From positions 1-64,000 of the forward strand of contig NZ_JAHKRM010000001.1 of the NCBI RefSeq assembly GCF_019396345.1: a DNA stretch of 64,000 bases, given 5' to 3'. This DNA comes from Nonomuraea guangzhouensis. Its GTDB lineage: Bacteria > Actinomycetota > Actinomycetes > Streptosporangiales > Streptosporangiaceae. Under the pieces are notes generated by a model, which made no database searches, was not told where the DNA came from, and worked only from the letters and a program-made list of their open reading frames with translations. The position numbers and the translations under genes were made by a program. Below, one piece after another: positions 1 through 64,000 of this stretch. How positions within the stretch are numbered: the first letter of the stretch is position 1; each line of letters opens with the position of its first letter.

Positions 1-126
1 GGCCGCGACGGCGGCGGCGAGCAGGGCGGCGCCGCCGGCCCAGGCGACCGCGCGCAGCGGCCGGCGGCGGCGCGGCCGGATGGCCAGGATCCCGGGATCG
101 GCCTTCGCCTCCTTCACCTGGGTCAT
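1..126 (-). CDS. Membrane-anchored protein, N-terminal fragment (possible efflux adaptor)
   Basis: Only the first 42 codons lie in the window; the gene runs off the left edge. The ATG at 126-124 overlaps the stop of the upstream lipoprotein gene (ATGA), so the two are translationally coupled. The visible part has a charged cytoplasmic tail (IRPRRRRPLR) followed by an Ala/Gly-rich hydrophobic segment that looks like a signal anchor. In actinomycetes, lipoproteins of this kind beside a two-component system are often followed by a HlyD-type adaptor and a MacB-type ABC transporter. That identity is inference from context only; the fragment has no diagnostic motif. Confidence 0.5.
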   Translation of the reverse strand, partial: MTQVKEAKADPGILAIRPRRRRPLRAVAWAGGAALLAAAVAA

Positions 127-650
127 TTCGCCTGGCCCAGCTTCGGGAACGTGCCCCGGCACGCCTCGTACGCCTTCTTGAACGCCGGGTCGTCCGGCTT
201 GAAGTTGCGGGCCGTGCCCTTGGCCATGGCGCCACTGGCGTCGGGGTCGGGCATGTCGACGCCGTTCTTGCGCATGCAGGCGGCGAACTGGCGCATCTTC
301 TCCTGGTCCTCCGGGCTGAGCTCTTTGGCGTCCCTGACGGGGGCGACGGACCGGCAGGCCTGCATCGCCTTCTTGACCTTCTCCGAGTCCATCTCCGACT
401 TGGGCAGCGCCTGGAACATGCCTTCGCCGTTCGGATCGGGGTCGGAAACGTCGAGGCCGTTCTCGCGCAGGCACGCGGCGAACTTCCTGCTCTGCTCGCC
501 CTTGTCCACGCTGGCCGAGGGTGACGGACTGGCCGTAGGGGCCGCCGAGGCGGTTGTGACGGAGGCGACTCCGGCGGAGCTGGGCGCCGAACCGCATCCG
601 GCGGCGGCCAGGGCCAGCACACCGGTGGCGATGAGGATTCTTGGCTTCAT
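123..650 (-). CDS. Lipoprotein with two cysteine-containing repeats
   Basis: A 175-residue protein with a short basic N-terminus, a hydrophobic stretch and a lipobox ending at Cys19 (LAAAGC), so it is a predicted exported lipoprotein. After a Ser/Ala/Pro-rich linker come two copies of one module. Each begins FAACxRxNGxDxxDPD (around residues 57 and 122) and ends with an AxxACR motif (around 98 and 161), giving two cysteines per copy that could form a disulfide. No enzymatic motif is visible. It follows the histidine kinase gene after 44 bp and is coupled to the next gene, so it is probably the extracytoplasmic partner of the efflux or stress module controlled by the two-component system. The specific role is unknown. 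Confidence 0.8.
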   Translation of the reverse strand: MKPRILIATGVLALAAAGCGSAPSSAGVASVTTASAAPTASPSPSASVDKGEQSRKFAACLRENGLDVSDPDPNGEGMFQALPKSEMDSEKVKKAMQACRSVAPVRDAKELSPEDQEKMRQFAACMRKNGVDMPDPDASGAMAKGTARNFKPDDPAFKKAYEACRGTFPKLGQAK

Positions 651-694
651 GCTCCGAATGTGCCGAGCGCCGCTCAGAGGAGCCTGGGAGCCGC

Positions 695-2083
695 CTAGGA
701 GCCCGGTAGGAGTACGCGGAAGGTGGCGCCCTGCCCCGGCACCGAGTCGAGCTCGACCTTGCCGTCGTGGGCCCGCACGATGGCGGCCACGATGGCCAGG
801 CCCAGGCCCGCGCCGCCGTCGGTCCTGGATCTGCCCTGCCCGACGCGGTACAGCCGGTCGAAGACGTGCGGGACGTGCTGCGGCGGCACGCCAGGGCCGG
901 TGTCGGCCACCTCGAAGACCGCCATGCCGCGCGAGGTGCCCACGCTGACGGTGACCGACGCGTCCTGCGGGGTGTGGGTGAGCGCGTTGCCGACCAGGTT
1001 GGCGGCGACCTGGCGCAGCCTGGCCTCGTCGCCCATGACCGAGACGGGCGTCAACGCCCCGCCGAGGCCGCTCAGCCTGACCTGCCTGCCGGGCACCCGG
1101 ACGCGGGCGTCGCGGATGGTGTCGGCCGCCACTTCCAGCAGGTCGACGGGGTGGTGGTCCATGGGGCGTTCCTGGTCGAGCTGGGCCAGGGTGAGCAGGT
1201 CGTTGACGAGCACGCCCATCCGGCCGGCCTCCTCCTCGATCCGGCGCATCAGCTCCGGCTCGTCGCCGCCGCCCCGGCGGTAGAGCTCGGCGAAGCCGCG
1301 GACCGAGGTGAGCGGGGTACGCAGCTCATGGGAGGCGTCGGCCAGGAAGCGGCGCATGCGGGACTCGGAGTCGGTCCTGGCGGCGATCTCGTGCTCGACG
1401 CGGTCCAGCATGACGTTCATGGCCGTGCCCAGGCGGCCCGGCTCGGTGTGCGGGTCGGGGGCGGGGACCCGGCTGGCGAAGTCGCCCATGGCGATCTGGC
1501 CGGCCGTACGCTCCATCCTGGTCAGCGGGCGCAGGCCGAGCCGTACGACGGCGTCGGCGGCCAGGCCGAGCAGGAGCAGCACGAGCGCGCTGACGGCGAA
1601 GGCGATGGCGCTCGACGAGGCGCGGGTCGCCTCCAGCTCGTCGAGGGACTGCGCCACCAGCACGGTGCCACCGCCGCCGATCGCGGTCGCCTTCAGCCGC
1701 CAGGACGGCCCCGTGGTGCCGCTCACGGTGTAGGGGTCGCCCGTGTGGACGTCGTCGAGCACCGGCCCGGGGTCCGCACCACTCGGCACCGCGCTGACCA
1801 GCCTGCCGTCGGCGGAGTAGACGTAGATTCTGGCCACGGAGGCGACCCGCTTCGTCAGCACCTTCTGCCAGTCCATGGTCTGGCTTTGGGAGATCAGGCC
1901 GGCCACTATCGGCAGCTTCTGGACGGCGCCGCTCATCGTGTTGAGCTGGCTGTCCACGCGCCGCAGCAGGCTGTCGCTGAGCAGCGCGATGCCGACCACG
2001 TTGGTCAGGACGAGCGCGACCGTGGTGAGCCCGAGTATCGCCATGACGAGCCGGGCGCGCAGCGTCCACCGGCTCGGCCTCAC
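695..2083 (-). CDS. Two-component sensor histidine kinase
   Basis: A 462-residue membrane sensor kinase. TM1 lies at about residues 13-35 and TM2 at 157-180, with an extracytoplasmic sensor domain of roughly 120 residues between them. A HAMP domain follows (about 180-235), then HisKA with the phospho-accepting His252 in SHELRTPL. The HATPase domain shows the N box (NLVGNALTH, near 362), the G1 box DTGPG and the G2 box GAGLGLAI. I chose GTG at 2083-2081 as the start because it overlaps the response-regulator stop (GTGA). A longer open frame upstream is only the out-of-frame reading of that regulator. The stimulus is unknown. Output should go to the adjacent OmpR-type regulator. Confidence 0.93.
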   Translation of the reverse strand: MRPSRWTLRARLVMAILGLTTVALVLTNVVGIALLSDSLLRRVDSQLNTMSGAVQKLPIVAGLISQSQTMDWQKVLTKRVASVARIYVYSADGRLVSAVPSGADPGPVLDDVHTGDPYTVSGTTGPSWRLKATAIGGGGTVLVAQSLDELEATRASSSAIAFAVSALVLLLLGLAADAVVRLGLRPLTRMERTAGQIAMGDFASRVPAPDPHTEPGRLGTAMNVMLDRVEHEIAARTDSESRMRRFLADASHELRTPLTSVRGFAELYRRGGGDEPELMRRIEEEAGRMGVLVNDLLTLAQLDQERPMDHHPVDLLEVAADTIRDARVRVPGRQVRLSGLGGALTPVSVMGDEARLRQVAANLVGNALTHTPQDASVTVSVGTSRGMAVFEVADTGPGVPPQHVPHVFDRLYRVGQGRSRTDGGAGLGLAIVAAIVRAHDGKVELDSVPGQGATFRVLLPGS

Positions 2084-2760
2084 CTCGGCGTCCTGAGCGT
2101 GTAGCCGACGCCGCGCACGGTGTGGATCAGCTGCGGCTCCCACTTGTCGATCTTCTTGCGCAGGTAGTAGACGTACGACTCGACGATGCTGGAGTCGCCG
2201 TCGAAGTCGTAGCGCCACACGCTGTCGAGGATCTGCGCCTTGCTCACCACCCGGCCGGCGTTCGTCAGCAGGTAGGCGAGCAGGTTGAACTCGGTGGGCG
2301 ACAGCTCGACGAGCACGCCGCCGCGGCGCACCTCGTGGGCGGCCGTGTCGAGCTCCAGGTCGGCGTAGCGCAGCACGTCCTCGCGCGCGGCCTCGGTACG
2401 GCTGCGCCGCAGGATGGCCCGGATGCGCAGCACCACCTCCTCCAGGCTGAACGGCTTGGCCACGTAGTCGTCGGCGCCCAGCGTGAGCCCCTGGACGCGG
2501 TCCTCGACCGTGTCGCGCGCGGTCAGGAACAGCACCGGGACGCGCTCGCCGAGCCGCCTGGCCACCTCGAACCCGTCGATGTCCTCCATCATCACGTCGA
2601 GCACCACGATGTCGGGCTCGAACTCCCTGGCGGCGCGTACCGCCTCGGTGCCGGACTCGGCGGTCCTGACCTCGTACGAGACCAGTCGCAACGTCTGCGA
2701 GAGCAGGGCACGGATGTTCGGCTCGTCGTCCACGACGAGCACCCTGGCCGGTCGGTCCAT
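2080..2760 (-). CDS. OmpR/PhoB-family response regulator
   Basis: A 226-residue regulator. The receiver domain carries the acidic pair Asp11/Asp12, the phosphorylation site Asp55 (VVLDVMM), Thr80 and Lys102. The C-terminal half is a winged-helix DNA-binding domain ending in the usual YxxRGVGYTL signature of OmpR-type effectors. It is the first gene of the operon and overlaps the kinase gene by 4 bp. An 11-bp-spaced direct repeat lies 25-41 nt upstream of its start codon and is the likely autoregulatory box. The organisation resembles MprAB/CseBC-type envelope-stress systems, but the target stress cannot be read from the sequence. Confidence 0.95.
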   Translation of the reverse strand: MDRPARVLVVDDEPNIRALLSQTLRLVSYEVRTAESGTEAVRAAREFEPDIVVLDVMMEDIDGFEVARRLGERVPVLFLTARDTVEDRVQGLTLGADDYVAKPFSLEEVVLRIRAILRRSRTEAAREDVLRYADLELDTAAHEVRRGGVLVELSPTEFNLLAYLLTNAGRVVSKAQILDSVWRYDFDGDSSIVESYVYYLRKKIDKWEPQLIHTVRGVGYTLRTPR

Positions 2761-2784
2761 GGTTAAAGGTTTACCCGAGCCACT

Positions 2785-2801
2785 TCAAAGCCAGCTCAAA
2801 G
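2785..2801 (-). promoter_or_regulatory. Direct-repeat box upstream of the response regulator
   Basis: On the minus strand CTTTGA occurs twice, exactly 11 bp apart (starting at 2801 and 2790). A -10-like TAAACC lies about 11 bp further on, and the ATG at 2760 follows closely. Tandem half-sites with 11-bp phasing are the usual binding geometry of OmpR/PhoB-family regulators, so autoregulation is likely. This is inferred from geometry, not from a known consensus. Confidence 0.55.
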
Positions 2802-2870
2802 TCACCGCACGAAGAAGATCGGCCCGCGCGGCCGGAACGGCAGCGCCGCGCCCTGCGGCGTCGTACGCGA

Positions 2871-4163
2871 TCACGCGCCCCACGGCAGCGGCGTCTGGTC
2901 GAGCGCCCGGATCTCCCGCTCCAGCCCGGCGGGCACGAGGCCACGGCCGTTGCCCTGGTGGCGGGCCAGGCCCGTGCGGAGCGCGCCACGGTAGTACTCG
3001 TCGAGGTCGACGCCGCCGCGGGCGGGGCGCGGCGGGCGGTCGAGGACGTCGCCGATGCCGCGGCCACGCCGCGTGGCGAGCTTCCGCATCCGCCGCAGGT
3101 CGGTGACGATCGTGTCGTAGACCGCCTCGGCCGACATGCCGGACAGCGTCGGGTCGAACAGCAGCCCTTCCGGCAGCTCGCCGACGCCCATCTCGACGAG
3201 CCAGCCGTTGATCACGTAGTCGCAGGCGACGTGCCAGATGTACGGCTCGCGCACGCCGACCCGCTCGCCGTGGCGGAGCGCGGCGTGCAGCATCTCGTGG
3301 GCCAGCACGAACCGCCATTCCTCCTCGGAGTGCCGGGCGAGCGGGTTGATGTAGATCTCGCCGGCTTCGGCGCTGACCGCGGCGATGGAGATCCCCCAGC
3401 TTCTGGCCAGCTCCACCTCCGCGACGATGTTCAGGCCGGCGGCGAGCGCGCGCAGCAGCGGGTAGGAGGAGACGAACCAGCGCAGCGCCAGGTCCCACGG
3501 CTCGTCGAGGTGCTTGCCGGCGGTGGCGCGCGGCGTGCCCGCCCGGTCGAGCGCGGCGGTGGCCGCCTCGGCGACACCGACCGCGAACATGGCCGGGAAA
3601 TCGTGGTGCTCGGCCATCTCCACCGAGCAGACGCGGAAGTCCTCCTCGCCGAGCGGTTGGTACGCCTCGGGGATGCCGAGCCTGCGCCAGCGCTCCGACA
3701 GCGTGACCTCGTCCTGCTCGGGCAGTTCGGCGGGCAGCGGCGTGGGGCGGCGGCCGATCTCGAGCGTGCGCAGGAACCGGTCGACGGCCAGGCAGCACGC
3801 GGCCCGGTAGGCGGGCTCGGGGCGGTCGCCTTCGAGGTCCTTCGGCGTACAGGTGCGCGGGTCGGCGTGGCCGAAGCCGAGGTGGAGCAGCAGATGGGCG
3901 AAGACCCACGCCCACTCGGCCGCCTCGGCGCGGCGGCGGGGGTGGTGGCGGATGTCCCCGTCCTCCGTCACCACCGCCCACGTGTCCGGCGACAGCTCGC
4001 CCTCCTCCGCGGCATAGAGCCAGCAGTGGTGGACGGAGAACAGCGGGTGCCGGTCGACGAGCTGCCAGCCCTTGCGCACCTCGGCGCGCCAAGGGTCGGG
4101 CCGTTGTACCGTCACCGTCGCCTGCACGTCTTCAGAGTGACGAACGCCGGGCGGGGCGCGCAT
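2871..4163 (-). CDS. Putative zinc metallopeptidase (DUF2201-like)
   Basis: About 430 residues, cytoplasmic, with no signal peptide. The second half contains HEMLHAALRH, an HExxH zinc motif with a further His five residues on, followed about 20 residues later by the conserved HVACDYVINGWL segment. This layout matches the predicted metallopeptidase domain called DUF2201 (family knowledge). Those proteins often continue into a VWA-like domain; here the protein ends soon after the peptidase region. The start is uncertain. ATG at 4163 is placed so as not to run through the divergent erm promoter; GTG at 4127 is the alternative and neither has a clear Shine-Dalgarno. It stands alone, head to head with erm. 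The substrate is unknown. Confidence 0.7.
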   Translation of the reverse strand: MRAPPGVRHSEDVQATVTVQRPDPWRAEVRKGWQLVDRHPLFSVHHCWLYAAEEGELSPDTWAVVTEDGDIRHHPRRRAEAAEWAWVFAHLLLHLGFGHADPRTCTPKDLEGDRPEPAYRAACCLAVDRFLRTLEIGRRPTPLPAELPEQDEVTLSERWRRLGIPEAYQPLGEEDFRVCSVEMAEHHDFPAMFAVGVAEAATAALDRAGTPRATAGKHLDEPWDLALRWFVSSYPLLRALAAGLNIVAEVELARSWGISIAAVSAEAGEIYINPLARHSEEEWRFVLAHEMLHAALRHGERVGVREPYIWHVACDYVINGWLVEMGVGELPEGLLFDPTLSGMSAEAVYDTIVTDLRRMRKLATRRGRGIGDVLDRPPRPARGGVDLDEYYRGALRTGLARHQGNGRGLVPAGLEREIRALDQTPLPWGA

Positions 4164-4208
4164 CCGGTTTTTATCCGGTTGCACCGTCGACGACGGCGTC
4201 CCTAGCAT
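4162..4208 (+). promoter_or_regulatory. Predicted erm promoter with AT-rich direct repeat
   Basis: TTGCAC (4179-4184) and TAGCAT (4203-4208) form a -35/-10 pair with an 18-bp spacer. The predicted transcription start falls at or within 2 nt of the leader-peptide ATG at 4216. The octamer ATCCGGTT occurs at 4162-4169 and again at 4173-4180, an 11-bp period that runs into the -35 box. The T-run between the copies gives an AT-rich patch just upstream of the -35, the position used by WhiB7 AT-hooks in actinobacterial resistance promoters (inference). Confidence 0.6.
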
Positions 4209-4215
4209 CGAGCGC

Positions 4216-4269
4216 ATGTGTTGCCTCTGCTTCATGCGTCTGCGCAGCGACCGGGCTCGGGCCCGTTAG
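4216..4269 (+). CDS. erm leader peptide with MRLR arrest motif
   Basis: A 17-codon reading frame encoding MCCLCFMRLRSDRARAR, stop TAG at 4267. Residues 7-10 are MRLR, the Arg-Leu-Arg ('+x+') motif known from ErmD-type leader peptides to stall ribosomes when a macrolide occupies the exit tunnel. The frame ends 86 nt before the erm start and is followed by alternative hairpins, as expected for drug-inducible attenuation. The predicted transcription start practically coincides with its ATG, so translation would be leaderless, which explains the missing Shine-Dalgarno. It is antisense to nothing coding if the metallopeptidase starts at 4163. Confidence 0.72.
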   Translation: MCCLCFMRLRSDRARAR

Positions 4270-4350
4270 CTGACGCGGTGACGACCTAGGCGTCCGCTGG
4301 CGCGCCCCGGGCCCTTCGAGAGACCCATTCATCTCGAAGACCCGAGAGGG
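4268..4350 (+). promoter_or_regulatory. Attenuator hairpins in the erm leader
   Basis: Three pairings are visible. AGC-T-GACGC (4268-4276) pairs with GCGTC-C-GCT (4290-4298). CTTCGAGA (4314-4321) pairs perfectly with TCTCGAAG (4332-4339). TCTCG (4332-4336) can instead pair with CGAGA (4343-4347), which lies inside the probable Shine-Dalgarno GAGAGGG (4344-4350). The second and third are mutually exclusive, so ribosome position on the leader could decide whether the erm ribosome binding site is free. GGGCCCG at the end of the leader ORF (4259-4265) also complements CGGGCCC (4308-4314). Which fold is the default cannot be decided by eye. Confidence 0.6.
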
Positions 4351-4355
4351 CGGCT

Positions 4356-5177
4356 GTGGCGCAGAATTTCGCGCACGGAAACCATTCACACACTCAGAAG
4401 AACGCCAGGAACAGCGGCGGTCGCACGCCCAGAAACCGGGCCAGGCGCACCCTGTCGCAGAATTTCCTGGTCGACCGGCATGCCGTCGAGCTGGTGGTCA
4501 AGGCGGCCGCCCCCGAAGGGCTCGTGCTCGAACCCGGGCCGGGCGAAGGCGTGCTGACCTGGGCGCTGGCCGAGGCCGGCGCCCGGGTGATCGGTTACGA
4601 GATCGACTCTCGGCTGGCCGGTCGGCTGGCTGCGCGGACCCGCGACGATCCCCGGATCGACGTGGTCAGAGCCGACTTCACGACCGTGCGGGCGCCGCGG
4701 GAGCCGTTCGCGGTCGTCGGCAACATCCCCTATTCGGTCACGTCGGGGATCGTCGGCTGGTGCCTCCGGGCGCGGGGGCTCACGTCGGCGACGCTGCTCA
4801 CGCAGCGGGAGTACGCCCGCAAGCGTTCGGGCGACTACGGCCGCTGGAGCCTGGTGACGGTGGAGTCGTGGCCGTGGTTCCGCTGGCGGCTGGGCGACCG
4901 GGTCGGCAGGGAGAGCTTCCGGCCGGTCCCGTCGGTCGACTCGGCGATCCTGCGGATCGAGCGGCGGCCCACGCCGCTGATCGGGGCGGGCCGTAGCTAC
5001 CAGGAGCTGGTCGAACTGGGGTTCGGCGGGGTGGGCGGCTCGCTGCGCGCCTCGCTCAGACGCCGCTACGAGGGGGTGGACGCGGCCGTCGCCGCGGCGG
5101 GCATCGCCCGCGACGCGGTGGTGGGTCACGTCCATCCCGACCAGTGGATCATGTTGTGGGAGCGGCTATGCCGCTGA
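4356..5177 (+). CDS. erm: Erm 23S rRNA (adenine-N6) methyltransferase
   Basis: A 273-residue Erm/KsgA-family methyltransferase. The SAM-binding motif I is EPGPGEG (residues 59-65), the ribose-binding acidic residue is Glu82 in YEID, and the N6-adenine catalytic motif IV is NIPY (123-126). The segment LTQREYARKRSGDYGRWSL is typical of true Erm enzymes rather than KsgA. Such enzymes methylate A2058 of 23S rRNA and give macrolide-lincosamide-streptogramin B resistance. The N-terminus has a His/Asn/Arg-rich tail of about 30 residues. The start is GTG at 4356, 5 nt after GAGAGGG. The leader peptide upstream implies macrolide induction. The 3' end overlaps the convergent membrane-protein gene by 12 bp. 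The erm class cannot be assigned without alignment. Confidence 0.95.
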   Translation: MAQNFAHGNHSHTQKNARNSGGRTPRNRARRTLSQNFLVDRHAVELVVKAAAPEGLVLEPGPGEGVLTWALAEAGARVIGYEIDSRLAGRLAARTRDDPRIDVVRADFTTVRAPREPFAVVGNIPYSVTSGIVGWCLRARGLTSATLLTQREYARKRSGDYGRWSLVTVESWPWFRWRLGDRVGRESFRPVPSVDSAILRIERRPTPLIGAGRSYQELVELGFGGVGGSLRASLRRRYEGVDAAVAAAGIARDAVVGHVHPDQWIMLWERLCR

Positions 5178-6557
5178 CGTGACGGTGGCCTTCCCCACCG
5201 GCTCGACCGGTGGGGCGAGCACCTGGGGCGCCGGGGAACGGCGGCCCCAGGGCATCGCCATGAGCAGGATCGGCAGCAGCACGATCGATGCTCTCGACCA
5301 GTCGCGGTGCAGCAGCCACCATTCGTTGTCGCCGAACTGGGTCATGTACAGGTAGCCGTATGCCGACCACAGCGAGACCCCGATGATCGCCGGCCAGGCG
5401 AACCTCGTGGGCCGGGCGATCAGGAACGGCATGAACCACAGGAGGTACTGGGCGCCCAGGCGCGGCGTGACGACCATGAAGATCAGCAGAATGGCCAGGG
5501 TCATGTCGATCGGGTCGGCCCGCCGCCAGAGCAGCACCGCGAGGACGACGCAGATGTAGATCAGGTAGGTGCCGATCTTGGCCAAGCTGGGGATCAGCGC
5601 CCAGTCGCCGCCGGTGAAGTGCGGTGTCCAGCCCCACTCTCCAATGATCGGCCGGATGTCCTGGATGGTGTCGATGACCGCGGGGATCTGCTTGAGCGAC
5701 GTGCCCGCGAAGACCGGCAGCGTGACCAGGAAGAACACCGGCAGCGCGCCGGTCATGAACAGCGCGGCGACCCTGGCCCGCAGGTTGGGCAGCAGGAGCA
5801 GCATGCCGGGGATCAGCCAGATCGGCCAGCTCTTCGCGCACAGCGCCAGACCCATCAGCAGGCCGGCCAGCGCTCCCCGCCTGAGATCCAGGCGGTCGCT
5901 CGGGCCGGGCAGCAGGGCGCGGTGGAGCATGCCGCCGGGGCCCACGATCCGGCGCAGCGACGCCCGCCAGCCGTAGATCGCGATGCCGCGGCGTACCTTG
6001 GCCACCACCCGGGTCGTGACGCCGGTCCGTTCGGGCGCGCCGGGACCGCGCGCCACCACGAAGGCGGCCACGCCGAAGACCAGCGCCACCGGCTCGACCT
6101 GGCCATGGATGCAGGCGACGAGCAGGGCGAGCGGATTGAGCGCGTACTGCAGGGCGCGCAGCGACGCCTTGGGGCCGCCGGCCAGCTTGGCGACCAGCGG
6201 GATCAGCACGATGTCGGCGACCACGGTGACCAGGCGCCCGGCGTAGACCCACGGGATGCCCAGCCACAGCAGGATGCCGTAGACGTAGGGGATGGTCGGC
6301 AGGAAGTGCCAGCCGCCCTCGCTGGCCAGGACCGGGTCCTGGCCGTTCAGCACCGCCTGGCCGGCCGGCTGGAAGCTCTCCATGAAGTCGACGGGCTGCC
6401 AGGCGTCGTTGGCGGCCGTGAACATCAGGAGCAATCGCACGGCAACGCCCACGAGGACGGACACCAGCAGCGGAGGCCGCCAGTCACGCCACTGGGCGAT
6501 GAGAGCGAGCAGGACACCTGCGACGAGGATGGTCCCCGTGAGAACTGCGTATTCCAT
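5166..6557 (-). CDS. GT87-like polytopic membrane glycosyltransferase
   Basis: A 463-residue integral membrane protein with roughly 11-12 hydrophobic segments and a Pro-rich C-terminal tail. The order of features (an early extracytoplasmic loop rich in aromatic and acidic residues, FMESFQPAGQAVLNGQDP, then many short helices and Arg-rich loops) resembles GT-C polyprenol-phosphate-mannose-dependent mannosyltransferases of the GT87/DUF2029 type. Family assignment is by general resemblance; the GT-C acidic motif is not certain. ATG at 6557 is chosen because the open frame extending further upstream lies antisense to the next gene and has shadow-type composition. It may act in lipoglycan or cell-wall glycan synthesis (inference). 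Confidence 0.7.
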   Translation of the reverse strand: MEYAVLTGTILVAGVLLALIAQWRDWRPPLLVSVLVGVAVRLLLMFTAANDAWQPVDFMESFQPAGQAVLNGQDPVLASEGGWHFLPTIPYVYGILLWLGIPWVYAGRLVTVVADIVLIPLVAKLAGGPKASLRALQYALNPLALLVACIHGQVEPVALVFGVAAFVVARGPGAPERTGVTTRVVAKVRRGIAIYGWRASLRRIVGPGGMLHRALLPGPSDRLDLRRGALAGLLMGLALCAKSWPIWLIPGMLLLLPNLRARVAALFMTGALPVFFLVTLPVFAGTSLKQIPAVIDTIQDIRPIIGEWGWTPHFTGGDWALIPSLAKIGTYLIYICVVLAVLLWRRADPIDMTLAILLIFMVVTPRLGAQYLLWFMPFLIARPTRFAWPAIIGVSLWSAYGYLYMTQFGDNEWWLLHRDWSRASIVLLPILLMAMPWGRRSPAPQVLAPPVEPVGKATVTSAA

Positions 6558-6674
6558 GGCGGCTTCTAGCCTGCCGTACTCATCTGAGTACTTCCACCGA
6601 GGGTTCCGATTCTTATCCCTGACATGGCGGGTCGTAACGCGATAGAACATGACCCTCTGTGCTGAACTTTTCGC

Positions 6675-8258
6675 ATGGGGGGATCGCAGGTCAACCAGGC
6701 TCTGGTAAGGCTCTATTTCGAGGTGAAAGGCGGGCTCCGTGACCCGGTTGCCGCCTGGGCGAAACTCACAGGAAATTCGCAGCTCTACCAGCAGGCCAGG
6801 GGCGGGCGACGGGTGCCGCTCGACGACGGGACCGCGGCCGAACTGACCGCAGCGGCGATCGTGCACACGGCCGCCGAGCACGGCGCGGACCGGGTGGCCG
6901 CGCTGTCCACCTCGCCGCTGGCCGGGCTGGTCGCCGGTCTCGGCGGCGCGGTGCTGACCGAGCAGTCCAACGTGCCGGACCAGTTGCTCGGCCACGGGTT
7001 CCCCGGGACGCTGCCGGAGGAGTGGCCGCACGCGGCGTACGTGCTGCTGTGGGGGGAGAACAACAGGCTCGTCCGTACGCCCGGCATGCCCTTGGTGATC
7101 GCCGGGCGTTACAAGGGACAGAAGGTCGTGGCGATCGGGCCGCACCCGACGCGCCTGTCGGACGAGACCCTGGTCGTCCGGCCGGGCACCGACGGCGCGC
7201 TGGCCATGGCCATGGGGCATGTGCTGCTCAAGGAGTTCTTCCTGGACCGGGCGGCGTTCGCCGGGCACGCCATGGAGCGTACGGACCTGCCGTTCCTGGT
7301 CCGGCTGCGCGAGCACGGCGACGCCTTCGTCGCCGGCGGCCTGGTCGGGCGGCCGGCCGAGGGACTGAGCGTGTACGGCGGCGACGCGGTGGAGGTGCTG
7401 CTGCCGCGCTTCGACGACGGGCCGGGGCTGCTGCGGCGCGGGGTGCCGGTGGTCAGCGACGGTGACGAGCTGGCGACGACCGTGTTCGACCTGCTGCTGG
7501 CGGTGTACGGGGTGGCCCGCGACGGGCTGCCCGGCCACTGGCCCGGCGGTTATGACGATCGCGGCGAGCCGTACACGCCTGCCTGGCAGGAGACGTACAC
7601 GGGGGTGGCCGCCTCGCGCACGCTGAAGATCGCGCGGGAGCTGGGGGTGACGGCGGAGAAGACCGGTGGGCGGTGCATGATCGTGCCGGGGCGGCTGGAG
7701 ACCAACCACGCCGACACCGCCTACCGGGCCATGCTGGCGCTGCTCGTGCTGACCGGCTGCGGGAGCGGGTGGGCGCAGGCCGGGGCGGGGTCGGCCGTCC
7801 CGCTGGTGCCGTACCTGTGCCTGCACGCCTGCGGCGAGGACGGCATGGACGTGGGGGCGCTGAGCTGGCCGCTGGCCGCGGGGCTGTTCGACCGGCGGTC
7901 GTCGCGGTCGGTGCTGCTCGAAGCGGTGCGCGACGGACTGCCGATGGCACCGTCGCCGCGCGTGCTGGCCATCCCGCGGCCGATCTATCCGCTCCCGCCC
8001 GAGATCGAGCTGCTCATCGGGCCCGACGACCGGTGCGACCTGGCGCCGCCCGACGCCCACCTGGTGGCGGACGCGGTGGCCAAGCTGACCGTCGACCACG
8101 CGGAGCCCGCCGCGCCGGATCCGGTGGCGGTCGTCAACGGGGGGCGGATGCGGCTGCTGGTCGATCACGCGTGGATGCACGAGTACGGGGAGGCCCTGCC
8201 GACGTATCGCCCGCCGGGGCTGGGCCTCCCCGTGAAGCCGACTCAACTGGTGCGTTGA
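6675..8258 (+). CDS. Truncated NarG-like protein (nitrate reductase alpha homologue lacking cofactor sites)
   Basis: A 527-residue protein aligning by eye with the middle of respiratory nitrate reductase alpha subunits. LRDPVAAWAKL, the VHTAAEHGADRVAALS region, WGENNRLVRTPGMP, RYKGQKVV, RPGTDGALAMAMGHVLLKEF and TNHADTAYRAMLALLVLTGC all have direct NarG counterparts. NarG is about 1,230 residues. The N-terminal HxxxC...C [4Fe-4S] domain is missing, and the stretch that carries the molybdenum-ligating Asp (SFYDWYADLP in relatives) is replaced by a shorter sequence. No narH, narJ or narI is nearby. The frame is intact, so it is either a domesticated non-redox paralogue or a decaying remnant. The start at 6675 has only a weak ribosome binding site. 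Confidence 0.75.
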   Translation: MGGSQVNQALVRLYFEVKGGLRDPVAAWAKLTGNSQLYQQARGGRRVPLDDGTAAELTAAAIVHTAAEHGADRVAALSTSPLAGLVAGLGGAVLTEQSNVPDQLLGHGFPGTLPEEWPHAAYVLLWGENNRLVRTPGMPLVIAGRYKGQKVVAIGPHPTRLSDETLVVRPGTDGALAMAMGHVLLKEFFLDRAAFAGHAMERTDLPFLVRLREHGDAFVAGGLVGRPAEGLSVYGGDAVEVLLPRFDDGPGLLRRGVPVVSDGDELATTVFDLLLAVYGVARDGLPGHWPGGYDDRGEPYTPAWQETYTGVAASRTLKIARELGVTAEKTGGRCMIVPGRLETNHADTAYRAMLALLVLTGCGSGWAQAGAGSAVPLVPYLCLHACGEDGMDVGALSWPLAAGLFDRRSSRSVLLEAVRDGLPMAPSPRVLAIPRPIYPLPPEIELLIGPDDRCDLAPPDAHLVADAVAKLTVDHAEPAAPDPVAVVNGGRMRLLVDHAWMHEYGEALPTYRPPGLGLPVKPTQLVR

Positions 8259-8261
8259 GCC

Positions 8262-9914
8262 CTATCCGGTGAATCCTTTGAAGATGCCGGTGAACTCGTA
8301 CGCCGACTGAGCGATCCCGCTGCACGTCGGCGAGACGCTGCCGTTGGGGCAGCCGCCGTTGTCCCGGCCTGCCGACCAGAAGCCGACGAAGCCGATGTGG
8401 TTGGTGTTGGCCCAGTCGCGCAGCTTGCGGGCGTCCGCCTGGGTGGTGGTCTGGCCCGTGTCGTTCTTGCCGATCATCGGGGTGACGCCGAGCAGGCGCT
8501 TGAGCTGAGCGTCGGTCTTCGACGGCCACACGCCCTTCATCTGGCCGAGCGTCGCCTGGGCGGCTGAGACCATCGCGTCGCCCCAGTTTCCGGTGTAGCC
8601 GAAGTCCATGACCATCGGGTTGACGATCACGTTCAGGCCCTTGGCGGCGGCGTCCTGCAGGATCTGCACCGAGAACGGGTCGAGCCCGTAGTCCTGTGCC
8701 TGCACGCGCAGTGTGTACCGCACGACGGTGCCGCGTTCGGCCTGCAACTGCTTCAGTGCGCTGTTGACCTTGTTCACATCGATGGACGCCTCGACGTCGA
8801 CGTCCAGCTGGTTCGTGCCGACGGTGTCGAGCACCTTCTTGTAGGCGGCGAGCAGGGTCGCGGTGGTCCCGCAGTTGTGCTCCAGGTACGGGCCCTGGGC
8901 GCCGCCGCTCGCGACGACCACCTGGCCGCCCTGGGCCTGGAGTGCCTTGACGTCGTTGATGATCCTGGAGTCGGCCAGCGGGATGACCCCGCCCCAGGCC
9001 GGGTTGCAGCCCGTGCTGTCGCCGAGCACGAAGGCCAGCGTGTAGTTCTTCACCCCGGTCGCGGCGGCGGCGCCGGCCAGGGACGGGGTGTTCATGGTGA
9101 TGTCGATGTACGGCGCGTAGCGGATGTCGCCGGTGGGCGGCGTGGTGTCGTTGGTGGTCTTCCCGCTGACCGAGGCCGTGTACGCCGAGCAGTTGCCGGC
9201 GGCGTCACAGGCCCGGACGCGGAACCCGTAGGTCGTGTTGGCGCTGAGCCCGGTGGCCGTGTAGCTGGTGCCGGTGACCGCCGTGGGAGCCGCGTTGTCC
9301 CTGGAGACCTCGTAGGCGGCGATGCTGCCGGAGTTGTCGGTGGAGGCGGACCACGTCACGGTCAGGCTGGAGTTGGTGGCGCCGCCGACCGCCGGGCTGC
9401 CCGGCACGGTCGGCGCCTGGGTGTCCGGGGTGCCGCCCGGTCCGTCCAGCACCACGTCATCGGCGTAGTAGGCGCCTTGGCCGTACCAGCCGTTGACGTA
9501 GACGGTCACGCTCGTCACGCCCGCACCGGTGGTGAAGGAGGTTTTCAGCTGCTGCCACTGACCGCCCGGGGCGCCCCACGTGCTGACGTCGATCCCCGAG
9601 CCCGTGGCCCCTAGGAAGATGTAGTTGCCCTGCACCCAGGCCGACAACTGGTAGGTCGTGCTGGGCTTGACCGTCACGGTCTGAGCACATCTGGCGTAGT
9701 CGTTGCCCGCCGGGGTGGCCTGCAGGGCCTTCGTGCCGCCGTGAACGGGCTGCGAAACCGCCTGGGCCGCGGCCGTGGCCGAGCAGGTCCAGCCGGATAA
9801 GGCGGACTCGAAGCCGGGGTTGGTCAGGATGTTGGCGGCTGCGGCGGGTGTGGCGTGCAGGGCGATGAGCCCCAGGGCGATGGCGGCGGTCGCCGCGAGT
9901 TTTCGCAGGTTCAT
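8262..9914 (-). CDS. Secreted GH18 chitinase with N-terminal carbohydrate-binding and FnIII modules
   Basis: A 550-residue secreted enzyme. Residues 1-27 form a Sec signal peptide ending near ATPAAA. Next is a jelly-roll carbohydrate-binding module (about 28-165), a fibronectin type III domain (about 170-260) and a GH18 catalytic barrel (about 270-550). The catalytic motif is DVDVE at 371-375, with Glu375 the predicted acid/base. It hydrolyses chitin outside the cell. ATG at 9914 is preceded by AAGGGGGAA. It follows a second chitinase gene in the same direction after a 76-bp gap containing a long hairpin, so the two may be co-transcribed. Confidence 0.92.
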   Translation of the reverse strand: MNLRKLAATAAIALGLIALHATPAAAANILTNPGFESALSGWTCSATAAAQAVSQPVHGGTKALQATPAGNDYARCAQTVTVKPSTTYQLSAWVQGNYIFLGATGSGIDVSTWGAPGGQWQQLKTSFTTGAGVTSVTVYVNGWYGQGAYYADDVVLDGPGGTPDTQAPTVPGSPAVGGATNSSLTVTWSASTDNSGSIAAYEVSRDNAAPTAVTGTSYTATGLSANTTYGFRVRACDAAGNCSAYTASVSGKTTNDTTPPTGDIRYAPYIDITMNTPSLAGAAAATGVKNYTLAFVLGDSTGCNPAWGGVIPLADSRIINDVKALQAQGGQVVVASGGAQGPYLEHNCGTTATLLAAYKKVLDTVGTNQLDVDVEASIDVNKVNSALKQLQAERGTVVRYTLRVQAQDYGLDPFSVQILQDAAAKGLNVIVNPMVMDFGYTGNWGDAMVSAAQATLGQMKGVWPSKTDAQLKRLLGVTPMIGKNDTGQTTTQADARKLRDWANTNHIGFVGFWSAGRDNGGCPNGSVSPTCSGIAQSAYEFTGIFKGFTG

Positions 9915-9935
9915 GAAGGTTCCCCCTTCGAAGCC

Positions 9936-9981
9936 GCCCGCCGCACCGGCGGCGAGGTGCCGGTGCGACGGGGCGGCGGGC
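9936..9981 (-). terminator. Intergenic hairpin between the two chitinase genes
   Basis: GCCCGCCGC (9936-9944) pairs perfectly with GCGGCGGGC (9973-9981), and inside it ACCGGC (9945-9950) pairs with GCCGGT (9959-9964). There is no T-tract. It could terminate transcription partially or stabilise the 3' end of the upstream chitinase message. Confidence 0.5.
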
Positions 9982-9990
9982 CGGGCTCGG

Positions 9991-11676
9991 TCAGAAGCCG
10001 GCCGTGATCCTGGTGAAGTCCCAGTTCGACTGGGCGATCCCGCTGCAGTTCGACACGACCCCGCCACCCGGGCACGGCCGGTCGCGGTTGACGGCCCAGT
10101 ACGCGAGCCTGGTCAGCCCGTTGTTCCTGGCGTAGTCACGGATCTGGGTCCAGGTGGCCGTGGAGGTGAGTTCCTGCTGGTCGGACAGGCCGTTCATGCC
10201 CGAGATGCCCATGTGCGCGTACGCCTGGGCGTCCGACCAGCCGAAGGCCGTCTTGAGGGTGTTCTTCAGCCCCTCGGAGGCGTTGACCGTGCTCTGGTAC
10301 ATGTTCGAGCCGCCGCCGAAGTCGAACGGCATGATCGTGTAGTTGTCGATCGGGACCGCGAGCTCCTTCGAGCGGTTGATCAGGCGGGTGCCCCAGTAGG
10401 TGGGGCCGGTGGTCGAGGTGCCGAAGGTGACGACGACCTTGACGTTGGGGTTGTTCTGCTTGACGATCTTGAGGCCGTTCAGGATGCGGTCCTGGACGGC
10501 TTCGCTCTCGAACTCGTCGGTGTTCTCGATGTCGAAGTCGACCGCGGCGGGGCCGACGGCGTTGATGACCGTCTGCACCGCGCCGGCGAACGCGGCGGGC
10601 GTCGAGCAGTTGGGGCCGAGCTTGTTGCCCGACCAGCCGCCGAACGAGACCTGCACGCTGCCGCCGGCCGACTTGATGGCCGAGATGGCCTGCGCGTCGG
10701 CGCCGCCGGTCAGGGGACGGCTACCGTCCCAGGCCGCGTTGCAGCCGCCGCTGGACAGGATGAACGCCATCGTGAACGACTTGACGCCGGTCGCGCTCAT
10801 CACCGTGGCGGGCGCGGGCGGGTCGCCCCAGCCCATGTAGAGGTACGGCGCGCCGGGCAGCCTGGAGCCGCTGGTGCAGCCGGTGGTCGTGCCGGTGACC
10901 GAGGCACTGGAGGCCGACTCGCCTACCGAGTTGTAGGCCCTGACGGTGTAGGTGTGCGAGGTGCAGGCGCCCAGGGAGCCGATGGTGGCCGACGTCCCGG
11001 TGACCGTGGCCCTGACCGTGCTGCCCTCGTACACGCGGTAGCCGGTGACCGTGCCCGACGACGCGCCCCACGACAGGGAGAGCGAGCTGCTGGTGGACCC
11101 GGTGACGCTCGGCGAGCCCGGCTGGCCGGGGGCGCCGGTGCCGGCCGAGGTGGTCGCGGTGACGGAGTTGCCGGCGGCCGAGAGGTTCCCGGCGGCGTCA
11201 CGGGCGCGGACCGTGTAGGTGTAGCTGGTCGAGGCCGCGAGCCCGCCGTCGGTGTACGTGGTGCCGGTGGCCGTCGTCACCAGCGTCGAGCCGCGGTAGA
11301 CGTTGTAGCCGGTGACGCCCACGTTGTCGGTGGAGGCGTTCCAGGCCAGCGAGACGCTGCTGGAGGTGGCGCCGGTCGAGCGGAGGTTGCCGGGCACCGA
11401 GGGGGCGGTGGTGTCGGTGCCGCCGCCGGAGACGGGCTTCCACAGGGCGGGCACCGCCGGCGGCGTCCAGTCGGGCTGGGAGGTGTGGGCCTGGATGCAC
11501 TCGTAGTCGGCGCCGTTGTAGGTGACGCGGGTGCCCACGGTGTAGGCCGTCCATGCCGTCCACTCGGGGTAGGCGAAGGCCACCGCCCCGTAGGCGCTGG
11601 GCATGGCCGTGGTGAGCCCGGTGCCCAGCATGGCCAGAGCGGCGAGTAAGGCGAGGAACATGCGGCGAAATCTCAT
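9991..11676 (-). CDS. Secreted GH18 chitinase with CBM5/12 and two FnIII domains
   Basis: A 561-residue secreted chitinase. The signal peptide ends around residue 30 (SAYGA). Residues about 35-83 form a chitin-binding module of the CBM5/12 type (WTAYTVGTRVTYNG, then YECIQAHTSQPDWTP). Two fibronectin type III domains follow (about 88-175 and 178-262). The GH18 domain has the motif DFDIE at 380-384, with Glu384 the predicted acid/base. It differs in architecture and catalytic subfamily from the chitinase just downstream, suggesting complementary activities on insoluble chitin. The ATG at 11676 is preceded by AGGGAA. A long leader (11677-11947) with an 18-bp hairpin separates it from the candidate operator. 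Confidence 0.93.
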   Translation of the reverse strand: MRFRRMFLALLAALAMLGTGLTTAMPSAYGAVAFAYPEWTAWTAYTVGTRVTYNGADYECIQAHTSQPDWTPPAVPALWKPVSGGGTDTTAPSVPGNLRSTGATSSSVSLAWNASTDNVGVTGYNVYRGSTLVTTATGTTYTDGGLAASTSYTYTVRARDAAGNLSAAGNSVTATTSAGTGAPGQPGSPSVTGSTSSSLSLSWGASSGTVTGYRVYEGSTVRATVTGTSATIGSLGACTSHTYTVRAYNSVGESASSASVTGTTTGCTSGSRLPGAPYLYMGWGDPPAPATVMSATGVKSFTMAFILSSGGCNAAWDGSRPLTGGADAQAISAIKSAGGSVQVSFGGWSGNKLGPNCSTPAAFAGAVQTVINAVGPAAVDFDIENTDEFESEAVQDRILNGLKIVKQNNPNVKVVVTFGTSTTGPTYWGTRLINRSKELAVPIDNYTIMPFDFGGGSNMYQSTVNASEGLKNTLKTAFGWSDAQAYAHMGISGMNGLSDQQELTSTATWTQIRDYARNNGLTRLAYWAVNRDRPCPGGGVVSNCSGIAQSNWDFTRITAGF

Positions 11677-11715
11677 GGCATTCCCTGGTGGTGCGACGGG
11701 TCATGTCCTTGTGTC

Positions 11716-11763
11716 GTGCCGTACGGCTTGCGCCGGGGGGTGAGAGCGCAAGCCGTACGGCAC
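11716..11763 (-). other. Perfect 18-bp inverted repeat in the chitinase leader
   Basis: GTGCCGTACGGCTTGCGC (11716-11733) is exactly complementary to the segment at 11746-11763, with a 12-nt loop. It ends about 40 nt upstream of the chitinase ATG and has no following T-run. It may be an RNA hairpin in the 5' leader, or a terminator guarding the chitinase genes from upstream transcription. Confidence 0.6.
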
Positions 11764-11947
11764 CGGCCCGCGAGGTGTGACGGGCCACTGGGGGATGGCA
11801 GCAGGGGTTTGCTCGGTCAGTCAGGATGAGCAGGGAACGGCCACGCCGGATGCTCGTTCCCACGGCCCGGAACGCGTCGGAGATGCCGGGCCTGAGCGGA
11901 CGAGGGGGGCGGCGACCGCGACATGGCTTCCTGATTCAAGATTTCTT

Positions 11948-11964
11948 TTAGGAAAGTTTCCTAA
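11948..11964. promoter_or_regulatory. Palindrome TTAGGAAA-G-TTTCCTAA, candidate operator
   Basis: A perfect 8+1+8 palindrome in an unusually AT-rich patch upstream of the chitinase genes. Sequences of the AGGAAA-n-TTTCCT type occur before glycoside hydrolase genes in actinomycetes and have been linked to ROK-family repressors (recollection, not checked). The cognate regulator is not encoded in the window. Confidence 0.5.
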
Positions 11965-11993
11965 GAGTTGTCGCGATCGTAGCCTTGACATCC

Positions 11994-12009
11994 GGGTCTT
12001 ACAAGACCC
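11994..12009. promoter_or_regulatory. Palindrome GGGTCTT-AC-AAGACCC
   Basis: A 7+2+7 palindrome 30 bp from the AGGAAA palindrome and just beyond the carboxypeptidase terminator. It could be a second operator for the chitinase promoter. It contains GGTCT and AGACC, like DasR sites, but the half-sites are 4 bp too far apart for a DasR box. Confidence 0.35.
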
Positions 12010-12013
12010 AAAA

Positions 12014-12044
12014 CGGCGGAGCGCCGAAACGTGGCGCTCCGCCG
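12014..12044 (-). terminator. Intrinsic terminator of the carboxypeptidase gene
   Basis: Perfect 12-bp stem CGGCGGAGCGCC (12014-12025) / GGCGCTCCGCCG (12033-12044) with a 7-nt loop. On the minus strand it is followed by TTTT and lies 16 nt after the stop codon of the carboxypeptidase gene. Confidence 0.75.
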
Positions 12045-12059
12045 AAATGACCCGCGAAA

Positions 12060-13892
12060 TCAGTTCTGCTGGGTGATGCGGACGTCGTCGACGCCTGCTT
12101 CGACCAGGGACGAGCCGGCGGCGTCGGCGGCCTGGACGAGGATGCGGACCGTCTGCCCCGCGTACGCGGTCAGGTCGGCCGTGGCCGTCGCCCAGGAGCC
12201 GTTGCGGTTGGCCGCCGCGCCGGCCTGCTGGAAGACGGTCGTGGTGGTGTTGCCGACCACGCTGACCCGGAAGTAGTCGGCGCTGGAGGCGTTCGAACCG
12301 TGCGCCAGGTACCACGACAGCGAGAGGCTGAGCGAGCCGGTGGACGGCAGCGTGATGGGCGGCGACTGGATCGAGGTGGTGCCGCCGTCTATGTCGAAGT
12401 CACCGGCGGCGGTGCCCGCCAGACGGCCCGTCACCAGGCAGTTGGTGCCGCTGACCGTGCTGCCGAGCTGCTTGGCTCCGGAGGAGGTGGTGGCCTCCGG
12501 GTCACCGCGCTCCCACGCGCCGGTGCCGGCCGTGTCGGCGGTGCCCGGGTTGGTGGCCCAGCCGGTGTCGGTCTCGAAGGTGTCCGCGTAGACGGTCACG
12601 GGCGGGGTGCCGGTGCCGCAGTACTGGGTCTGCTTGCCGATGATCCGGTAGACGCAGTCGGAGTACTCCAGGAAGCGGAGGACCGCCTCCCGGTTGCGGG
12701 TGGTCTGCGGCACGATCTGCTCGTCCGGCGGGTAGAAGCCCGGGCTGGAGCCCCTGGGGTACATCTCGAAGGTGAAGCTGAAGATCTTGTAGGCGCCCCA
12801 CAGCCAGTCGTCGATGGTGCCGTCGGTGATGTAGAGGTCGCTGGCCTGCTCGGGGGTGTAGCTGTTGGTGCCGGCCATGTTCCGGCCGAGCGCGGCGAAC
12901 GCGTCATGGTCGTCCTGGGTCATGCCAGGGCCCGTGTCGTTGAAGGTGTAGCCGTAGGGCCACAGGACGAGCTCGGAGTAGGTGTGGAAGTCGATGTTCG
13001 ACTTGATCTGCTGGACACCGCCGACGACCCGGTTGCGGACGAAGTTGGCCGTGCTCCTGACCTCGGGTGCCGACTCGGCCGACGCGCCTCGGTAGGTCTC
13101 GCTGGAGGCCGAGCCGGAGGAGCCGCCGCAGCAGCCGAAGTTGTAGGCCCAGTTGCGGTTCAGGTCGGTCCCGACGGCCGAGGAGCCGCTGTTCGGCTGG
13201 CGGTTCTTGCGCCAGGAACGGTAGCTGCCGGTGGCGATGTCGTACTCGCCGCCGTCCGGGTTCAGGTCCGGCATGATCCAGATCTCCCTGGAGTTCACCA
13301 GGTTCGTGATCCGGGTGTCGGTACCGTAGTTGTCCACCAGCAGGTGCATCAGGTAGAGCGCCATCTCCACCGTGAGGTGCTCGCGGGCGTGCTGGTGCGC
13401 GGTGAAGAGCACCTCCGGCTCGGCCTCGTCGGTCGCGACGTTGTCACTGATCTTGACGACGCGCAGCGCCCTGCCCTGGTACGACGTGCCGTAATTGGAC
13501 ACGGTCGCGATGCCGGGGTGGGCGGCGACGAGCGCGTTGATGTCGGTGTTCATCTCCGCGTAGTTGTGGTAGCCGGAGTCCGCGGACGGGAAGTCAAAGG
13601 TTCCGGCCTCGTCGGACGGGGATAACGGGCGCGAAACCTCCGCCACCCGGTAGCCGAGGCTCCTGATCGCGTCCACCTCGGCCGGCGTGGCGGTGATCAG
13701 GACCGAGTCCTTGGCCACCTCGTCGATCGCGGCGCCGGTCGCCGCGACTGCGCTGCGTTGCTGGGCGTTCGCCGGTCCCTCCACGCGATACTGCCGGTTC
13801 GGCGGCGGTTCGGCGGCGGCCCCGGCCCCGGTCATGCCGGTCAGGCAGACCAGGCCGAGGACGGCTAGCAGGATGACAAATCGGCGTTTCAC
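12060..13892 (-). CDS. Secreted M14 zinc carboxypeptidase with C-terminal beta-sandwich
   Basis: A 610-residue secreted metallocarboxypeptidase. A signal peptide (residues 1-26) is followed by a propeptide-like region and the M14 catalytic domain. Zinc ligands are in [11 protein letters not shown] (HxxE pattern) and in [14 protein letters not shown]. Substrate-binding residues are in DLNRNW, and the catalytic Glu is in FTFEMYP. Residues from about 450 form a C-terminal beta-rich domain ending in DDVRI, of the kind found in secreted proteases. It should trim C-terminal residues from extracellular peptides. It is monocistronic, closed by a strong terminator, and sits upstream of the chitinases, which fits a scavenging role on chitin/protein polymers. 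Confidence 0.93.
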
Positions 13893-14022
13893 CTCGTCCT
13901 CCTCGAGCGCGTGGGCTAGTGGTTGACACGCGCCTGAACTGAGGGTGAGGACGTCATGGTGGTTGGGAAAGGCCCAACTTTCCGGCCGTCCAGTGGGCCC
14001 GTTTCCTGCCGGTGCCAGCGCC

Positions 14023-14062
14023 TGACAGGTAGGTGACAGGTTACTGCCAGGCCGTTACCAGG
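14023..14062 (+). promoter_or_regulatory. Four heptamer direct repeats with 11-bp period (SARP-type box)
   Basis: TGACAGG (14023), TGACAGG (14034), TGCCAGG (14045) and TACCAGG (14056) are spaced exactly 11 bp apart, directly before the ABC-transporter start at 14085. Heptamers separated by 4 bp are the classic target layout of SARP/AfsR-type activators. Two such regulators are encoded in the window, one at the 3' end of this operon. An OmpR-type regulator is the alternative. Confidence 0.6.
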
Positions 14063-14084
14063 GCTTCCAGACACGCTGAGCGGC

Positions 14085-14996
14085 ATGAGTTACGCGATCG
14101 AAGCGGAAGGACTCGTCAAGAGGTACGGCGAAACGGCCGCGCTCGACGGGATCGACCTGCGAGTGCGAACCGGGACCGTGCTGGGCGTGCTGGGTCCCAA
14201 CGGGGCGGGCAAGACCACCGCGGTACGGATCCTGGCCACGCTGGTGGCCCCCGACGCGGGCCGGGCCCTCGTCGGCGGGTTCGACGTGACCCGCCAGGCC
14301 GGGAAGGTGCGCGAGCTGATCGGCCTGACCGGCCAGTACGCCTCGGTGGACGAGAAACTGACCGGCGTCCAGAACCTGGTGCTGATGGGCCGCCTGCTCG
14401 GCCTGAGCCGGTCCGAGGCGCGGGCCAGGGCCGCGGCGCTGCTGTCCCGGTTCGGGCTGACGGACGCCGCCGACCGCCTGGCCGGCGGCTACTCGGGTGG
14501 CATGCGCCGCCGTCTCGACCTGGCCGTGAGCCTGGTGAGCAGGCCGCGGATCCTCTTCCTCGACGAGCCGACCACCGGCCTGGACCCGCACGCCCGCGGC
14601 GAGCTGTGGGACGCGGTCAGGGAGCTGGTGGCCGACGGGGTGACCGTGCTGCTGACCACCCAGTACCTGGAGGAGGCCGACCAGCTCGCCGACGACCTGC
14701 TGGTGATAGACGCCGGCCGGACGGCGGCGAGCGGGAGCCCCGGAGAGCTGAAGTCCCTGGCCGGCGGGCACCGGCTCGACGTCAGGCCGCTGCTGGCCGC
14801 CGATGTGGAGAAGGCCGAGTCGATCCTGCGTACCCGGGCCGAGGGCGGGCTGCTGAGCGTCCCCGTCCATGACCTGTCGGTGCCGCCCGCCCTGCTGAGG
14901 GCGCTCGACGACGCGGGCATCGTGCTCGCCGAGCACGCCCTGCGACTGCCCTCGTTGGATGACGTCTTCCGTACCTTGACCGGAGCCGAGAAATGA
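14085..14996 (+). CDS. DrrA-type ABC transporter ATP-binding protein
   Basis: A 303-residue ATPase of the daunorubicin-resistance (DrrA/CcmA) family. Walker A is GPNGAGKTT (about residues 38-46), the Q-loop lies in GLTGQYASVDE, the signature is YSGGMRRR and Walker B is ILFLDEPTTGLDP. A C-terminal extension of about 80 residues, typical of DrrA-like exporters, follows. It should power export of a hydrophobic compound through the permease encoded next, whose gene overlaps by 4 bp (ATGA). The ATG lies 22 nt after the direct-repeat box and there is no good Shine-Dalgarno, so the message may be nearly leaderless. Confidence 0.93.
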   Translation: MSYAIEAEGLVKRYGETAALDGIDLRVRTGTVLGVLGPNGAGKTTAVRILATLVAPDAGRALVGGFDVTRQAGKVRELIGLTGQYASVDEKLTGVQNLVLMGRLLGLSRSEARARAAALLSRFGLTDAADRLAGGYSGGMRRRLDLAVSLVSRPRILFLDEPTTGLDPHARGELWDAVRELVADGVTVLLTTQYLEEADQLADDLLVIDAGRTAASGSPGELKSLAGGHRLDVRPLLAADVEKAESILRTRAEGGLLSVPVHDLSVPPALLRALDDAGIVLAEHALRLPSLDDVFRTLTGAEK

Positions 14997-15754
14997 CCAC
15001 CGCCATCTCTCAGAGCCTGACACTGGCCTGGCGCAGCCTCATCCCGTTGAAGAACAGCCCCGGCCAGCTCATCGGCATGCTGCTGCAGCCGGTTTTCATG
15101 ATCGTGGTCTTCGTCTATCTGTTCGGCGGGGCGGCGGGCGGTGACCGGGACGGCGCGGTGCTGTACATGCTGCCCGGCGTGCTCGTCCAGGTGGCGTTGA
15201 TGGCGACGATCGGCACCGGCATGAACCTGGCCACCGACATCGGCAACGGGGTGTTCGACCGGTTCAGGACCATGCCGATCGCCAGATCCGCGCCCCTGGC
15301 CGGGCGGGTGCTGGCGGACCTGCTGACGCTGCTGGTCACGGTCATCATGTCGCTGATCGTGGGGTACGCCGTGGGGTTCCGCGTACACACCGATCCGCTG
15401 AGCACGCTGGCCGGGGTCGGCCTGGTGCTGCTGTTCGCGATGGCGCTGAGCTGGGGATCGGCCTGGATCGGCCTCATCGCCAAGTCCGTCACGTCCATGC
15501 AGGGCATCTCGACGGCCGTGCTGCTCCCGCTGACGCTGGGCAGCAGCGCCTTCATCCCCGCGACGGACCTGCCCGGCTGGCTGACCTGGTGGATGGGCGT
15601 CAACCCGGTCTCACACCTGGCGGGGGCGATCCGCGGCCTCATGGTCGGCGGCCTGCGGGCCACGGACCTGTGGATCACGTTCGGCTGGACCGCCGCCCTG
15701 CTCGCCGTCTTCACCCCGCTCGCGCTGCGGGCCTACAACAGGAGAGTTCGATGA
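14993..15754 (+). CDS. DrrB-type ABC-2 permease
   Basis: A 253-residue membrane protein with six predicted helices. The N-terminal cytoplasmic region ends in PGQLIGMLLQPVFMIVVFVYLFG. The ABC-2 motif region FDRFRTMPIARSAPLAGRVLADL and the loop FIPATDLPGWLTWWMGVNPVSHLAGAIRGL fit DrrB-type permeases. It pairs with the ATPase just upstream (4-bp overlap) and overlaps the hydrolase gene downstream by 4 bp, so all three are co-translated. The substrate is unknown; drug or lipid export is the family role. Confidence 0.92.
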   Translation: MTTAISQSLTLAWRSLIPLKNSPGQLIGMLLQPVFMIVVFVYLFGGAAGGDRDGAVLYMLPGVLVQVALMATIGTGMNLATDIGNGVFDRFRTMPIARSAPLAGRVLADLLTLLVTVIMSLIVGYAVGFRVHTDPLSTLAGVGLVLLFAMALSWGSAWIGLIAKSVTSMQGISTAVLLPLTLGSSAFIPATDLPGWLTWWMGVNPVSHLAGAIRGLMVGGLRATDLWITFGWTAALLAVFTPLALRAYNRRVR

Positions 15755-17322
15755 TCGAGACCACCGAGACCATGACCACCCGCGACGGCGTCACGCTCGT
15801 CGCCACACTCTGGCGGCCCGCCGGGCCCGGTCCCTTTCCGGTGCTGCTGTCCCGCACGCCGTACGGCAGGGCGGAGCAGGGACCCGGACTGCACCTGGAT
15901 CTGCCCCGGCTGGTGGCCGCCGGATACGCGGTCGTGGTCCAGGACGTACGCGGGACCGGCGACTCGGACGGCACGTTCCGGTTCATCGCCGGGGAGGCCG
16001 CCGACGGCCATGACGCGGTGCGATGGGCGGCCACGCGGTCCTGGTCGGACGGGAACGTCGGCATGTTCGGCGACTCCTACCTGGGCATCACCCAGCTCCT
16101 GGCCGCGCAGGAGCGCCCGGAGGGCCTGCGCGCCATCGCGCCGCACGTGGCGCCGGGGGGACTGCACGAGGTCGTGTACAGCTCGGGCGTGCCCAACCTC
16201 AACATCGTGCTGACCGTCAGCTCGGTCGTGCTCGCGGTCAACGAGCTGGACCGCCGCATCAACCGGGGTACGGCGCAGGAATCCGACAAGAACGCCTATC
16301 TGGCGGCGCTGGGCTTCCCCGAGAACGTGCAGGCGATGGCCGAACGGCTGCCGCTCAGCGACCAGCCGCTCCTGGCCGACCTCGTGCCCTTCTACGCCGG
16401 CTGGATGGACCACCCCGATCCGGCCGCGGAGCTGTGGCGGGACGGCGTCGTCCACTACGAAAGGATCGAGGTGCCGGCGCTGGTGGGCACCGGCTGGTAC
16501 GACTACTTCCGCGACGCCTCCATCGGCCACTACCAGCACCTGCGCGGCGGGTCCCGGCTCGTCGTGGGCCCGTGGGCGCACTTCACGCAGGACCGTGACG
16601 TGTGCGGGCGGGACTTCGGGGAGCGGGCGAGCCAGGACGCGATCGACTGGACCGGCCTGCACCTGGACTGGTTCGGCCAGTGGCTGCGCGGCGAGCCGGC
16701 GCCCGAGCGGGCCAGGGTGACGTACTTCCTGATGGGCGCCGACGAGTGGCGCACCGCGGCGGACTGGCCGCCGCCCGCCGCCCGGCGCGTGGCCTACCAT
16801 CTCGGCCCGGACGGCACGCTCGGCACCGTCCCGGCGGGCGGCGGGGGCGGCGAGTTCGGCTGCGACCCCGACCACCCGGTGCCCACGGTGGGTGGCGCGG
16901 TGATGACGTTCGACGCGTTCGGGCCGCTCGACCAGCGCCCGCTGGACGACCGCGACGACGTCCTGCGCTACCGGAGCGAGCCGCTCGACGACGCGCTGGA
17001 GGTGACGGGGGCGGCCGAGCTGGTCGTGCTCGTGTCGTCCACCGCGACCGGCACGGACGTCGCGGCCAAGCTGATCGACGTGCACCCCGACGGCCGCGCC
17101 GAGCTGCTGACCGACGCCGTCACCCGGGTGACGGACCTGGTGCCCGGCGAGGTGCGCGAGGTCAAGGTCGAGCTGGGCGCGATCTCGAACCTCTTCCGCC
17201 CGGGGCACCGGATCAGGATCGACGTGGCGGGCTCGAACTTCCCCAGGTTCGGCAGGAACCCCGAGAAGGGCACGACCACGATCCACGACCCGTCCTACGT
17301 GATGCTGCCGATCATCTCGTAG
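15751..17322 (+). CDS. CocE/NonD-family serine hydrolase (S15-type)
   Basis: A 523-residue alpha/beta hydrolase of the X-Pro dipeptidyl-peptidase/cocaine-esterase type. The nucleophile is Ser109 in GDSYLG, the oxyanion/early motif is SRTPYGR, and the likely acid and base lie in the GTGWYDYFRD and GPWAHF regions. Residues from about 310 form the PepX C-terminal jelly-roll. No signal peptide is present, so it acts in the cytoplasm on esters or acyl-amides. ATG at 15751 overlaps the permease stop and is preceded by AGGAG. The end overlaps the convergent AfsR-like gene by 28 bp. Co-translation with DrrAB suggests it modifies or inactivates the exported compound (inference). Confidence 0.9.
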   Translation: MIETTETMTTRDGVTLVATLWRPAGPGPFPVLLSRTPYGRAEQGPGLHLDLPRLVAAGYAVVVQDVRGTGDSDGTFRFIAGEAADGHDAVRWAATRSWSDGNVGMFGDSYLGITQLLAAQERPEGLRAIAPHVAPGGLHEVVYSSGVPNLNIVLTVSSVVLAVNELDRRINRGTAQESDKNAYLAALGFPENVQAMAERLPLSDQPLLADLVPFYAGWMDHPDPAAELWRDGVVHYERIEVPALVGTGWYDYFRDASIGHYQHLRGGSRLVVGPWAHFTQDRDVCGRDFGERASQDAIDWTGLHLDWFGQWLRGEPAPERARVTYFLMGADEWRTAADWPPPAARRVAYHLGPDGTLGTVPAGGGGGEFGCDPDHPVPTVGGAVMTFDAFGPLDQRPLDDRDDVLRYRSEPLDDALEVTGAAELVVLVSSTATGTDVAAKLIDVHPDGRAELLTDAVTRVTDLVPGEVREVKVELGAISNLFRPGHRIRIDVAGSNFPRFGRNPEKGTTTIHDPSYVMLPIIS

Positions 17323-20300
17323 ACCTCCTGCCTGGTCATGGCGGCGCCCTTGCCGTACAGGTCGTCGTAGCGCGAGTCGCCGAGCGCGGTCCTGGCCGAC
17401 ACCGTCCCCGCGACGGTGTCGGCCGCGATGTCGGGCGGCTCGACCGCGGCCGACGCGCCGAACAGGACCGCCGCACGTTCCGGGGCGCCGCCCGCCAGCT
17501 CGGCCAGCGCGCAACCGGCCAGCACCACCGACAGGTATGGCAGATCGGGTGTGGGCCCCAGCAGGCCGAGCGCCAGACGATGTTGTTCGAGCCCGGTCTC
17601 GGGGTCGCCGCCGACCGCCAGCGCCCTGCCGTAGCCGGTCCGGACCGCGACCGCGAGCTGCGGGATCGCCGGGGCCTCGGGAAGCAGCTCGAACAGGCCG
17701 CGATAGGCGGCCAGGCTCTCCTCGATGTCACCGAGCCGGTAGGCCAGCGCCGCCTCCCCCAGGCCGAGCTGGATGAGGGTGAACGCCGAGATCTCCTCGC
17801 CAGCGCCGATCCGGGCCCTGGCCGGGCCGGTGGTCGCGTCCAGGCGGGCCTTGGCCAGGTCGGCGGCGGCTCCGTCGAGGTCGCCGCTCTGCGCGCGGAG
17901 CGTCGCCAGCCGCGTCAGCGTCGAGATCGTCTCCTCCGGGCTCACCCACTCGCTGGTGAGCGAGACGGTCTCGGCGATCAGCGCGTCCGAACGCTCGCCG
18001 CGCTCGGCGCGCAGCGCGGCGAGGCCCAGCAGCGCCTCGCTCAGCCCCCATCGGTCGCCCAGCTTCCGGAAACCGGCCACCGCCTGTTCGAGTGCCTCCT
18101 CTGACCGGTGCGGGCCGCCGATCATCTTGGCCGAGCTGGCCAACCAGAGATCGTCGCTCGCGGCGTACCGGTCGAGCAGCGCGGCGGCGTGCTCGTCCCG
18201 CCCGCCCGCGCCCGCCATGACGGCCCGGCTGATCAGCAGCAGCGGGTGGGTGGGGCCTTCCCGCTCCGCCGCCTCGATCAACTCGTCCATGTACGTCGAC
18301 AGCGTCTCCATCGCGGGCCGATCGCCGACGATCTCGGCGAACCGGTCCACCCCGTCCGCGAACAGGCAGGCCGTGTACGCCCGCACCAGGCCTTCCGGCG
18401 GGGTGTCGCCCGCCAGGTCGAGCACCTGCCGCGCCCAGGTCGCGCCGTCGCGCCGGTAGCCGCACATCCACCAGTACCAGTTGAGTGCCGCGCAGAGCCG
18501 CAGCGCGAGCTCCACGTCGCGCCGGTCGAGCGCCCAGCGCAGCGCCACCGAGTAGTCGTCGCGCTCGGCCGAGAGCCGCTCGATCCACTCGATCTGCGCG
18601 CCGGTCCGCAGCTCGGGAACCGCCCGTTCGGCGAGGTCGAGCAGGTGTACGACATGGCGCCGCCGGTACGTGTCCGCCTCCCCCGCCTCGGCCAGCCGGT
18701 CGGCGGCGTACGCGCGGATCGTCTCCAGCATCGAATAGCGGCCTTCCGGCGACACCTGGACCAGCGATTTGTCGGCCAGCGCGCCCAGCACGTCGGCGGT
18801 GCCACCGCACACGGCCTCGACGGACTCGAGCGTGGCGCCGCCCGCGAAGATCGCGAACCTGCGGGCCAGCTCGCGTTCCGGCTCGTCGAGCAGGTCCCAG
18901 CTCCACTCGACGACCGCTCTGAGCGTCTGCTGGCGGGGCAACGCCGTACGGCTGCCGCCCGTCAGCAGCCTGAAGCGATCGTCGATGCGGTCGGCGAGCT
19001 GCCGCGGCGTCATCGTGCGCAGCCGGGCCGCGGCCAGCTCAATGGCCAGCGGCATGCCGTCCAGCCTGCGGCACAGGGCCACCACGGCGGCGACGTTCTC
19101 CTCGTCGAGGGCGAACGCGGGGCGGGCCGCGGTGGCGCGGTCGAGCAGCAGCCGAACCGACGGGTATTCGGCCGCCCGCGCCGCGCCCACCCCCGTCGGG
19201 GGCGGCTCCAGCGGCGGGATGGGCGCCAGCCGCTCCCCCGGCACGCCGAGCGGCTCACGGCTGGTGGCCAGCACGTGCACGCCCGGGCAGCCGGTGAGCA
19301 GGTCGTCGGCCAGGCGGGCGGCGGCGTCGACGAGGTGCTCGCAGTTGTCCAGCACGATCAGCACCCGGCGCTCACCCAGGGCCTCGACCACCTGCTGCAG
19401 CGGTCCGCCCGCTACCGGCCACCCGGCCTGCGTGTCCGGCCCTTGGCGCGGATAGCCGGCCATACCCGCTCCCGGGCCACCGGCCACGTCCCACCCCTGA
19501 CCACCGGCTGCCTCCGGTCCCTGGCCACCCGCCACGTCCCGCCCATGGCCACCCGCCACCTCCGGCCCCTGGCCACCAGCCGCGGCCCGCTCCTGACGAC
19601 CGGCCACGTCCGGTCCTCGGTGAGGGGTGCCGGGCATGGTTGGCAGGTCCGGTTCCTTGCGTGAGTAGCCGGGGCGGTCGTCGCGCAGGCCGAGGGCGTC
19701 GAGCAGCGCGCCGGGAACGGCGGCCGGGTCGGTGACGGGGGCCAGTTCGACCATCCACGTGCCGTCGAACCGCGCGCCCATGCGCAGGGCCGTCTCACCG
19801 GCCAGCCTGGTCTTGCCCGCGCCGCCCGGGCCGACGATCGTGACCATCCGGGCGTGGCCGAGGACGGCGGTCAGCAGGTCCAGCTCGTCCTCCCGGCCGA
19901 TGAACGTGGTCAAAGGGACCCGGATGTTGCCCTTGGGGAGGTCGCGCCGCCTGGGGGCAGGCTGCCGTACGGGAACGTCGCCTGACACGACGGCCAGGTG
20001 CGCGGCGCGCAACTCGGGCCCGGGGTCGACGCCGAGCTCGTCGGCGAGCGTCCCGCGGGTGCGCTCGAACAGGGCCAGCGCGTCGGCCTGCCGCCCGGCG
20101 GCGGCGAGGCCGCGCATCTCCAGCGCGCACAGCCGCTCGCGGAGGGGGTGCGCGCTCACCTCCGCGCCCAGATCGGCAGGCTCCCCCGCCGCCAGCCGCG
20201 CCTCGGCCCGAGCCTCGACGGCGGCCAGCCGGTCCTCCTCGAGCCCCGCCGCCACATTCGCCAAGTACGGCACAGCACCGAGATCGGCCAGCGCCGCCCC

Positions 20301-20891
20301 ACGCCAGAGCGCGAGCGCCTCATCGAGCATCACCGTCCCGCTCGTGCGCGCCTCCTGGGAAGAGCCCGTCTCCCGGGGAGAGTCCGCCGCCGCCCAGGCC
20401 ACACTCGCCTCCCAGGAAGAGCCCGCCTCCCGGGGAGAGCGCTCGTCCCGGGACGAGCCCGGGGTCTGGGCAGGGCGGGTGTCCTGGGTCTCGGGCGTCT
20501 CCCACGTCGGGCGTGCCTGCCACGTCGGGCTCGGGTCCTGGGCAGGGCGTGCGTCCAGGGGCGAGGTCGCGGCTCGGGTCAGGTGGCGGAAGCGCAGGGC
20601 GTCGACCTGGTCGGGGTCGATGGCCAGCAGGTAGCCGCCCGGCCGGCTCCGCACGATCTCGTACGGCCGGAGCGCCACCCGTAACCGTCTGACCAGCGTC
20701 TGCAGCGCGTTGGCGGCGTTGACCGGCGGCTCGTCCGGCCACAGCGCGTCGATGAGCCGCTCCGACGTGACGGTCCGGCCGGCTGCCAGGGCGAGGACCG
20801 CCAGGAGGGCCCGAACCCGGAACCCACCGACCGCGACCGGCTCCGCGTCGGCCGTCGCCACTTCCAGCGTCCCAAGGATGGAAATCCGCAC
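17295..20891 (-). CDS. AfsR-like BTAD/NB-ARC transcriptional regulator, giant form with repeat insertions
   Basis: About 1,198 residues. The N-terminus (RISILGTLEV) is an OmpR-like winged helix, followed by a bacterial transcriptional activation domain that contains a long Ser/Arg/Glu-rich insertion. An NB-ARC ATPase follows, with Walker A GPGGAGKT and Walker B VLIVLDNCEHL, then helical repeats at the C-terminus. An octapeptide repeat (GPEVAGGQ-type, seven copies) is inserted between Walker A and Walker B. GTG at 20891 is preferred because AGGA lies 8 nt upstream; ATG at 20900 is possible. AfsR-type proteins activate secondary-metabolite and exporter genes. The adjacent drrAB-hydrolase operon, with its 11-bp-period box, is the obvious target (inference). 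Confidence 0.9.
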   Translation of the reverse strand: MRISILGTLEVATADAEPVAVGGFRVRALLAVLALAAGRTVTSERLIDALWPDEPPVNAANALQTLVRRLRVALRPYEIVRSRPGGYLLAIDPDQVDALRFRHLTRAATSPLDARPAQDPSPTWQARPTWETPETQDTRPAQTPGSSRDERSPREAGSSWEASVAWAAADSPRETGSSQEARTSGTVMLDEALALWRGAALADLGAVPYLANVAAGLEEDRLAAVEARAEARLAAGEPADLGAEVSAHPLRERLCALEMRGLAAAGRQADALALFERTRGTLADELGVDPGPELRAAHLAVVSGDVPVRQPAPRRRDLPKGNIRVPLTTFIGREDELDLLTAVLGHARMVTIVGPGGAGKTRLAGETALRMGARFDGTWMVELAPVTDPAAVPGALLDALGLRDDRPGYSRKEPDLPTMPGTPHRGPDVAGRQERAAAGGQGPEVAGGHGRDVAGGQGPEAAGGQGWDVAGGPGAGMAGYPRQGPDTQAGWPVAGGPLQQVVEALGERRVLIVLDNCEHLVDAAARLADDLLTGCPGVHVLATSREPLGVPGERLAPIPPLEPPPTGVGAARAAEYPSVRLLLDRATAARPAFALDEENVAAVVALCRRLDGMPLAIELAAARLRTMTPRQLADRIDDRFRLLTGGSRTALPRQQTLRAVVEWSWDLLDEPERELARRFAIFAGGATLESVEAVCGGTADVLGALADKSLVQVSPEGRYSMLETIRAYAADRLAEAGEADTYRRRHVVHLLDLAERAVPELRTGAQIEWIERLSAERDDYSVALRWALDRRDVELALRLCAALNWYWWMCGYRRDGATWARQVLDLAGDTPPEGLVRAYTACLFADGVDRFAEIVGDRPAMETLSTYMDELIEAAEREGPTHPLLLISRAVMAGAGGRDEHAAALLDRYAASDDLWLASSAKMIGGPHRSEEALEQAVAGFRKLGDRWGLSEALLGLAALRAERGERSDALIAETVSLTSEWVSPEETISTLTRLATLRAQSGDLDGAAADLAKARLDATTGPARARIGAGEEISAFTLIQLGLGEAALAYRLGDIEESLAAYRGLFELLPEAPAIPQLAVAVRTGYGRALAVGGDPETGLEQHRLALGLLGPTPDLPYLSVVLAGCALAELAGGAPERAAVLFGASAAVEPPDIAADTVAGTVSARTALGDSRYDDLYGKGAAMTRQEVYEMIGSIT
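19449..19616 (-). repeat. Seven tandem 24-bp repeats coding an octapeptide
   Basis: Read on the minus strand from 19616, seven consecutive 24-bp units encode GPDVAGRQ, ERAAAGGQ, GPEVAGGH, GRDVAGGQ, GPEAAGGQ, GWDVAGGP and GAGMAGYP. The array is in frame inside the ATPase domain of the AfsR-like regulator. It is a likely site of copy-number variation between strains. Confidence 0.85.
20335..20555 (-). repeat. Imperfect repeats coding a Ser/Glu/Arg/Trp-rich insertion
   Basis: Within the BTAD-coding part of the AfsR-like gene, related segments recur: SPREAGSSWEA and SPRETGSSQEA, PTWQA and PTWET, ARPAQDP and TRPAQTP. The insertion of about 70 residues interrupts an otherwise ordinary activation domain and looks like slippage-born low-complexity sequence. 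Confidence 0.6.
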
Positions 20892-20979
20892 AAAACCCAT
20901 CCTGCCGCGTCCCGCGGAGTGAACGCTCAAGCGGGACGGCTCGCGCGACCACCCCTAGCCGCGCGAGCCGTACCCACTC

Positions 20980-22074
20980 TCAAACGGCGAACCCGCCGAA
21001 CAACAGCGCGGCCAGCCCCAGCGCCAGCAGCAGGTTCACCGCCGTCGCGGCGGCGAAGACGCCGACCGGACGCCAGCCCGCCTCCCTCAGTGAGGAGACG
21101 CGGAACTCCAGCCCGATGCTGACGAACGCCAGGATCAGGAACCAGATTCGAAGGTCGTTCACCACCCCGATGGCGGCCTTGTCGCCGCCCACCCCCAGAT
21201 ACCAGGTGGCGATCACCGAGGCGGCCACGAAGCCGAGCACGAACTTCGGAAAGCGATGCCACAGGTCGGCCGGCCGAGGCCGAGGGGCGTCGGGGCGGCG
21301 TTCGACCTTGAACGCGAAGTAGGCGGTCAGCGCGACGGCGACGACGCCCATGAGCGCGTTCTGCGTGACCTTGACGATGGTGGCGACCTGGAGCGCCTGC
21401 TCGCCGACGATCGCGCCCGCCGCCGTCACGGCCGCCGTGGTGTCGATGTTGCCGCCGATCCACGCGCCCGCCACCTCGGGGCTCAGCCCCAGCGCCCCGG
21501 CCAGCCAGGGCAGCACGAAGATGGACGGCAGCGCGAACGCGATCACCAGGCTCGCGCTGTAGGCGAGCTGCTCCTTCTTGGCCTGTACGGCCCCGGCGGC
21601 GGCGATGGCCGCGCTGACGCCGCAGATCGACACGGCGGAGGCGAGGAGCGCCCGCAGCTTGTCGTCCAGCCCGAGCCGCCCGCCGAGCCACCAGGTGAAC
21701 AGGAAGACGCAGCTGATCAGCACGACCGCCTGGGCGATGGCCGGTCCCGCGGCGGTGACGATCACCTTGAGGTTGATCGACGCACCGAGCAGCACCAGGC
21801 CGGTCTTGATGAAGAACTCGGTCCTGAAGCCACCGGAGAGCCGCTCCCGCAGCCCGGTGGCGGTCAGCACGGCATTGCCGATCAGGCCGAGGGCGATGGC
21901 GTACACGGGATACTCGATGGCCGCGCCCAGCTGCTCGAACGGCCCGCCCTTCGTGGCCGCGGGCACGCTCTGCTCCAGGAATCTGGTGGCGGCGCCGAGC
22001 ACCAGCACCGCCAGCACTCCTCCGGCGACGTCCAGGCCGGTGGTCGTCCGGCCTTCGGTTGTTTCGGCGCTCAT
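20980..22074 (-). CDS. YeiH-family (UPF0324) putative sulfate/anion exporter
   Basis: A 364-residue polytopic membrane protein with about ten helices. Segments such as AIEYPVYAIALGLIGNAVL, TEFFIKTGLVLLGASINL, SAVSICGVSAAIAAAGAV and EVAGAWIGGNIDTTAAVTAAG are characteristic of the YeiH/UPF0324 family. The family is annotated as putative sulfate exporter on modest evidence. ATG at 22074 shares its A with the stop of a 35-codon gene upstream, so translation is coupled. It is divergent from the esterase gene. No regulator is adjacent. Confidence 0.88.
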   Translation of the reverse strand: MSAETTEGRTTTGLDVAGGVLAVLVLGAATRFLEQSVPAATKGGPFEQLGAAIEYPVYAIALGLIGNAVLTATGLRERLSGGFRTEFFIKTGLVLLGASINLKVIVTAAGPAIAQAVVLISCVFLFTWWLGGRLGLDDKLRALLASAVSICGVSAAIAAAGAVQAKKEQLAYSASLVIAFALPSIFVLPWLAGALGLSPEVAGAWIGGNIDTTAAVTAAGAIVGEQALQVATIVKVTQNALMGVVAVALTAYFAFKVERRPDAPRPRPADLWHRFPKFVLGFVAASVIATWYLGVGGDKAAIGVVNDLRIWFLILAFVSIGLEFRVSSLREAGWRPVGVFAAATAVNLLLALGLAALLFGGFAV

Positions 22075-22181
22075 CACGGCACCAGCCCGGCTGGGATCAC
22101 GCCTGTGATGACGAGCACGACCAGCGCCAGGCCGACGATGGTCGCCGCCCAGTCCTCGTTGATCGACCGCATGGGTTTCAT
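22074..22181 (-). CDS. Small single-span membrane protein coupled to the YeiH-type exporter
   Basis: A 35-codon frame starting at ATG 22181 (MKPMRSINEDWAAT...) with one hydrophobic helix (IVGLALVVLVITGVIPAGLV) and a polar, charged N-terminus. Its TGA stop overlaps the exporter ATG by one base (TGATG). Length, coupling and one clean helix suggest a real small subunit or stabiliser of the exporter rather than chance. No homologue can be named from sequence alone. Confidence 0.6.
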   Translation of the reverse strand: MKPMRSINEDWAATIVGLALVVLVITGVIPAGLVP

Positions 22182-22271
22182 GCTAAACCTACATAGAATT
22201 AAGGTAAAGCAGAATTTTCCGACGACCCAGGAGCGGTTTACACCGTCCGCCTTTCATGATGGATTCGGGCA

Positions 22272-23477
22272 ATGACCGTACAAGGGACGTGCGACCCCCG
22301 GTTCTCCCAGGTCGCGGAGGAGTTCGACCGCAACCTCGCGCTTCGCGGCGAGGTCGGCGCGTCGGTGTGCGTGGTTCTCGACGGCGAGGTCGTCGTCGAT
22401 CTCTGGGGCGGCGAGGCCGCTCCCGGCGTCCCCTGGCTGCACGACACGATCGGCCATGTCTGGTCATGTACGAAGGGCGCCACGGCGCTCTGCGCCCACA
22501 TGCTGAGCGCGCGCGGCGAGCTGGATCTCGACGCCCCCGTCACCCGCTACTGGCCCGAGTACGGCACACACGGCAAGGGTCCGACGCTGGTCAGGCACCT
22601 GCTCTCACACCAGGCGGGGCTTCCGGCGCTGCGTGAGCCGCTGCCGGACGGCGCGTTCTACGACTGGAAGCTGATGGCCGACCGGCTGGCCGGCGAGCAG
22701 CCGTTCTGGGAGCCGGGCACCCGGCACGGCTATCACGCGCTGACGTTCGGCTACCTGGTCGGCGAGGTCGTCCGCAGGGTGAGCGGGCGCTCGCTCGGCA
22801 CGTTCTTCCGCGAGGAGGTGGCCGAGCCGCTCGGCCTGGACTTCTGGCTGGGCCTGCCCGAGGAGCACGAGGGCCGGGTCGCGCCCACGATCCCCGCCGA
22901 CCCGCCGACGGACCCGCCCACGTTCTACGTCAAGGCGTTCACCGACCCCGGCTCCATTCCGGCGCTGCTGCTGGCCAACCAGGGCGGCTACATGACCACG
23001 CCCGGCGAGTCGGACAGCCGCGAGGCGCACGCGGCGGAGTTCGGCGCCGTCGGCGCGGTGACGAACGCCAGGGGCCTGGCCGGCATGTACCGGCCGCTCT
23101 CCCTCGGCGGCGGCGGGCTGGTGACCGAGGAGCAGGTGGCCGTCATGGGGCTGACCGCCTCGGCGGGGACCGACGCGGTGCTGGCCGTGCCGACCCGGTT
23201 CTCGACCGGCTTCATGAAGGCGGCCGACAACCGGTACCTGCCGCCCGCCGACAGCGAAGGCGCGCTGCTGTCCGCGACCGCGTTCGGCCACGCGGGCATG
23301 GGCGGCTCGCTCGGCTTCTGCGACCCGGCGGCCCGGCTGGCCTTCGGTTACACGATGAACAAGCAGGGCATCGGACTCGGCGTCAACCCACGCGGCCAGG
23401 CCCTGACGGACGCCACCTATCTGTCGCTCGGCTACCGGCAAGCCCATGGGGGAATTTGGTACGCGCCAAGGGATTAA
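22272..23477 (+). CDS. Serine beta-lactamase-like esterase (family VIII type)
   Basis: A 401-residue cytoplasmic protein of the class C beta-lactamase/EstB fold. The catalytic SxxK is Ser65-Cys-Thr-Lys68, the conserved Tyr lies in RHGYHALTFGYL, and a Gly-rich FGHAGMGGSLGF near residue 340 takes the place of the KTG motif. With no signal peptide, hydrolysis of cytoplasmic esters is more likely than beta-lactam resistance. It starts at ATG 22272, divergent from the YeiH-type operon. Nothing around it hints at the substrate. Confidence 0.88.
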   Translation: MTVQGTCDPRFSQVAEEFDRNLALRGEVGASVCVVLDGEVVVDLWGGEAAPGVPWLHDTIGHVWSCTKGATALCAHMLSARGELDLDAPVTRYWPEYGTHGKGPTLVRHLLSHQAGLPALREPLPDGAFYDWKLMADRLAGEQPFWEPGTRHGYHALTFGYLVGEVVRRVSGRSLGTFFREEVAEPLGLDFWLGLPEEHEGRVAPTIPADPPTDPPTFYVKAFTDPGSIPALLLANQGGYMTTPGESDSREAHAAEFGAVGAVTNARGLAGMYRPLSLGGGGLVTEEQVAVMGLTASAGTDAVLAVPTRFSTGFMKAADNRYLPPADSEGALLSATAFGHAGMGGSLGFCDPAARLAFGYTMNKQGIGLGVNPRGQALTDATYLSLGYRQAHGGIWYAPRD

Positions 23478-23523
23478 TCACGCGGTACCGTGACATGTCA
23501 TCACGCTTTCTGGAGCCAGCCGC

Positions 23524-24186
23524 ATGTTCTTCGGTATCACGAATCTGTCGACCTACATCATCGGCGCCTTCCTCATCATCCTGTTGCCCGGCCCGAACTC
23601 CCTGTACGTCCTGAGTTCGGCGGCCCAGCACGGGGTGCGGCACGGCTACCGGGCCGCCGCGGGCGTCTTCGTCGGCGACACGGTCCTGATGGCGCTCACG
23701 GCCGCGGGCGCGGCGTCGCTGCTGCGCTCCAGCCCGCTGCTGTTCACCATCGTCAAGTACGCGGGCGCCGGCTACCTGGCCTGGATCGGCTTCCAGATGC
23801 TGCGCGGCGCCTGGCGGGCCTGGCGCTCCCGGCCCGACACCGCCGAGCCCGTCGCCGCTGAGGCCGCGACCCCGGGCCGCCCGCCGAACCCGTTCCGCAA
23901 GGCGCTGGCGATCAGCCTGCTCAACCCCAAGGCGATTCTCTTCTTCGTCTCGTTCTTCATCCAGTTCGTGGATCCGGGGTACGGCACGCCCGTCCTGTCG
24001 TTCCTCATCCTGGGCGCGATCATCCAGGTCTTCAGCCTGCTCTACCTCACCGGGCTCATTTTCGGCGGCACCTTCCTGGCCACCCAGTTCCGCGCCCGCA
24101 GGAAGCTCAGCGCGGGCCTGACCTCGGGCGTCGGCGCCCTGTTCCTGGGCTTCGGCGCCAAGTTGGCCACCACGTCGCTGAGCTGA
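23524..24186 (+). CDS. LysE/LeuE-family amino acid exporter
   Basis: A 220-residue membrane protein with six predicted helices and the family hallmarks: the N-terminal LPGPNSLYVLSSAAQHGVRHGYRAA segment, LAWIGFQMLRGAW in the middle, and FRKALAISLLNPKAILFFVSFFIQFV. The central cytoplasmic loop is Pro/Ala-rich. LysE-superfamily proteins export amino acids or small metabolites down or against gradients without ATP. LeuE-type substrate preference is suggested by overall similarity only. It stands alone, 46 bp after the esterase gene, and could be read through from it. Confidence 0.88.
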   Translation: MFFGITNLSTYIIGAFLIILLPGPNSLYVLSSAAQHGVRHGYRAAAGVFVGDTVLMALTAAGAASLLRSSPLLFTIVKYAGAGYLAWIGFQMLRGAWRAWRSRPDTAEPVAAEAATPGRPPNPFRKALAISLLNPKAILFFVSFFIQFVDPGYGTPVLSFLILGAIIQVFSLLYLTGLIFGGTFLATQFRARRKLSAGLTSGVGALFLGFGAKLATTSLS

Positions 24187-24447
24187 AACCACCTCGACGG
24201 CGACGCGCAAGCACCCTTTGGTTGAGTGACGACTGGCGGCGACGCGCCACCCGCGTCGCAGCTACTCGGACAGGCACAAATCCATGGAACGTGTCAAAAG
24301 AGGCAGTGGCATACCACGCCATCGGGTACGGTAAGCCACCGGCAAGCCTGGAGTAACCAAGTCGTAACCTCGACTGACCCATCCGGAAAGCCTGGTCTCC
24401 CGAACCCCGGGTAGTTCGCTGATCGTCGGCCAATCTGCGGAGCAGTC

Positions 24448-25077
24448 TTGAATCACCCTCCCGTAACCCTGCCGCGTCTGACAGCTCTGCTGCGCCAGGC
24501 GGTTCCCCGGCTGCTCGAAGGTGTGGTCGCACCGCTCGCCGTGTTCTACGCCGCCCTGGCCGTGCTGGGGCTCAACGGGGCGCTGGCCGCAGCCGTGTCC
24601 TGGGTCTACCTCGGGGTCGCCTGGCGGCTGATCAGGGGCATCCGGGTGCCCGCCACGATGATCCTGGCCGCGATCGCGATCACCGCGCGGGCCGCCGTGG
24701 GCTTCTGGACCGGCAGCTGGGTCGTCTACTTCATCCAGCCGGAGCTGGGCACGCTCTGCATCAGCATGGCCTTCCTGGCCTCGGTGCGGCTCAACAAGCC
24801 GCTCGTGCAGAAGCTCACGCTCGACTACATCCACCTGCCGTCGGCGGTGCTCAAGCACGAGCGGGTCCGCAGGTTCTTCGCCAGGATCACCCTGCTGTGG
24901 GCGTTCGTGCTGATGGCCAACTCCACGGTGAGCATCTGGCTCGCGCTGCACGAGTCGCTCAGCGCGTTCATGCTGATCCGCACGTCAACGGTGGCCGTGA
25001 TCAGCGGTCTCGCGATCGTCTTCTCGATCTTCGCCTTCAAGCGGGTGCTGCGCCGCTTGCACGTGGCCCACACCTGA
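24448..25077 (+). CDS. Polytopic membrane protein, VC0807-like
   Basis: A 209-residue protein with five to six hydrophobic segments and basic loops, ending in a basic tail (FKRVLRRLHVAHT). The pattern of paired helices with a conserved central YFIQPELGTLCISMAFLASVRLNKPLVQKL resembles VC0807/DUF3159-type proteins of unknown function. The start is TTG at 24448, supported by GCGGAG eight bases earlier; the next in-frame ATG would remove two helices. Its last 93 bp overlap the convergent gene. Confidence 0.7.
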   Translation: MNHPPVTLPRLTALLRQAVPRLLEGVVAPLAVFYAALAVLGLNGALAAAVSWVYLGVAWRLIRGIRVPATMILAAIAITARAAVGFWTGSWVVYFIQPELGTLCISMAFLASVRLNKPLVQKLTLDYIHLPSAVLKHERVRRFFARITLLWAFVLMANSTVSIWLALHESLSAFMLIRTSTVAVISGLAIVFSIFAFKRVLRRLHVAHT

Positions 25078-25956
25078 CCGTTCGGCCAGCAGGAACGCCC
25101 CGCACATCGCCATCACCAGCCCGGTCAGCGTGCCGAACAGCTCCACCAGCCCCACCACGCCGGTCATCCGCCCGCCGAGCGGCCCGCCGGTGACCGTGAG
25201 GATCATCGCGTAGAGCCCCCAGCCGAACATGACGCCCGTGCCGAGCCAGCCTGCCACCAGCGGCGGCCAGAACGGCCCGGCGCCCCGGCCCCTGACGAGC
25301 AGGACCAGCGCGATCCCCGCCCCGAGCGCGAGCAGGCCCTTGACGCCGTCCTGTAGCGCCTGGACCGGCGAGGGGTCGCCGGCCGCCCAGTACAGGCGGG
25401 TCACGCCGAGCAGCGCCGACACCGGCAGCGCCCCTCGTGCGACGACGGTCTGGAACGGCCCGGTCGGGCCCACCTGGCCGAGCGTGGTGGAGAAGACGTC
25501 CGGCCACCGATCCCTGGCATACAGGACGAACGCCACCATCAACCCCACGCCCTGCCCGACGAACCCGCCGTAGACCGTCATGTAGACCCAGGGCGCGATC
25601 GGTCCGTCCGTCGAGAAGACCGACACGCCCTCCATCAGGACGCCGATCGGCGCCGTGACGACCACCACGGACAGCAGGCCGGTGCCGACCCACAGGGGCG
25701 GCAGCACCAGCCACGCGGGCAGCCGCATGCCCTGCCGCGTGGTGAACGCCAGCGCCAGGAGCAGCGCGACCGCGTCCATGCCGAACGTCATCGCGTTCAG
25801 CCCGACCATCGCCGGGTCGTTCATGAACGCCGGGTCGGAGACGCCCACCGGATGGCCGGTCAGCCAGAAGATCTTCAAGGTGAGGTACGGGAGCATGGCG
25901 GCCATCGCCACGATCGCCGCCGTGATGCGGCCGATTCCGGCCTGCTGCGGAGTCAT
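24985..25956 (-). CDS. Multi-pass membrane protein of unknown function
   Basis: A 323-residue protein with about eight hydrophobic segments and a hydrophilic, acid/His-rich C-terminus (HPLEGEDREDDRETADHGHR). I recognise no family motif. The ATG at 25956 opens MTPQQAGIGR before the first helix; an in-frame extension further upstream is Arg/Pro-rich and unlikely to be coding. The charged tail lies exactly in the 93-bp convergent overlap with the neighbouring gene, so the true protein might have acquired its C-terminus by read-on into that gene. An inverted repeat about 100 nt upstream could be its operator. Confidence 0.65.
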   Translation of the reverse strand: MTPQQAGIGRITAAIVAMAAMLPYLTLKIFWLTGHPVGVSDPAFMNDPAMVGLNAMTFGMDAVALLLALAFTTRQGMRLPAWLVLPPLWVGTGLLSVVVVTAPIGVLMEGVSVFSTDGPIAPWVYMTVYGGFVGQGVGLMVAFVLYARDRWPDVFSTTLGQVGPTGPFQTVVARGALPVSALLGVTRLYWAAGDPSPVQALQDGVKGLLALGAGIALVLLVRGRGAGPFWPPLVAGWLGTGVMFGWGLYAMILTVTGGPLGGRMTGVVGLVELFGTLTGLVMAMCGAFLLAERSGVGHVQAAQHPLEGEDREDDRETADHGHR

Positions 25957-26054
25957 GTGCCAACCGTGCGCCTCCGGGCTCCGCCCGCCCTCCCGCCACG
26001 AGGGGATCCGCCTCACCCGCGCGAGGGAACCGCACCGGCCGGAGGTAAGGGACA

Positions 26055-26076
26055 ACCCTGACAAGGGAGTCAGGGT
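26055..26076. promoter_or_regulatory. Inverted repeat ACCCTGAC-n6-GTCAGGGT, MerR-type operator candidate
   Basis: Two perfect 8-bp arms with a 6-bp centre, in the long intergenic region 25957-26391 between two divergent membrane-protein genes. CCCTGAC/GTCAGGG arms are frequent in MerR-family operators of actinomycetes (general knowledge). No merR-like gene is in the window. Confidence 0.4.
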
Positions 26077-26191
26077 GGTGCCAGGCAAACCCTCCCCGGT
26101 AGTGCTAACCCCACCCCAAAGTCGCCTACACGCACTCCTGCGCTGGCTGGACCAGCCCGCTTTGATCGAAGGGAGTCGTCCGGAGGTCAGC

Positions 26192-26343
26192 TGACCGCCC
26201 CCGACGAAAGTCGGGGGTCATGCGTGCCGATCGACCGATGTGCCGTGACCTGCGGGGTTTCTAGCTTCAAAGGGAGCGGGCCCCGACCCCTATCGGGGTG
26301 GGGCCCGCGTTCGACCGGGGTGATCCCCGATGTCTCACGGCAC
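26192..26343 (+). ncRNA. Structured leader RNA candidate upstream of dedA
   Basis: The 435-bp gap before dedA holds no gene but several perfect stems. CCCCCGAC (26198-26205) and GTCGGGGG (26210-26217) close a GAAA tetraloop. GTGCCGTGA (26240-26248) pairs with TCACGGCAC (26335-26343) and encloses a 14-bp hairpin (26276-26308, one bulged G) and CGGGG-TGAT-CCCCG (26316-26329). That makes a three-way-junction-like domain ending 48 nt before the dedA ATG. I could not match it to a riboswitch class I know. Confidence 0.45.
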
Positions 26344-26391
26344 CTCACACCGACACGCTGTGAAGGCGCCCCAACGATCGGAGTACACGCA

Positions 26392-27009
26392 ATGTCGCAC
26401 GCCATTCTGGACCTGGTCCAGCAGATGATGTCGTCGCCTTGGCTGTACCTGGCGCTGTTCGCGCTGGCGCTGCTCGACGGGTTCTTCCCGGTCGTGCCGG
26501 CGGAGACAGCGGTGATCACCGCCGCGGTGTTCGCCGCGTCCGGCCAGACGAATCTGGCGCTGGTGATCGTGGTGGCCGCGCTGGGCGCCTTCGCGGGCGA
26601 CCACGTCTCCTACCTCATCGGCAAGAAGTCCGGCGGTCGCTTCCGCGACCGCAAGGCGTTCGTGTGGGCCGCGAACGCGCTGGCCGAGCGCGGCGGGATG
26701 GTCCTCGTGGTCGCCCGCTACATCCCCGGCGGGCGCACCGCGACCACGCTGACCATGGGCGCCGTACGCCATCCACTGCGTTCCTTCACCTTCTTCGACG
26801 CGATCGCCGCCTCCTCGTGGGCCGTCTACTCCGGCCTGATCGGCTTCTTCGGCGGGATGGCGTTCGAGAACGACCCGATCAAGGGCCTGCTGCTCGGTCT
26901 GGGCATCGCACTGTCCATCACCGGGGTCGTCGAGGCCGTCAGGTGGTCGCGGAAGCGACGCGCCACCCAGGCTTCCCCGGAGCGCCTTCCGGTGGACACG
27001 TCTGTTTGA
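26392..27009 (+). CDS. DedA/VTT-family membrane protein
   Basis: A 205-residue polytopic protein of the DedA family. The hallmark segments are visible: FPVVPAETAVITAAVFAASG near the N-terminus, GDHVSYLIGKKSGG, and ARYIPGGRTATTLTMGAVRHPLRSF, followed by DAIAASSWAVYSGLIGFFGG. DedA proteins act in lipid-carrier recycling and membrane homeostasis (undecaprenyl-phosphate or phospholipid flipping in recent work). ATG at 26392 is preceded by GGAG at 9 nt. It leads a run of plus-strand genes and follows a strongly structured leader. Confidence 0.9.
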   Translation: MSHAILDLVQQMMSSPWLYLALFALALLDGFFPVVPAETAVITAAVFAASGQTNLALVIVVAALGAFAGDHVSYLIGKKSGGRFRDRKAFVWAANALAERGGMVLVVARYIPGGRTATTLTMGAVRHPLRSFTFFDAIAASSWAVYSGLIGFFGGMAFENDPIKGLLLGLGIALSITGVVEAVRWSRKRRATQASPERLPVDTSV

Positions 27010-27045
27010 CCTCGCCCGGTAACCATCTGTTTGAGAGGAGTGGGC

Positions 27046-27849
27046 ATGACTGTCCTGGCCGCTGTTATCGCCCTGGTCGGTTCCCTGTTCTTCGCGCTCG
27101 GCGCCGCGCTTCAGCAGTTCGAAGCGGCCGGTACGGCCAAGCCCACCCTGCTCACCCTGTTGCGGAGGCCGCGCTGGCTGCTCGGCGGCCTGTCGATCCT
27201 GTCCGGCGGTGGCCTGCACATCGTCGCCCTGGGCCTGGGCCCGCTGACCGTGGTGCAGCCGATGGGGGTGGCGAGCCTGCTGTTCGCGCTGCCGATCGCC
27301 GCCGCGCTGCACGGCCGCAGGCCCACCCGTAAAGAGCTGTCCGCCGCGGGCTTGGTGGCGGCCGGGCTGATCGGCCTGGTCCTGCTGGTGCCCGAGTCGG
27401 AAGGCCCGACGTACCTGAGCCCGAACGGCGTGCTGACGCTGCTGGCCGTCGCCGGCATCGCGTCGGTGCTGCTCTGGGCGGGCTCGAAGATCGCCTCTCC
27501 GGCGGGCCGGGCGGCGCTGCTGGCCACCAGTGCGGGCGTGCTGTACGGCGCCACGGCCACGCTCATGCGGGCGCTGGTCGACGGCTCCTGGAACTGGTGG
27601 TATCTGCTGGCGCTGCCGGTGCCCGCGCTGCTGGCGCTGGTGATGCTCCAGCGGGCCTACGCCGTCGGCCACTTCGGTGTCTCGTTCGCCTCGCTGCAGA
27701 TCACCGACCCGCTCACCGCGGTCGCCTTCGGCGCGCTGCTGCTGGGTGAGCCGCTGCCCAGCGGGCTGGTCCCGATCGCGGCGGCGGCGCTGACCGCGGC
27801 GGGGACCTTCGCACTGGCCCGCACCAGCCCGATGGAGGCGCGCCACTGA
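27046..27849 (+). CDS. DMT-superfamily (EamA/NIPA-like) transporter
   Basis: A 267-residue protein with nine to ten helices and two internally similar halves, as in drug/metabolite transporters. The first half has the LSGGGLHIVALGLGPLTVVQPMGVASLLFALPI region and the second the LQRAYAVGHFGVSFASLQITDPLTAVAFGALLLGEPLP segment. This type is often listed as a NIPA-like or 'DMT family' protein with unknown substrate. ATG at 27046 follows GAGAGGAG closely. It lies 36 bp after dedA in the same direction and is probably co-transcribed. Confidence 0.8.
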   Translation: MTVLAAVIALVGSLFFALGAALQQFEAAGTAKPTLLTLLRRPRWLLGGLSILSGGGLHIVALGLGPLTVVQPMGVASLLFALPIAAALHGRRPTRKELSAAGLVAAGLIGLVLLVPESEGPTYLSPNGVLTLLAVAGIASVLLWAGSKIASPAGRAALLATSAGVLYGATATLMRALVDGSWNWWYLLALPVPALLALVMLQRAYAVGHFGVSFASLQITDPLTAVAFGALLLGEPLPSGLVPIAAAALTAAGTFALARTSPMEARH

Positions 27850-27937
27850 CCCCCCGCCACCGGATCCCCTACTCAACCCCCCGCCCCGGCCTTCCCCAGC
27901 CGGTCAGCGTCCACACTTTCGACTGGAGTCCCCTGTC

Positions 27938-29149
27938 ATGGCCATGCCCCTGCGCACCGCCCCCGACCCCACCGAGCTCGCACCCCTCCCCAGGCGCCCG
28001 CGCCGCATCCTGATCTCCACCGACACCTACCCGCCCGACGTCAACGGCGCCGCCGTCTTCACCTATCGCCTGGCCACCGGCCTGGCCGCGCGCGGCAACG
28101 AGGTCCACGTCGTCTGCCAGTCCGACCAGGGCCCGGCCACGGCCGAGGTGGTCGACGACGTGGTGGTGCACCGGCTGCGCTCCGCGCCGCTCCTGGTCCA
28201 CCCCAGCATGCGGGTCACCGTCCCCACCCGGCTGGACTGGCTGCTGACCGCCATCGAACCCGACGTGCTGCACACCCAGGGCCACTTCGTCGTCGGCCGG
28301 GCCGCCATCGCCGCCGCCCGCCGTCGCCGGGTGCCCATCGTGGCCACCAACCACTTCATGCCCGACAACCTCTTCCAGTTCGGCCACATCCCCGACCGGC
28401 TCAGGCAGAAGGCCGGGCAGCTGGCCTGGCGTGACTTCAGCCGCATCTTCAACCGCGCGGACCACATCACCACGCCCACCCCGCTGGCCGCCAAACTGCT
28501 GGCCGACCAGGGCTTCGCCCGCGAGGTGGAGTCGGTGTCCTGCGGCATCGACCTGACCCGCTTCCACCCGCACGCCGAGCCCAAGGCCTGGGCCCGCAAG
28601 CTGTTCGGCCTGCCCGACCGGCCCACCGCCCTGTTCGTCGGCCGCCTGGACGAGGAGAAGCGCCTGGACGAGCTCGTACGCGCGCTGCCGTTCGTGCTCA
28701 ACGACACCGAGGCGCAGATCGCGCTCGTCGGGCAGGGCAACCAGCGGGCGGAGCTGGAGCGGCTGGCCGCCCGCATCGGGGTCGGCGACCGGGTGTTCTT
28801 CCTCGGCTTCGTGCCCGACGAGAACATGCCGCAGGCCTTCGCCGCGGCCGACCTGTTCGCCATGCCGGGCGTCGCCGAGCTGCAGAGCATCGCGACCCTG
28901 GAGGCCATGGCCAGCGGGCTGCCCGTGGTCGCGGCCAACGCCATGGCGCTGCCGCACCTGGTGGACGGCAACGGCTACCTGTTCGAGCCGGGCGACGTCA
29001 TGTCGCTGGCCCGCCACATGACCTCCATCCTCACCGACGAGGACCTGTGCGCCCGCCTGGGCAAGGCGAGCCGCGACCTGGCCCTCACGCACGACCACCA
29101 GACCTCCCTGGCCCGTTTCGAGAAGATCTATGACGAGGTGACGCGATGA
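27938..29149 (+). CDS. GT4-family glycosyltransferase
   Basis: A 403-residue GT-B fold transferase. The N-terminal domain opens RRILISTDTYPPDVNGAAVFTYRLATGLAARGNEV with a Gly-rich donor/acceptor loop. The C-terminal domain has FVGRLDEEKRLDELVRAL, and the EX7E motif lies in the ELQSIATLEAMASGLPVVA segment. It resembles actinobacterial enzymes that add mannose or glucose to lipids (PimB'/MgtA-like), but the acceptor is not predictable by eye. It overlaps the downstream DUF998 gene by 4 bp, so a membrane partner is likely. It lies 88 bp after the DMT gene. Confidence 0.9.
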   Translation: MAMPLRTAPDPTELAPLPRRPRRILISTDTYPPDVNGAAVFTYRLATGLAARGNEVHVVCQSDQGPATAEVVDDVVVHRLRSAPLLVHPSMRVTVPTRLDWLLTAIEPDVLHTQGHFVVGRAAIAAARRRRVPIVATNHFMPDNLFQFGHIPDRLRQKAGQLAWRDFSRIFNRADHITTPTPLAAKLLADQGFAREVESVSCGIDLTRFHPHAEPKAWARKLFGLPDRPTALFVGRLDEEKRLDELVRALPFVLNDTEAQIALVGQGNQRAELERLAARIGVGDRVFFLGFVPDENMPQAFAAADLFAMPGVAELQSIATLEAMASGLPVVAANAMALPHLVDGNGYLFEPGDVMSLARHMTSILTDEDLCARLGKASRDLALTHDHQTSLARFEKIYDEVTR

Positions 29150-29844
29150 CCCAGACGGCACTCCCCGGTCGCGGCATGGAGCCCGTGCCGGTGACGGTCC
29201 CGGTGGTGAGCGCGGTGACCGGTGCGGTGACCGCCGCCGCCGCGCTCGTTTACGCGCAGGTCGCGCTGCCCGGCCAGCCGCTGCTGAGCGACTACGCGCT
29301 GGTCCCCGGCGGGATGCTGCCCGTGCTGATCGGCATGCTCGCCCTGGCCTGGGGCTGCGTGTCCCTCGCGTACGGGCTGGCGGCCCGCGAGCCCGCCCGC
29401 AGCGCCGCCGCCCGGGTGCTTCTGCTGGCCGCCGCGGCCGGGCTGATGCTGAGCGCGGTCTTCCCCACCGATCCGGGCAACGCGGCGATCGGCACGCTGC
29501 CGGGCGAGATCCACCGCTGGTCCTCGGCCGTCGTCTTCACCACCCTGCCCGTGGCCGGCTGGATCCTGGCCAGGGGCCGCGTGCCCCTGCCGAAGTGGAA
29601 CCGGGTCAAGGCGCTCAGCGTGACCTCGGGCGTGGCGCTGGCCGCCTACCTGGCCGCGCACCCGGCCTCCATCACCTCGCCGCTGATCGGCGGCGCCTCC
29701 TACTACGGGCTGCTGGAGCGCGGCGTGGTGCTGGCCGAGATCGCGCTGGTCGTGTTCATGGCCATGACCGTCGTGGAACGGCGTCCCGCCGTCCGCCCGG
29801 TGGTCCCCGCCCCGGCCGAGAGCTCCGAACGCCTGGCGGCCTGA
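29146..29844 (+). CDS. DUF998-family membrane protein
   Basis: A 232-residue protein with six predicted helices. The conserved DUF998 features are the LLSDYALVPGG region after the first helix, AVFPTDPGN, and GEIHRWSSAVVFTTLPVAGWILARG. Function is unknown. ATG at 29146 overlaps the glycosyltransferase stop (ATGA), pointing to a joint role at the membrane, for instance in glycolipid synthesis or export (inference). Confidence 0.82.
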   Translation: MTQTALPGRGMEPVPVTVPVVSAVTGAVTAAAALVYAQVALPGQPLLSDYALVPGGMLPVLIGMLALAWGCVSLAYGLAAREPARSAAARVLLLAAAAGLMLSAVFPTDPGNAAIGTLPGEIHRWSSAVVFTTLPVAGWILARGRVPLPKWNRVKALSVTSGVALAAYLAAHPASITSPLIGGASYYGLLERGVVLAEIALVVFMAMTVVERRPAVRPVVPAPAESSERLAA

Positions 29845-29895
29845 CGCGCCGACACTTCGCCCGGCGTCGAAGGAATTCGGACATAGCGTGGGTCC

Positions 29896-30681
29896 ATGCT
29901 CATCACACGCCATGCCGAAGCCGTCGCGGTGCTGTCGGACACCAGGTACGTGCCGCCTCCGGTGCGTCAGGACGCGCCGGCCGGGACGCTCTCCTGGCTC
30001 CGCGCCCAGGTGTCCCGGTTCAGCACCGGCGAGGTTCACGCGGAGCGGCGCCGCCTGGTCACCGAACGGCTCGCCACGCTCGACCCGGCCGCGCTGCGAC
30101 AGGCCGCCACGGCGGCGACGCTGGAGCGGGGCGGCGACTGGCCGGACGTCCCGACGGCGGTGCTCGGCGCCGCGCTCGGGATCACCGACGAGAAACGGCT
30201 GGTGGGAGCGGTGGCCGCCGCCGCCGCGGGCTACCTGTCGGGCGAGGCGGGGCCCGAGGCCGACGCCGCGGTGGCCGACCTGGTCGAGCTCCTGTCCGGC
30301 GAGGGCGACCCGATCCCCCGCATCACCATCCTCCTGCAGGCCCACGCGGCCACGGCGGGCCTCATCGCGAACGCGCTCACCCACGCCGAGCCCGGCGATG
30401 ACATCGACGGCCTGCTGCGGGAGACGCTCCGCCACGATCCGCCGCTCAAGGCCAGCCGCAGGCTCGACCGTCAGACGGGCGACGAGGTCACCATCGACCT
30501 GGTGGCCGCCAACCGCGACCCGGCCGTATTCGCCGAGCCCGAGCGGTTCGACCTCACGCGCGGTCCAGCGCCCCACCTGACGTTCGGCTCGGGTGTGCGC
30601 CCCTGCCCCGCCTCCGCCCACGCGCTCGCCCTCGCGGCCGGCGTGCTGGAAGCGGTCCTGCGACCGGAGGATGCCCGATGA
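29896..30681 (+). CDS. Miniature cytochrome P450-like protein
   Basis: A 261-residue protein that keeps the C-terminal P450 landmarks in a protein about 140 residues shorter than normal. ETLR (ExxR of helix K) lies near residue 178, ANRDPAVFAEPERFDLTR is the meander region, and FGSGVRPCP places the heme-ligating Cys at 237. The usual Gly after the Cys is replaced (CPAS), and the I-helix AGxxT motif is reduced to HAATAGLI. The N-terminal sheet and several helices are missing, with no sign of a frameshift upstream. It overlaps the PEP-mutase-like gene by 4 bp. Heme binding is plausible; normal oxygen activation is doubtful. Confidence 0.75.
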   Translation: MLITRHAEAVAVLSDTRYVPPPVRQDAPAGTLSWLRAQVSRFSTGEVHAERRRLVTERLATLDPAALRQAATAATLERGGDWPDVPTAVLGAALGITDEKRLVGAVAAAAAGYLSGEAGPEADAAVADLVELLSGEGDPIPRITILLQAHAATAGLIANALTHAEPGDDIDGLLRETLRHDPPLKASRRLDRQTGDEVTIDLVAANRDPAVFAEPERFDLTRGPAPHLTFGSGVRPCPASAHALALAAGVLEAVLRPEDAR

Positions 30682-31430
30682 GCACCCGATTCCGTGACCT
30701 GCACCGGCCGGGCGACCCGCTGCTGCTGCCCAACGCCTGGGACTACGGGTCGGCCGCCGTGCTGGCCGCGCACGGCTTCCCGGCGATCGGCACCACCAGC
30801 CTCGGCGTGTCCGCCGTACACGGCAAACCGGACGCCGCGGGCGCCACCAAGGCGGAGACGATCGAGCTGGCCGAACTGATCAAGGACCTCGGCGTCCTGG
30901 TCACCGTCGACATCGAGGGCGGCTTCAGCGATGACCCGGCGCAGGTGTCCGACCTGGTCGCGGCGCTGGCGTCGCTGGGCGTCGCGGGCGTCAACCTGGA
31001 GGACGGCCGGCCCGACGGCACGCTGCGGCCGATCGAGCTGCACCAGCGGATCATCGAGGCGGCCAAGGGGCACGGCGTGTTCGTCAACGCCAGGACCGAC
31101 ACACAGTGGCTCAAGACGGGCGACACGCGGGAGCGGGTGAACGCCTACGGGCACGCCGACGGCATCTTCGTGCCCGGCCTCCGCGACCTGGGGGAGATCG
31201 CCGAGGTGGTGGCGAGCACGCCGCTGCCGCTCAACGTGCTGTACCTGCCTGACGGGCCCACACTGGCCCAGCTCGCCGAGGCGGGCGTCGCCAGGGTGAG
31301 CACCGGGTCGCTGCTGTACCGGGCCTCGCTGCACGGGGCGCTGTCGAGTCTCCTGGCCGTACAGGGGAAGGCCGCGCCCCCGGCGCCGACGTACGCGGAG
31401 ATCGCCGCGATGCTGCCGGAGCCGCGATAG
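30678..31430 (+). CDS. Isocitrate lyase/PEP mutase-superfamily enzyme
   Basis: A 250-residue TIM barrel of the PEP mutase/2-methylisocitrate lyase superfamily. The N-terminus LLLPNAWDYGSAAVLAAHGFPAIGTTS, the metal-binding VTVDIEGGF, the VNLEDG segment and the NARTD motif are family hallmarks. The Cys-containing KKCGH loop of isocitrate lyases is absent, so C-C lyase activity on small 2-hydroxy acids or phosphonate chemistry is possible but unassigned. The ATG overlaps the miniature P450 gene (ATGA), so the two are translated together. Confidence 0.87.
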   Translation: MSTRFRDLHRPGDPLLLPNAWDYGSAAVLAAHGFPAIGTTSLGVSAVHGKPDAAGATKAETIELAELIKDLGVLVTVDIEGGFSDDPAQVSDLVAALASLGVAGVNLEDGRPDGTLRPIELHQRIIEAAKGHGVFVNARTDTQWLKTGDTRERVNAYGHADGIFVPGLRDLGEIAEVVASTPLPLNVLYLPDGPTLAQLAEAGVARVSTGSLLYRASLHGALSSLLAVQGKAAPPAPTYAEIAAMLPEPR

Positions 31431-31490
31431 CCGCGCACGCGGCAGCCGTCACGAGGCCGCCGGGGCCGCCGGGACCGCGATAATCGAGGC

Positions 31491-34301
31491 ATGCGCTTCG
31501 AGATCCTTGGCCCGGCCCGGGTGCTGGACGAGGACGGCGAGCCGGTCGTGCTCGGCGGCCCCCGGGTGCGGGGGCTGCTCACGCTGCTGGCGCTCGACGC
31601 GGGCCGGGTCGTCGGCGCGGAGCGGCTGGCCGCCGCCCTTTACGGTCCGGAGCCGCCCGAGGGCGTGGCCAACGCGCTCCAGGCGCAGGTGTCGAGGCTG
31701 CGCAGGGCGCTGGGCCGGGATCAGGTGGAGTTCCACCCGGCGGGCTACCGGCTGGCGGCCGACCCGCAGGACGTCGACGCGCACCGGTTCGAGCGGCTGG
31801 CCGGCGCGGGCAGGCAGGCTCTCGACGCCGGCGACCCCCGCCGAGCGGCGCCGCTGCTGCGTGAGGCGCTGGCGCTGTGGCAGGGCCCGCCACTCGCCGA
31901 CGCCCCGCACGCGGAGGCCGCCGCCGCCGGGCTCGAGGAGCTGCGCCTGGCCGCGGTCGAGGACCGCGTCCAGGCCGACCTGGAGCTGGGCGCCCACCGC
32001 GAGCTGGTCGCCGAGCTGCGGCGGCTGACGGCCGCCCACCCGCTGCGCGAGCGGATGCGGGCGCAGCTCATGCGGGCCCTGTACGGCAGCGGCCGGCAGG
32101 CCGAGGCGCTGACCGCCTACGACGACGCCCGGCGGATCCTCGACGAGGAGCTGGGCGTCGAGCCCGGAGCCGAGCTGGCCGCCGCTCAGCTGGCCGTGCT
32201 CAGGGCCGACCCGTCGCTGGCGGCCACCGCGGCGCCCGTCAGCAGGCAGGGCCTGCGCGCCCAGCTCACCAGCTTCGTCGGCAGGGCCGAGGAGCTCCGC
32301 CAGGTCGGCGCCCAGCTCACGGCGGCCAGGCTGGTCACACTCATCGGCCCCGGCGGAGCGGGCAAGACCCGGCTCGTGCTGGAGGCGGCCGAGCAGGCCA
32401 CCGGCGACGTCTGCTTCGTACAGCTCGCGCCCGTCACCTCACCCGCCGACGTGCCGAAGGCGGTGCTGGCGGCGCTCGGCATCCGCGACACCCGGCTGTC
32501 CGGCCACGACCGGCCGCCGGCCGTCGATCCCGTCTCCCACCTGCTCGCCGCGCTCGCCGACCGCGGGCTGCTGCTGGTGCTGGACAACTGCGAGCATCTC
32601 ATCGCCGCAGTGGCCGAGCTGGCCGACCTGCTGCTGGCCTCCTGCCCCGCGCTTCGCGTGCTGGCGACCAGCCGTGAGGCCCTGGGCATCACCGGCGAGT
32701 CCATCCTGCCCGTCGCGCCGCTGCGGCTGCCGCCGCCCGACGCCGCCAACCCGTTCGACTACCCCGCCGTCCGGCTGTTCGCCGACCGGGCGGCCGCGGT
32801 CCGGCAGCCGGTCGACGAGACGAACCTGGCCCAGGTGGCCGGCATCTGCCGGGCGCTCGACGGGCTGCCGCTCGCGATCGAGCTGGCGGCCGCGCGGCTG
32901 CGTACGATGTCGGTCGGCGACGTGGCGGCGCGGCTCGACGACCGGTTCCGGTTGCTGGCCCGCGGCAGCCGTACGGCCCTGCCCAGGCACCAGACGCTCC
33001 GCGCGGTGGTGGCGTGGAGCTGGGACCTGCTGGACGAGCGTGAGCAGCGGATGGCCAGGCGGCTGACGGTGTTCGTGGGCGGCGCCACGCCCGCGTCGGC
33101 CGAGCGGGTGTGCGGGCTGCCGGAGGAGGTGCTGTTCTCGCTGGCGGAGAAGTCGCTGGTGGAGGTCGTCGACGGCCGCTACCGGATGCTGGAGACGATC
33201 CGGGCGTTCTGCGCCGAGCAGCTCGCGGAGTCGGGCGAGACCGAGGCGATGCGCGAGGCGCACGCCGCCCACTACCTGGCGCTGGCCGTCGAGGCCGACG
33301 GCCACCTGCGCACGGCCGAGCAACTGGAGTGGCTGTCGCGCCTCGACGAGGAGAGCGGCAACCTGGCCGCCACCATACGCTGGTCGGCCGAGACCGGCCG
33401 GACGGCGCTGGGCCTGCGGATCCTCGCCTACTCCGCCTGCTACTGGTGGATGCGCGGCCACCGGGGCACCAGCGCGGACCTGGCCCACGGGCTGCTCGCC
33501 GGCATGGGACAGACCCCGCCCGCCGGTCTCCAAGAGGAGTACGCGCTGTGCGTGCTGGTCGCGGCCTGGGGCAGGCAGCCCGGCGACGACCTGCGCGCCC
33601 GGCTGAAGACGCTCCACCGCCTGTTGCCGGCCGAATACCTGTCGACGCGTCTGGAGTTCCTGACGATGATGCTGCCGATGTTCACCGGGCCGCCGGACGA
33701 CTACGAGGGCGTCCGGAAGCTCATGGCCCAGTACGCCGGCGCCCTGCCGCCCTGGTCGCAGGCGCTGACGCACTGCGGTGTCGCGTTCATGCTGCAGATC
33801 ATGGGCCGGGGCGGCGATGCCCGGGCCGAGTTCGAGCGGTCGCTGGCCGAGTTCCGGGCGGTCGGCGAGCGCTGGGGCACCACGCTGGCGCTGAGCGGGC
33901 TCGCCGAGCTGGCCTACGAGCAGGGCGACTACGCGGTCTCCCGGGCACTGGCCGACCAGGGCCTGCGGACCTCTCAGGAGCTGGGCTCGGTGGCCGACAT
34001 GGCCGAGTGCCTGTGCCTGAGCGCGGACTCCGTGGCCCGCCTGGGCGATCTCGACGAGGCGCGGGCCGGCTATCTGCGGGCCGCCGAGATGGCCCGGCGC
34101 ATCGGCTCCGGCGACACGCTGGCCAAGGCGCACGTCGGGCTGGGCGAGCTGGCGGTGCTCCGCGGCGACCTCGGCGAGGCCCGCGCGCTCATGGAGCAGG
34201 CCCTGGCCGAGTGCTCCGGCGACTGGTACAGCTCGGAGGAGGTCCGCGCCCGCATTCAGACCGGGCTGACCGGTCTGGCGGAGATCGTCAGCGAGCGGTA
34301 G
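31491..34301 (+). CDS. AfsR-like BTAD/NB-ARC transcriptional regulator
   Basis: A 936-residue regulator. Residues 1-90 form an OmpR-like winged helix (MRFEILGPARV), 95-240 the BTAD domain, then an NB-ARC ATPase with Walker A GPGGAGKT and Walker B LLLVLDNCEHL, and C-terminal TPR-like helices (from about 600). It lacks the repeat insertions seen in the larger paralogue at 17-21 kb. A -10-like GATAAT (31479-31484) ends 7 nt before the ATG, suggesting a leaderless message. The MFS exporter gene starts 35 bp downstream in the same direction and is the likely target. Confidence 0.92.
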   Translation: MRFEILGPARVLDEDGEPVVLGGPRVRGLLTLLALDAGRVVGAERLAAALYGPEPPEGVANALQAQVSRLRRALGRDQVEFHPAGYRLAADPQDVDAHRFERLAGAGRQALDAGDPRRAAPLLREALALWQGPPLADAPHAEAAAAGLEELRLAAVEDRVQADLELGAHRELVAELRRLTAAHPLRERMRAQLMRALYGSGRQAEALTAYDDARRILDEELGVEPGAELAAAQLAVLRADPSLAATAAPVSRQGLRAQLTSFVGRAEELRQVGAQLTAARLVTLIGPGGAGKTRLVLEAAEQATGDVCFVQLAPVTSPADVPKAVLAALGIRDTRLSGHDRPPAVDPVSHLLAALADRGLLLVLDNCEHLIAAVAELADLLLASCPALRVLATSREALGITGESILPVAPLRLPPPDAANPFDYPAVRLFADRAAAVRQPVDETNLAQVAGICRALDGLPLAIELAAARLRTMSVGDVAARLDDRFRLLARGSRTALPRHQTLRAVVAWSWDLLDEREQRMARRLTVFVGGATPASAERVCGLPEEVLFSLAEKSLVEVVDGRYRMLETIRAFCAEQLAESGETEAMREAHAAHYLALAVEADGHLRTAEQLEWLSRLDEESGNLAATIRWSAETGRTALGLRILAYSACYWWMRGHRGTSADLAHGLLAGMGQTPPAGLQEEYALCVLVAAWGRQPGDDLRARLKTLHRLLPAEYLSTRLEFLTMMLPMFTGPPDDYEGVRKLMAQYAGALPPWSQALTHCGVAFMLQIMGRGGDARAEFERSLAEFRAVGERWGTTLALSGLAELAYEQGDYAVSRALADQGLRTSQELGSVADMAECLCLSADSVARLGDLDEARAGYLRAAEMARRIGSGDTLAKAHVGLGELAVLRGDLGEARALMEQALAECSGDWYSSEEVRARIQTGLTGLAEIVSER

Positions 34302-34336
34302 GCGGCCGGTCAGCGCTCCTGATCATCCTGGGCACC

Positions 34337-35845
34337 ATGAAGAGCAAATGGTCCTGCCTGGCCGTCGCGTGCCTGGCCACTCTCCTTCTCTCGCTCGACA
34401 TGACGGTGCTGCACCTGGCCCTGCCCAGGCTGGTCGGCGATCTCGGTGCCAACGCCACGCAGTTGCTGTGGATCGGCGACAGCTACGGCTTCGCGCTCGC
34501 GGGCCTGCTCATCACCATGGGCAACCTCGGCGACCGCATCGGCCGCAAGCGCCTGCTGCTCATCGGAGCCGCCGCGTTCGGCGCGGCCTCGGTGCTGACC
34601 GCGTACGCGCCGAACCCGGAACTGCTCATCGCGGCCAGGGCGCTGCTCGGTGTGGCCGCGGCGACGATCATGCCGTCGACGCTGTCGATCATCCGTAACG
34701 TCTTCACCGACCCCGGCGAGCGGACCGCCGCCGTCGGCATCTGGAGCGGGATGAGCGCCGTCGGGTTCGCCGTGGGCCCGGTCGTCGGCGGGCTGCTGCT
34801 CGACCACTTCTGGTGGGGCTCGGTCTTCCTGATCAACGTGCCGATCATGGCGCTGGTGCTGGTCGCCGGGCGGCTCGTCCTGCCGGAGTCGCGCAACCCC
34901 GACGCCGGTCGCATCGACCTGCCGAGCGTGGCGCTCTCCTTCACCGGCATCGTGACGGCCGTCTACGCGGTCAAGGAGGCGGCGCACCAGGGGTTCGGGC
35001 AGGCCGGCGTGCCGGTGGCCGCGGTGCTGGGCATGGCGTGCCTGGGGCTGTTCGTCCGGCGGCAGAGCAGGCTGGCGGAGCCGCTGATCGACATGCGGTT
35101 GTTCGGGAACCGGGCGTTCAGCGCGTCGATCGGCACCAACACGCTGGCGATCTTCGCGATGACGGCCATGTCGCTGATCCTCTCCTGGTACTTCCAGCTC
35201 GTGCTCGGCTGGACGGCGCTGCAGGCCGGGCTGGCCACCCTGCCGGGCGGGCTCGGCGGCGCGGTCGGCGGCATCCTGGCGGCCCGGCTCATCGGGCTCC
35301 TGGGCAGGAACGGCGTCGTGGCGCTCGGCCTGGCGATGACCGCGGGCTCCTTCCTGTCCTACAGCATGATCGGGCTCGACACGGGCTTGCTGGCGGTCAT
35401 CGCTCCGCAGCTGATCGGCGGGTTCGGCGTCGGGTTCACCTTCACCGTCAACAACGACAACGTGCTGGCGACCGCGCCCAGGGCACGGGCCGGGGCGGCG
35501 GCCGCGGTGTCGGAGACGGCGTTCGAGCTGGGCGGGGCGCTGGGCATCGCCATCCTGGGCACCGTGCTGAACAGCTCCTACAGCGCCGGCCTGCGCCTGC
35601 CCGCCGGAGTGCCCGGCGAGGCCGCCAGGGAGTCGATCGCGGGCGCGCTGCACACGGCCGAGAGTCTGCCCCCGGCGCTGGCCGGGCAGGTCATCGAGGC
35701 GGCCCGGGGCGCGTTCATCGAGGCCATGCACCTCACGGCGCTCTCCACTTCGGCGATCCTGGCCGTGGTGGCGGCGCTCGCGCTGGTGGGGCTCCGTGGC
35801 GTGCCCAAGGTCATCCCCGAGGAGCAGCTGACCGCGGTCCACTGA
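34337..35845 (+). CDS. MFS multidrug exporter, DHA2 (14-TM) family
   Basis: A 502-residue transporter with 14 hydrophobic segments. The DHA2 signature is present: the LDMTVLHLALPRLVGDLG motif in helix 1, GDRIGRKRLLLIGAAAFG (motif A) and WSGMSAVGFAVGPVVGGLLLDHFWWGSVFLINVP (motif C). It resembles SmvA/EmrB-type drug:proton antiporters of antibiotic producers. ATG at 34337 opens MKSKWSCLAV; upstream frame extension is antisense-like shadow of the regulator. Its position 35 bp behind an AfsR-like regulator suggests coupled expression. Confidence 0.92.
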   Translation: MKSKWSCLAVACLATLLLSLDMTVLHLALPRLVGDLGANATQLLWIGDSYGFALAGLLITMGNLGDRIGRKRLLLIGAAAFGAASVLTAYAPNPELLIAARALLGVAAATIMPSTLSIIRNVFTDPGERTAAVGIWSGMSAVGFAVGPVVGGLLLDHFWWGSVFLINVPIMALVLVAGRLVLPESRNPDAGRIDLPSVALSFTGIVTAVYAVKEAAHQGFGQAGVPVAAVLGMACLGLFVRRQSRLAEPLIDMRLFGNRAFSASIGTNTLAIFAMTAMSLILSWYFQLVLGWTALQAGLATLPGGLGGAVGGILAARLIGLLGRNGVVALGLAMTAGSFLSYSMIGLDTGLLAVIAPQLIGGFGVGFTFTVNNDNVLATAPRARAGAAAAVSETAFELGGALGIAILGTVLNSSYSAGLRLPAGVPGEAARESIAGALHTAESLPPALAGQVIEAARGAFIEAMHLTALSTSAILAVVAALALVGLRGVPKVIPEEQLTAVH

Positions 35846-35854
35846 CGCGGCCGG

Positions 35855-36766
35855 TCAGGCCGTGGGCTCTGCTGCGCAGGGTCTGATCCGCACCGGTGAC
35901 AGGCTGTCGAGGCGGGTGCCGATCATCCGGGCCAGCCCTTCGATGGCCTGGATGCCCGAGCCCTCGCCCGGCTGCTGGTCCGTCTGGACCGACAGCAGCA
36001 GATCGCGCCCCGGCCCGACGATCCGGCCGTAACTCGTCACCGCCCAGGTGTTGTGGATGAACGGCCGCGGCGTCCAGCCGTTCTTCAACGCCACCCGGTC
36101 GCCTCGCCGGGCGGCGGCGCTGACCCCCCACGCCTGGTCGTGTACGACGTCTCCCATCAGGCCGAGCACCAGGTCACGATCGGTGCCCAGCCCCTTGTCC
36201 CCGCTGATCAGCACCTTCAGCAGCCGCAGGCGGTCGGCCGGGCTGGTGGTGGTGCCGCCCCAGTAGCGGCTCGGCCCCGGAGTCGTCTCGTTCAGACCCA
36301 GCTTCCGGTAGAACCCGCTCATCCCCTCCCCCGCCCCGACCCGCCACCACAGCGCGTCGGCGGCGGAGTTGTCGCTCTCCCTGATCATGCGTGACGCCAG
36401 GTCCCGCTCGTCCGCGCCCAGCCGGGCCCGGCGGAGCAGCAGCGCGGTCAGGATGTCGACCTTGACGCCGCTGGCGGTGATCATGTCGTGCTGGTGCTCC
36501 CCACGGCCGAAGGTGATGCCGGTGATCCGGTCGCGCGCGGCGTACACGATGCGGCCCGGCTGCCTGGCCAGGTAGCGGTCGATGTCGCGGACGAGCTCGG
36601 CCCTGGCCGCGGCCCCCGCCCGGGGGTCGGGGATGGTCAGCAGGCACCGCTCGACCCGCACCCAGGGCAGCCGCGCCGCCACCGGCACCGGCGCGGGCCG
36701 CTCAGCCCCGCACCCCGTCGTCAGGGCCGCGGCCAGGGCGGCACCCACCCACCATGTCGCACGCAT
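35855..36766 (-). CDS. Class A beta-lactamase-fold lipoprotein
   Basis: A 303-residue lipoprotein (lipobox LTTGC, Cys19). The three active-site motifs of serine beta-lactamases/PBPs are recognisable: Ser99-Gly-Val-Lys102 (SxxK), Ser131-Asp-Asn133 (SDN) and KNG (ALKNGWTP). A clear omega-loop ExxLN with the deacylating Glu is not visible; GPSRYWGGTTTSPADRLRLL occupies that region. It may therefore bind or slowly hydrolyse beta-lactams, or act on cell-wall peptides. It is convergent with the MFS exporter gene, 9 bp apart. A hairpin sits over its probable ribosome binding site. Confidence 0.82.
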   Translation of the reverse strand: MRATWWVGAALAAALTTGCGAERPAPVPVAARLPWVRVERCLLTIPDPRAGAAARAELVRDIDRYLARQPGRIVYAARDRITGITFGRGEHQHDMITASGVKVDILTALLLRRARLGADERDLASRMIRESDNSAADALWWRVGAGEGMSGFYRKLGLNETTPGPSRYWGGTTTSPADRLRLLKVLISGDKGLGTDRDLVLGLMGDVVHDQAWGVSAAARRGDRVALKNGWTPRPFIHNTWAVTSYGRIVGPGRDLLLSVQTDQQPGEGSGIQAIEGLARMIGTRLDSLSPVRIRPCAAEPTA

Positions 36767-36772
36767 CTACAA

Positions 36773-36796
36773 ACCCCCAGGAAAATCACCGGGGGT
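36773..36796 (-). promoter_or_regulatory. Hairpin occluding the lipoprotein ribosome binding site
   Basis: ACCCCC (36773-36778) and GGGGGT (36791-36796) form a 6-bp stem with a 12-nt loop directly upstream of the lipoprotein ATG (36766). On the transcript the 3' arm reads GGGGGT and is the only Shine-Dalgarno-like sequence near the start, so pairing could limit translation. Confidence 0.4.
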
Positions 36797-36837
36797 ATAA
36801 AACGGTCTCTTCCCGGCGGATCAGCCCGCCACACCCA

Positions 36838-37710
36838 TCACAGGTGCTCGCGCAGGAAGTCCGCGGTCGCGTCGACGGCCTGCGTGACGTACGGCTCGCG
36901 GTCGTAGAGGTCGATGTGCTGCTTGGCGTCGACCCACACGAGCTGCTTGGGCTGGTCGAGCCGCCGGAACGCCTCCTCCGCGCCCTCCGGCGAGCAGAAC
37001 CGGTCCACCACGCCGTGCACGATCAGCGCCGGTTTGGGGGACAGGAAGTCGGCGCCCATCATGTTGTCCACGGTGATCAGCTCGCGCACACTGGCCCGCG
37101 TGACCTCGTTCGCCCAGGTCGCCGACGCCCCGCGCGCGCCGCCGTAGTAGGCGTGCGGCTCGTCGCCGGGCATGGCCGCCTCGCCCTCCTCCGCCACGAC
37201 GGGAAGGTACTCCACCGGCCCGCCCAGGTCCTGCCGCTCCAGCACCTCGGTGAAGGAGGCCAGCGCCGCCTGGTAGTCCATGCCCGACCGCATCGCGTAG
37301 GGGTTGTTGTACGCCCCGGCGATCCCGGCGAAGACCTTCACCCGGGGATCGAAGGCGGCGAACCGCAGCGCGTACCCCCCGCCCAGGCAGATCCCGACCG
37401 CGCCGATCCGCTCCGGATCCACCTCGGGCCTCGACCGCAGCAGCGACACCGCGGCCCGCAGGTCGCCCAGCTTGGCCTGCGGGTCCTCGTGGCGGCGCGG
37501 CTCACCGCCCGATTCGCCCCAGTTTCGGTGGTCGAAGGCCAGCGTCACGTAGCCCCGCGCGGCCAGCCGCTCCGCGTAGAGCCCGGCGACCTGGTCACGC
37601 ACTCCGGTGAACGGCCCGGTGAACACCAGACCCGGCCTCGGCCCCTCTCCCTCGGGCACCCGGAGGTCCCCTGCCAGCACGATCCCGTCTGCGGTGAACT
37701 CAACCCTCAT
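36838..37710 (-). CDS. Dienelactone-hydrolase-like alpha/beta hydrolase
   Basis: A 290-residue cytoplasmic alpha/beta hydrolase. The nucleophile elbow reads GICLGG, i.e. Cys rather than Ser, as in dienelactone hydrolases. The acid is in HGVVDRFCSPEGAEE and the base His in AKQHIDLYDREP. The AGIAGAYNNPYAMRSGM region is common in actinobacterial members of unknown substrate. It ends upstream of the lipoprotein gene with a 71-bp gap that includes the small stem GGCGG-n6-CCGCC. Confidence 0.85.
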   Translation of the reverse strand: MRVEFTADGIVLAGDLRVPEGEGPRPGLVFTGPFTGVRDQVAGLYAERLAARGYVTLAFDHRNWGESGGEPRRHEDPQAKLGDLRAAVSLLRSRPEVDPERIGAVGICLGGGYALRFAAFDPRVKVFAGIAGAYNNPYAMRSGMDYQAALASFTEVLERQDLGGPVEYLPVVAEEGEAAMPGDEPHAYYGGARGASATWANEVTRASVRELITVDNMMGADFLSPKPALIVHGVVDRFCSPEGAEEAFRRLDQPKQLVWVDAKQHIDLYDREPYVTQAVDATADFLREHL

Positions 37711-37735
37711 GTCCCCATGATCCCGCCTGTGCCGG

Positions 37736-39139
37736 TCAGGAGTCGAAGCCGAGACCCATCCGGTCGAGCGCGCGCAGCCAGAGGTTGCGCCTGCCCTGGT
37801 GCTGGTCGGCCTGGGCGATCGACCACCGGGTGAACTGGATCACCCCGGACCGCACCGGCTCCGGCGGGAACGGCATCGGCTTCTCCCGTACCATCCGCAG
37901 GCCGGTCCGCTCGGTGCGCTCGCCCGAGAGCAGGTCGAGCATGACGTTCGCGCCGAAGCGGGTGGCGCCGACGCCCATGCCGGTATAGCCGACGGCGTAG
38001 GCCAGCCGGCCGGCGTGCGCCTGACCGTAGAAGGCGCTGAACCGGCTGCAGGTGTCGATCACGCCGCCCCAGCGGTGCGTGAAGCGCAGGTCCGCGAGCT
38101 GCGGGAACGTGGTGGCGAAGTGGCCGGCCAGCTTGACGAACGTCTCGTCGCGCTGGTCGTACTCCGGCTTGACCAGGCCGCCGTTGTAGTAGACGGCGTC
38201 ATAGCCGCCCCACAGGATCCGGTTGTCGTCGGTCAGCCGGTAGTAGTGGAACTGGTTGGCCCCGTCGCCGACGCCCTGCCGGTTGCGCCAGCCCACCTCG
38301 GCGAGCTGCGCCTCGGTCAGCGGCTCGGTCATGAGCGCGTAGTCGTACACCGGCACCACGAAGTGCTTGAGCCGCCGCAGCAGCGGCGGGAACACGCCGG
38401 TGCCGAGCGCGACGCGGCGGCCGGTCGCGACGCCGTGCGGGGTGCGCAGGCTGATCGTGACGCCGTCGTCGTCGAGCGAGCGGACCGGGCTGCGCTCGTA
38501 GACCCGGACGCCGAGCGAGACACAGGCCTCGCGCAGCCCCCAGGCCAGCCGCGCGGGGTCGAGCATGGCGCAGCCGCTGCGCTCCCAGAGCCCGCCCAGG
38601 TAGGTGGGCGAGTTGACCTCGGCCCGCACCTGGTCCTGGTCGAGCGGGACGTAGTCGAGGCCGAGCTCGGAGATGAGGTCGAGGTGCTCGTTCAGCGCGT
38701 CGAGCTGCCACGGCTCGGTGGCGACGCTCAGCTCGCCGGTGCGCTCGAAGGAGCAGTCGATGCCGTAGCGCTCCAGCGTCAGCTCGATCTCGTCGAGGTT
38801 GGCCACGCCGAGGTGTTCGAGGCGGCCGATCTCGTCGGGCCAGCGTTCGAGGCCGTTGGACAGGCCGTGGGTGAGGGTCGCCATGCAGAAGCCGCCGTTG
38901 CGGCCGGAGGCCGCCCAGCCGATCCTGCGGCCTTCGAGCAGGACGACGTCCTGCTCGGGGTCGCGCTCCTTGGCCAGCAGGGCGGTCCACAGCCCCGTGA
39001 AGCCGCCCCCGACCACGACGAGGTCGGCGCTGGTGTCGCCGATGAGCCGTGGCCTTGGTTCTGGACTGGCCGGACTGTCCAGCCAGTACGGTTTGCGCTC
39101 CGCGTCAGCAAGCGCCTTCAGCGGATCCACACATTCCAC
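37736..39139 (-). CDS. FAD-dependent amine oxidoreductase (PuuB-like, DAO family)
   Basis: A 467-residue flavoenzyme. The dinucleotide-binding motif VVVGGGFTGLWTALLAKE lies near residue 42, followed by EGRRIGWAASGRNGGFC, which is typical of gamma-glutamylputrescine oxidoreductases and related amine oxidases. A second conserved patch is VGYTGMGVGATRFGANVMLDLLSGE. It probably oxidises putrescine or a derivative to the aminoaldehyde, which the dehydrogenase at the other end of the operon would finish. It is the last gene of a six-gene polyamine operon, 13 bp after potC. Confidence 0.88.
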   Translation of the reverse strand: MECVDPLKALADAERKPYWLDSPASPEPRPRLIGDTSADLVVVGGGFTGLWTALLAKERDPEQDVVLLEGRRIGWAASGRNGGFCMATLTHGLSNGLERWPDEIGRLEHLGVANLDEIELTLERYGIDCSFERTGELSVATEPWQLDALNEHLDLISELGLDYVPLDQDQVRAEVNSPTYLGGLWERSGCAMLDPARLAWGLREACVSLGVRVYERSPVRSLDDDGVTISLRTPHGVATGRRVALGTGVFPPLLRRLKHFVVPVYDYALMTEPLTEAQLAEVGWRNRQGVGDGANQFHYYRLTDDNRILWGGYDAVYYNGGLVKPEYDQRDETFVKLAGHFATTFPQLADLRFTHRWGGVIDTCSRFSAFYGQAHAGRLAYAVGYTGMGVGATRFGANVMLDLLSGERTERTGLRMVREKPMPFPPEPVRSGVIQFTRWSIAQADQHQGRRNLWLRALDRMGLGFDS

Positions 39140-39152
39140 TTCCCTACAGTGT

Positions 39153-39935
39153 TCAGGTCCGGCGGCGTGCCGAGACCGAGGTGGCGATGGCGATCAGCAC
39201 GCCGACGCCGAAGATCAGTGTGCCCATGACGTTGACCTGCGGTGGAATGCCGGTCTTGACCGACCCCACGATCCACAGCGGGAAGGTGATGGTGGAGCCG
39301 TTCACGAAGCTGGTCACCACGTAGTCGTCGATCGACAGCGCGAACGCCAGCATCGCCCCCGCCACCACACCCGGCAGGATCGACGGCAGCGTCACCTGCC
39401 GGAACGTCCCCCAGGCGGTCGCCCCGAGATCCCTGGCCGCCTCCTCCATCGACGGGTCCAGCACGATCACCCTGGCCCGTACGGTGACGACGACGAACGA
39501 CAGCGAGAACAGCACGTGCGAGATGATGATCGTGGTCGCGTCGCGCGGCACATTGCCCGAGACGAACAACGACAGCAGCGACGCCCCCATGACCAGCTCG
39601 GGCGTCGAGATCGCGGCGAAGACCAGGAAGTTCGTCGTCCCCTGCCCCCGGAAGCGGTAGCGGCCGACGGCCAGTCCCAGCATGGTGCCGATCACGACCG
39701 TGATGAGCGTGCTGACCAGGGCGATCACCAGCGAGTTGCGCAGCGCGACGGTCAGGTCGGAGATGTCGAAGAGGCGGTCGTACCACTTGAGGGTGAAGCC
39801 CTGCCAGGTGGTGTTCGACTTGCTCTTCTTGTCGTTGAACCCGAACAGGATCATCACGGCGATCGGCGAGGACAGCCAGACGATGACCAGCCAGGTGTAG
39901 GCGTGCAGCAGCTTGTCCCCGAGCCTGCCCCTCAT
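39153..39935 (-). CDS. potC: Spermidine/putrescine ABC permease PotC
   Basis: A 260-residue permease with six helices. The EAA-type loop EEAARDLGATAWGTFRQVTLPSILPGVVAGAMLAF contacts the ATPase. The N-terminus WLVIVWLSSPIAVMILFGFND is typical of PotC/PotI. It overlaps potB by 4 bp and precedes the amine oxidase gene. Together with PotA, PotB and PotD it forms a polyamine importer of the PotABCD/PotFGHI type. Confidence 0.92.
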   Translation of the reverse strand: MRGRLGDKLLHAYTWLVIVWLSSPIAVMILFGFNDKKSKSNTTWQGFTLKWYDRLFDISDLTVALRNSLVIALVSTLITVVIGTMLGLAVGRYRFRGQGTTNFLVFAAISTPELVMGASLLSLFVSGNVPRDATTIIISHVLFSLSFVVVTVRARVIVLDPSMEEAARDLGATAWGTFRQVTLPSILPGVVAGAMLAFALSIDDYVVTSFVNGSTITFPLWIVGSVKTGIPPQVNVMGTLIFGVGVLIAIATSVSARRRT

Positions 39936-40783
39936 CGTGCCACCGCCTCGAGGACGTTCTCGGTGCCGAGCACCCTGGCGTAGATGAAGATGCCCATGAG
40001 CAGCACAGCCATCAGCGTGAACGACAGTGCTGAGGCCGTCGGGTAGTTGAGGTTCGTCAGATACTCGGTCTGGATGATGTTGCCGATCATCGTGTTCGCC
40101 GTGCCGCCGAGGATCTGCGCGTTGACCGGGTCCGCCGTGGCGGGCACGAAGGTCATGAGCACCCCGGCGAACACTCCCGGCAGCGACAGCGGCAGCACCA
40201 CCCGGCGGAAGGCCGACAGCCGCGTCGCGTACAGGTCGTAGGCCGCCTCGATGACCCGCGGATCGACCCGCTCCAGCGCCACGTAGATCGGCAGGATCAT
40301 GAACGGCAGGAAGTTGTAGGTCAGTCCGCCCACCACCGCGAACGTGGTGGCCAGCACGTGGAACTCAGGGCTCAGCAGGCCCCAGCTCTTCAGCGGGCCG
40401 AACAGCACGCCGTCGTCGGCCAGCAGGAAGCCCCACGAGATCGTCCGCAGCACGAACGACACGAAGAACGGCAGCAGCAGCAGGAACAGGTACACCGACT
40501 TACGCGTCCCGCCCTTGAAGGCGATCCAGTACGCCACGGGGTAGCCGATGATCAGCATCGCCACCGTGGCGAGCCCGCCATACAGGAGGGAGCGCACCAG
40601 CTGCGTGCTGTAGCGGCTGATCGCGTCGGTGTAGTTGGAGACGCTGAACGTCATGGCGAAGCCGTCGATCGCGTTGCCGGTCTGCAGTGACACCGACGCC
40701 ATGGCGGCCATCGGCACGACCAGGAAGATCGCCAGCCACATCCAGCTCGGCAGCGCCAGCAGATACGGGGTGAGCCGCTTCAT
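39932..40783 (-). CDS. potB: Spermidine/putrescine ABC permease PotB
   Basis: A 283-residue permease with six helices. The conserved loop is VIEAAYDLYATRLSAFRRVVLPLSLPGVFAG, and SFVLRTISWGFLLADDGV lies before it as in PotB/PotH proteins. It follows potD by 3 bp and overlaps potC by 4 bp. Role: one half of the membrane channel of the polyamine importer. Confidence 0.92.
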   Translation of the reverse strand: MKRLTPYLLALPSWMWLAIFLVVPMAAMASVSLQTGNAIDGFAMTFSVSNYTDAISRYSTQLVRSLLYGGLATVAMLIIGYPVAYWIAFKGGTRKSVYLFLLLLPFFVSFVLRTISWGFLLADDGVLFGPLKSWGLLSPEFHVLATTFAVVGGLTYNFLPFMILPIYVALERVDPRVIEAAYDLYATRLSAFRRVVLPLSLPGVFAGVLMTFVPATADPVNAQILGGTANTMIGNIIQTEYLTNLNYPTASALSFTLMAVLLMGIFIYARVLGTENVLEAVAR

Positions 40784-40786
40784 CCG

Positions 40787-42016
40787 CTACGCCTGCGTGA
40801 TCGACTGGAAGATCGGGTTGAAGACCTGCTCCTGCGCCGTGCTCAGCTTGACGTAGGTACGCAGCTTGGCGTACTCGGCCTCCGACGGGAACATCAGCGG
40901 GCTCTCGACCATCTGCTCCAGCGACTGCTTCCCCTCGCCCGTCGCCTTCGTGGCCTTCTCGCGCAGCAGATCCTGTACGGCCGGCACCGGCGTGACGTAT
41001 TGGATGAACTCGTCCAGCTCGGCGGCTACGGCCGGCTGGTAGAGGTAGTCCATGAGCGTGATCGCGTCGACCGGGTTGGCGGCGTTCTTGGGGATGAGCA
41101 TGTTGTCGGTCCAGATCGTGCCGCCCTCCTCGGGCACGACGAACTTGACCGGCTCACCGGCGAGCTGCCGCTGGAAGACGTCGCCCGACCAGGCCATGGT
41201 GATCCAGACGTCGCCCTTGGACACGGCATCGATATAGCTCTGGTCGTAATATTTCCGGACGATTCCGGCGTCGCGCTGGGCCTTGAGCTTCTCCCCGGCC
41301 TGCTTCCAGTCGGCCTCGGTCGACTTCTCCGGGTCGAGGCCCAGGGCGAACATGCCGAAGTTGGCGATCTCCTGGGCGTCGTTCATCATGCCGACGCGGC
41401 CCTTGTACTTCGAGTCGAAGAGCGAGCCGATGCTCTTGATGTCGTCCTCGACGTACTTGGTGTTGTAGGCGATCCCGGTCACGCCCGACGTGTACGGCAT
41501 CGTGTAGACGTTGCCGGGGTCGTAGCTGCGTTCCTTGTACTTGTCACCGGCGTTGGCCAGGAAGTTCGGCATCTTCGAGTGATCGAGCGGCGTGGCGTAA
41601 CCCAGCTCGATCATGTGCTGGAGCTGGATGCCGTTGGTCATCACGACGATGTCGTAGCCGGACGACTGTCCCGCCCGCAGCACGGGGTCGAGCTTGCCGA
41701 AGAACTCGGCGTTCTCGTTGATGACCTCTTTGTACTGGTACGAGATGCCGGTGGCCTGCTGGAACTTCTTCAGCGGCTCCTGGTCCTCGGGCATGTACTC
41801 GGGCCAGTTGGCGAAGACCACGCGGCCGTGCTTGGTCTGCTTGGCCCAGTAGTCCTTGACGGCGTCGGTCTTGGGCGCCTCCGCCTTCTTGCCCTGCACG
41901 CCGCAGGCGGCGAGGGCGAGGCCGGCGGCGGACAGACCGGCGATCCTGAAGGCGTCTCGACGCGTGCGGGCCTGAGTCATGCCCCGCAGAAGGGCCGGGT
42001 TGAGCGAGTGGTTCAT
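40787..42016 (-). CDS. potD: Polyamine-binding lipoprotein PotD, Tat-type signal
   Basis: A 409-residue solute-binding protein. The N-terminus contains TRRDAF, a twin-arginine motif, then a hydrophobic stretch and a lipobox ending LAAC, so it should be exported folded by Tat and lipidated. The mature part follows the PotD/PotF pattern (VVFANWPEYMPEDQEPLKKFQQATGI, then MTNGIQLQHMIELGY and SGVTGIAYNTKYV). It captures putrescine or spermidine for PotABC. It lies between potA and potB with 3-bp gaps. Confidence 0.92.
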   Translation of the reverse strand: MNHSLNPALLRGMTQARTRRDAFRIAGLSAAGLALAACGVQGKKAEAPKTDAVKDYWAKQTKHGRVVFANWPEYMPEDQEPLKKFQQATGISYQYKEVINENAEFFGKLDPVLRAGQSSGYDIVVMTNGIQLQHMIELGYATPLDHSKMPNFLANAGDKYKERSYDPGNVYTMPYTSGVTGIAYNTKYVEDDIKSIGSLFDSKYKGRVGMMNDAQEIANFGMFALGLDPEKSTEADWKQAGEKLKAQRDAGIVRKYYDQSYIDAVSKGDVWITMAWSGDVFQRQLAGEPVKFVVPEEGGTIWTDNMLIPKNAANPVDAITLMDYLYQPAVAAELDEFIQYVTPVPAVQDLLREKATKATGEGKQSLEQMVESPLMFPSEAEYAKLRTYVKLSTAQEQVFNPIFQSITQA

Positions 42017-42019
42017 GGC

Positions 42020-43087
42020 TCAACTTCCAATCGCATAAGAGTGCTGCGCCCGCCACGACAACCAGACGGGGTCGCCCCGCTCTGCGGTGGTCGTCGAGTC
42101 GAGCGCGTTCTGCTGAAACACCGTGATCTCCGCGCCATCCGCGAGGCTCACGGCATAACTCGTGTAAGTCCCCAGGTAGACCACCTCGGCCACGGTGCCC
42201 GGCACGACGCTCACGTCGCCGTTGGGCTTCTCCGTCGAGATGGTGATCTTCTCCGGCCGGACGGTCACGCTGACCTGGCCGTCCTGCTCCGGCACCAGCA
42301 CCCGGCCGCCGCCGACGGGCAGCACGCCGCCGGTCGCCGTGCCCGCGAGCAGGTTGGAGGTGCCGATGAACCCGGCCACGAAGGTCGTCGCGGGCCGCTC
42401 GTAGATCTCGCGCGGCCCGCCCAGCTGCTCGACCAGGCCGTCGTTCATGACCGCGATCCGGTCGCTCATGGTGAGCGCCTCGCCCTGGTCGTGCGTCACG
42501 TACACGAACGTGATGCCGACCTCGCGCTGGATGCGCTTGAGCTCGATCTGCATGGCCTGACGGAGCTTGAGGTCGAGCGCGCCGAGCGGCTCGTCGAGCA
42601 GAAGTGCCCGCGGCTTGTTGACCAGGGCGCGGGCCAGCGCCACCCGCTGCTGCTGGCCGCCGGACATCTCGCGCGGCCGGCGCTTCTCCCGGCCGGTGAG
42701 ATCGACGATCTCCAGCATCTCGCCCACGCGCTGCCGGATCTCCTGCTGCGGGACCTTGCGCTGCTTGAGCCCGAAGGCCACGTTGTCCCACACGCTCATG
42801 TGCGGGAACAGCGCGTAGGACTGGAAAACCATGTTCACGTCCCGCTTGTTCGGCGGGACGTCCGTCACGTCGCTGCCGTGCAGCCTGACCACGCCGCGCG
42901 ACGGGTCCTCGAACCCGGCGATCATCCGCATGGTCGTGGTCTTGCCGCACCCGGACGGGCCGAGGAGGGAGAAGAACTCCCCCTCGGCGATGCCCAGCGT
43001 GATGCCCTTGACGGCCTGGACGACCTCGCCGTGTGAGAGGTACTCCTTGACGACGTCATCTAGTTCGATCGCGTTCAGCTCGGCCAT
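42020..43087 (-). CDS. potA: Polyamine ABC transporter ATPase PotA
   Basis: A 355-residue ATPase with Walker [10 protein letters not shown] (about residues 38-46), signature SGGQQQR, Walker [12 protein letters not shown] and H-loop THDQ. The C-terminal TOBE domain starts around residue 270. The sequence [20 protein letters not shown] and the overall order match PotA/PotG. It is 17 bp behind the aldehyde dehydrogenase gene and 3 bp before potD. Confidence 0.93.
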
Positions 43088-43104
43088 GTCCAGGCACTGT
43101 CCTC

Positions 43105-44538
43105 TTAGTCGCCGATGTAGTGCATGACGTGCTTGACCCGGGTGTAGTCATGCAGACCGAACACCGAAAGGTCCTTGCCGTACCCCGAGTGCTTGAAGCC
43201 GCCGTGTGGCATCTCCGACACGAACGGGATGTGCGTGTTCACCCAGACCACACCGAAGTCCAGCCTGTTGGACATGCGCATGGCGCGGCCGTGGTCGGAC
43301 GTCCAGACGGAGCCGCTCAGGCCGTACCTGACGTCGTTGGCCTTGGACAGCGCGTCGGCCTCGTCGGAGAACGTCTGGACGGTGATGACCGGGCCGAACA
43401 CCTCGTTCTGCACCATCTCGTCGTCCTGCTTGAGCCCGTCGACGATGGTGGGGGCGAAGAAGTAGCCCTTCTCCCCGACCCGGCTACCGCCGGTGAGCAC
43501 CTTGGCGTGCGCCGGGACGCGCTCGATGAAGCCCTGCACCCTGGCCAGCTGGGTCTCGTTGTTGAGCGGGCCGTACAGCGCCTCGTCGTTGGACAGGTCA
43601 CCGGTCACGGTGCCCGCGGCGGCCTCGGTGAGAGCGGCGACGAACTCGTCGTGCACGCTCTCGTGGACCAGCACGCGGCACGCGGCCGTACAGTCCTGGC
43701 CCGCGTTGTAGAGGCCCGCGGTGGCGATGTCGCCGGCGGCCTTGCGCAGGTCCTTGACATCCTCGAAGACCACGACGGGCGCCTTGCCGCCGAGCTCCAG
43801 GTGAACCCGCTTCACGTCCTCGGCGGCGGTCTTGGCCACCGCCATGCCCGCGCCGACGGAACCGGTGATGGCGACCATGGCCGCGGTCGGATGGCCCACG
43901 ACGAGCGCGCCGGTGTCCCGGTCACCCGTCACCACGTTGAAGACCCCGGCGGGCAGCACCGAACCGAGGATCTCGGCCAGCTTGAGCGTGGAGGCCGGGG
44001 TGGTGTCGGACGGCTTGAGCACGATCGTGTTGCCCGCGGCCAGCGCGGGGGCGATCTTCCAGACCGCCATCATCATCGGGTAGTTCCACGGCGTGACCTG
44101 CCCGATCACGCCGATCGGCTCGTGCCTGATGACGCTGGTGTGCTCGGCGAGGAACTCACCCGACGTCGGGCCCTCCAGCGTACGGGCCGCGCCGGCGAAG
44201 AAGCGGAAGTGGTCGGACGCTACCGGGGTCTCGTCCTCGGCCATGCGAGCACGCGGCTTGCCGGTGTTCAGGCACTCCGCCTCGTTGATCTCGTTGGCCC
44301 GGGCGTCGATGGCGTCGGCGACCTTGAGCAGCAGGTTCGCCCGCTCCCCCGGGGTGGTCTGTCCCCATGACTCGAACGCGGCGGCCGCGGCGGCGAAGGC
44401 GTTGTCGACGTCCTCGGTGCCCGAGATCGGGGCCTGCAGATAGGCCTCGCCCGTGCACGGGTCGATGACATCGGAGAATCGGCCGCTCTTGGCGTCCACG
44501 AACTCACCGTTGATGAAGTTCTGCAGACGGGTGGTCAA
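43105..44538 (-). CDS. Gamma-aminobutyraldehyde dehydrogenase (PatD-like)
   Basis: A 477-residue NAD(P)-dependent aldehyde dehydrogenase. Catalytic Glu lies in [16 protein letters not shown] and catalytic Cys in [12 protein letters not shown]; the Rossmann signature is [10 protein letters not shown]. Its neighbours make 4-aminobutyraldehyde, from putrescine, the likely substrate, giving GABA. I chose TTG at 44538 as the start because GAGGAGG lies 7 nt upstream; an ATG at 44598 lacks a ribosome binding site and adds an unlike N-terminus. It is the first gene of the operon and is divergent from the Lrp gene. Confidence 0.9.
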
Positions 44539-44606
44539 GGTATGACCTCCTCGTGAGGTGGCTGAGATGCCGAGACTCTTACAGAGCACATGCATCACGA
44601 CAAGGG

Positions 44607-44640
44607 ATTTCGTGGTGAATATATCAAATTGCTACGAAAT
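44607..44640. promoter_or_regulatory. Lrp-type operator in the polyamine/lrp divergent promoter
   Basis: ATTTCGT (44607-44613) and ACGAAAT (44634-44640) flank a 20-bp AT-rich centre containing TATATT, a possible -10 for the polyamine operon on the minus strand. Palindromes with AT-rich centres are typical Lrp/AsnC sites, and the lrp-like gene is adjacent. Confidence 0.6.
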
Positions 44641-44739
44641 CGCTTGACAGAGGCCCAATAACTGACACCATGTCGCACCAGGACGGCAACGCAGCGGGAA
44701 TGCGCCCGCAACGCCGGACCGCTAGGAGGCCCCCACACG

Positions 44740-45234
44740 ATGTCCACGCCGCCCCGCGTACGCCGCAGCAATGACGCCTCCCCCGCGCCGTTCGCGCTCG
44801 ACGATCTCTCCAAGCAGATCATCGAGCAGCTCCAGGGCGACGGGCGCATGCCGTACGCGGCGATCGGCAAGGCCGTCGGCCTCTCGGAAGCGGCGGTCAG
44901 GCAGCGCGTGCAACGCCTGCAGGACGCCGGGGTGATGCAGATCGTCGCCGTCACGGACCCGCTCACGCTCGGCTTCCCGCGCCAGGCGATGATCGGGGTG
45001 AACTGCGAGGGCGATCTGGATTCGATCGCGGACGAACTGGCGGCCATCGACGAGATCGACTACGTCGTCCTGACGGCCGGGTCCTTCGACGTCATCGTCG
45101 AGGTGGTCTGCGAGGGTGACGGCCACCTGCTGGAGATCCTCAGCAAGATCCGGGCCATTCCGGCGGTGCGGGCCACCGAGTCGTTCGTATACCTGAAGCT
45201 ACGCAAGCAGACTTATTCGTGGGGGACACGCTGA
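44740..45234 (+). CDS. Lrp/AsnC-family regulator of the polyamine operon
   Basis: A 164-residue regulator. The N-terminal winged helix (LDDLSKQIIEQLQGDGRMPYAAIGKAVGLSEAAVRQRVQRLQ split over residues 27-70) is followed by a RAM-type effector domain ending VRATESFVYLKLRKQTYSWG. Divergent placement from a polyamine uptake/oxidation operon is common for local Lrp regulators that sense the substrate or GABA. The palindrome at 44607-44640 is its likely site. It closes with a bidirectional terminator-like stem. Confidence 0.92.
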   Translation: MSTPPRVRRSNDASPAPFALDDLSKQIIEQLQGDGRMPYAAIGKAVGLSEAAVRQRVQRLQDAGVMQIVAVTDPLTLGFPRQAMIGVNCEGDLDSIADELAAIDEIDYVVLTAGSFDVIVEVVCEGDGHLLEILSKIRAIPAVRATESFVYLKLRKQTYSWGTR

Positions 45235-45236
45235 GC

Positions 45237-45272
45237 TGACTCAAGGCGGGCCCGTAGGTCCGCCTCGAGTCA
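45237..45272. terminator. Bidirectional hairpin between lrp and the Rpn-like gene
   Basis: TGACTC-A-AGGCGG (45237-45249) pairs with CCGCCT-C-GAGTCA (45260-45272), 12 bp with one A/C mismatch. It lies between two convergent stop codons. There is no strong T-tract. Confidence 0.6.
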
Positions 45273-45287
45273 TCGTTCGCCTGCGGG

Positions 45288-46145
45288 TCAGGCAAAGAGT
45301 TCCTCCACCGTGGAGACCAGAGCTGCTCGCTCCGCCCACAGCTCGAGGCGTGCGACGTCACCGCAGGTCGTGATGCGCTTACGGTCACCATCGGACAGCG
45401 CTATCCCTCGCGACTCGAGGAAAATGAGCAGCAACTTAACCTCGCCCTCGGCGCGCCCCTCGGCCCGCAGACTTTGGGCGTACTCCCCCTGGTAGCGGTA
45501 GGTCTCTGTGGCCATGAGTCGCTCCATTTCCTTCTGCGCGTTGCCTTTCAGCGCCACGGTGACATATTCAGCGTAGCGTCGCGCCACGCCCGTATCGAGG
45601 CTGTCCAAAGCCTCCGTAAGCGCGGCGAGGATCTCCGCTATCTCTGGATGATTGCTCTGGGTGATCGCCGAAACCGCCGCGAGACCGATGTTGCCGACGG
45701 CCTCCGCGACGTCCGTGATGGCCTTGGTGTTGTCGGGGCCGACCACCAGCGGGGTCAGGGTCAGGCCAGGGTGACCCGTCTCTATGGGACGCGAGGCCCA
45801 GCGGGCCGTAGCCCGGTCGGGACAGATGACGACCAGGCACACGGGACACTCGTCACGGGCGCGGAGGCTGGCGATGTAGGAGAGCCACGACCAGTGCTTC
45901 TCCTTGTCGTCGCTCAGTTGAACCTCGACGATGACGCCCAGCTTGGTGCTGGGCTCATCGCCGTACAGCAGCGCCGCGTCCGCCCGAAAGGGGGCAGGCA
46001 CAGCCTCCGACAAGTCGCTACAGACCCGGGAGGCCTCGGACTCGACGGGTATCGGAAGGGCAAACAGGGCGCGCAACATGTGCGCCGTGTGTCCAGGGTC
46101 GAGAGTAGTGATCCCGACCAGCCCCTCATGCAATGGGGTGATCAT
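45288..46145 (-). CDS. Rpn-like PD-(D/E)XK nuclease-fold protein
   Basis: A 285-residue protein of an actinomycete family I recognise from its pattern. An N-terminal domain has an early Asp (RADAALLY), the VIVEVQ strand with a Glu-x-Gln pair, SWLSYIASLRARDECPVCLVVICPDRATARWA and the LTPLVVGPDN segment. A C-terminal helical tail contains SLRAEGRAEGEVKLLL and ends in a short domain. Relatives are called Rpn-family or transposase-like and are thought to be DNA endonucleases that promote recombination. It stands alone and its codon use looks less GC-biased than the neighbours. ATG at 46145 is the start; there is an AT-rich patch upstream. Confidence 0.65.
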   Translation of the reverse strand: MITPLHEGLVGITTLDPGHTAHMLRALFALPIPVESEASRVCSDLSEAVPAPFRADAALLYGDEPSTKLGVIVEVQLSDDKEKHWSWLSYIASLRARDECPVCLVVICPDRATARWASRPIETGHPGLTLTPLVVGPDNTKAITDVAEAVGNIGLAAVSAITQSNHPEIAEILAALTEALDSLDTGVARRYAEYVTVALKGNAQKEMERLMATETYRYQGEYAQSLRAEGRAEGEVKLLLIFLESRGIALSDGDRKRITTCGDVARLELWAERAALVSTVEELFA

Positions 46146-46182
46146 GGCCGAGATATTACTCTCTGCGATCGTTACATTACTG

Positions 46183-48867
46183 TTAGTTGGCCAATTGAAC
46201 GGTGGCGATCTCCCAAGGGCGCAGTGCAAGGCGGACAGTTCCGGAGGAGACAGGCAGCGGGTCGCCTGGGCGGCCTCGGAGGTCGGCGTGGCGGGCCTGG
46301 GTGAACGAGCCGGAGATGACCGCCTCCGCGGAGCTGTCCGACAAAGCCACGACCCGGAGTTCGTGCCGGCCGTCGCGGACCCTGAGCGAGGTCATGACCA
46401 CGCCGTCGCCCGTCACCGACAGACCGGGGGCCGCCGGGGGCAGGGTGAGTGACGGGTCGCCGGTGCCGGGGACCGCGAGGAGGTCGTGCCGGAACGTCTC
46501 GGCCGCCGGCGGCACCGCCTCCCACGAGCCGCTGTACGGCATGAGCGCCAGGCTAACCGTGCGCAGGCCGCGTGACTGGGCGGCCGGGGTCGGCAGCTGG
46601 GGGCCCGCCGGCTCGGGGCGCATGGCGTGCAGGTTGCGTGAGAGGTAGCCGACCGAGCGCAGCAGGGTGAGGGCGAGCTCCGCGCCGCCGTCGACCAGCT
46701 CGTACTCGGTGACGTGCTCCAGCAGCGCCGCGACCCCGCCGGCGGCCACCCACCCGGAGGCCGGGAACGTGGGCAGCGGCTCCTCGCCACAGCCCGGCTC
46801 CGCGGTCAGGCCGCGGGTGACGACCGCGAACTGGCCCTCCGCGTACGAGGCCGCCGCCCGCGCGGGCAGCGGTACGTGCAGGCGTACCCGGTGGTCGGAG
46901 CAGCGGTTGTCGAACGAGACGTGCAGTCTGACGTACGGCTCGCCGGCCCGCAGTTCGACCCGCGTGTCGACGACGATCTCCTCGGTCGTCCCGGTCCTGG
47001 CCGCGGCCGGGATCTCCGGGGTGCCCTCGATGCCCTGGCCCGCGGCGGGCCAGCGGTAGGTGCGGCGGACGTCGAAGGCGGCCAGCAGCGGCCCCGAGTA
47101 GACCGGCGTCAGCTCGACCGACTCCGGGTCCGACACGATCCGGTCATCGGCCGGGGGCGCGTAGTTGTAGGTGTCGCCCACGTCGCCGCCGTCCACGATG
47201 CGGCCCGCGCCCGTGAGGGTGGTGCCGTCGGCGCCGGTCAGCGTCAGTGTCCCGTCCGCCGCCACCTCGACCCGCAGCAGCCCGTTGTCGAGCGCCCGCT
47301 CCTCGGCCCGCACCCCGGCGACCGGCGCACTCACGGACGACGCCGACGGGTCGTACGGCGCCGGGCGGACGCTCGTGTGTCCCAGGGGCGGCGTCTCGAC
47401 GAGCGCGGCCACCGTGCGGCGGGGCTCGGCGACGATGCGTACCCGGGTCACCCCGTCCAGCGCCCCACGTACCTGCGCCACGTTGAAGGCCACCGCGGAC
47501 TCGCGCGCCACCGTGAACGTCAGCGTGCCGTCGTCCACCGACCAGCCGGTGATGTGCTGACCATACAGCTCCGTGCCGTGGATGAAGGTCAGCGCGGTGG
47601 CCGGGTCCATCTCGGCGTCCAGCAGCAGCGTGGGCGCGTACTCCAGAGTCTGCGCGGGCACCGGCGCGCCGTCAGGGTCCACCAGCGGGTCCCGGCCCGC
47701 CACGTCCACCAGCACGACGCCGCGCCGGGCGGCGGGTGTCGGGTTGACGACGAGCACCCCGTCCGACGGTACGGCGGCGGACAGCCTGGCGGTCACCATG
47801 TCGCGTACGGCCTGCCCGAGCTGCTCGGCCTCGGCGATGCGCGCGGCGACCTGCTGGGCCGTGTCGTCGACGCCGCAGCCGGTCACCGAGTCGTGCCCGC
47901 TGGCGTCCACCAGGCGCCACCACGCCATGTCGAGGAACCGGCCGGGCCAGTCGCCGCCCCACAGCGTGGCCAGCGGCTCGGCGTAGCGCTCGACCATCCG
48001 CTCGGCCCGGCCCATGGCCTGCTTGACGTGGGCGCGTACGGAGATGACGCCGGGCAGGATGTTCGCGCGGGCGTGTGAGCGCAGCTCCCCGGAGACCCGG
48101 GGCAGCCCCTCCACAGAACCCGAATAAGCCCCGATATAGCCGGTCAAAGTGTCCATGCGGGCGCCGATGTCGGCCACCATGCCGGGCAGCCCGCGTACGG
48201 GAGCCGAATGGTCGGTCCCGTACATCGCCAGCAGCGCGCCCTCGGGCCCGTGCCACTCCCGCATCCGCTGGATGAACTCGGCGGCCCGCTCCGGCAACTG
48301 CGCCGGATCCTCGAACAGGTGCGCCCCGTTGCCATATCCACCGGCGGGCAGGTACTGCGTCCGCAGAGCCGTGCCGTCAGGCGCGACCCAGGCGAAGGCG
48401 TCGGTCACCACGGACGACGGCACCCCGCGATAGACGCAGGCGTGCAGCAGCCCGGCCCGCCGCAGAATCTGCGGCATCTGCGCCGTGTGCCCGAACATGT
48501 CAGGCAGGTAGCCCACCGCCATGGCCCCACCGAGCTTGTCGGCCCGGTTCATGCCCAGTTCGAGGTTGCGCACGATGTTCTCGCCCGAGCACAGGAACTC
48601 GTCGAGCAGGATCTGCCACGGCCCGACCGCCAGCCGCCCGGACTCCACCAGGGCGGCGATGCGGTCGCGGTTCTCCGGCCGGACCTCCAGGTAGTCGTCG
48701 ACGCAGGCCAGCTGACCGTCGAGAGTGAAGTGGTAGTCGGGCTCGCGCTCCATCGTGTCGAGCACTTCGTCGAGCAGCGCCACCAGCCGCAGCCGGAACC
48801 GCTGGAAGGGCTCGTACCACTCCCGGTCCCAGTGCGTGTGCGGGACGACGACGATTTCGGCGCTCAC
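46183..48867 (-). CDS. GH38 alpha-mannosidase, cytoplasmic
   Basis: An 894-residue glycoside hydrolase of family 38. The zinc-binding HTHWDREWY is at residues 10-18, and the catalytic nucleophile is the Asp in GYLPDMFGHTAQMPQ near residue 120. Further zinc-site residues lie in the SGHDSVTGCGVDD segment, followed by the long beta-sandwich C-terminus. There is no signal peptide, so it cleaves alpha-mannosides that have first been imported. It is the last gene of an eight-gene operon with a carbohydrate ABC importer and overlaps the dehydrogenase gene by 4 bp. Confidence 0.92.
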   Translation of the reverse strand: MSAEIVVVPHTHWDREWYEPFQRFRLRLVALLDEVLDTMEREPDYHFTLDGQLACVDDYLEVRPENRDRIAALVESGRLAVGPWQILLDEFLCSGENIVRNLELGMNRADKLGGAMAVGYLPDMFGHTAQMPQILRRAGLLHACVYRGVPSSVVTDAFAWVAPDGTALRTQYLPAGGYGNGAHLFEDPAQLPERAAEFIQRMREWHGPEGALLAMYGTDHSAPVRGLPGMVADIGARMDTLTGYIGAYSGSVEGLPRVSGELRSHARANILPGVISVRAHVKQAMGRAERMVERYAEPLATLWGGDWPGRFLDMAWWRLVDASGHDSVTGCGVDDTAQQVAARIAEAEQLGQAVRDMVTARLSAAVPSDGVLVVNPTPAARRGVVLVDVAGRDPLVDPDGAPVPAQTLEYAPTLLLDAEMDPATALTFIHGTELYGQHITGWSVDDGTLTFTVARESAVAFNVAQVRGALDGVTRVRIVAEPRRTVAALVETPPLGHTSVRPAPYDPSASSVSAPVAGVRAEERALDNGLLRVEVAADGTLTLTGADGTTLTGAGRIVDGGDVGDTYNYAPPADDRIVSDPESVELTPVYSGPLLAAFDVRRTYRWPAAGQGIEGTPEIPAAARTGTTEEIVVDTRVELRAGEPYVRLHVSFDNRCSDHRVRLHVPLPARAAASYAEGQFAVVTRGLTAEPGCGEEPLPTFPASGWVAAGGVAALLEHVTEYELVDGGAELALTLLRSVGYLSRNLHAMRPEPAGPQLPTPAAQSRGLRTVSLALMPYSGSWEAVPPAAETFRHDLLAVPGTGDPSLTLPPAAPGLSVTGDGVVMTSLRVRDGRHELRVVALSDSSAEAVISGSFTQARHADLRGRPGDPLPVSSGTVRLALRPWEIATVQLAN

Positions 48868-49952
48868 GCGGCTTCCCCTCCGATCGGCAGGTCATGCTGT
48901 ACGGCGAAGCAGGCGGCGATGCTCTGGGCCGTGACGATGTCGGCCAGCCCACCGGCCGCGGCGGTGAGCGGCGGCTCGCCCTCGTTGACGTAGGCGTGGA
49001 AGGCGGCCAGCTGCACCTCGAACGCCTCGGTCACGTCCCGCCATTCGGTCCGGCTCTCCGCACCGGCGACCCCCGAGACCACGGTCAGCGTCGTGGGCGC
49101 GTTCATCAGGTAGGGAGAGGGGAAGACCAGCTCCAGCGAGCCCTTGTCGTGGTGGATGGCCACGGTCTCCCGGTAGGCCGTGTAGTCCTCCAGGTAGTGC
49201 CACCGGATCGAGAACCGCCCGCTGACGGGCAGCGTCCCGGAGACCTCGATGGACCCCGGACCCGGCCCCCACGTCTCAACTGCCGAAATATCGGCAGGCG
49301 ACCCGGTAAAGCGCCTCAAGAGCGACAAATCGTGGCATATCGAGCCGAGGGCCACCCCGTAGAGGGCCCGGACCGAGTCGGGAGCCGAGTCCCCGAGCGC
49401 CCGGGAGACCAGCGCGTCCTCCGCCGCACGCAGCGAGGCCAGCAGCTCGGGGTCCACGTCACGGCCCGCCGTCAGGTTCGCGAAGGCCAGCTGGGACCCG
49501 GCGCTCGGGTGCAGCACGGTCACCTCGACCGACCGGATCGCGGCCGGACCGCCCAGCTCGGCCAGCAGCTCCTCGGCCCGGCGCACGGCCGGGTCGTACT
49601 GCTTCATGTAGCCGACCATCAGCCGCCCTTCGGGCAGCGCCTCGACCTCGGCCCTGGTCAGCGCGAGCGGCTTCTCGCAGAGCACGGCGTAGCCCGCGGC
49701 CAGCGCCTGGCGTACCGGCTCGCCGTGGGAGCCGGAGGCGAGGATGAGCACGGCGTCGAACCCGCCCTCGGCCAGCATGCCCTCCACGACCGTGAAGCGC
49801 TTCGGCGCCCCCAGCCGGTCGCCGACGGCGTCCGCGGCGGTCCGTGACAGGTCGCAGACGGCGGTCACCTCGAACAGGTCACGGCGCCTCGACAGCAGCG
49901 GCACGTACACCGCCTGCGTGACGGCACCGCACCCGACAAGCGCGATCTTCAA
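48864..49952 (-). CDS. Gfo/Idh/MocA-family NAD(P) dehydrogenase
   Basis: A 362-residue oxidoreductase. The Rossmann motif VGCGAVTQAVYVPLL opens the protein, the conserved CEKPLAL motif lies near residue 93, and the catalytic His is in SICHDLSLLRRF. The family includes inositol 2-dehydrogenase (IolG) and sugar dehydrogenases. The gene is coupled to the GH38 gene and shares a regulon with iolB, iolC and iolD, so oxidation of a cyclitol or of the released sugar is a reasonable guess. Substrate identity cannot be read from sequence. Confidence 0.87.
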   Translation of the reverse strand: MKIALVGCGAVTQAVYVPLLSRRRDLFEVTAVCDLSRTAADAVGDRLGAPKRFTVVEGMLAEGGFDAVLILASGSHGEPVRQALAAGYAVLCEKPLALTRAEVEALPEGRLMVGYMKQYDPAVRRAEELLAELGGPAAIRSVEVTVLHPSAGSQLAFANLTAGRDVDPELLASLRAAEDALVSRALGDSAPDSVRALYGVALGSICHDLSLLRRFTGSPADISAVETWGPGPGSIEVSGTLPVSGRFSIRWHYLEDYTAYRETVAIHHDKGSLELVFPSPYLMNAPTTLTVVSGVAGAESRTEWRDVTEAFEVQLAAFHAYVNEGEPPLTAAAGGLADIVTAQSIAACFAVQHDLPIGGEAA

Positions 49953-49986
49953 AGCCCGATCCTCCAGCGTGGGGTCAGTCTGGGGG

Positions 49987-50880
49987 TCACAGTCCCAGCT
50001 CTCTCAGCTTCTCGCGGTTGGCCGCCTGATCGGCGATGTTCCGCTCAACCGACCGGCGGCCCGGCAGGGTGTCCTGCTCGATGATGACCCAGCCCTGGTA
50101 GCCGATCTCGTCGAGCACGCGGACGACACCCGGCAGGTCCAGCTCGCCCTCGCCCAGCGGGGCGAACCCGCCGCGGCCCATGAGCTCGCGCAGGTCCACG
50201 CCGTCGGCGAGGGCCTGGCCGAGTATCGCGGTGTCGCCGTCCTTGATGTGCACATGGCCGACCCGGTTCGACCAGTCGCGGAGCGCGGTCACCGGGTCGC
50301 CGCCGGCCAGCAGCAGGTGGCCGGTGTCGAGGCAGAGCTGCACGTCGGTCAGCTCCAGCAGCCGTTCGACGTCCTCGGGCGTCTCGACGTACGTGCCCAG
50401 GTGGTGGTGGAAGGCGGGCTCGAAGCCGCGTTCCCGGCAGCGGTCGGCCGCGATCTGCACCCGGGAGGCGTAGCCGGGCCAGTCGGCGGCGGCCAGCCCC
50501 GGAGCGTTCCCGCCCGGCCTGGCGAACCTGGCCGGCGAGCCCGAGCAGCCGAGCGTGGGCCGCGGCGCCAGGTGTTCGGGAGCGGCCGGAGCGGCGGCGA
50601 ACACGTCGAGCGTCGCCTCCAGCGCGACCAGCCCCTTCTCGAACTCCACGGGGTCGCTGTAGCGCAGGTCGGCCCAGCCGCCGGCGAGCAGCAGCCCGTC
50701 GAGCCGCTTCACCAGGTCCGCGCCGGTGCCCAGGTAGCCGATGGGTCCCAGGTCGATGCCCGCGTAGCCGGCGTCGGCGAGCGCGCGGACCATCCGGTCG
50801 GCGGTCAGCGGCGGCGGCGCGTCGGCCAGCTCGAACACACCGAAACTCACGGGGGCGTTGGCGACTCGTATCACTCGCAT
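49987..50880 (-). CDS. TIM-barrel sugar isomerase/dehydratase (IolE/IolH-like)
   Basis: A 297-residue xylose-isomerase-like TIM barrel. It starts RVANAPVSFGVFEL, has a metal-ligand pattern in FHHHLGTYV, LDTGHLLLAGGDP, VGHVHIKDG and a final Glu in GWVIIEQD, as in inosose dehydratases and sugar-phosphate isomerases. With the dehydrogenase next to it, the pair resembles IolG/IolE. Overlaps the PHP metallohydrolase gene by 10 bp. Assignment to 2-keto-myo-inositol dehydration is inference. Confidence 0.85.
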   Translation of the reverse strand: MRVIRVANAPVSFGVFELADAPPPLTADRMVRALADAGYAGIDLGPIGYLGTGADLVKRLDGLLLAGGWADLRYSDPVEFEKGLVALEATLDVFAAAPAAPEHLAPRPTLGCSGSPARFARPGGNAPGLAAADWPGYASRVQIAADRCRERGFEPAFHHHLGTYVETPEDVERLLELTDVQLCLDTGHLLLAGGDPVTALRDWSNRVGHVHIKDGDTAILGQALADGVDLRELMGRGGFAPLGEGELDLPGVVRVLDEIGYQGWVIIEQDTLPGRRSVERNIADQAANREKLRELGL

Positions 50881-52055
50881 AGCGCTATTACCTCGTTCTC
50901 ATACGTTTCCAGGCGATGCCGTCCCTCTCCCACAGGGACTCGTACCCGCTCACCGCGGATGACCTGGCGATCGCCCCCAGGGCGCACCAGGACGAGGCCG
51001 TCGGCGTCGAGCGCGAGCAGTTCGTCGCCCAGCCGGAGCAGCAGCGGCTCGCCGGGCCCCGCGGAGATCGCGGTACGGCCCGCGGCGACGGCATCGAAGA
51101 TCGTGCTGGTGTCCTCGGCCAGGACCCAGGTGGTGGGCGCGCCCGGCAGGCCGTCGTCGCCGATCCGGTGGAAGTCGCTGGCGCCGATCGCGACCAGGTC
51201 CGGGTGCCAGGCGTCGGCCCAGGCCAGGGGCGCGCCCCAGCGCCGGTCCCACCAGCCGGAGTGCCAGACCTCGGCGATCCGCGGCCGTTCGGCCACCGGC
51301 TGGAGCCAGGCGCAGTCGCCGCCGAGCGGGTGGTTGATCGAGATCAGCCCGCCCTCGCGCGCGGCGTGCCGGACCCAGGAGTCGGCGGGCTGCCGGAAGT
51401 CCACCCAGCCGACGTCGCCGAACACGTTGGCGTGCCCCCGGTCGGTGGTGACCTCCTGGCCGGGCAGCAGCGCGATGCCGCGGTCGTCCCCGAGCCATGG
51501 GTGGTGGCTGACGGTGTTGTGGTCGGTGACGACCAGGAAGTCGAGGCCGCGGCCCTTGGCCAGCTCGGCCAGCTCGGGGACGGTCAGCACGCCGTCGCTG
51601 TGGACGGTGTGGGCGTGGAAGTCGCCGGCGAACCAGCGCAGGCCGTCGACACCGGGCAGGTCGCGGCGCGGCGGCCGTTCCCCGTGCGGCGGCTCCTCGA
51701 CCACCGGCCGCGGCGGCACGGCGGACTCGGTGATGATCTCCAGCGTGTAGTCGAGGCCCTGCGGCGGCACCCGGTGCAGCCGCAGCCACACCTGCCACGT
51801 CCCCGCCTTCAGCTCGCCGGGCAGGTAGCCGGGCGTCGCCCAGTCGGTGGTGATCGTGTACTCGTCGCGCGCGCCGCCCGACCAGCCCCGGAACCCCTCG
51901 GGCGAGCCGCACCCGAGATCGAGCACCCCTTGCGACCGGTCGAAACTCAGCCGCACGGTCAGCGCGGCCGTGCCGCCGGGCACCTCGAAGGGCACCTCGC
52001 GCAGGATCCGCTCCAGCCGGTCGTCCAGGCTCCAGTGGCCGCGGATCAGGGTCAT
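50871..52055 (-). CDS. CehA/McbA-type PHP-domain metallohydrolase
   Basis: A 394-residue protein. The first 140 residues form a beta-rich domain, followed by a PHP domain with metal ligands in DFHAHTVHSDG, VTDHNTVS, GQEVTT, INHPLGGD and GASDFHRIGDD. CehA-like proteins are metal-dependent phosphoesterases or amidases. Cytoplasmic. Its place between the ATPase gene (4-bp overlap) and the isomerase gene (10-bp overlap) suggests it removes a phosphate or phosphodiester from the imported compound (inference). Confidence 0.87.
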   Translation of the reverse strand: MTLIRGHWSLDDRLERILREVPFEVPGGTAALTVRLSFDRSQGVLDLGCGSPEGFRGWSGGARDEYTITTDWATPGYLPGELKAGTWQVWLRLHRVPPQGLDYTLEIITESAVPPRPVVEEPPHGERPPRRDLPGVDGLRWFAGDFHAHTVHSDGVLTVPELAELAKGRGLDFLVVTDHNTVSHHPWLGDDRGIALLPGQEVTTDRGHANVFGDVGWVDFRQPADSWVRHAAREGGLISINHPLGGDCAWLQPVAERPRIAEVWHSGWWDRRWGAPLAWADAWHPDLVAIGASDFHRIGDDGLPGAPTTWVLAEDTSTIFDAVAAGRTAISAGPGEPLLLRLGDELLALDADGLVLVRPGGDRQVIRGERVRVPVGEGRHRLETYENEVIALCE

Positions 52056-53122
52056 GCCGACACCAGCTCGCCGTCGCGGTAGACCAGGGCCCGGTCGCGG
52101 CGGGGCGTGGCGAAGCCGTCGACGCCCAGCTCGGGCTCGTCGCCCTCGGGCACGACCGCTTGGACGAGCACGTCGCCGACCTCCAGCGTCACCAGGTGGG
52201 ACGCGCCCAGGTTCTCCACGATGGCCACCTTTCCGCCCAGGGAGCCCTCAGCGGGCTCGGCCGAGTAGGTGTTGTACTCGGGCCGCACGCCGTACACGAT
52301 CCGCTCGCCGTCGACCAGCAAGCCCTCGGCCGAGACGGGGACCGGCACCTTGCACCCGGCCACCTCCAGCGTGTCACCGCGGACGGTCCCGTCGAGCAGG
52401 TTCATCGGCGTCGAGCCGATGAACCCCGCGACGAAGGTGTTGGCGGGCCGCTGGAACACCTCGGCCGGGGTGCCGATCTGGCGGATGTGCCCGGCCTCCA
52501 TGACGGCCATCCGGTCGGCCATGGCCAAGGCCTCGGCCTGGTCGTGGGTGACGAAGACGGTGGTCACGCCGAGCTCGCGCTGGAGTTTCTTCAGGAACGT
52601 ACGGGCCTCCAGCCGGAGCCGGGCGTCGAGGTTCGACAGCGGCTCGTCGAACAGGAACGCCTTCGCCTGCGTCGCCATGACGCGGGCCAGCGCGACCCGC
52701 TGCTGCTGGCCGCCGGACAGCTGGCCGGGGCGCCGGTCCATGAGCTGGTCCAGGCCCAGCCGGGTGCCGACCTCCAGGGCCTTGCGCTGCCGGTCGGCCT
52801 TGCCGACCTTCTTGATGCGCAGCGGGTAGGCGATGTTGTCGGTGACGTCCATGTGCGGGAACAGCGCGTAGTCCTGGAAGACCATCGCGATGTCCCGACC
52901 GCCCGGCTGGACGCCGGTGACGTCGCGGTCGCCGATGACGACGGCGCCGCCGGTGGCGGTCTCCAGCCCGGCGATCGTGCGCAGCAGCGTGGTCTTGCCG
53001 CAGCCGGACGGGCCGAGCAGGGCGAAGAACTCGCCGTCGGGGATGGCCAGGTCGAGCGAGTCGAGCGCTTTGACTCCCCCGGGATAGACCTTGGTCAGTC
53101 CTCGCAGTTCGATTGCGGCCAT
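52052..53122 (-). CDS. Carbohydrate ABC transporter ATPase (MalK/UgpC-like)
   Basis: A 356-residue ATPase with Walker [10 protein letters not shown], signature SGGQQQR, Walker B FLFDEPLSNLD, H-loop THDQ and a C-terminal TOBE region from about residue 240. Most actinomycete CUT1 importers borrow the shared MsiK ATPase, so a dedicated ATPase is notable. Its ATG shares one base with the stop of the permease gene upstream. ATG at 53122 rather than an earlier in-frame codon is clear because upstream sequence is the permease in another frame. Confidence 0.92.
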   Translation of the reverse strand: MAAIELRGLTKVYPGGVKALDSLDLAIPDGEFFALLGPSGCGKTTLLRTIAGLETATGGAVVIGDRDVTGVQPGGRDIAMVFQDYALFPHMDVTDNIAYPLRIKKVGKADRQRKALEVGTRLGLDQLMDRRPGQLSGGQQQRVALARVMATQAKAFLFDEPLSNLDARLRLEARTFLKKLQRELGVTTVFVTHDQAEALAMADRMAVMEAGHIRQIGTPAEVFQRPANTFVAGFIGSTPMNLLDGTVRGDTLEVAGCKVPVPVSAEGLLVDGERIVYGVRPEYNTYSAEPAEGSLGGKVAIVENLGASHLVTLEVGDVLVQAVVPEGDEPELGVDGFATPRRDRALVYRDGELVSA

Positions 53123-53940
53123 CAGCGCTTGATCCCTCCGTGGAAGCGGAAGCCGTACTTCTTGCTGACGAACAGGTACATGAGCACCACAGGGACCGAA
53201 TAGAGCAGGCCGAACGTGGACAGCAGGGTGAGGTTGGCCTGGCCGCCCTCGGTGTACAGCGTGTACATGATGACTGCCGCGGGCTGCTTCTCGACATCGC
53301 TCAGCAGCAGGTACGGCATCAGGAAGTTGCCCCACACGTTGGCCACGGCCCACACCGCGATCGTCGCCAGCCCCGGCCGTACCAGGGGAACGACCACGTG
53401 GCGGACGATCTGCAGCGGCGAGGCCCCGAAGACCCGCGCCGACTCCTCGTACGACTTCGGCGTCGAGTCCATGAAGTCCTTGAGCATGAAGATCGCCGCG
53501 GGCAGCAGGCCACCGGTCAGGATGAGGATCAGCCCGAACTGCGAGTCGATCAGGTTCAGCTCGACGGCCAGCTGGAACAGCGGCACCATCGCGGCCGTGC
53601 CGGTGATGATCGAGGACAGCAGCAGCAGCGCGTAGAGCAGCGCGTCGCGTCCCGGCAGCCGCACCCGGCTCAGCGCGTACGCGGCCAGCGCCGCGAACAG
53701 CACCACGAGCAGGGCCGTGCCGACCGCCAGCACCAGCGAGTTCACCAGCGACGGCAGCGCGTACGGGTGCTCCAGGATCGCCGTGAAGTTGTCCATGGTG
53801 AAGTCGGGCACCCGGACCTCGTAGGTGGGGTCCGAGGTGAACGGCGCGGCGGCCAGCCACAGCAAGGGGATGGTGAAGAAGGCCAGCAGCACCGCGATCA
53901 GCGTGTAGAAGCCGATCCGGCCCAGCACGAACCGCGTCAT
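53122..53940 (-). CDS. Carbohydrate ABC permease (MalG-like)
   Basis: A 272-residue permease with six helices. The EAA loop is YEESARVFGASPLQIVRHVVVPLVRPGLATI. The N-terminus ends helix 1 with FTIPLLWLAAAPFTSDP as in CUT1 MalG homologues. It overlaps the MalF-like gene by 4 bp and the ATPase gene by one base. It forms the channel with its MalF-like partner. Confidence 0.92.
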   Translation of the reverse strand: MTRFVLGRIGFYTLIAVLLAFFTIPLLWLAAAPFTSDPTYEVRVPDFTMDNFTAILEHPYALPSLVNSLVLAVGTALLVVLFAALAAYALSRVRLPGRDALLYALLLLSSIITGTAAMVPLFQLAVELNLIDSQFGLILILTGGLLPAAIFMLKDFMDSTPKSYEESARVFGASPLQIVRHVVVPLVRPGLATIAVWAVANVWGNFLMPYLLLSDVEKQPAAVIMYTLYTEGGQANLTLLSTFGLLYSVPVVLMYLFVSKKYGFRFHGGIKR

Positions 53941-54863
53941 TTCTTACTCCTGAGCAGGCGCAGGTAGAACACCGCCACGACCAGGTTGATCAGCAGGATC
54001 ACCGTGGAGACGGCGGCGCCGTAGCCCAGCTCCTGGCCCAGCAGCGCGACCTTGTAGACGTGGACGGCCAGCACCTCGGTCTGACCGTCGGGCCCGCCCG
54101 CGGTGAGCATGAACGGGGTGAAGTCGTTGAACGTCCACAGGCTGATCAGCAGGAGGTTCGTCAGGATGTGTCCCCTGATGTGGGGGAACACCACGTCACG
54201 CAACTGCTGCCAGCCGGAGGCCCCGGCCAGGCGGGCGCTCTCCAGGTGCGAGGGCGGCACGTTCCCGAGCGCGGCGCCGTACAGCATCATCGAGAACGCG
54301 GCGCCGCGCCAGGTGTTGAAGACGACGATCGACAGCATCGGGTGGTCGAGCAGCGGCGCGAAGCCCGGCAGGTGGAGCAGCGCCTGGAGCGTGCCGCCGT
54401 CGCGGTCGAGCAGCGCCACCCACAGGAACGAGACGACGGCGCTGGGCAGGATCCAGGCCAGGATGACCAGGCCCTCGACGGCCCGCTTGAGCGGCCCGGT
54501 GCGATCACGCATCAGCCAGGCGATCGTGAACCCGAGCACGACCTGGCCGATGACGGCCGACCCGAGCACGAACTGGACGGTCAGCCAGGTGGAGTCCCAG
54601 AACGCGGGATCGGAGACCGCCTTGACGAAGTTGTCGAAGCCGACGAGCTTGGGCTCGGCGGCGGCGGTGCCCGTGAGGCGGTAGTTGGTGAGGCCGAGGT
54701 AGAGGACCCAGAGCGCGGGGAAGACCAGGAACACCGCGATCAGCGCCAGCGCGGGCGCCACGAAGGCGCCCGCTCTCAGCCTGCCCAGGCCCGCCGCGTC
54801 AGAGCTGTAGCGGCGGGCGGGCGCGTCATCGACGACCTCAGGAGGCGATGTTGCCTGCGCCAC
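53937..54863 (-). CDS. Carbohydrate ABC permease (MalF-like)
   Basis: A 308-residue permease with six helices and a 30-residue cytoplasmic N-terminal tail. The conserved loop is LESARLAGASGWQQLRDVVFPHIRGHIL. The FVAPALALIAVFLVFPALWVLYLGLTNY helix is typical of CUT1 permeases. The start at 54863 makes a 26-bp overlap with the binding-protein gene, unusually long for this operon, so a start slightly downstream is possible. Confidence 0.9.
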   Translation of the reverse strand: MAQATSPPEVVDDAPARRYSSDAAGLGRLRAGAFVAPALALIAVFLVFPALWVLYLGLTNYRLTGTAAAEPKLVGFDNFVKAVSDPAFWDSTWLTVQFVLGSAVIGQVVLGFTIAWLMRDRTGPLKRAVEGLVILAWILPSAVVSFLWVALLDRDGGTLQALLHLPGFAPLLDHPMLSIVVFNTWRGAAFSMMLYGAALGNVPPSHLESARLAGASGWQQLRDVVFPHIRGHILTNLLLISLWTFNDFTPFMLTAGGPDGQTEVLAVHVYKVALLGQELGYGAAVSTVILLINLVVAVFYLRLLRSKK

Positions 54864-56232
54864 CGACGATTCCTTCGAGCTTCTTCTGGTAGTCGGCGGC
54901 GGCCTGGTCGGGTGCCGTGCCCCCGACGACGGCGGCCGTGGCCTCCTGGAGCGCGGCCGACACCTGCGGGTAGACGGCGACCGGCGGCCGGTAGGCCGTC
55001 AGCGGCAGCACCTTCTCCGAGATGAACGTCAGCAGCGGCTCCCCGGCGAGGATCTCCTTGTTGACGTCCGTACGCGGGGTGATGCGCACGTTGCCGTTCT
55101 TGGTCTCCTCCTTCAGCCCTTCCGGCGAGAGCGTGAAGGCCAGCAGGTCGAAGGCCTCCTTCGGATGCTTGCTGTTGGGATTGACGGTACGCAGCGCGCC
55201 GCCCGACATGCTGACGAAGTCCTGGCCGCGCAGCCCCTTGCCCGGCTCCATAGCCGGGATCATGGCGTAGCCCACGGTCTGGTCGCGGTCGGCCATCTTG
55301 GCCACGCCGGTCTGGGGGTTGACGACGCCGCGCCAGAAGTAGTCGCCCTCCATCAGGATGCCGATCTTGCCGCCGGCGAACTGCTGGAAGGACTTGTCGC
55401 GGCCCTTGGCCTCCTGCTGGAGCTTGGGGTCGCCGAGGCCGCTGCCGCCGTAGATCTTCTGGTAGAGGCCGAGCGCGTCCTTGAGCGGCTGGGAGGCGCC
55501 GGTCCACTTGCCGTCCTTCTGGACCTCACCGCCCGCGCCCGCCAGCAGCGGGAGCACGCCCTGCATCGAGGTGGCCTCGCCCATCGCGGTGCCCGCGTTG
55601 ATCTGGATCGGCACCGGGACGCCCGACGACTTCAGCTTGGTGCCGGCGTCGAGGATCTCCTGCCAGCTCTTCGGCTGCCAGTCGGCCGGCAGGCCCGCCT
55701 TCTGGAAGAGCGTCTTGTTGAAGTAGAGCACCCGGCCGTCCGTACCGACGGGCAGCGCGTACTTCTTGCCGTTGAACGTGGCCAGCCCCTGCACCGACTC
55801 GGGGATCTGCTGCCAGCCGTCCCAGCTGTCGGCGCTCGCCCCGACGACGTCGGACAGCGGCTTGATGTAGCCCGCCTCGGCGAACTCGCCGGCCCAGATG
55901 CCGTCGATGTCGATCACGTCCGCGCCCTTGCCCGACTTCAGGTCGAGGGAGAGCTTGGTCTTGTACTGCTCGTCGTCGACACCGCTGGGGACGAACTTGA
56001 CCTTGACGTCCTTCCCCTTCGCCTTCTCGGCCGCCTCGAACTTGGGGACGACCCAGTTGGCGAGGAAGTCGGCCGCCGCCGCGTTCTTGCCACCCGCGAT
56101 GGCGTTCTGCGCGATGGTTAACTCGATCGTGTCCCCTCCGTCGCCGCCGGACGACTGGCCGCACGCGGCGAGCCCCAGCGTGGACACGGCGAGGACCGCG
56201 ACCATGCCAACCGACCTATTCCGCAATCCCAT
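54838..56232 (-). CDS. Carbohydrate-binding lipoprotein of the ABC importer
   Basis: A 464-residue solute-binding protein. The signal peptide ends in lipobox LAAC (Cys24), so it is a surface lipoprotein. The mature part has the CUT1 (family 1) pattern: GKKYALPVGTDGRVLYFNKTLFQKAGLP, KIGILMEGDYFW and a C-terminal VYPQVSAALQEATAAV. It should deliver an oligosaccharide-like ligand to the permeases. It is the first gene of the operon. A copy of the 23-bp operator lies 39-61 nt upstream of its ATG. Confidence 0.92.
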   Translation of the reverse strand: MGLRNRSVGMVAVLAVSTLGLAACGQSSGGDGGDTIELTIAQNAIAGGKNAAAADFLANWVVPKFEAAEKAKGKDVKVKFVPSGVDDEQYKTKLSLDLKSGKGADVIDIDGIWAGEFAEAGYIKPLSDVVGASADSWDGWQQIPESVQGLATFNGKKYALPVGTDGRVLYFNKTLFQKAGLPADWQPKSWQEILDAGTKLKSSGVPVPIQINAGTAMGEATSMQGVLPLLAGAGGEVQKDGKWTGASQPLKDALGLYQKIYGGSGLGDPKLQQEAKGRDKSFQQFAGGKIGILMEGDYFWRGVVNPQTGVAKMADRDQTVGYAMIPAMEPGKGLRGQDFVSMSGGALRTVNPNSKHPKEAFDLLAFTLSPEGLKEETKNGNVRITPRTDVNKEILAGEPLLTFISEKVLPLTAYRPPVAVYPQVSAALQEATAAVVGGTAPDQAAADYQKKLEGIVGGAGNIAS

Positions 56233-56270
56233 GCAAACCCTCCGACACGTCCTAAAGGCACGACGGTGGC

Positions 56271-56293
56271 CAATATGTCATGACATCCAGATG
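56271..56293 (-). promoter_or_regulatory. Operator copy 1 (binding-protein operon side)
   Basis: Core ATGTCATGACAT (56275-56286), a perfect palindrome, with flanks that on the minus strand read CATCTGG before the core and TATTG after it. It lies 39-61 nt upstream of the binding-protein ATG. It is an inverted near copy of the element at 56419-56441 (18 of 23 positions equal). Confidence 0.7.
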
Positions 56294-56418
56294 ACGTAAA
56301 GGTCCGCCGATATTTCGCCCATGTGTCCACATGCTGCATCTTTGTTACGAGGAGGTCTCGGTGCCGGCGACCCACTCAAACGGGGATTCGGTTGGCACAC
56401 AATCCCCCACATAGCGGA

Positions 56419-56441
56419 CATCCGAATGTCATGACAATATG
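56419..56441 (+). promoter_or_regulatory. Operator copy 2 (iol side)
   Basis: Core TGTCATGACA (56427-56436) preceded by CATCCGAA and followed by ATATG. It lies 38-60 nt upstream of the iolC start. Near-identical spacing to both divergent genes implies one dimeric repressor or activator controls both. GntR- or LacI-type binding is plausible; no regulator gene of either type is in the window. Confidence 0.7.
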
Positions 56442-56478
56442 CCTTAGTAGGCAATAAGGCTCCGTCTCTGGAGGTGCG

Positions 56479-57402
56479 TTGTACGACCTGATCACGATCG
56501 GCCGCTCCGGTGTCGACATCTATCCGCTGCAGACCGGCGTAGGGCTGGCCCACGTCGAGACCTTCGGTAAATTCCTCGGCGGGAGCCCGACAAACGTCTC
56601 GGTCGCGGCCGCGCGCCACGGGCTGCGCGCCGCGGTGATCACCGCGGTGGGCGCCGACCCCTTCGGAGAGTTCGTCCGGCAGGCGATCCGCGGGTTCGGC
56701 GTGGACGACTCCTTCGTGGCCACCGTCGACGGTCCCCCGACGCCTGTCACGTTCTGCGAGATCTTCCCGCCTGACGACTTCCCGCTCTACTTCTACCGGG
56801 GCGAGCATCCGCCGGACCTGCGACTGACCGCCGAATCGCTGGACCTGGCCGCGATCCGCGAGGCGAAGCTGTTCTGGTTCACCGGCACCGGTCTGAGCAA
56901 GGAGCCGAGCCGAGCCGCGCACGCCGCCGCGCTGGCCGCGCGTACGTCCGGCTGGACCGTGTTCGACCTGGACCACCGCCCGATGCTCTGGGAGTCGCCC
57001 GAAGCCTCCCAGGAGGCGGTACGCCAGGCGCTCCCGTACGCCAACGTCGCCGTCGGCAACCTCGACGAGGTGGAGAACGCGGTCGGCACCCGCGACCCGG
57101 AGGCGGCCGCGCAGGCGCTGCTCGACGCCGGGATGCGCGTCGCGATCGTCAAGATGGGCCCGCACGGGGTGCTGGCCCGCAGCAAGGACGAGTACGCCGT
57201 GGTGGAGCCGGTCAAGATCGACGTGGTGAACGGCATCGGCGCGGGCGACGCGTTCGGCGGCGCCGTGTGCCTGGGCCTGCTCAGCGGCTGGACGCTGGAG
57301 CGTACGGTCCGCTTCGCCAACGCGGCGGGCGCCTTCGTGGCCGCCCGCCTGGCCTGCGCCGACGCGATGCCCACGACTGACGAGGTGCTGGCACTCCTAT
57401 GA
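56479..57402 (+). CDS. iolC: 5-dehydro-2-deoxygluconokinase IolC
   Basis: A 307-residue PfkB-family kinase. The opening DLITIGRSGVDIYPLQ and GGSPTNVSVAAARHG are characteristic of IolC, and the catalytic Asp lies in NGIGAGDAFGGA near residue 255. It phosphorylates 2-deoxy-5-keto-gluconate in myo-inositol breakdown. The start is TTG at 56479 with GGAGG four bases before it. It leads the plus-strand iol operon and overlaps the aldolase gene by 4 bp. Confidence 0.92.
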   Translation: MYDLITIGRSGVDIYPLQTGVGLAHVETFGKFLGGSPTNVSVAAARHGLRAAVITAVGADPFGEFVRQAIRGFGVDDSFVATVDGPPTPVTFCEIFPPDDFPLYFYRGEHPPDLRLTAESLDLAAIREAKLFWFTGTGLSKEPSRAAHAAALAARTSGWTVFDLDHRPMLWESPEASQEAVRQALPYANVAVGNLDEVENAVGTRDPEAAAQALLDAGMRVAIVKMGPHGVLARSKDEYAVVEPVKIDVVNGIGAGDAFGGAVCLGLLSGWTLERTVRFANAAGAFVAARLACADAMPTTDEVLALL

Positions 57403-58304
57403 GCGACATCACGCTGTCCCGAGCCGCCCGCTACGCCCACCTGACCGACATCCGGGCCACCAGGCCGGAGGAGATCGAGCGCGCCGCCGCCCGGCGGCAA
57501 CGGCGCGGGCTGCCGGGCGAGGGCGAGCGGCTGCTGATCATCGCGGCAGACCATCCGGCCCGTGGCTCGCTGGCCGTCCGTGACCGGCCGTTGGCCATGG
57601 CCAGCCGCACCGACCTGCTCGACCGGCTCCAGACGGCGCTGGCCAGGCCCGGTGTCGACGGCATCCTGGCCTCCCCCGACGTGCTGGAGGACCTGCTGCT
57701 GCTCGGCGCGCTGGAGGACAAGCTGGCCTTCGGCTCGATGAACCGGGGCGGCCTGCAGGGCTCGGTGTTCGAGCTGGACGACCGGTTCACCGGTTTCGAC
57801 GCGGCCTCCATCGACGCCATGCGCCTCGACGGCGGCAAGATGCTCTGCCGCATCGACCCGGCCGACCACGCGACGGTCACCACGCTGGAGTCGTGCGCCC
57901 ACGCGGTCAGCGACCTGGCCCGCAGGCGGCTGCTGGCGATGGTCGAGCCGTTCTGGTCGGCGCGCACGGAGACGGGCGTCCTGCGCAACGACCTGTCGCC
58001 CGACGCGGTCATCAGGTCGATCAGCGTCTGCCAGGCGCTCGGCACCACCTCCGCCTACACCTGGCTGAAGATCCCCGTGGTCGCCGAGATGGAACGCGTC
58101 ATGGCCGCCACCACGCTGCCCGCGCTGCTGCTCGGCGGTGACCCGCCCGACATCGACGCGGCCTACGCGAGCTGGGACCGCGCGCTGCGCCTGCCGGGTG
58201 TGCGCGGGCTCGTCATCGGCCGCGCGCTGCTCTACCCTCCGGACGACGACGTCGCCGGCGCCGTGGACGGTGCGGCCGCCCTGGTTCGAGAGGTGCGCTC
58301 ATGA
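57399..58304 (+). CDS. Cgl0159-type aldolase-like (beta/alpha)8 protein of inositol catabolism
   Basis: A 301-residue TIM barrel of the Cgl0159 type, which sits in the Corynebacterium glutamicum iol cluster. Conserved pieces are RRGLPGEGERLLIIAADHPARG, NRGGLQGSVFELDDRFTGF and a candidate Schiff-base Lys in TYTWLKIPVV. It probably replaces IolJ as the aldolase that splits 2-deoxy-5-keto-gluconate-6-phosphate into dihydroxyacetone phosphate and malonate semialdehyde (inference from family and position). Overlaps both neighbours by 4 bp. Confidence 0.85.
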   Translation: MSDITLSRAARYAHLTDIRATRPEEIERAAARRQRRGLPGEGERLLIIAADHPARGSLAVRDRPLAMASRTDLLDRLQTALARPGVDGILASPDVLEDLLLLGALEDKLAFGSMNRGGLQGSVFELDDRFTGFDAASIDAMRLDGGKMLCRIDPADHATVTTLESCAHAVSDLARRRLLAMVEPFWSARTETGVLRNDLSPDAVIRSISVCQALGTTSAYTWLKIPVVAEMERVMAATTLPALLLGGDPPDIDAAYASWDRALRLPGVRGLVIGRALLYPPDDDVAGAVDGAAALVREVRS

Positions 58305-59140
58305 CATACCTTCCGTACGGAAAGGCCGCCAGCGGGCCGTGGTCGGTGGAGATCACGCCCTCCTTGGCCGGTTGGACCTACTCGGGGCTGCGCGTCGCCC
58401 ACCTCGGCGGCGACCCGGTCTCCTTCTCCACCGGCGAGGAGGAGATGCTGATCCTGCCGCTGTCGGGCTCGTGCACGGTGACGTGTGGTGCCGAGCGGTT
58501 CGAGCTGACGGGCCGCGCGTCGGTGTTCGCCGGCCCCTCCGATTTCGCCTATATCCCGATTTCTACGGATGTGACGGTGGAGGGGTCGGGACAGATCGCG
58601 TTCCCGTCCGCTCGGGCGACCCGGCGACTTGCTCCCCGGTACGTCCCGGCCTCGGCGGTGCCGATCGAGATCCGCGGCGCGGGCCAGGCCAGCCGACAGG
58701 TGAACAACTTCTGCGCCCCCGACGTCTTCGAGTGCGACAAGCTCGTGGCCGTGGAGGTGCTCACGCCGGGCGGCAACTGGTCGTCCTATCCGCCGCACAA
58801 GCACGACACCCTCCATGAGGGCGAGGCCGTGCTCGAGGAGATCTACTACTTCGAGGTGGCCGACGACGGCCTCGGCTACCAGCGCGTCTACAGCTCCGAG
58901 CGGGGCCAGATCGACACGCTGGCCGAGGTCTCGTCCGGTGACGTGGTGCTGGTGCCCTACGGCTACCACGGCCCGTCGATGGCCGCGCCCGGCTACGACC
59001 TGTACTACCTGAACGTCCTGGCCGGACCCGCCGACGAGCGGTCGATGGCGTTCTGCGACGACCCCCGGCACGCCTGGATCCGCTCCTCCTGGGCAGGCCA
59101 GGACATCGACCCGCGACTGCCGTTCGGGAGGACCTCATGA
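58301..59140 (+). CDS. iolB: 5-deoxy-glucuronate isomerase IolB
   Basis: A 279-residue bicupin. The metal ligands lie in YPPHKHDT (HxH) and in the following acidic LEEIYYFEV strand, with a late His in PYGYHGPSMAAPGYDLYYLNVLAG. This is the standard IolB pattern. It converts 5-deoxy-glucuronate to 2-deoxy-5-keto-gluconate. It overlaps the aldolase and iolD genes by 4 bp each, so the block is tightly co-translated. Confidence 0.93.
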   Translation: MTYLPYGKAASGPWSVEITPSLAGWTYSGLRVAHLGGDPVSFSTGEEEMLILPLSGSCTVTCGAERFELTGRASVFAGPSDFAYIPISTDVTVEGSGQIAFPSARATRRLAPRYVPASAVPIEIRGAGQASRQVNNFCAPDVFECDKLVAVEVLTPGGNWSSYPPHKHDTLHEGEAVLEEIYYFEVADDGLGYQRVYSSERGQIDTLAEVSSGDVVLVPYGYHGPSMAAPGYDLYYLNVLAGPADERSMAFCDDPRHAWIRSSWAGQDIDPRLPFGRTS

Positions 59141-60993
59141 CCCGCCTGACCGTGGCGCAGGCCGTGGTGCGCTTCCTGGCCCGGCAGTGGAGCGAGCGCG
59201 ACGGCGTCGAGCACCGGCTGTTCGGCGGCTGCTTCGGCATCTTCGGCCACGGCAACGTGGCCGGGCTCGGCCAGGCGCTGGCCACCTCGACCGAGGACCT
59301 GCCCTACCGCCTGAGCCGCAACGAACAGGCGATGGTGCACACGGCCGCCGCCTACGCCCGCGCCAGCAACCGGCTGTCCACCCTGGCCTGCACCACCTCG
59401 ATCGGGCCCGGCGCGACCAACATGATCACCGGCGCGGCGGGTGCGACGATCAACCGCCTGCCCGTGCTGCTGCTGCCCGGCGACGTGTTCTCCACCCGGG
59501 TCGCCAATCCGGTGCTCCAGGAGCTCGAAGACCCCCGCTCCTACGACATCTCGGTCAACGACTGCTTCAAGCCGGTGTCGCGCTACTGGGACCGGATCAA
59601 CCGGGCCGAACAGCTCCCGTCGGCGCTGCTGGCCGCCATGCGGGTGCTCACCGACCCGGCCGACACGGGCGCGGTGACGCTGGCGCTGCCCCAGGACGTC
59701 CAGGCGGAGGCGTACGACTGGCCGGAGGAGCTGTTCGAACGCCGCCTCTGGCACGTGCCGCGGCCCCGCCCCGAGCGGGCGGCCCTGGCGCGGGCGGCCG
59801 AGCTGATCAGGTCCGCGAGCCGCCCGCTGATCATCGCCGGTGGCGGGGTGATCTACAGCGAGGCCACGGCCGAGCTGCGGACCTTCGCGGAGACGTACGG
59901 CATCCCGGTCGCCGAAACGCAGGCGGGCAAGGGCGCGCTGCCCTACGGGCACCCGCTCGCGATGGGCGCGGTCGGCGCGACCGGCACCACCGCGGCCAAC
60001 GCGCTGGCCCGCGAGGCCGATCTGATCATCGGCATCGGCACCCGCTACAGCGACTTCACCACGGCCTCCCGCACGCTCTTCGCGGACGGGACGCGGTTCG
60101 TCAACCTGAACATCACCGGCTTCGACGCGGCCAAGCTCTCGGGGCTCCAGGTGGTGGCCGACGCCCGTGAGGGCCTGACCGAGCTGGCCGGGGCCTGCGC
60201 GGGCTGGAGCACCACGGAGTCGTACCGCTCGCGCGCCGCCGAGCTGTCGGCCGCCTGGGACGCGGTGGTGGACGAGGCGTACGCGCTGGACGGCCGGCCG
60301 ATGCCGCAGTCGGCCGTGATCGGCGCGGTCAACGCCGCGGCCGGCGACGACGGCGTGGTGATCTGCGCGGCCGGCTCGATGCCCGGCGACCTGCACAAGC
60401 TCTGGCGGCCGAGCGGTCCCGGCAGCTACCACGTGGAGTACGGCTACTCCTGCATGGGCTACGAGATCGCCGGCGGGCTGGGCGTCAAGATGGCCGTCCC
60501 CGACCGCGAGGTCTTCGTCATGGTGGGCGACGGCTCCTACCTGATGATGGCCCAGGAACTGGTCACAGCCGTCGCCGAAGGCGTCAAGCTGATCGTGGTG
60601 CTGGTGGACAACTCCGGCTTCGCCTCGATCGGCCGCCTGTCGGAGAGCGTCGGCGCCGAACGGCTCGGCACCTCCTACGCCTACCGGGGCTCCGGCCGCT
60701 ACGACGGCGCCGGCCTGCCGGTGGACCTCGCCGCGAACGCGGCCAGCCTCGGCGCCACGGTGCTGCGGCCCGACACGCTGACCGACTTCCGCAAGGCGCT
60801 GGAGGCGGCCCGCGCGGCCGAGGAGACGACCGTCGTCTACGTCCGTGCCGACCCCCTGCTGGACAGCCCGTCGTCGGAGGCGTGGTGGGACGTCCCGGTC
60901 GCCGAGGTCTCGGCCGCACCGGAAGGCGGTACGCTCCGCGCTTCGTACGAGTCCGAGAAGAGCGCCCAGAAGCCGCACATCACCCCCGGTTGA
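59137..60993 (+). CDS. iolD: 3D-trihydroxycyclohexanedione acylhydrolase IolD
   Basis: A 618-residue thiamine-diphosphate enzyme. The catalytic Glu is in SRNEQAMVHTAAAYAR, the middle domain has GGGVIYSEA, and the ThDP/Mg motif is VGDGSYLMMAQEL to VDNSGFAS (GDG...N). It opens the cyclohexane ring of the inositol-derived dione to 5-deoxy-glucuronate. Last of the four overlapping iol genes. iolA (malonate-semialdehyde dehydrogenase) is not in the window. Confidence 0.94.
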   Translation: MTRLTVAQAVVRFLARQWSERDGVEHRLFGGCFGIFGHGNVAGLGQALATSTEDLPYRLSRNEQAMVHTAAAYARASNRLSTLACTTSIGPGATNMITGAAGATINRLPVLLLPGDVFSTRVANPVLQELEDPRSYDISVNDCFKPVSRYWDRINRAEQLPSALLAAMRVLTDPADTGAVTLALPQDVQAEAYDWPEELFERRLWHVPRPRPERAALARAAELIRSASRPLIIAGGGVIYSEATAELRTFAETYGIPVAETQAGKGALPYGHPLAMGAVGATGTTAANALAREADLIIGIGTRYSDFTTASRTLFADGTRFVNLNITGFDAAKLSGLQVVADAREGLTELAGACAGWSTTESYRSRAAELSAAWDAVVDEAYALDGRPMPQSAVIGAVNAAAGDDGVVICAAGSMPGDLHKLWRPSGPGSYHVEYGYSCMGYEIAGGLGVKMAVPDREVFVMVGDGSYLMMAQELVTAVAEGVKLIVVLVDNSGFASIGRLSESVGAERLGTSYAYRGSGRYDGAGLPVDLAANAASLGATVLRPDTLTDFRKALEAARAAEETTVVYVRADPLLDSPSSEAWWDVPVAEVSAAPEGGTLRASYESEKSAQKPHITPG

Positions 60994-61020
60994 CCGGTTG
61001 GCCGGAGATCGCCATGCCGC

Positions 61021-61686
61021 ATGATGGGAGGCATGAAATGGGCAACGTTCGACTGTTTCGGCACACTCGTCGACTGGCGGCACGGCATCTCCACCAGCGC
61101 CGAGCTGGTGGCTCCCGGTAAGGGAGAGCGGCTACTGGCGGCCTACATCCGGCACGAAGCCGTGGTCCAGAAGGAGTCACCCGGCCTGCGCTACCGCGAG
61201 GTGCTGGCGGAGTCGCTGCGCCGGGCGTGCGCTCAGGAGGGCGTGGCGCTGGGCGATGACGACGTCTCGGTGCTGGCCGCCACGATCCCGTACTGGCCGG
61301 TCTTTCCCGAGGTGGGCGCGGAGCTGTCGGCGCTGCGGGCGGCCGGCTGGAACCTGGCGCTGCTCACCAACTGCGACCGGGACCTCATCGCCGAGACGCA
61401 GCGGCGGCTGCCGGTGCCGTTCGACGCGGTGGTGACCTCCGAGGACGTGGGCGCCTACAAGCCGGCCGACGCGCACTTCGACCGGTTCCGGCGGGCGCAC
61501 GCGCCCGACCCGTGGGTGCACGTGGCGCAGAGCTACATGCACGACATGGAGCCGGCGCACCGGCTGGGCATCCGCCGGGTCTGGATCAACCGGCAGGCCG
61601 AACGGCCGAAGGACCCGTCGATCCCGCAGGAGGTGCTGCCCGACCTGCACGGGCTGCTGGCCGTCGTGGAGAAGGCCGCCCGCTGA
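61021..61686 (+). CDS. HAD-superfamily hydrolase (haloacid dehalogenase type II)
   Basis: A 221-residue HAD protein. Motif I is FDCFGTLVDW (nucleophile Asp), motif II lies in LALLTNCDRDL, motif III Lys in GAYKPADAHFDRF, and motif IV in HVAQSYMHDMEPAHRLG. This is typical of type II haloacid dehalogenase-like enzymes or small-molecule phosphatases. The start may be ATG 61021 or 61033; GGGAGG is too near the latter. It lies 27 bp after iolD in the same direction and could belong to that operon. Confidence 0.87.
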   Translation: MMGGMKWATFDCFGTLVDWRHGISTSAELVAPGKGERLLAAYIRHEAVVQKESPGLRYREVLAESLRRACAQEGVALGDDDVSVLAATIPYWPVFPEVGAELSALRAAGWNLALLTNCDRDLIAETQRRLPVPFDAVVTSEDVGAYKPADAHFDRFRRAHAPDPWVHVAQSYMHDMEPAHRLGIRRVWINRQAERPKDPSIPQEVLPDLHGLLAVVEKAAR

Positions 61687-61699
61687 GCCGGTCGCGCCG

Positions 61700-61741
61700 C
61701 TCGCTGAGTCAGGCTCGTTGCTCGCTGAGTCAGGCTCGTTG
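61700..61741. repeat. Tandem duplication of 21 bp
   Basis: CTCGCTGAGTCAGGCTCGTT plus one G occurs twice in direct contact (61700-61720 and 61721-61741). The second copy contains the stop codon and last codons of the DivIVA-like gene. It lies just after the HAD gene stop. Confidence 0.85.
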
Positions 61742-62278
61742 TTCCAGGACGTCGGCGATGCCGGCCAGGAAGGAGTCGACGTCCGCGATCAGGTAGCCGG
61801 CCCGCAGCAGCACGGTCGAGAACTTCGCCTCGCGGACGTTCTTGGCCGTCACCGGGTAGTCCGTGGTGCCGCGCAGCGTGGCCACGATCCGGTCCAGGAA
61901 AGCGTCGATCTCGTCCTCGTTGTAGCCCGTGCCCATCCGCCCGGGCCGGAAGGCCACCCGCTCCACCCGCGCCGCCTGCGCCTCGAACCACTCCTCGCGC
62001 AGCATCTCACCGGTCGGCTCGGTCATGGCCAGCCGTACGGGACTCTTGGCCCGCGTCTCCAGCGCCACCACGAACGCCTCCAACGCGAAGTCCACCGCGG
62101 TCTCCTGATAGCCGCCGCGCTTGGCCCGGAACGTCGCCCCGCGCACATCGTCGGCCGTGACCTGCGCTAATTCGCGCGGCCCCCGGCCCAGAGTCGCCTC
62201 GATCCGCCCGATCAGGGCGTCGACCTCGACTGGGTCATAGCCTGAACGCATGCCCATGACGCGTGGAAAGCGGTTCAA
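61730..62278 (-). CDS. Protein with two DivIVA-like repeats
   Basis: About 182 residues with two copies of a short motif: FPRVMGMRSGYDPVEVDALIGRIEATL near the N-terminus and FRPGRMGTGYNEDEIDAFLDRIVATL around residue 110. Each resembles the DivIVA N-terminal membrane-binding and dimerisation motif, and each is followed by a TADDVRGATF/TAKNVREAKF segment. The long DivIVA coiled coil is absent. TTG at 62278 is the preferred start because AAGGAG lies 5 nt upstream; GTG at 62284 abuts that sequence. Function unknown; a polarity or division accessory is possible. Confidence 0.75.
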   Translation of the reverse strand: MNRFPRVMGMRSGYDPVEVDALIGRIEATLGRGPRELAQVTADDVRGATFRAKRGGYQETAVDFALEAFVVALETRAKSPVRLAMTEPTGEMLREEWFEAQAARVERVAFRPGRMGTGYNEDEIDAFLDRIVATLRGTTDYPVTAKNVREAKFSTVLLRAGYLIADVDSFLAGIADVLEQRA

Positions 62279-62367
62279 GCTCACTCCTTCTGCGGTGTGC
62301 TGGGGTTGCTCATATTGTGGGGCTCTTTATGCCGACAATGCGAACCGAGATATACCGTTTCTGCACC

Positions 62368-63081
62368 ATGCGATTGTCTAAGGTCTCTTTCCGTTATCGA
62401 AGACGTGACCCTTCCGTCATTCAGGACGTGGACGCGCACCTCGATCCCGGCGACGTGATCGAGGTCGCCGGCGTCAACGGCGCGGGCAAGTCCACGCTGC
62501 TCCGCCTGCTGGCCGGGCTCACCCAGCCCTCTTCGGGCACGATCACCGAGCGTCCCCCGGTGGTCGGCTTCGCCCCCGACCGCTTCCCGATGGAGCAGCC
62601 CTTCACGGTCTCCGGCTATCTGCGCCACATGTCCCGCGTACGCGGCGGCGCGCGCTGGGAGCCCTGGGCGGAGCGCCTCGGCATGGCCCACCTGCTCGGC
62701 CTGCGGCTGAGCGAGTTATCGAAGGGCAGCGCCCACAAGGTCGGGCTGACTCAGGCGCTGATGTGCGGCCCCGGTCTGCTCATCCTGGACGAGCCGTTCG
62801 CGGGGCTCGACGCCGACACCCGCGAGGCCCTGCCGTCCATCGTCACCGAACTCTCCGAGGGCGGCGCCATCGTGGTGGTCAGCGACCACCAGGGCGGCCT
62901 GCGCCACCTTCCCTCCATCCGGCATTGGACCGTGGTGGACGGCAGGGTCAAGGAGGGCACGGTGGGGCAGCGGGCGACCGTACGGGTGGATCTGCCGGTG
63001 GACGAGGTCCGGTCGTTCATCGCCAGGATGCGTGACGAGGGCTACCGGGTGCACGACATCGTCGCTGAGGAGCAGCCATGA
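62368..63081 (+). CDS. ABC transporter ATP-binding protein
   Basis: A compact 237-residue ATPase. Walker A is GVNGAGKST (about residues 33-41), the signature is the variant LSKGSAHKV, and Walker B is LLILDEPFAGLD, followed by the H-loop VVVSDHQGG. The start is ATG 62368 (MRLSKVSFRYRRRDP); upstream in-frame codons read noncoding-type sequence. It overlaps the permease-like gene by 4 bp. The pair looks like an ABC-2 type exporter or a lantibiotic-immunity-like unit with unknown substrate. Confidence 0.87.
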   Translation: MRLSKVSFRYRRRDPSVIQDVDAHLDPGDVIEVAGVNGAGKSTLLRLLAGLTQPSSGTITERPPVVGFAPDRFPMEQPFTVSGYLRHMSRVRGGARWEPWAERLGMAHLLGLRLSELSKGSAHKVGLTQALMCGPGLLILDEPFAGLDADTREALPSIVTELSEGGAIVVVSDHQGGLRHLPSIRHWTVVDGRVKEGTVGQRATVRVDLPVDEVRSFIARMRDEGYRVHDIVAEEQP

Positions 63082-63749
63082 TCGCGCTGACCGTTTTCCG
63101 GGTCGCCGCCTACGTCCGGTCGCACCGTGTCTATCAGGCACTGCTGTTCCTGCTCGTGCTGGTCGCGATCACCTATGGCAGTCGCGCGCCCAAGGGCGCC
63201 GAGACCGCCGTCCTCGCGGACGCCGCGGTGCTGGCGATCCCGATCCTGGCCTGGGCCAGCAGGAGCCTGCTCGACACCGAGCCCGACCAGCAGCGGGCCC
63301 TGTCGGAGATCAGTGTGGGCGGCCGGCTGCGCGAGCTGGGCGCGGGCCTGCTGGCGGCGCTCATGACGTCGCTGGTGCTGGTCGCGCTGGCCCTGGGCTG
63401 GGGGCTGGCGCTGGGCGTCAGCGCTGTCCCGGCGCCAGGGGAGTTCGCCGGCGTACTGGCGTTGTACGGCATCGCCGCGCTGGCCGGCGTCGTGTTCGGC
63501 GCGCTCACCAGCCGGGTGATCCTGCGCTCCCCCGCGATCTCCATCATCGCGCTGCTGCTGGGCTTCCTGGCCATGCTGGTGCTCAGCGCCTCGCCCTTGT
63601 ACTGGCTCACGATCCCTCTCGTCAGCTGGATGAAGTCCGCGAACTCCGCCGACCTGACGGCCCAGTTGCCGGAACTCGCGGCCATCTCGCTGTTCTGGTG
63701 CCTGCTCGGCCTGGCCTGCTACGTCTGGCTGCGTCGTACCCGGCCCTGA
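63078..63749 (+). CDS. ABC transporter membrane subunit, six-helix
   Basis: A 223-residue protein with six predicted helices and few polar loops, starting at ATG 63078 in overlap with the ATPase stop. Helix 1 begins after VAAYVRSHRVYQALLFLLVLVAI. The DTEPDQQRALSEISVGGRLRELGAGLLAAL segment is a plausible coupling loop. I do not recognise a named family. Coupling to the ATPase is the main evidence that it is the transport partner. Confidence 0.75.
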   Translation: MIALTVFRVAAYVRSHRVYQALLFLLVLVAITYGSRAPKGAETAVLADAAVLAIPILAWASRSLLDTEPDQQRALSEISVGGRLRELGAGLLAALMTSLVLVALALGWGLALGVSAVPAPGEFAGVLALYGIAALAGVVFGALTSRVILRSPAISIIALLLGFLAMLVLSASPLYWLTIPLVSWMKSANSADLTAQLPELAAISLFWCLLGLACYVWLRRTRP

Positions 63750-63795
63750 AAAACCCGGGAGAACGTCACACGCGCCGCTTTGAGCCAGTAGGTTA

Positions 63796-63807
63796 GTGAG
63801 CACTCAC
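63796..63807. promoter_or_regulatory. Inverted repeat GTGAG-CA-CTCAC, TetR-type operator candidate
   Basis: It lies 22 nt upstream of the SGNH hydrolase start in the context TTAGTGAGCACTCACC. TGAG/CTCA half-sites of this kind are frequent TetR-family targets in actinomycetes. No regulator gene is visible before the window ends. Confidence 0.35.
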
Positions 63808-63829
63808 CCACCTATGAGGAGCAGGCGTC

Positions 63830-64000
63830 ATGAAGGTGATCTGTGTAGGCGACAGCATAACGCGTGGTCAGGTCAGCGGGAACTATGTGAAGCTGCTGGA
63901 GTCCCGGCTGACGGGCGACACCGTGCTCAACGCGGGCGTCAACTACGACGTCTCCGCGCATGTGCTCGACCGGCTCTCCGAGGTCGTCGACCAGGACCCC
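63830..64000 (+). CDS. SGNH/GDSL hydrolase, N-terminal fragment
   Basis: The first 57 codons of a gene cut by the right edge. The opening MKVICVGDSITRG contains the GDS nucleophile block of SGNH hydrolases (Ser9). The ATG at 63830 is preceded by GAGGAG. No signal peptide is seen, so a cytoplasmic esterase or acyl hydrolase is likely. The other catalytic blocks lie beyond the window. Confidence 0.85.
   Translation, partial: MKVICVGDSITRGQVSGNYVKLLESRLTGDTVLNAGVNYDVSAHVLDRLSEVVDQDP

Follow-up and report, generated by a model that had tools for sequence, protein, structure and literature searches.

The window analysed here, a stretch of 64,000 nucleotides from Nonomuraea guangzhouensis, carries two divergent operons between positions 46183 and 60993. 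The preliminary description had placed there a sugar importer with its ATPase, a PHP hydrolase, an IolE-like protein, a MocA-type dehydrogenase and a GH38 enzyme, divergent from iolC, an aldolase, iolB and iolD. Family profile searches and open reading frames confirmed this content, every gene being present, open and in its place. The minus-strand operon starts with the solute-binding lipoprotein of a CUT1-type sugar importer (54838..56232; SBP_bac_1, 120 bits; lipobox LAAC, read by eye), followed by two permeases (53937..54863 and 53122..53940; BPD_transp_1 PF00528, 69.7 and 50.2 bits) and an ATPase of the MalK/UgpC type (52052..53122; ABC_tran and OB_MalK), for which the mechanical reading frame (52052-53860) is overlong and the codon model puts the start at 53122. 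Further along the same strand are a CehA/McbA-type PHP metallohydrolase (50871..52055; NF038032, 121.8 bits, cut-off 80), an IolE-like TIM barrel proposed to be an inosose dehydratase (49987..50880; AP_endonuc_2 PF01261), an insertion-bearing Gfo/Idh/MocA oxidoreductase without Asp172 (48864..49952; GFO_IDH_MocA PF01408, 57.2 bits) and the GH38 enzyme (46183..48867; PF01074, 118.4 bits, cut-off 25).

The plus-strand operon consists of iolC, 5-dehydro-2-deoxygluconokinase (56479..57402; TIGR04382, 364.6 bits, cut-off 300), a Cgl0159-like aldolase proposed to be the DKGP aldolase (57399..58304; PF22649, 406.8 bits, cut-off 27), iolB, 5-deoxy-glucuronate isomerase (58301..59140; TIGR04378, 304.1 bits, cut-off 205) and iolD, trihydroxycyclohexane-1,2-dione hydrolase (59137..60993; TIGR04377, 915.9 bits, cut-off 715). 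A HAD hydrolase gene on the same strand (61021..61686; PF00702; TIGR01428, 114.6 bits, cut-off 125.4) starts 27 bases 3′ of iolD and may be an additional member of this operon; in relatives it adjoins iolD at three loci (L063, L067, L068), stands one gene off at two (L073, L084) and two genes off at L161. Reading frames overlap by 1-10 bases at 8 of 10 junctions. The overlap between binding protein and permease is 26 bases if the longest start is used, and barrel and MocA are separated by 34 bases. Among 80 GH38 loci of other genomes a PHP match was present in 78 and four or all five of the importer/PHP genes in 70, a gene being scored as missing under our own codon-usage caller or tblastn; the gene order is therefore not due to chance. 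The cluster at 36838-44598, with an aminobutyraldehyde-dehydrogenase-type protein and a potA-type ATPase, was considered as a further part of the regulon and rejected, and no operator match was found in it at two mismatches.

Beyond gene content and operon structure, the two operons have an operator in common. The palindrome TGTCATGACA stands upstream of both, as the predicted operators ATGTCATGACAT (56275..56286) before the importer operon and ATGTCATGACAA (56426..56437) before iolC. Sixty-six of the 80 GH38 loci were testable upstream of the binding-protein gene, and of these 57 carry the 12-mer with no more than one mismatch and 51 the exact ten-base core; upstream of iolC the site was present in 38 of 43 testable regions, the two search regions overlapping in Nonomuraea. 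Exact cores numbered 82 within the search regions or at most 50 bases away, against one in the other 1.4 Mb of the 66 loci. In Thermoactinospora a gap of 4.3 kb separates the aldolase from iolB-iolD, and a third operator copy stands upstream of iolB. Genome-wide, seven exact TGTCATGACA sites were counted versus two for the reversed control; the five further sites lie at genes that do not match the pathway proteins and were taken as chance. No sign of a secreted enzyme was seen under the operator, the genes by these five sites having been compared with the pathway proteins only.

In Micromonospora a regulator gene is located between iolC and the binding-protein gene. Its ortholog in the present genome (C83:30016, 70% to the Micromonospora regulator) has a one-mismatch site upstream, which a divergent gene could also use. 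The genome has both a common operator before the two operons and a candidate regulator, as anticipated for a GntR/UTRA-controlled regulon. This GntR/UTRA regulator, probably a repressor, would act at TGTCATGACA before both operons and come off when it binds its ligand, a sugar or inositol. That the two operons form one regulon, as proposed in the preliminary description, is supported by the common operator and its conservation across relatives.

The proposed tie between the importer/PHP module and inositol catabolism likewise holds across genera. Among 296 genomes iolD was present in 33 of 35 that carry the PHP gene versus 88 of 261 that do not, and by genus in 13/13 versus 34/101, counts that ignore shared descent. 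PHP and iolD are at most 40 kb apart in 20 of the 35 genomes, and two PHP-bearing genomes are without iolD (G222, G227). Genomes with the MocA protein (profile, E <= 1e-40) have iolD in 36 and PHP in 30 of 40 cases. The association of the MocA/IolE-like pair with inositol genes, also put forward earlier, is seen in the GH38 loci, a sample dominated by Nonomuraea: the pair is present in 52/52 loci with nearby iol genes versus 7/28 without. The order importer-PHP-IolE-like-MocA was found again in Sinorhizobium, and the importer-PHP order in rhizobia and relatives. Other neighbours of PHP genes include an adenosine deaminase (L169), a HAD protein (L168), a YdjC protein (L174) and an MGH1-like glycoside hydrolase (L163). 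A Streptomyces plasmid locus has PHP, and neither importer nor GH38 in the stretch read; it was left out.

Nine genomes with a GH38 locus that has neither MocA nor barrel were checked, and iolD was over its cut-off in all nine (for G005 iolD alone was searched). Six of them (G001-G004, G006, G011) carry iolG-like and iolE-like genes, named, as in other genomes unless scanned, by BLAST resemblance and not by family cut-off, in clusters with iolC, aldolase, iolB and iolD. Only iolE-like and weak MocA matches (32-36%) were found in G009, and G010 has iolC-aldolase-iolB-iolD-iolA with a barrel of only 30%. The present genome itself carries an iolG/iolE-type pair (contig C41; 264 and 126 bits, both under cut-off) and a second iolC-aldolase-iolB-iolD-iolA set (contig C58), so that the iol set at 46183..60993 is not its only one.

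The MocA protein is not a standard inositol dehydrogenase, as judged from its sequence, and the role given to it beforehand is to that extent not supported. The catalytic triad of inositol dehydrogenase is given as Lys97, Asp172 and His176 in PMC9603128, in which the Asp-less OxiC is described as inactive, for several reasons. In the subfamily studied here Lys94 is nearly invariant and His207 invariant, and at position 203, which corresponds to Asp172, at least 90% of 27 aligned rows have Gly and L091 has Asn; the alignments, to which a Shinella locus was added for MocA only, also reveal an insertion. MocA scored 61.1 bits on the IolG model TIGR04380 (cut-off 355), which none of its 32 matches in the whole genome passed. 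TIGR04379 (IolE) is the best NCBIfam match of the barrel, yet the barrel stays under its cut-off (137.4 vs 290), as do all nine matches in the genome. The barrel keeps the HxH, DxGH and EQD motifs. The fold of the MocA model (AF2, pLDDT 92) does not discriminate between enzyme types: Z was 30.0 for 1,5-anhydrofructose reductase, 29.7 for levoglucosan dehydrogenase, 29.3 each for glucose-fructose oxidoreductase, scyllo-inositol dehydrogenase and an NAD-dependent glycoside hydrolase, and 28.3 for DgpA, and Foldseek returned the same mixture.

In the pathway that we propose, MocA would oxidise a cyclitol and the IolE-like barrel would dehydrate the inosose. One alternative is that this pair works on the glycoside and not on the free ring, first oxidising a sugar hydroxyl, with elimination or hydration as the next step. 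Oxidative glycoside cleavage is carried out by DgpA-type dehydrogenases with AP_endonuc_2 partners, and in keeping with such a role MocA is without Asp172 and has DgpA as its second-best PDB sequence match, the fold comparison puts inositol dehydrogenases, DgpA and NAD-dependent glycoside hydrolases at Z values that differ by about one unit at most, and in Jiangella and relatives the pair adjoins GH38, away from PHP. The solved 2-hydroxy-3-keto-glucal hydratase 8ro4 also matches the barrel weakly; however, the barrel is far nearer to IolE (89.2 vs 28.3 bits), the pair accompanies iol genes, and similar genes occur with iolC, aldolase and iolD in the GH38-free N. dietziae cluster L140. We consider oxidation of the glycoside quite improbable.

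The GH38 enzyme is over the Glyco_hydro_38N cut-off and, aligned to the solved 3lvt, keeps the catalytic motifs H(T/S)HWDREWY and PDxFG. No signal peptide was seen by eye and it is presumably cytoplasmic, where it would free mannose from the imported compound. Its position beside the Iol enzymes, without a signal peptide, does point to a mannose-bearing cyclitol. The PHP protein, in which no signal peptide was seen by eye either, is over the NF038032 cut-off for CehA/McbA membership, and the metal-binding motifs HxHTxHSDG, TDHNT, PGQE, NHP and DxH are kept in 13 aligned sequences. Its best relatives of solved structure match over short stretches only (15-24 bits). The enzyme would remove an ester, most likely a phosphate ester or phosphodiester, from the compound taken up, and it could be a phosphodiesterase.

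Two other ligand types have to be weighed against an inositol-containing mannoside. The imported compound could be an inositol phosphodiester or phosphate such as glycerophosphoinositol, in which mannose is not obligatory and GH38 is an add-on for mannosylated forms. Importer and PHP adjoin iol genes with GH38 absent in L162 and L181, which makes GH38 accessory, and GH38 lies at most 10 kb from PHP in only 23 of 35 PHP-bearing genomes. Where loci of Nonomuraea, Planotetraspora and Micromonospora were read, on the other hand, GH38 belongs to the gene run of PHP, and the nearest solved folds of the binding-protein model (AF2, pLDDT 84) are disaccharide and oligosaccharide binders among the matches listed, so that we hold a mannose-independent ligand to be unlikely. 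These binders (MalE3, a Thermotoga binder, GacH and Atu4361 among the best 50 listed) are also what one would expect if importer and GH38 served a mannoside without inositol, such as a mannosylglycerate-like solute or a short alpha-mannan piece, with the operator providing no more than a loose link to an inositol operon that serves a different substrate. The NCBIfam model nearest to GH38 is that of MngB, mannosylglycerate hydrolase (NF007331), although the score is far under cut-off (342.6 vs 1138 bits). Several clusters agree with a non-inositol mannoside: G236 has an MGH1-like glycoside hydrolase with GH38 absent at E <= 1e-100, Haladaptatus clusters join PHP and importer with GH76 and MocA, and no iol genes were seen in those parts of the rhizobial importer-PHP loci that were read. 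GH38 occurs without PHP in G034, G179, G233 and G243, the first three also being without iolD, and G034 and G179 have GH38 with MocA and neither PHP nor iolD at the thresholds used. Yet the operator is common to both operons and conserved across genera, PHP accompanies iolD, and clusters of importer, PHP and iol genes without GH38 exist. A mannoside without inositol is rather improbable in our judgement.

The conserved common operator, the links of PHP with iolD and of the pair with iol genes, and the recurrence in Sinorhizobium make it likely that the two operons are one regulon for an inositol-containing alpha-mannoside. For the full reading, in which a small compound of this kind is taken up and degraded in the cytoplasm, we estimate a probability of about 0.57. 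The end products, malonate semialdehyde and DHAP, would be reached through IolD, IolB, IolC and the aldolase. As ligands, the head groups of mannosylated inositol lipids are most likely, whether deacylated PIM of actinobacteria or the fungal mannosyl-inositol-phosphate of MIPC-type sphingolipids, between which the data give no preference. Glycerophospho-inositol-mannoside is possible as one ligand among several, since importer-PHP loci occur in rhizobia, the binding-protein model resembles oligosaccharide binders and the binding protein reaches 38.9 bits on the UgpB model NF008211, below the cut-off of 411. UgpB was absent among the best 50 folds listed for the model, which is no evidence of a difference. 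To our knowledge, rhizobia and relatives make no lipids of the glycerophospho-inositol-mannoside type.

A wider proposal, that ABC importer, PHP, GH38 and the MocA/IolE-like pair constitute a head-group salvage system for mannosylated inositol lipids in actinobacteria and rhizobia, is tentative and its truth doubtful. The CehA-type PHP enzyme would then cleave the phosphate or phosphodiester, and IolG and IolE would be replaced by MocA, as a member of a new subfamily without the Asp, and by the IolE-like barrel. We found no description of such a pathway among the titles listed from the open-access literature, which does not prove absence, nor any joint treatment of mannosyl-inositol with GH38 and PIM; none of six terms looked for appears in the inositol survey PMC9430895. 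If the proposed regulon reading is right, it would show what becomes of the inositol head group of mannosylated lipids, a soil nutrient that is widespread but little studied, give a function to a branch of the CehA/McbA PHP proteins and to a MocA subfamily, and provide a short list of candidate ligands. The common operator makes co-induction of the operons directly testable in Nonomuraea or Micromonospora.

Several known systems resemble parts of this regulon. The PHP enzyme is over the cut-off of the CehA/McbA family and keeps its PHP motifs, whereas CehA itself is a carbamate hydrolase, hydrolysis of carbamates being its own known activity. Like DgpA-type pairs, the Gfo/Idh/MocA enzyme adjoins an AP_endonuc_2 barrel, but this barrel is IolE-like and accompanies iol genes. 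ATPase, permeases and binding protein match the models of the Ugp importers, and all are under the cut-offs (UgpC 387/432, UgpA 80/335, UgpE 64/297, UgpB as above). Mannosylglycerate use by MngB of E. coli follows the same plan, in which a small mannoside is imported and then handled by a GH38 enzyme, and MngB is the best NCBIfam model here; in E. coli uptake is by a PTS, in contrast to the ABC importer, PHP and iol genes of the present locus and the low MngB score of its GH38. As for the inositol pathway, IolC, IolB, IolD and the Cgl0159-type aldolase are standard here and over their cut-offs, and a candidate GntR-type regulator goes with a palindromic operator; IolR of Corynebacterium glutamicum (consensus KGWCHTRACA) is a regulator of that type. 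The operons differ from that pathway in being without standard IolG or IolE, the dehydrogenase lacking Asp172, and in placing an importer, a PHP hydrolase and a GH38 enzyme under the same operator.

The two divergent operons of N. guangzhouensis are likely to form a single co-regulated pathway for a mannoside that contains inositol. Family scans concur with the preliminary description on the identity of every gene in both: the leftward run of eight genes (minus strand, 56232 to 46183) encodes a binding protein, two permeases, an ATPase, a PHP protein of the CehA/McbA type, an IolE-like barrel, MocA and GH38, and the rightward run from 56479 comprises four genes (iolC, a Cgl0159-like aldolase gene, iolB and iolD), perhaps five with a HAD hydrolase gene. 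ORFs overlap by 1-10 bases at eight of the ten junctions as listed. The closest named relatives of the GH38 are from Nonomuraea (95% and 92% identity), and six GH38 matches above the Pfam cut-off are found in the 13.67 Mb genome, one on contig C73 and five elsewhere. No description of this gene arrangement was found in the lists of open-access papers searched, nor in one inositol survey. The window also holds, at 36838-44598, a polyamine-like cluster with a potA-type ATPase and an aminobutyraldehyde dehydrogenase-type protein, where a UilS-type lactonase match is weak (73 bits versus a cut-off of 400).

A palindromic 12-mer operator precedes both operons, and the 246-base gap between them carries ATGTCATGACAT at 56275 and ATGTCATGACAA at 56426. 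Within the window three sites match the operator with two mismatches or fewer, a number never reached in 100 shuffles (mean 0.40). Conservation was assessed in 80 GH38 loci from other genomes, 14 of which were left out since the region before the binding-protein gene was not testable. A copy of the 12-mer with no more than one mismatch was present there in 57 of 66 loci, the exact 10-base core in 51 and two exact cores in 24; no such 12-mer occurred in L096, L109, L110, L113, L114, L116, L119, L121 and L123, where two to five mismatches were counted. Before iolC the site was found in 38 of 43 testable loci, the stretch tested in Nonomuraea overlapping that tested before the binding-protein gene. 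Across the 66 loci, 82 exact cores lie inside or within 50 bases of the tested stretches, versus one in the other 1.4 Mb. Where iolC is not adjacent, in four Planotetraspora loci (L052, L059, L085, L087), the importer site is kept, with one mismatch in two of them, and in Thermoactinospora (L152), where the aldolase gene and iolB-iolD are 4.3 kb apart, a third site precedes iolB.

The operator presumably fits the IolR consensus of C. glutamicum. A GntR/UTRA regulator is the candidate binder: in Micromonospora its gene (L090:1427-2164) separates iolC from the binding-protein gene and has, in some loci, an operator site on either side. In the window's genome the regulator is best matched at C83:30016-30735 (70% identity), with ATGTCTTGACAT directly upstream, a site which a divergent gene could also use. 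Planotetraspora and Actinomadura have paralogues of the regulator (53-61%) next to other iol operons, beside which the operator was absent at up to one mismatch. A regulator relative (54%) also adjoins another GH38 of the window's genome, at C73:276001-296000 (L137).

PHP goes together with inositol catabolism across genera. Among 296 genomes of the class, PHP (E <= 1e-50) was found in 35, iolD (over cut-off) in 121, GH38 (E <= 1e-100) in 29 and MocA (profile E <= 1e-40) in 40. All PHP genomes except G222 and G227 carry iolD (33/35), versus 88 of 261 others (Fisher p 2e-12, shared ancestry ignored); by genus the figures are 13/13 with PHP and 34/101 without (p 3e-6, shared ancestry likewise ignored). 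PHP and iolD share a contig in 21 of the 35, lying within 40 kb in 20 and within 20 kb in 12. The 40 MocA genomes include 36 with iolD and 30 with PHP, and the 29 GH38 genomes 26 with iolD, 25 with PHP and 26 with MocA. Against this, G034, G179 and G233 carry GH38, the first two also MocA, while PHP and iolD are both missing from all three at these thresholds.

The pair of MocA and IolE-like barrel was found in 59 of the 80 GH38 loci, MocA alone in five and neither in 16. Among the 59 loci with the pair, 52 have at least one lower iol gene in the flank retrieved, versus none of the 21 without; the seven exceptions are L077, L093 and L118, truncated by contig ends, and L091, L095, L124 and L125. 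Genomes whose GH38 locus lacks both genes had iolD over cut-off in all nine checked (G001-G006, G009, G010, G011). Their clusters were read for all except G005: a single cluster of iolG-like, iolE-like, iolC, aldolase, iolB and iolD genes in G001, G002, G003, G004, G006 and G011, an iolE-like gene with weaker MocA matches in G009, and iolC-aldolase-iolB-iolD-iolA with a barrel at only 30% in G010. This distribution roughly fits a self-contained route whose first two steps would be performed by the pair.

Other inositol gene sets occur. The window's genome has another set, iolC-aldolase-iolB-iolD-iolA, with genes resembling a ribose-type inositol importer after it (C58:97001-117000, L135); on C41 an iolG/iolE-type pair stands on its own behind a MocR-like regulator (L035:9269-11034). 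In N. dietziae (G003), MocA (38%) and barrel (36%) of the window's types stand with iolC, aldolase and iolD at L140:9946-15961, with ABC-ATPase matches nearby and GH38 and PHP absent; this is perhaps another cyclitol route.

Two clusters devoid of GH38 are informative. In L181 an importer, PHP, a regulator and a second-type MocA and barrel diverge from iolC-aldolase-iolB-iolD-iolA, and in L162, from a 1.8 Mb genome, iolD, iolB, iolA, iolE, barrel and regulator diverge from importer-PHP-MocA, iolC and aldolase not being found in the stretch read. These suggest that importer and PHP are part of inositol use and that GH38 adds a mannoside step. Some PHP branches may serve other ligands, since their neighbours differ: in L169 (G244) and L168 (G120), importer and PHP of the window's family stand beside an adenosine deaminase and a HAD hydrolase, respectively, each identified by scan in its locus, and YdjC (L174) and an MGH1-like (mannosylglycerate hydrolase-like) GH are further neighbours, the latter near importer, PHP and MocA at the expected place of GH38 (L163:13602-14885, G236). 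For the inositol-containing mannoside, glycerophospho-inositol-mannoside is a possible ligand, with PHP as its putative phosphodiesterase.

PHP relatives occur in 60 records of the plasmid collection. In Sinorhizobium mexicanum (L154) a DUF5054 protein comes first and is followed by a 351-residue gene, at the position of LacI in relatives, and then by binding protein, two permeases, ATPase, PHP, IolE-like and MocA; from importer to MocA this order matches the window. Martelella (L153) has importer-PHP-GH38; in S. meliloti and Agrobacterium, importer-PHP occurs together with DUF5054, a protein with an N-terminus GH38-like by eye and DUF5054 as its only Pfam match. Rhizobia are not known to make PIMs, so a purely self-recycling role is unlikely there. 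One S. meliloti pB copy (L157:5602-6962) looks broken, its binding-protein gene being annotated as two overlapping pieces, and on plasmids of the haloarchaeon Haladaptatus (L156, L160) PHP is clustered with GH76, an importer and a Gfo/Idh/MocA oxidoreductase.

The earlier proposal of a co-regulated route for mannosylated inositol thus stands as likely, given the common operator and the linkage of PHP and the pair to iol genes, but its dehydrogenase step is weakened. No IolG above the family cut-off was found in six PHP-module genomes (G280, G236, G252, G112, G231, G107), and therefore non-standard dehydrogenases would have to be at work there if inositol is used; of two further genomes, G043 meets the cut-off and G254 falls below. 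According to PMC9603128, the inositol dehydrogenase triad is Lys97/Asp172/His176, and OxiC, which lacks the Asp, is argued for several reasons to be inactive. In alignments, the MocA subfamily is about 40-45 residues longer and has Gly (Asn in L091) in place of Asp172, with Lys and His kept; relatives in Sinorhizobium, Martelella and Shinella share the insertion, the replacement and both kept residues. A MocA-family gene is present as described, but that it encodes a plain inositol dehydrogenase is doubtful from these residues. In the IolE-like barrel the motifs of IolE are conserved, and among solved structures IolE proteins match it best.
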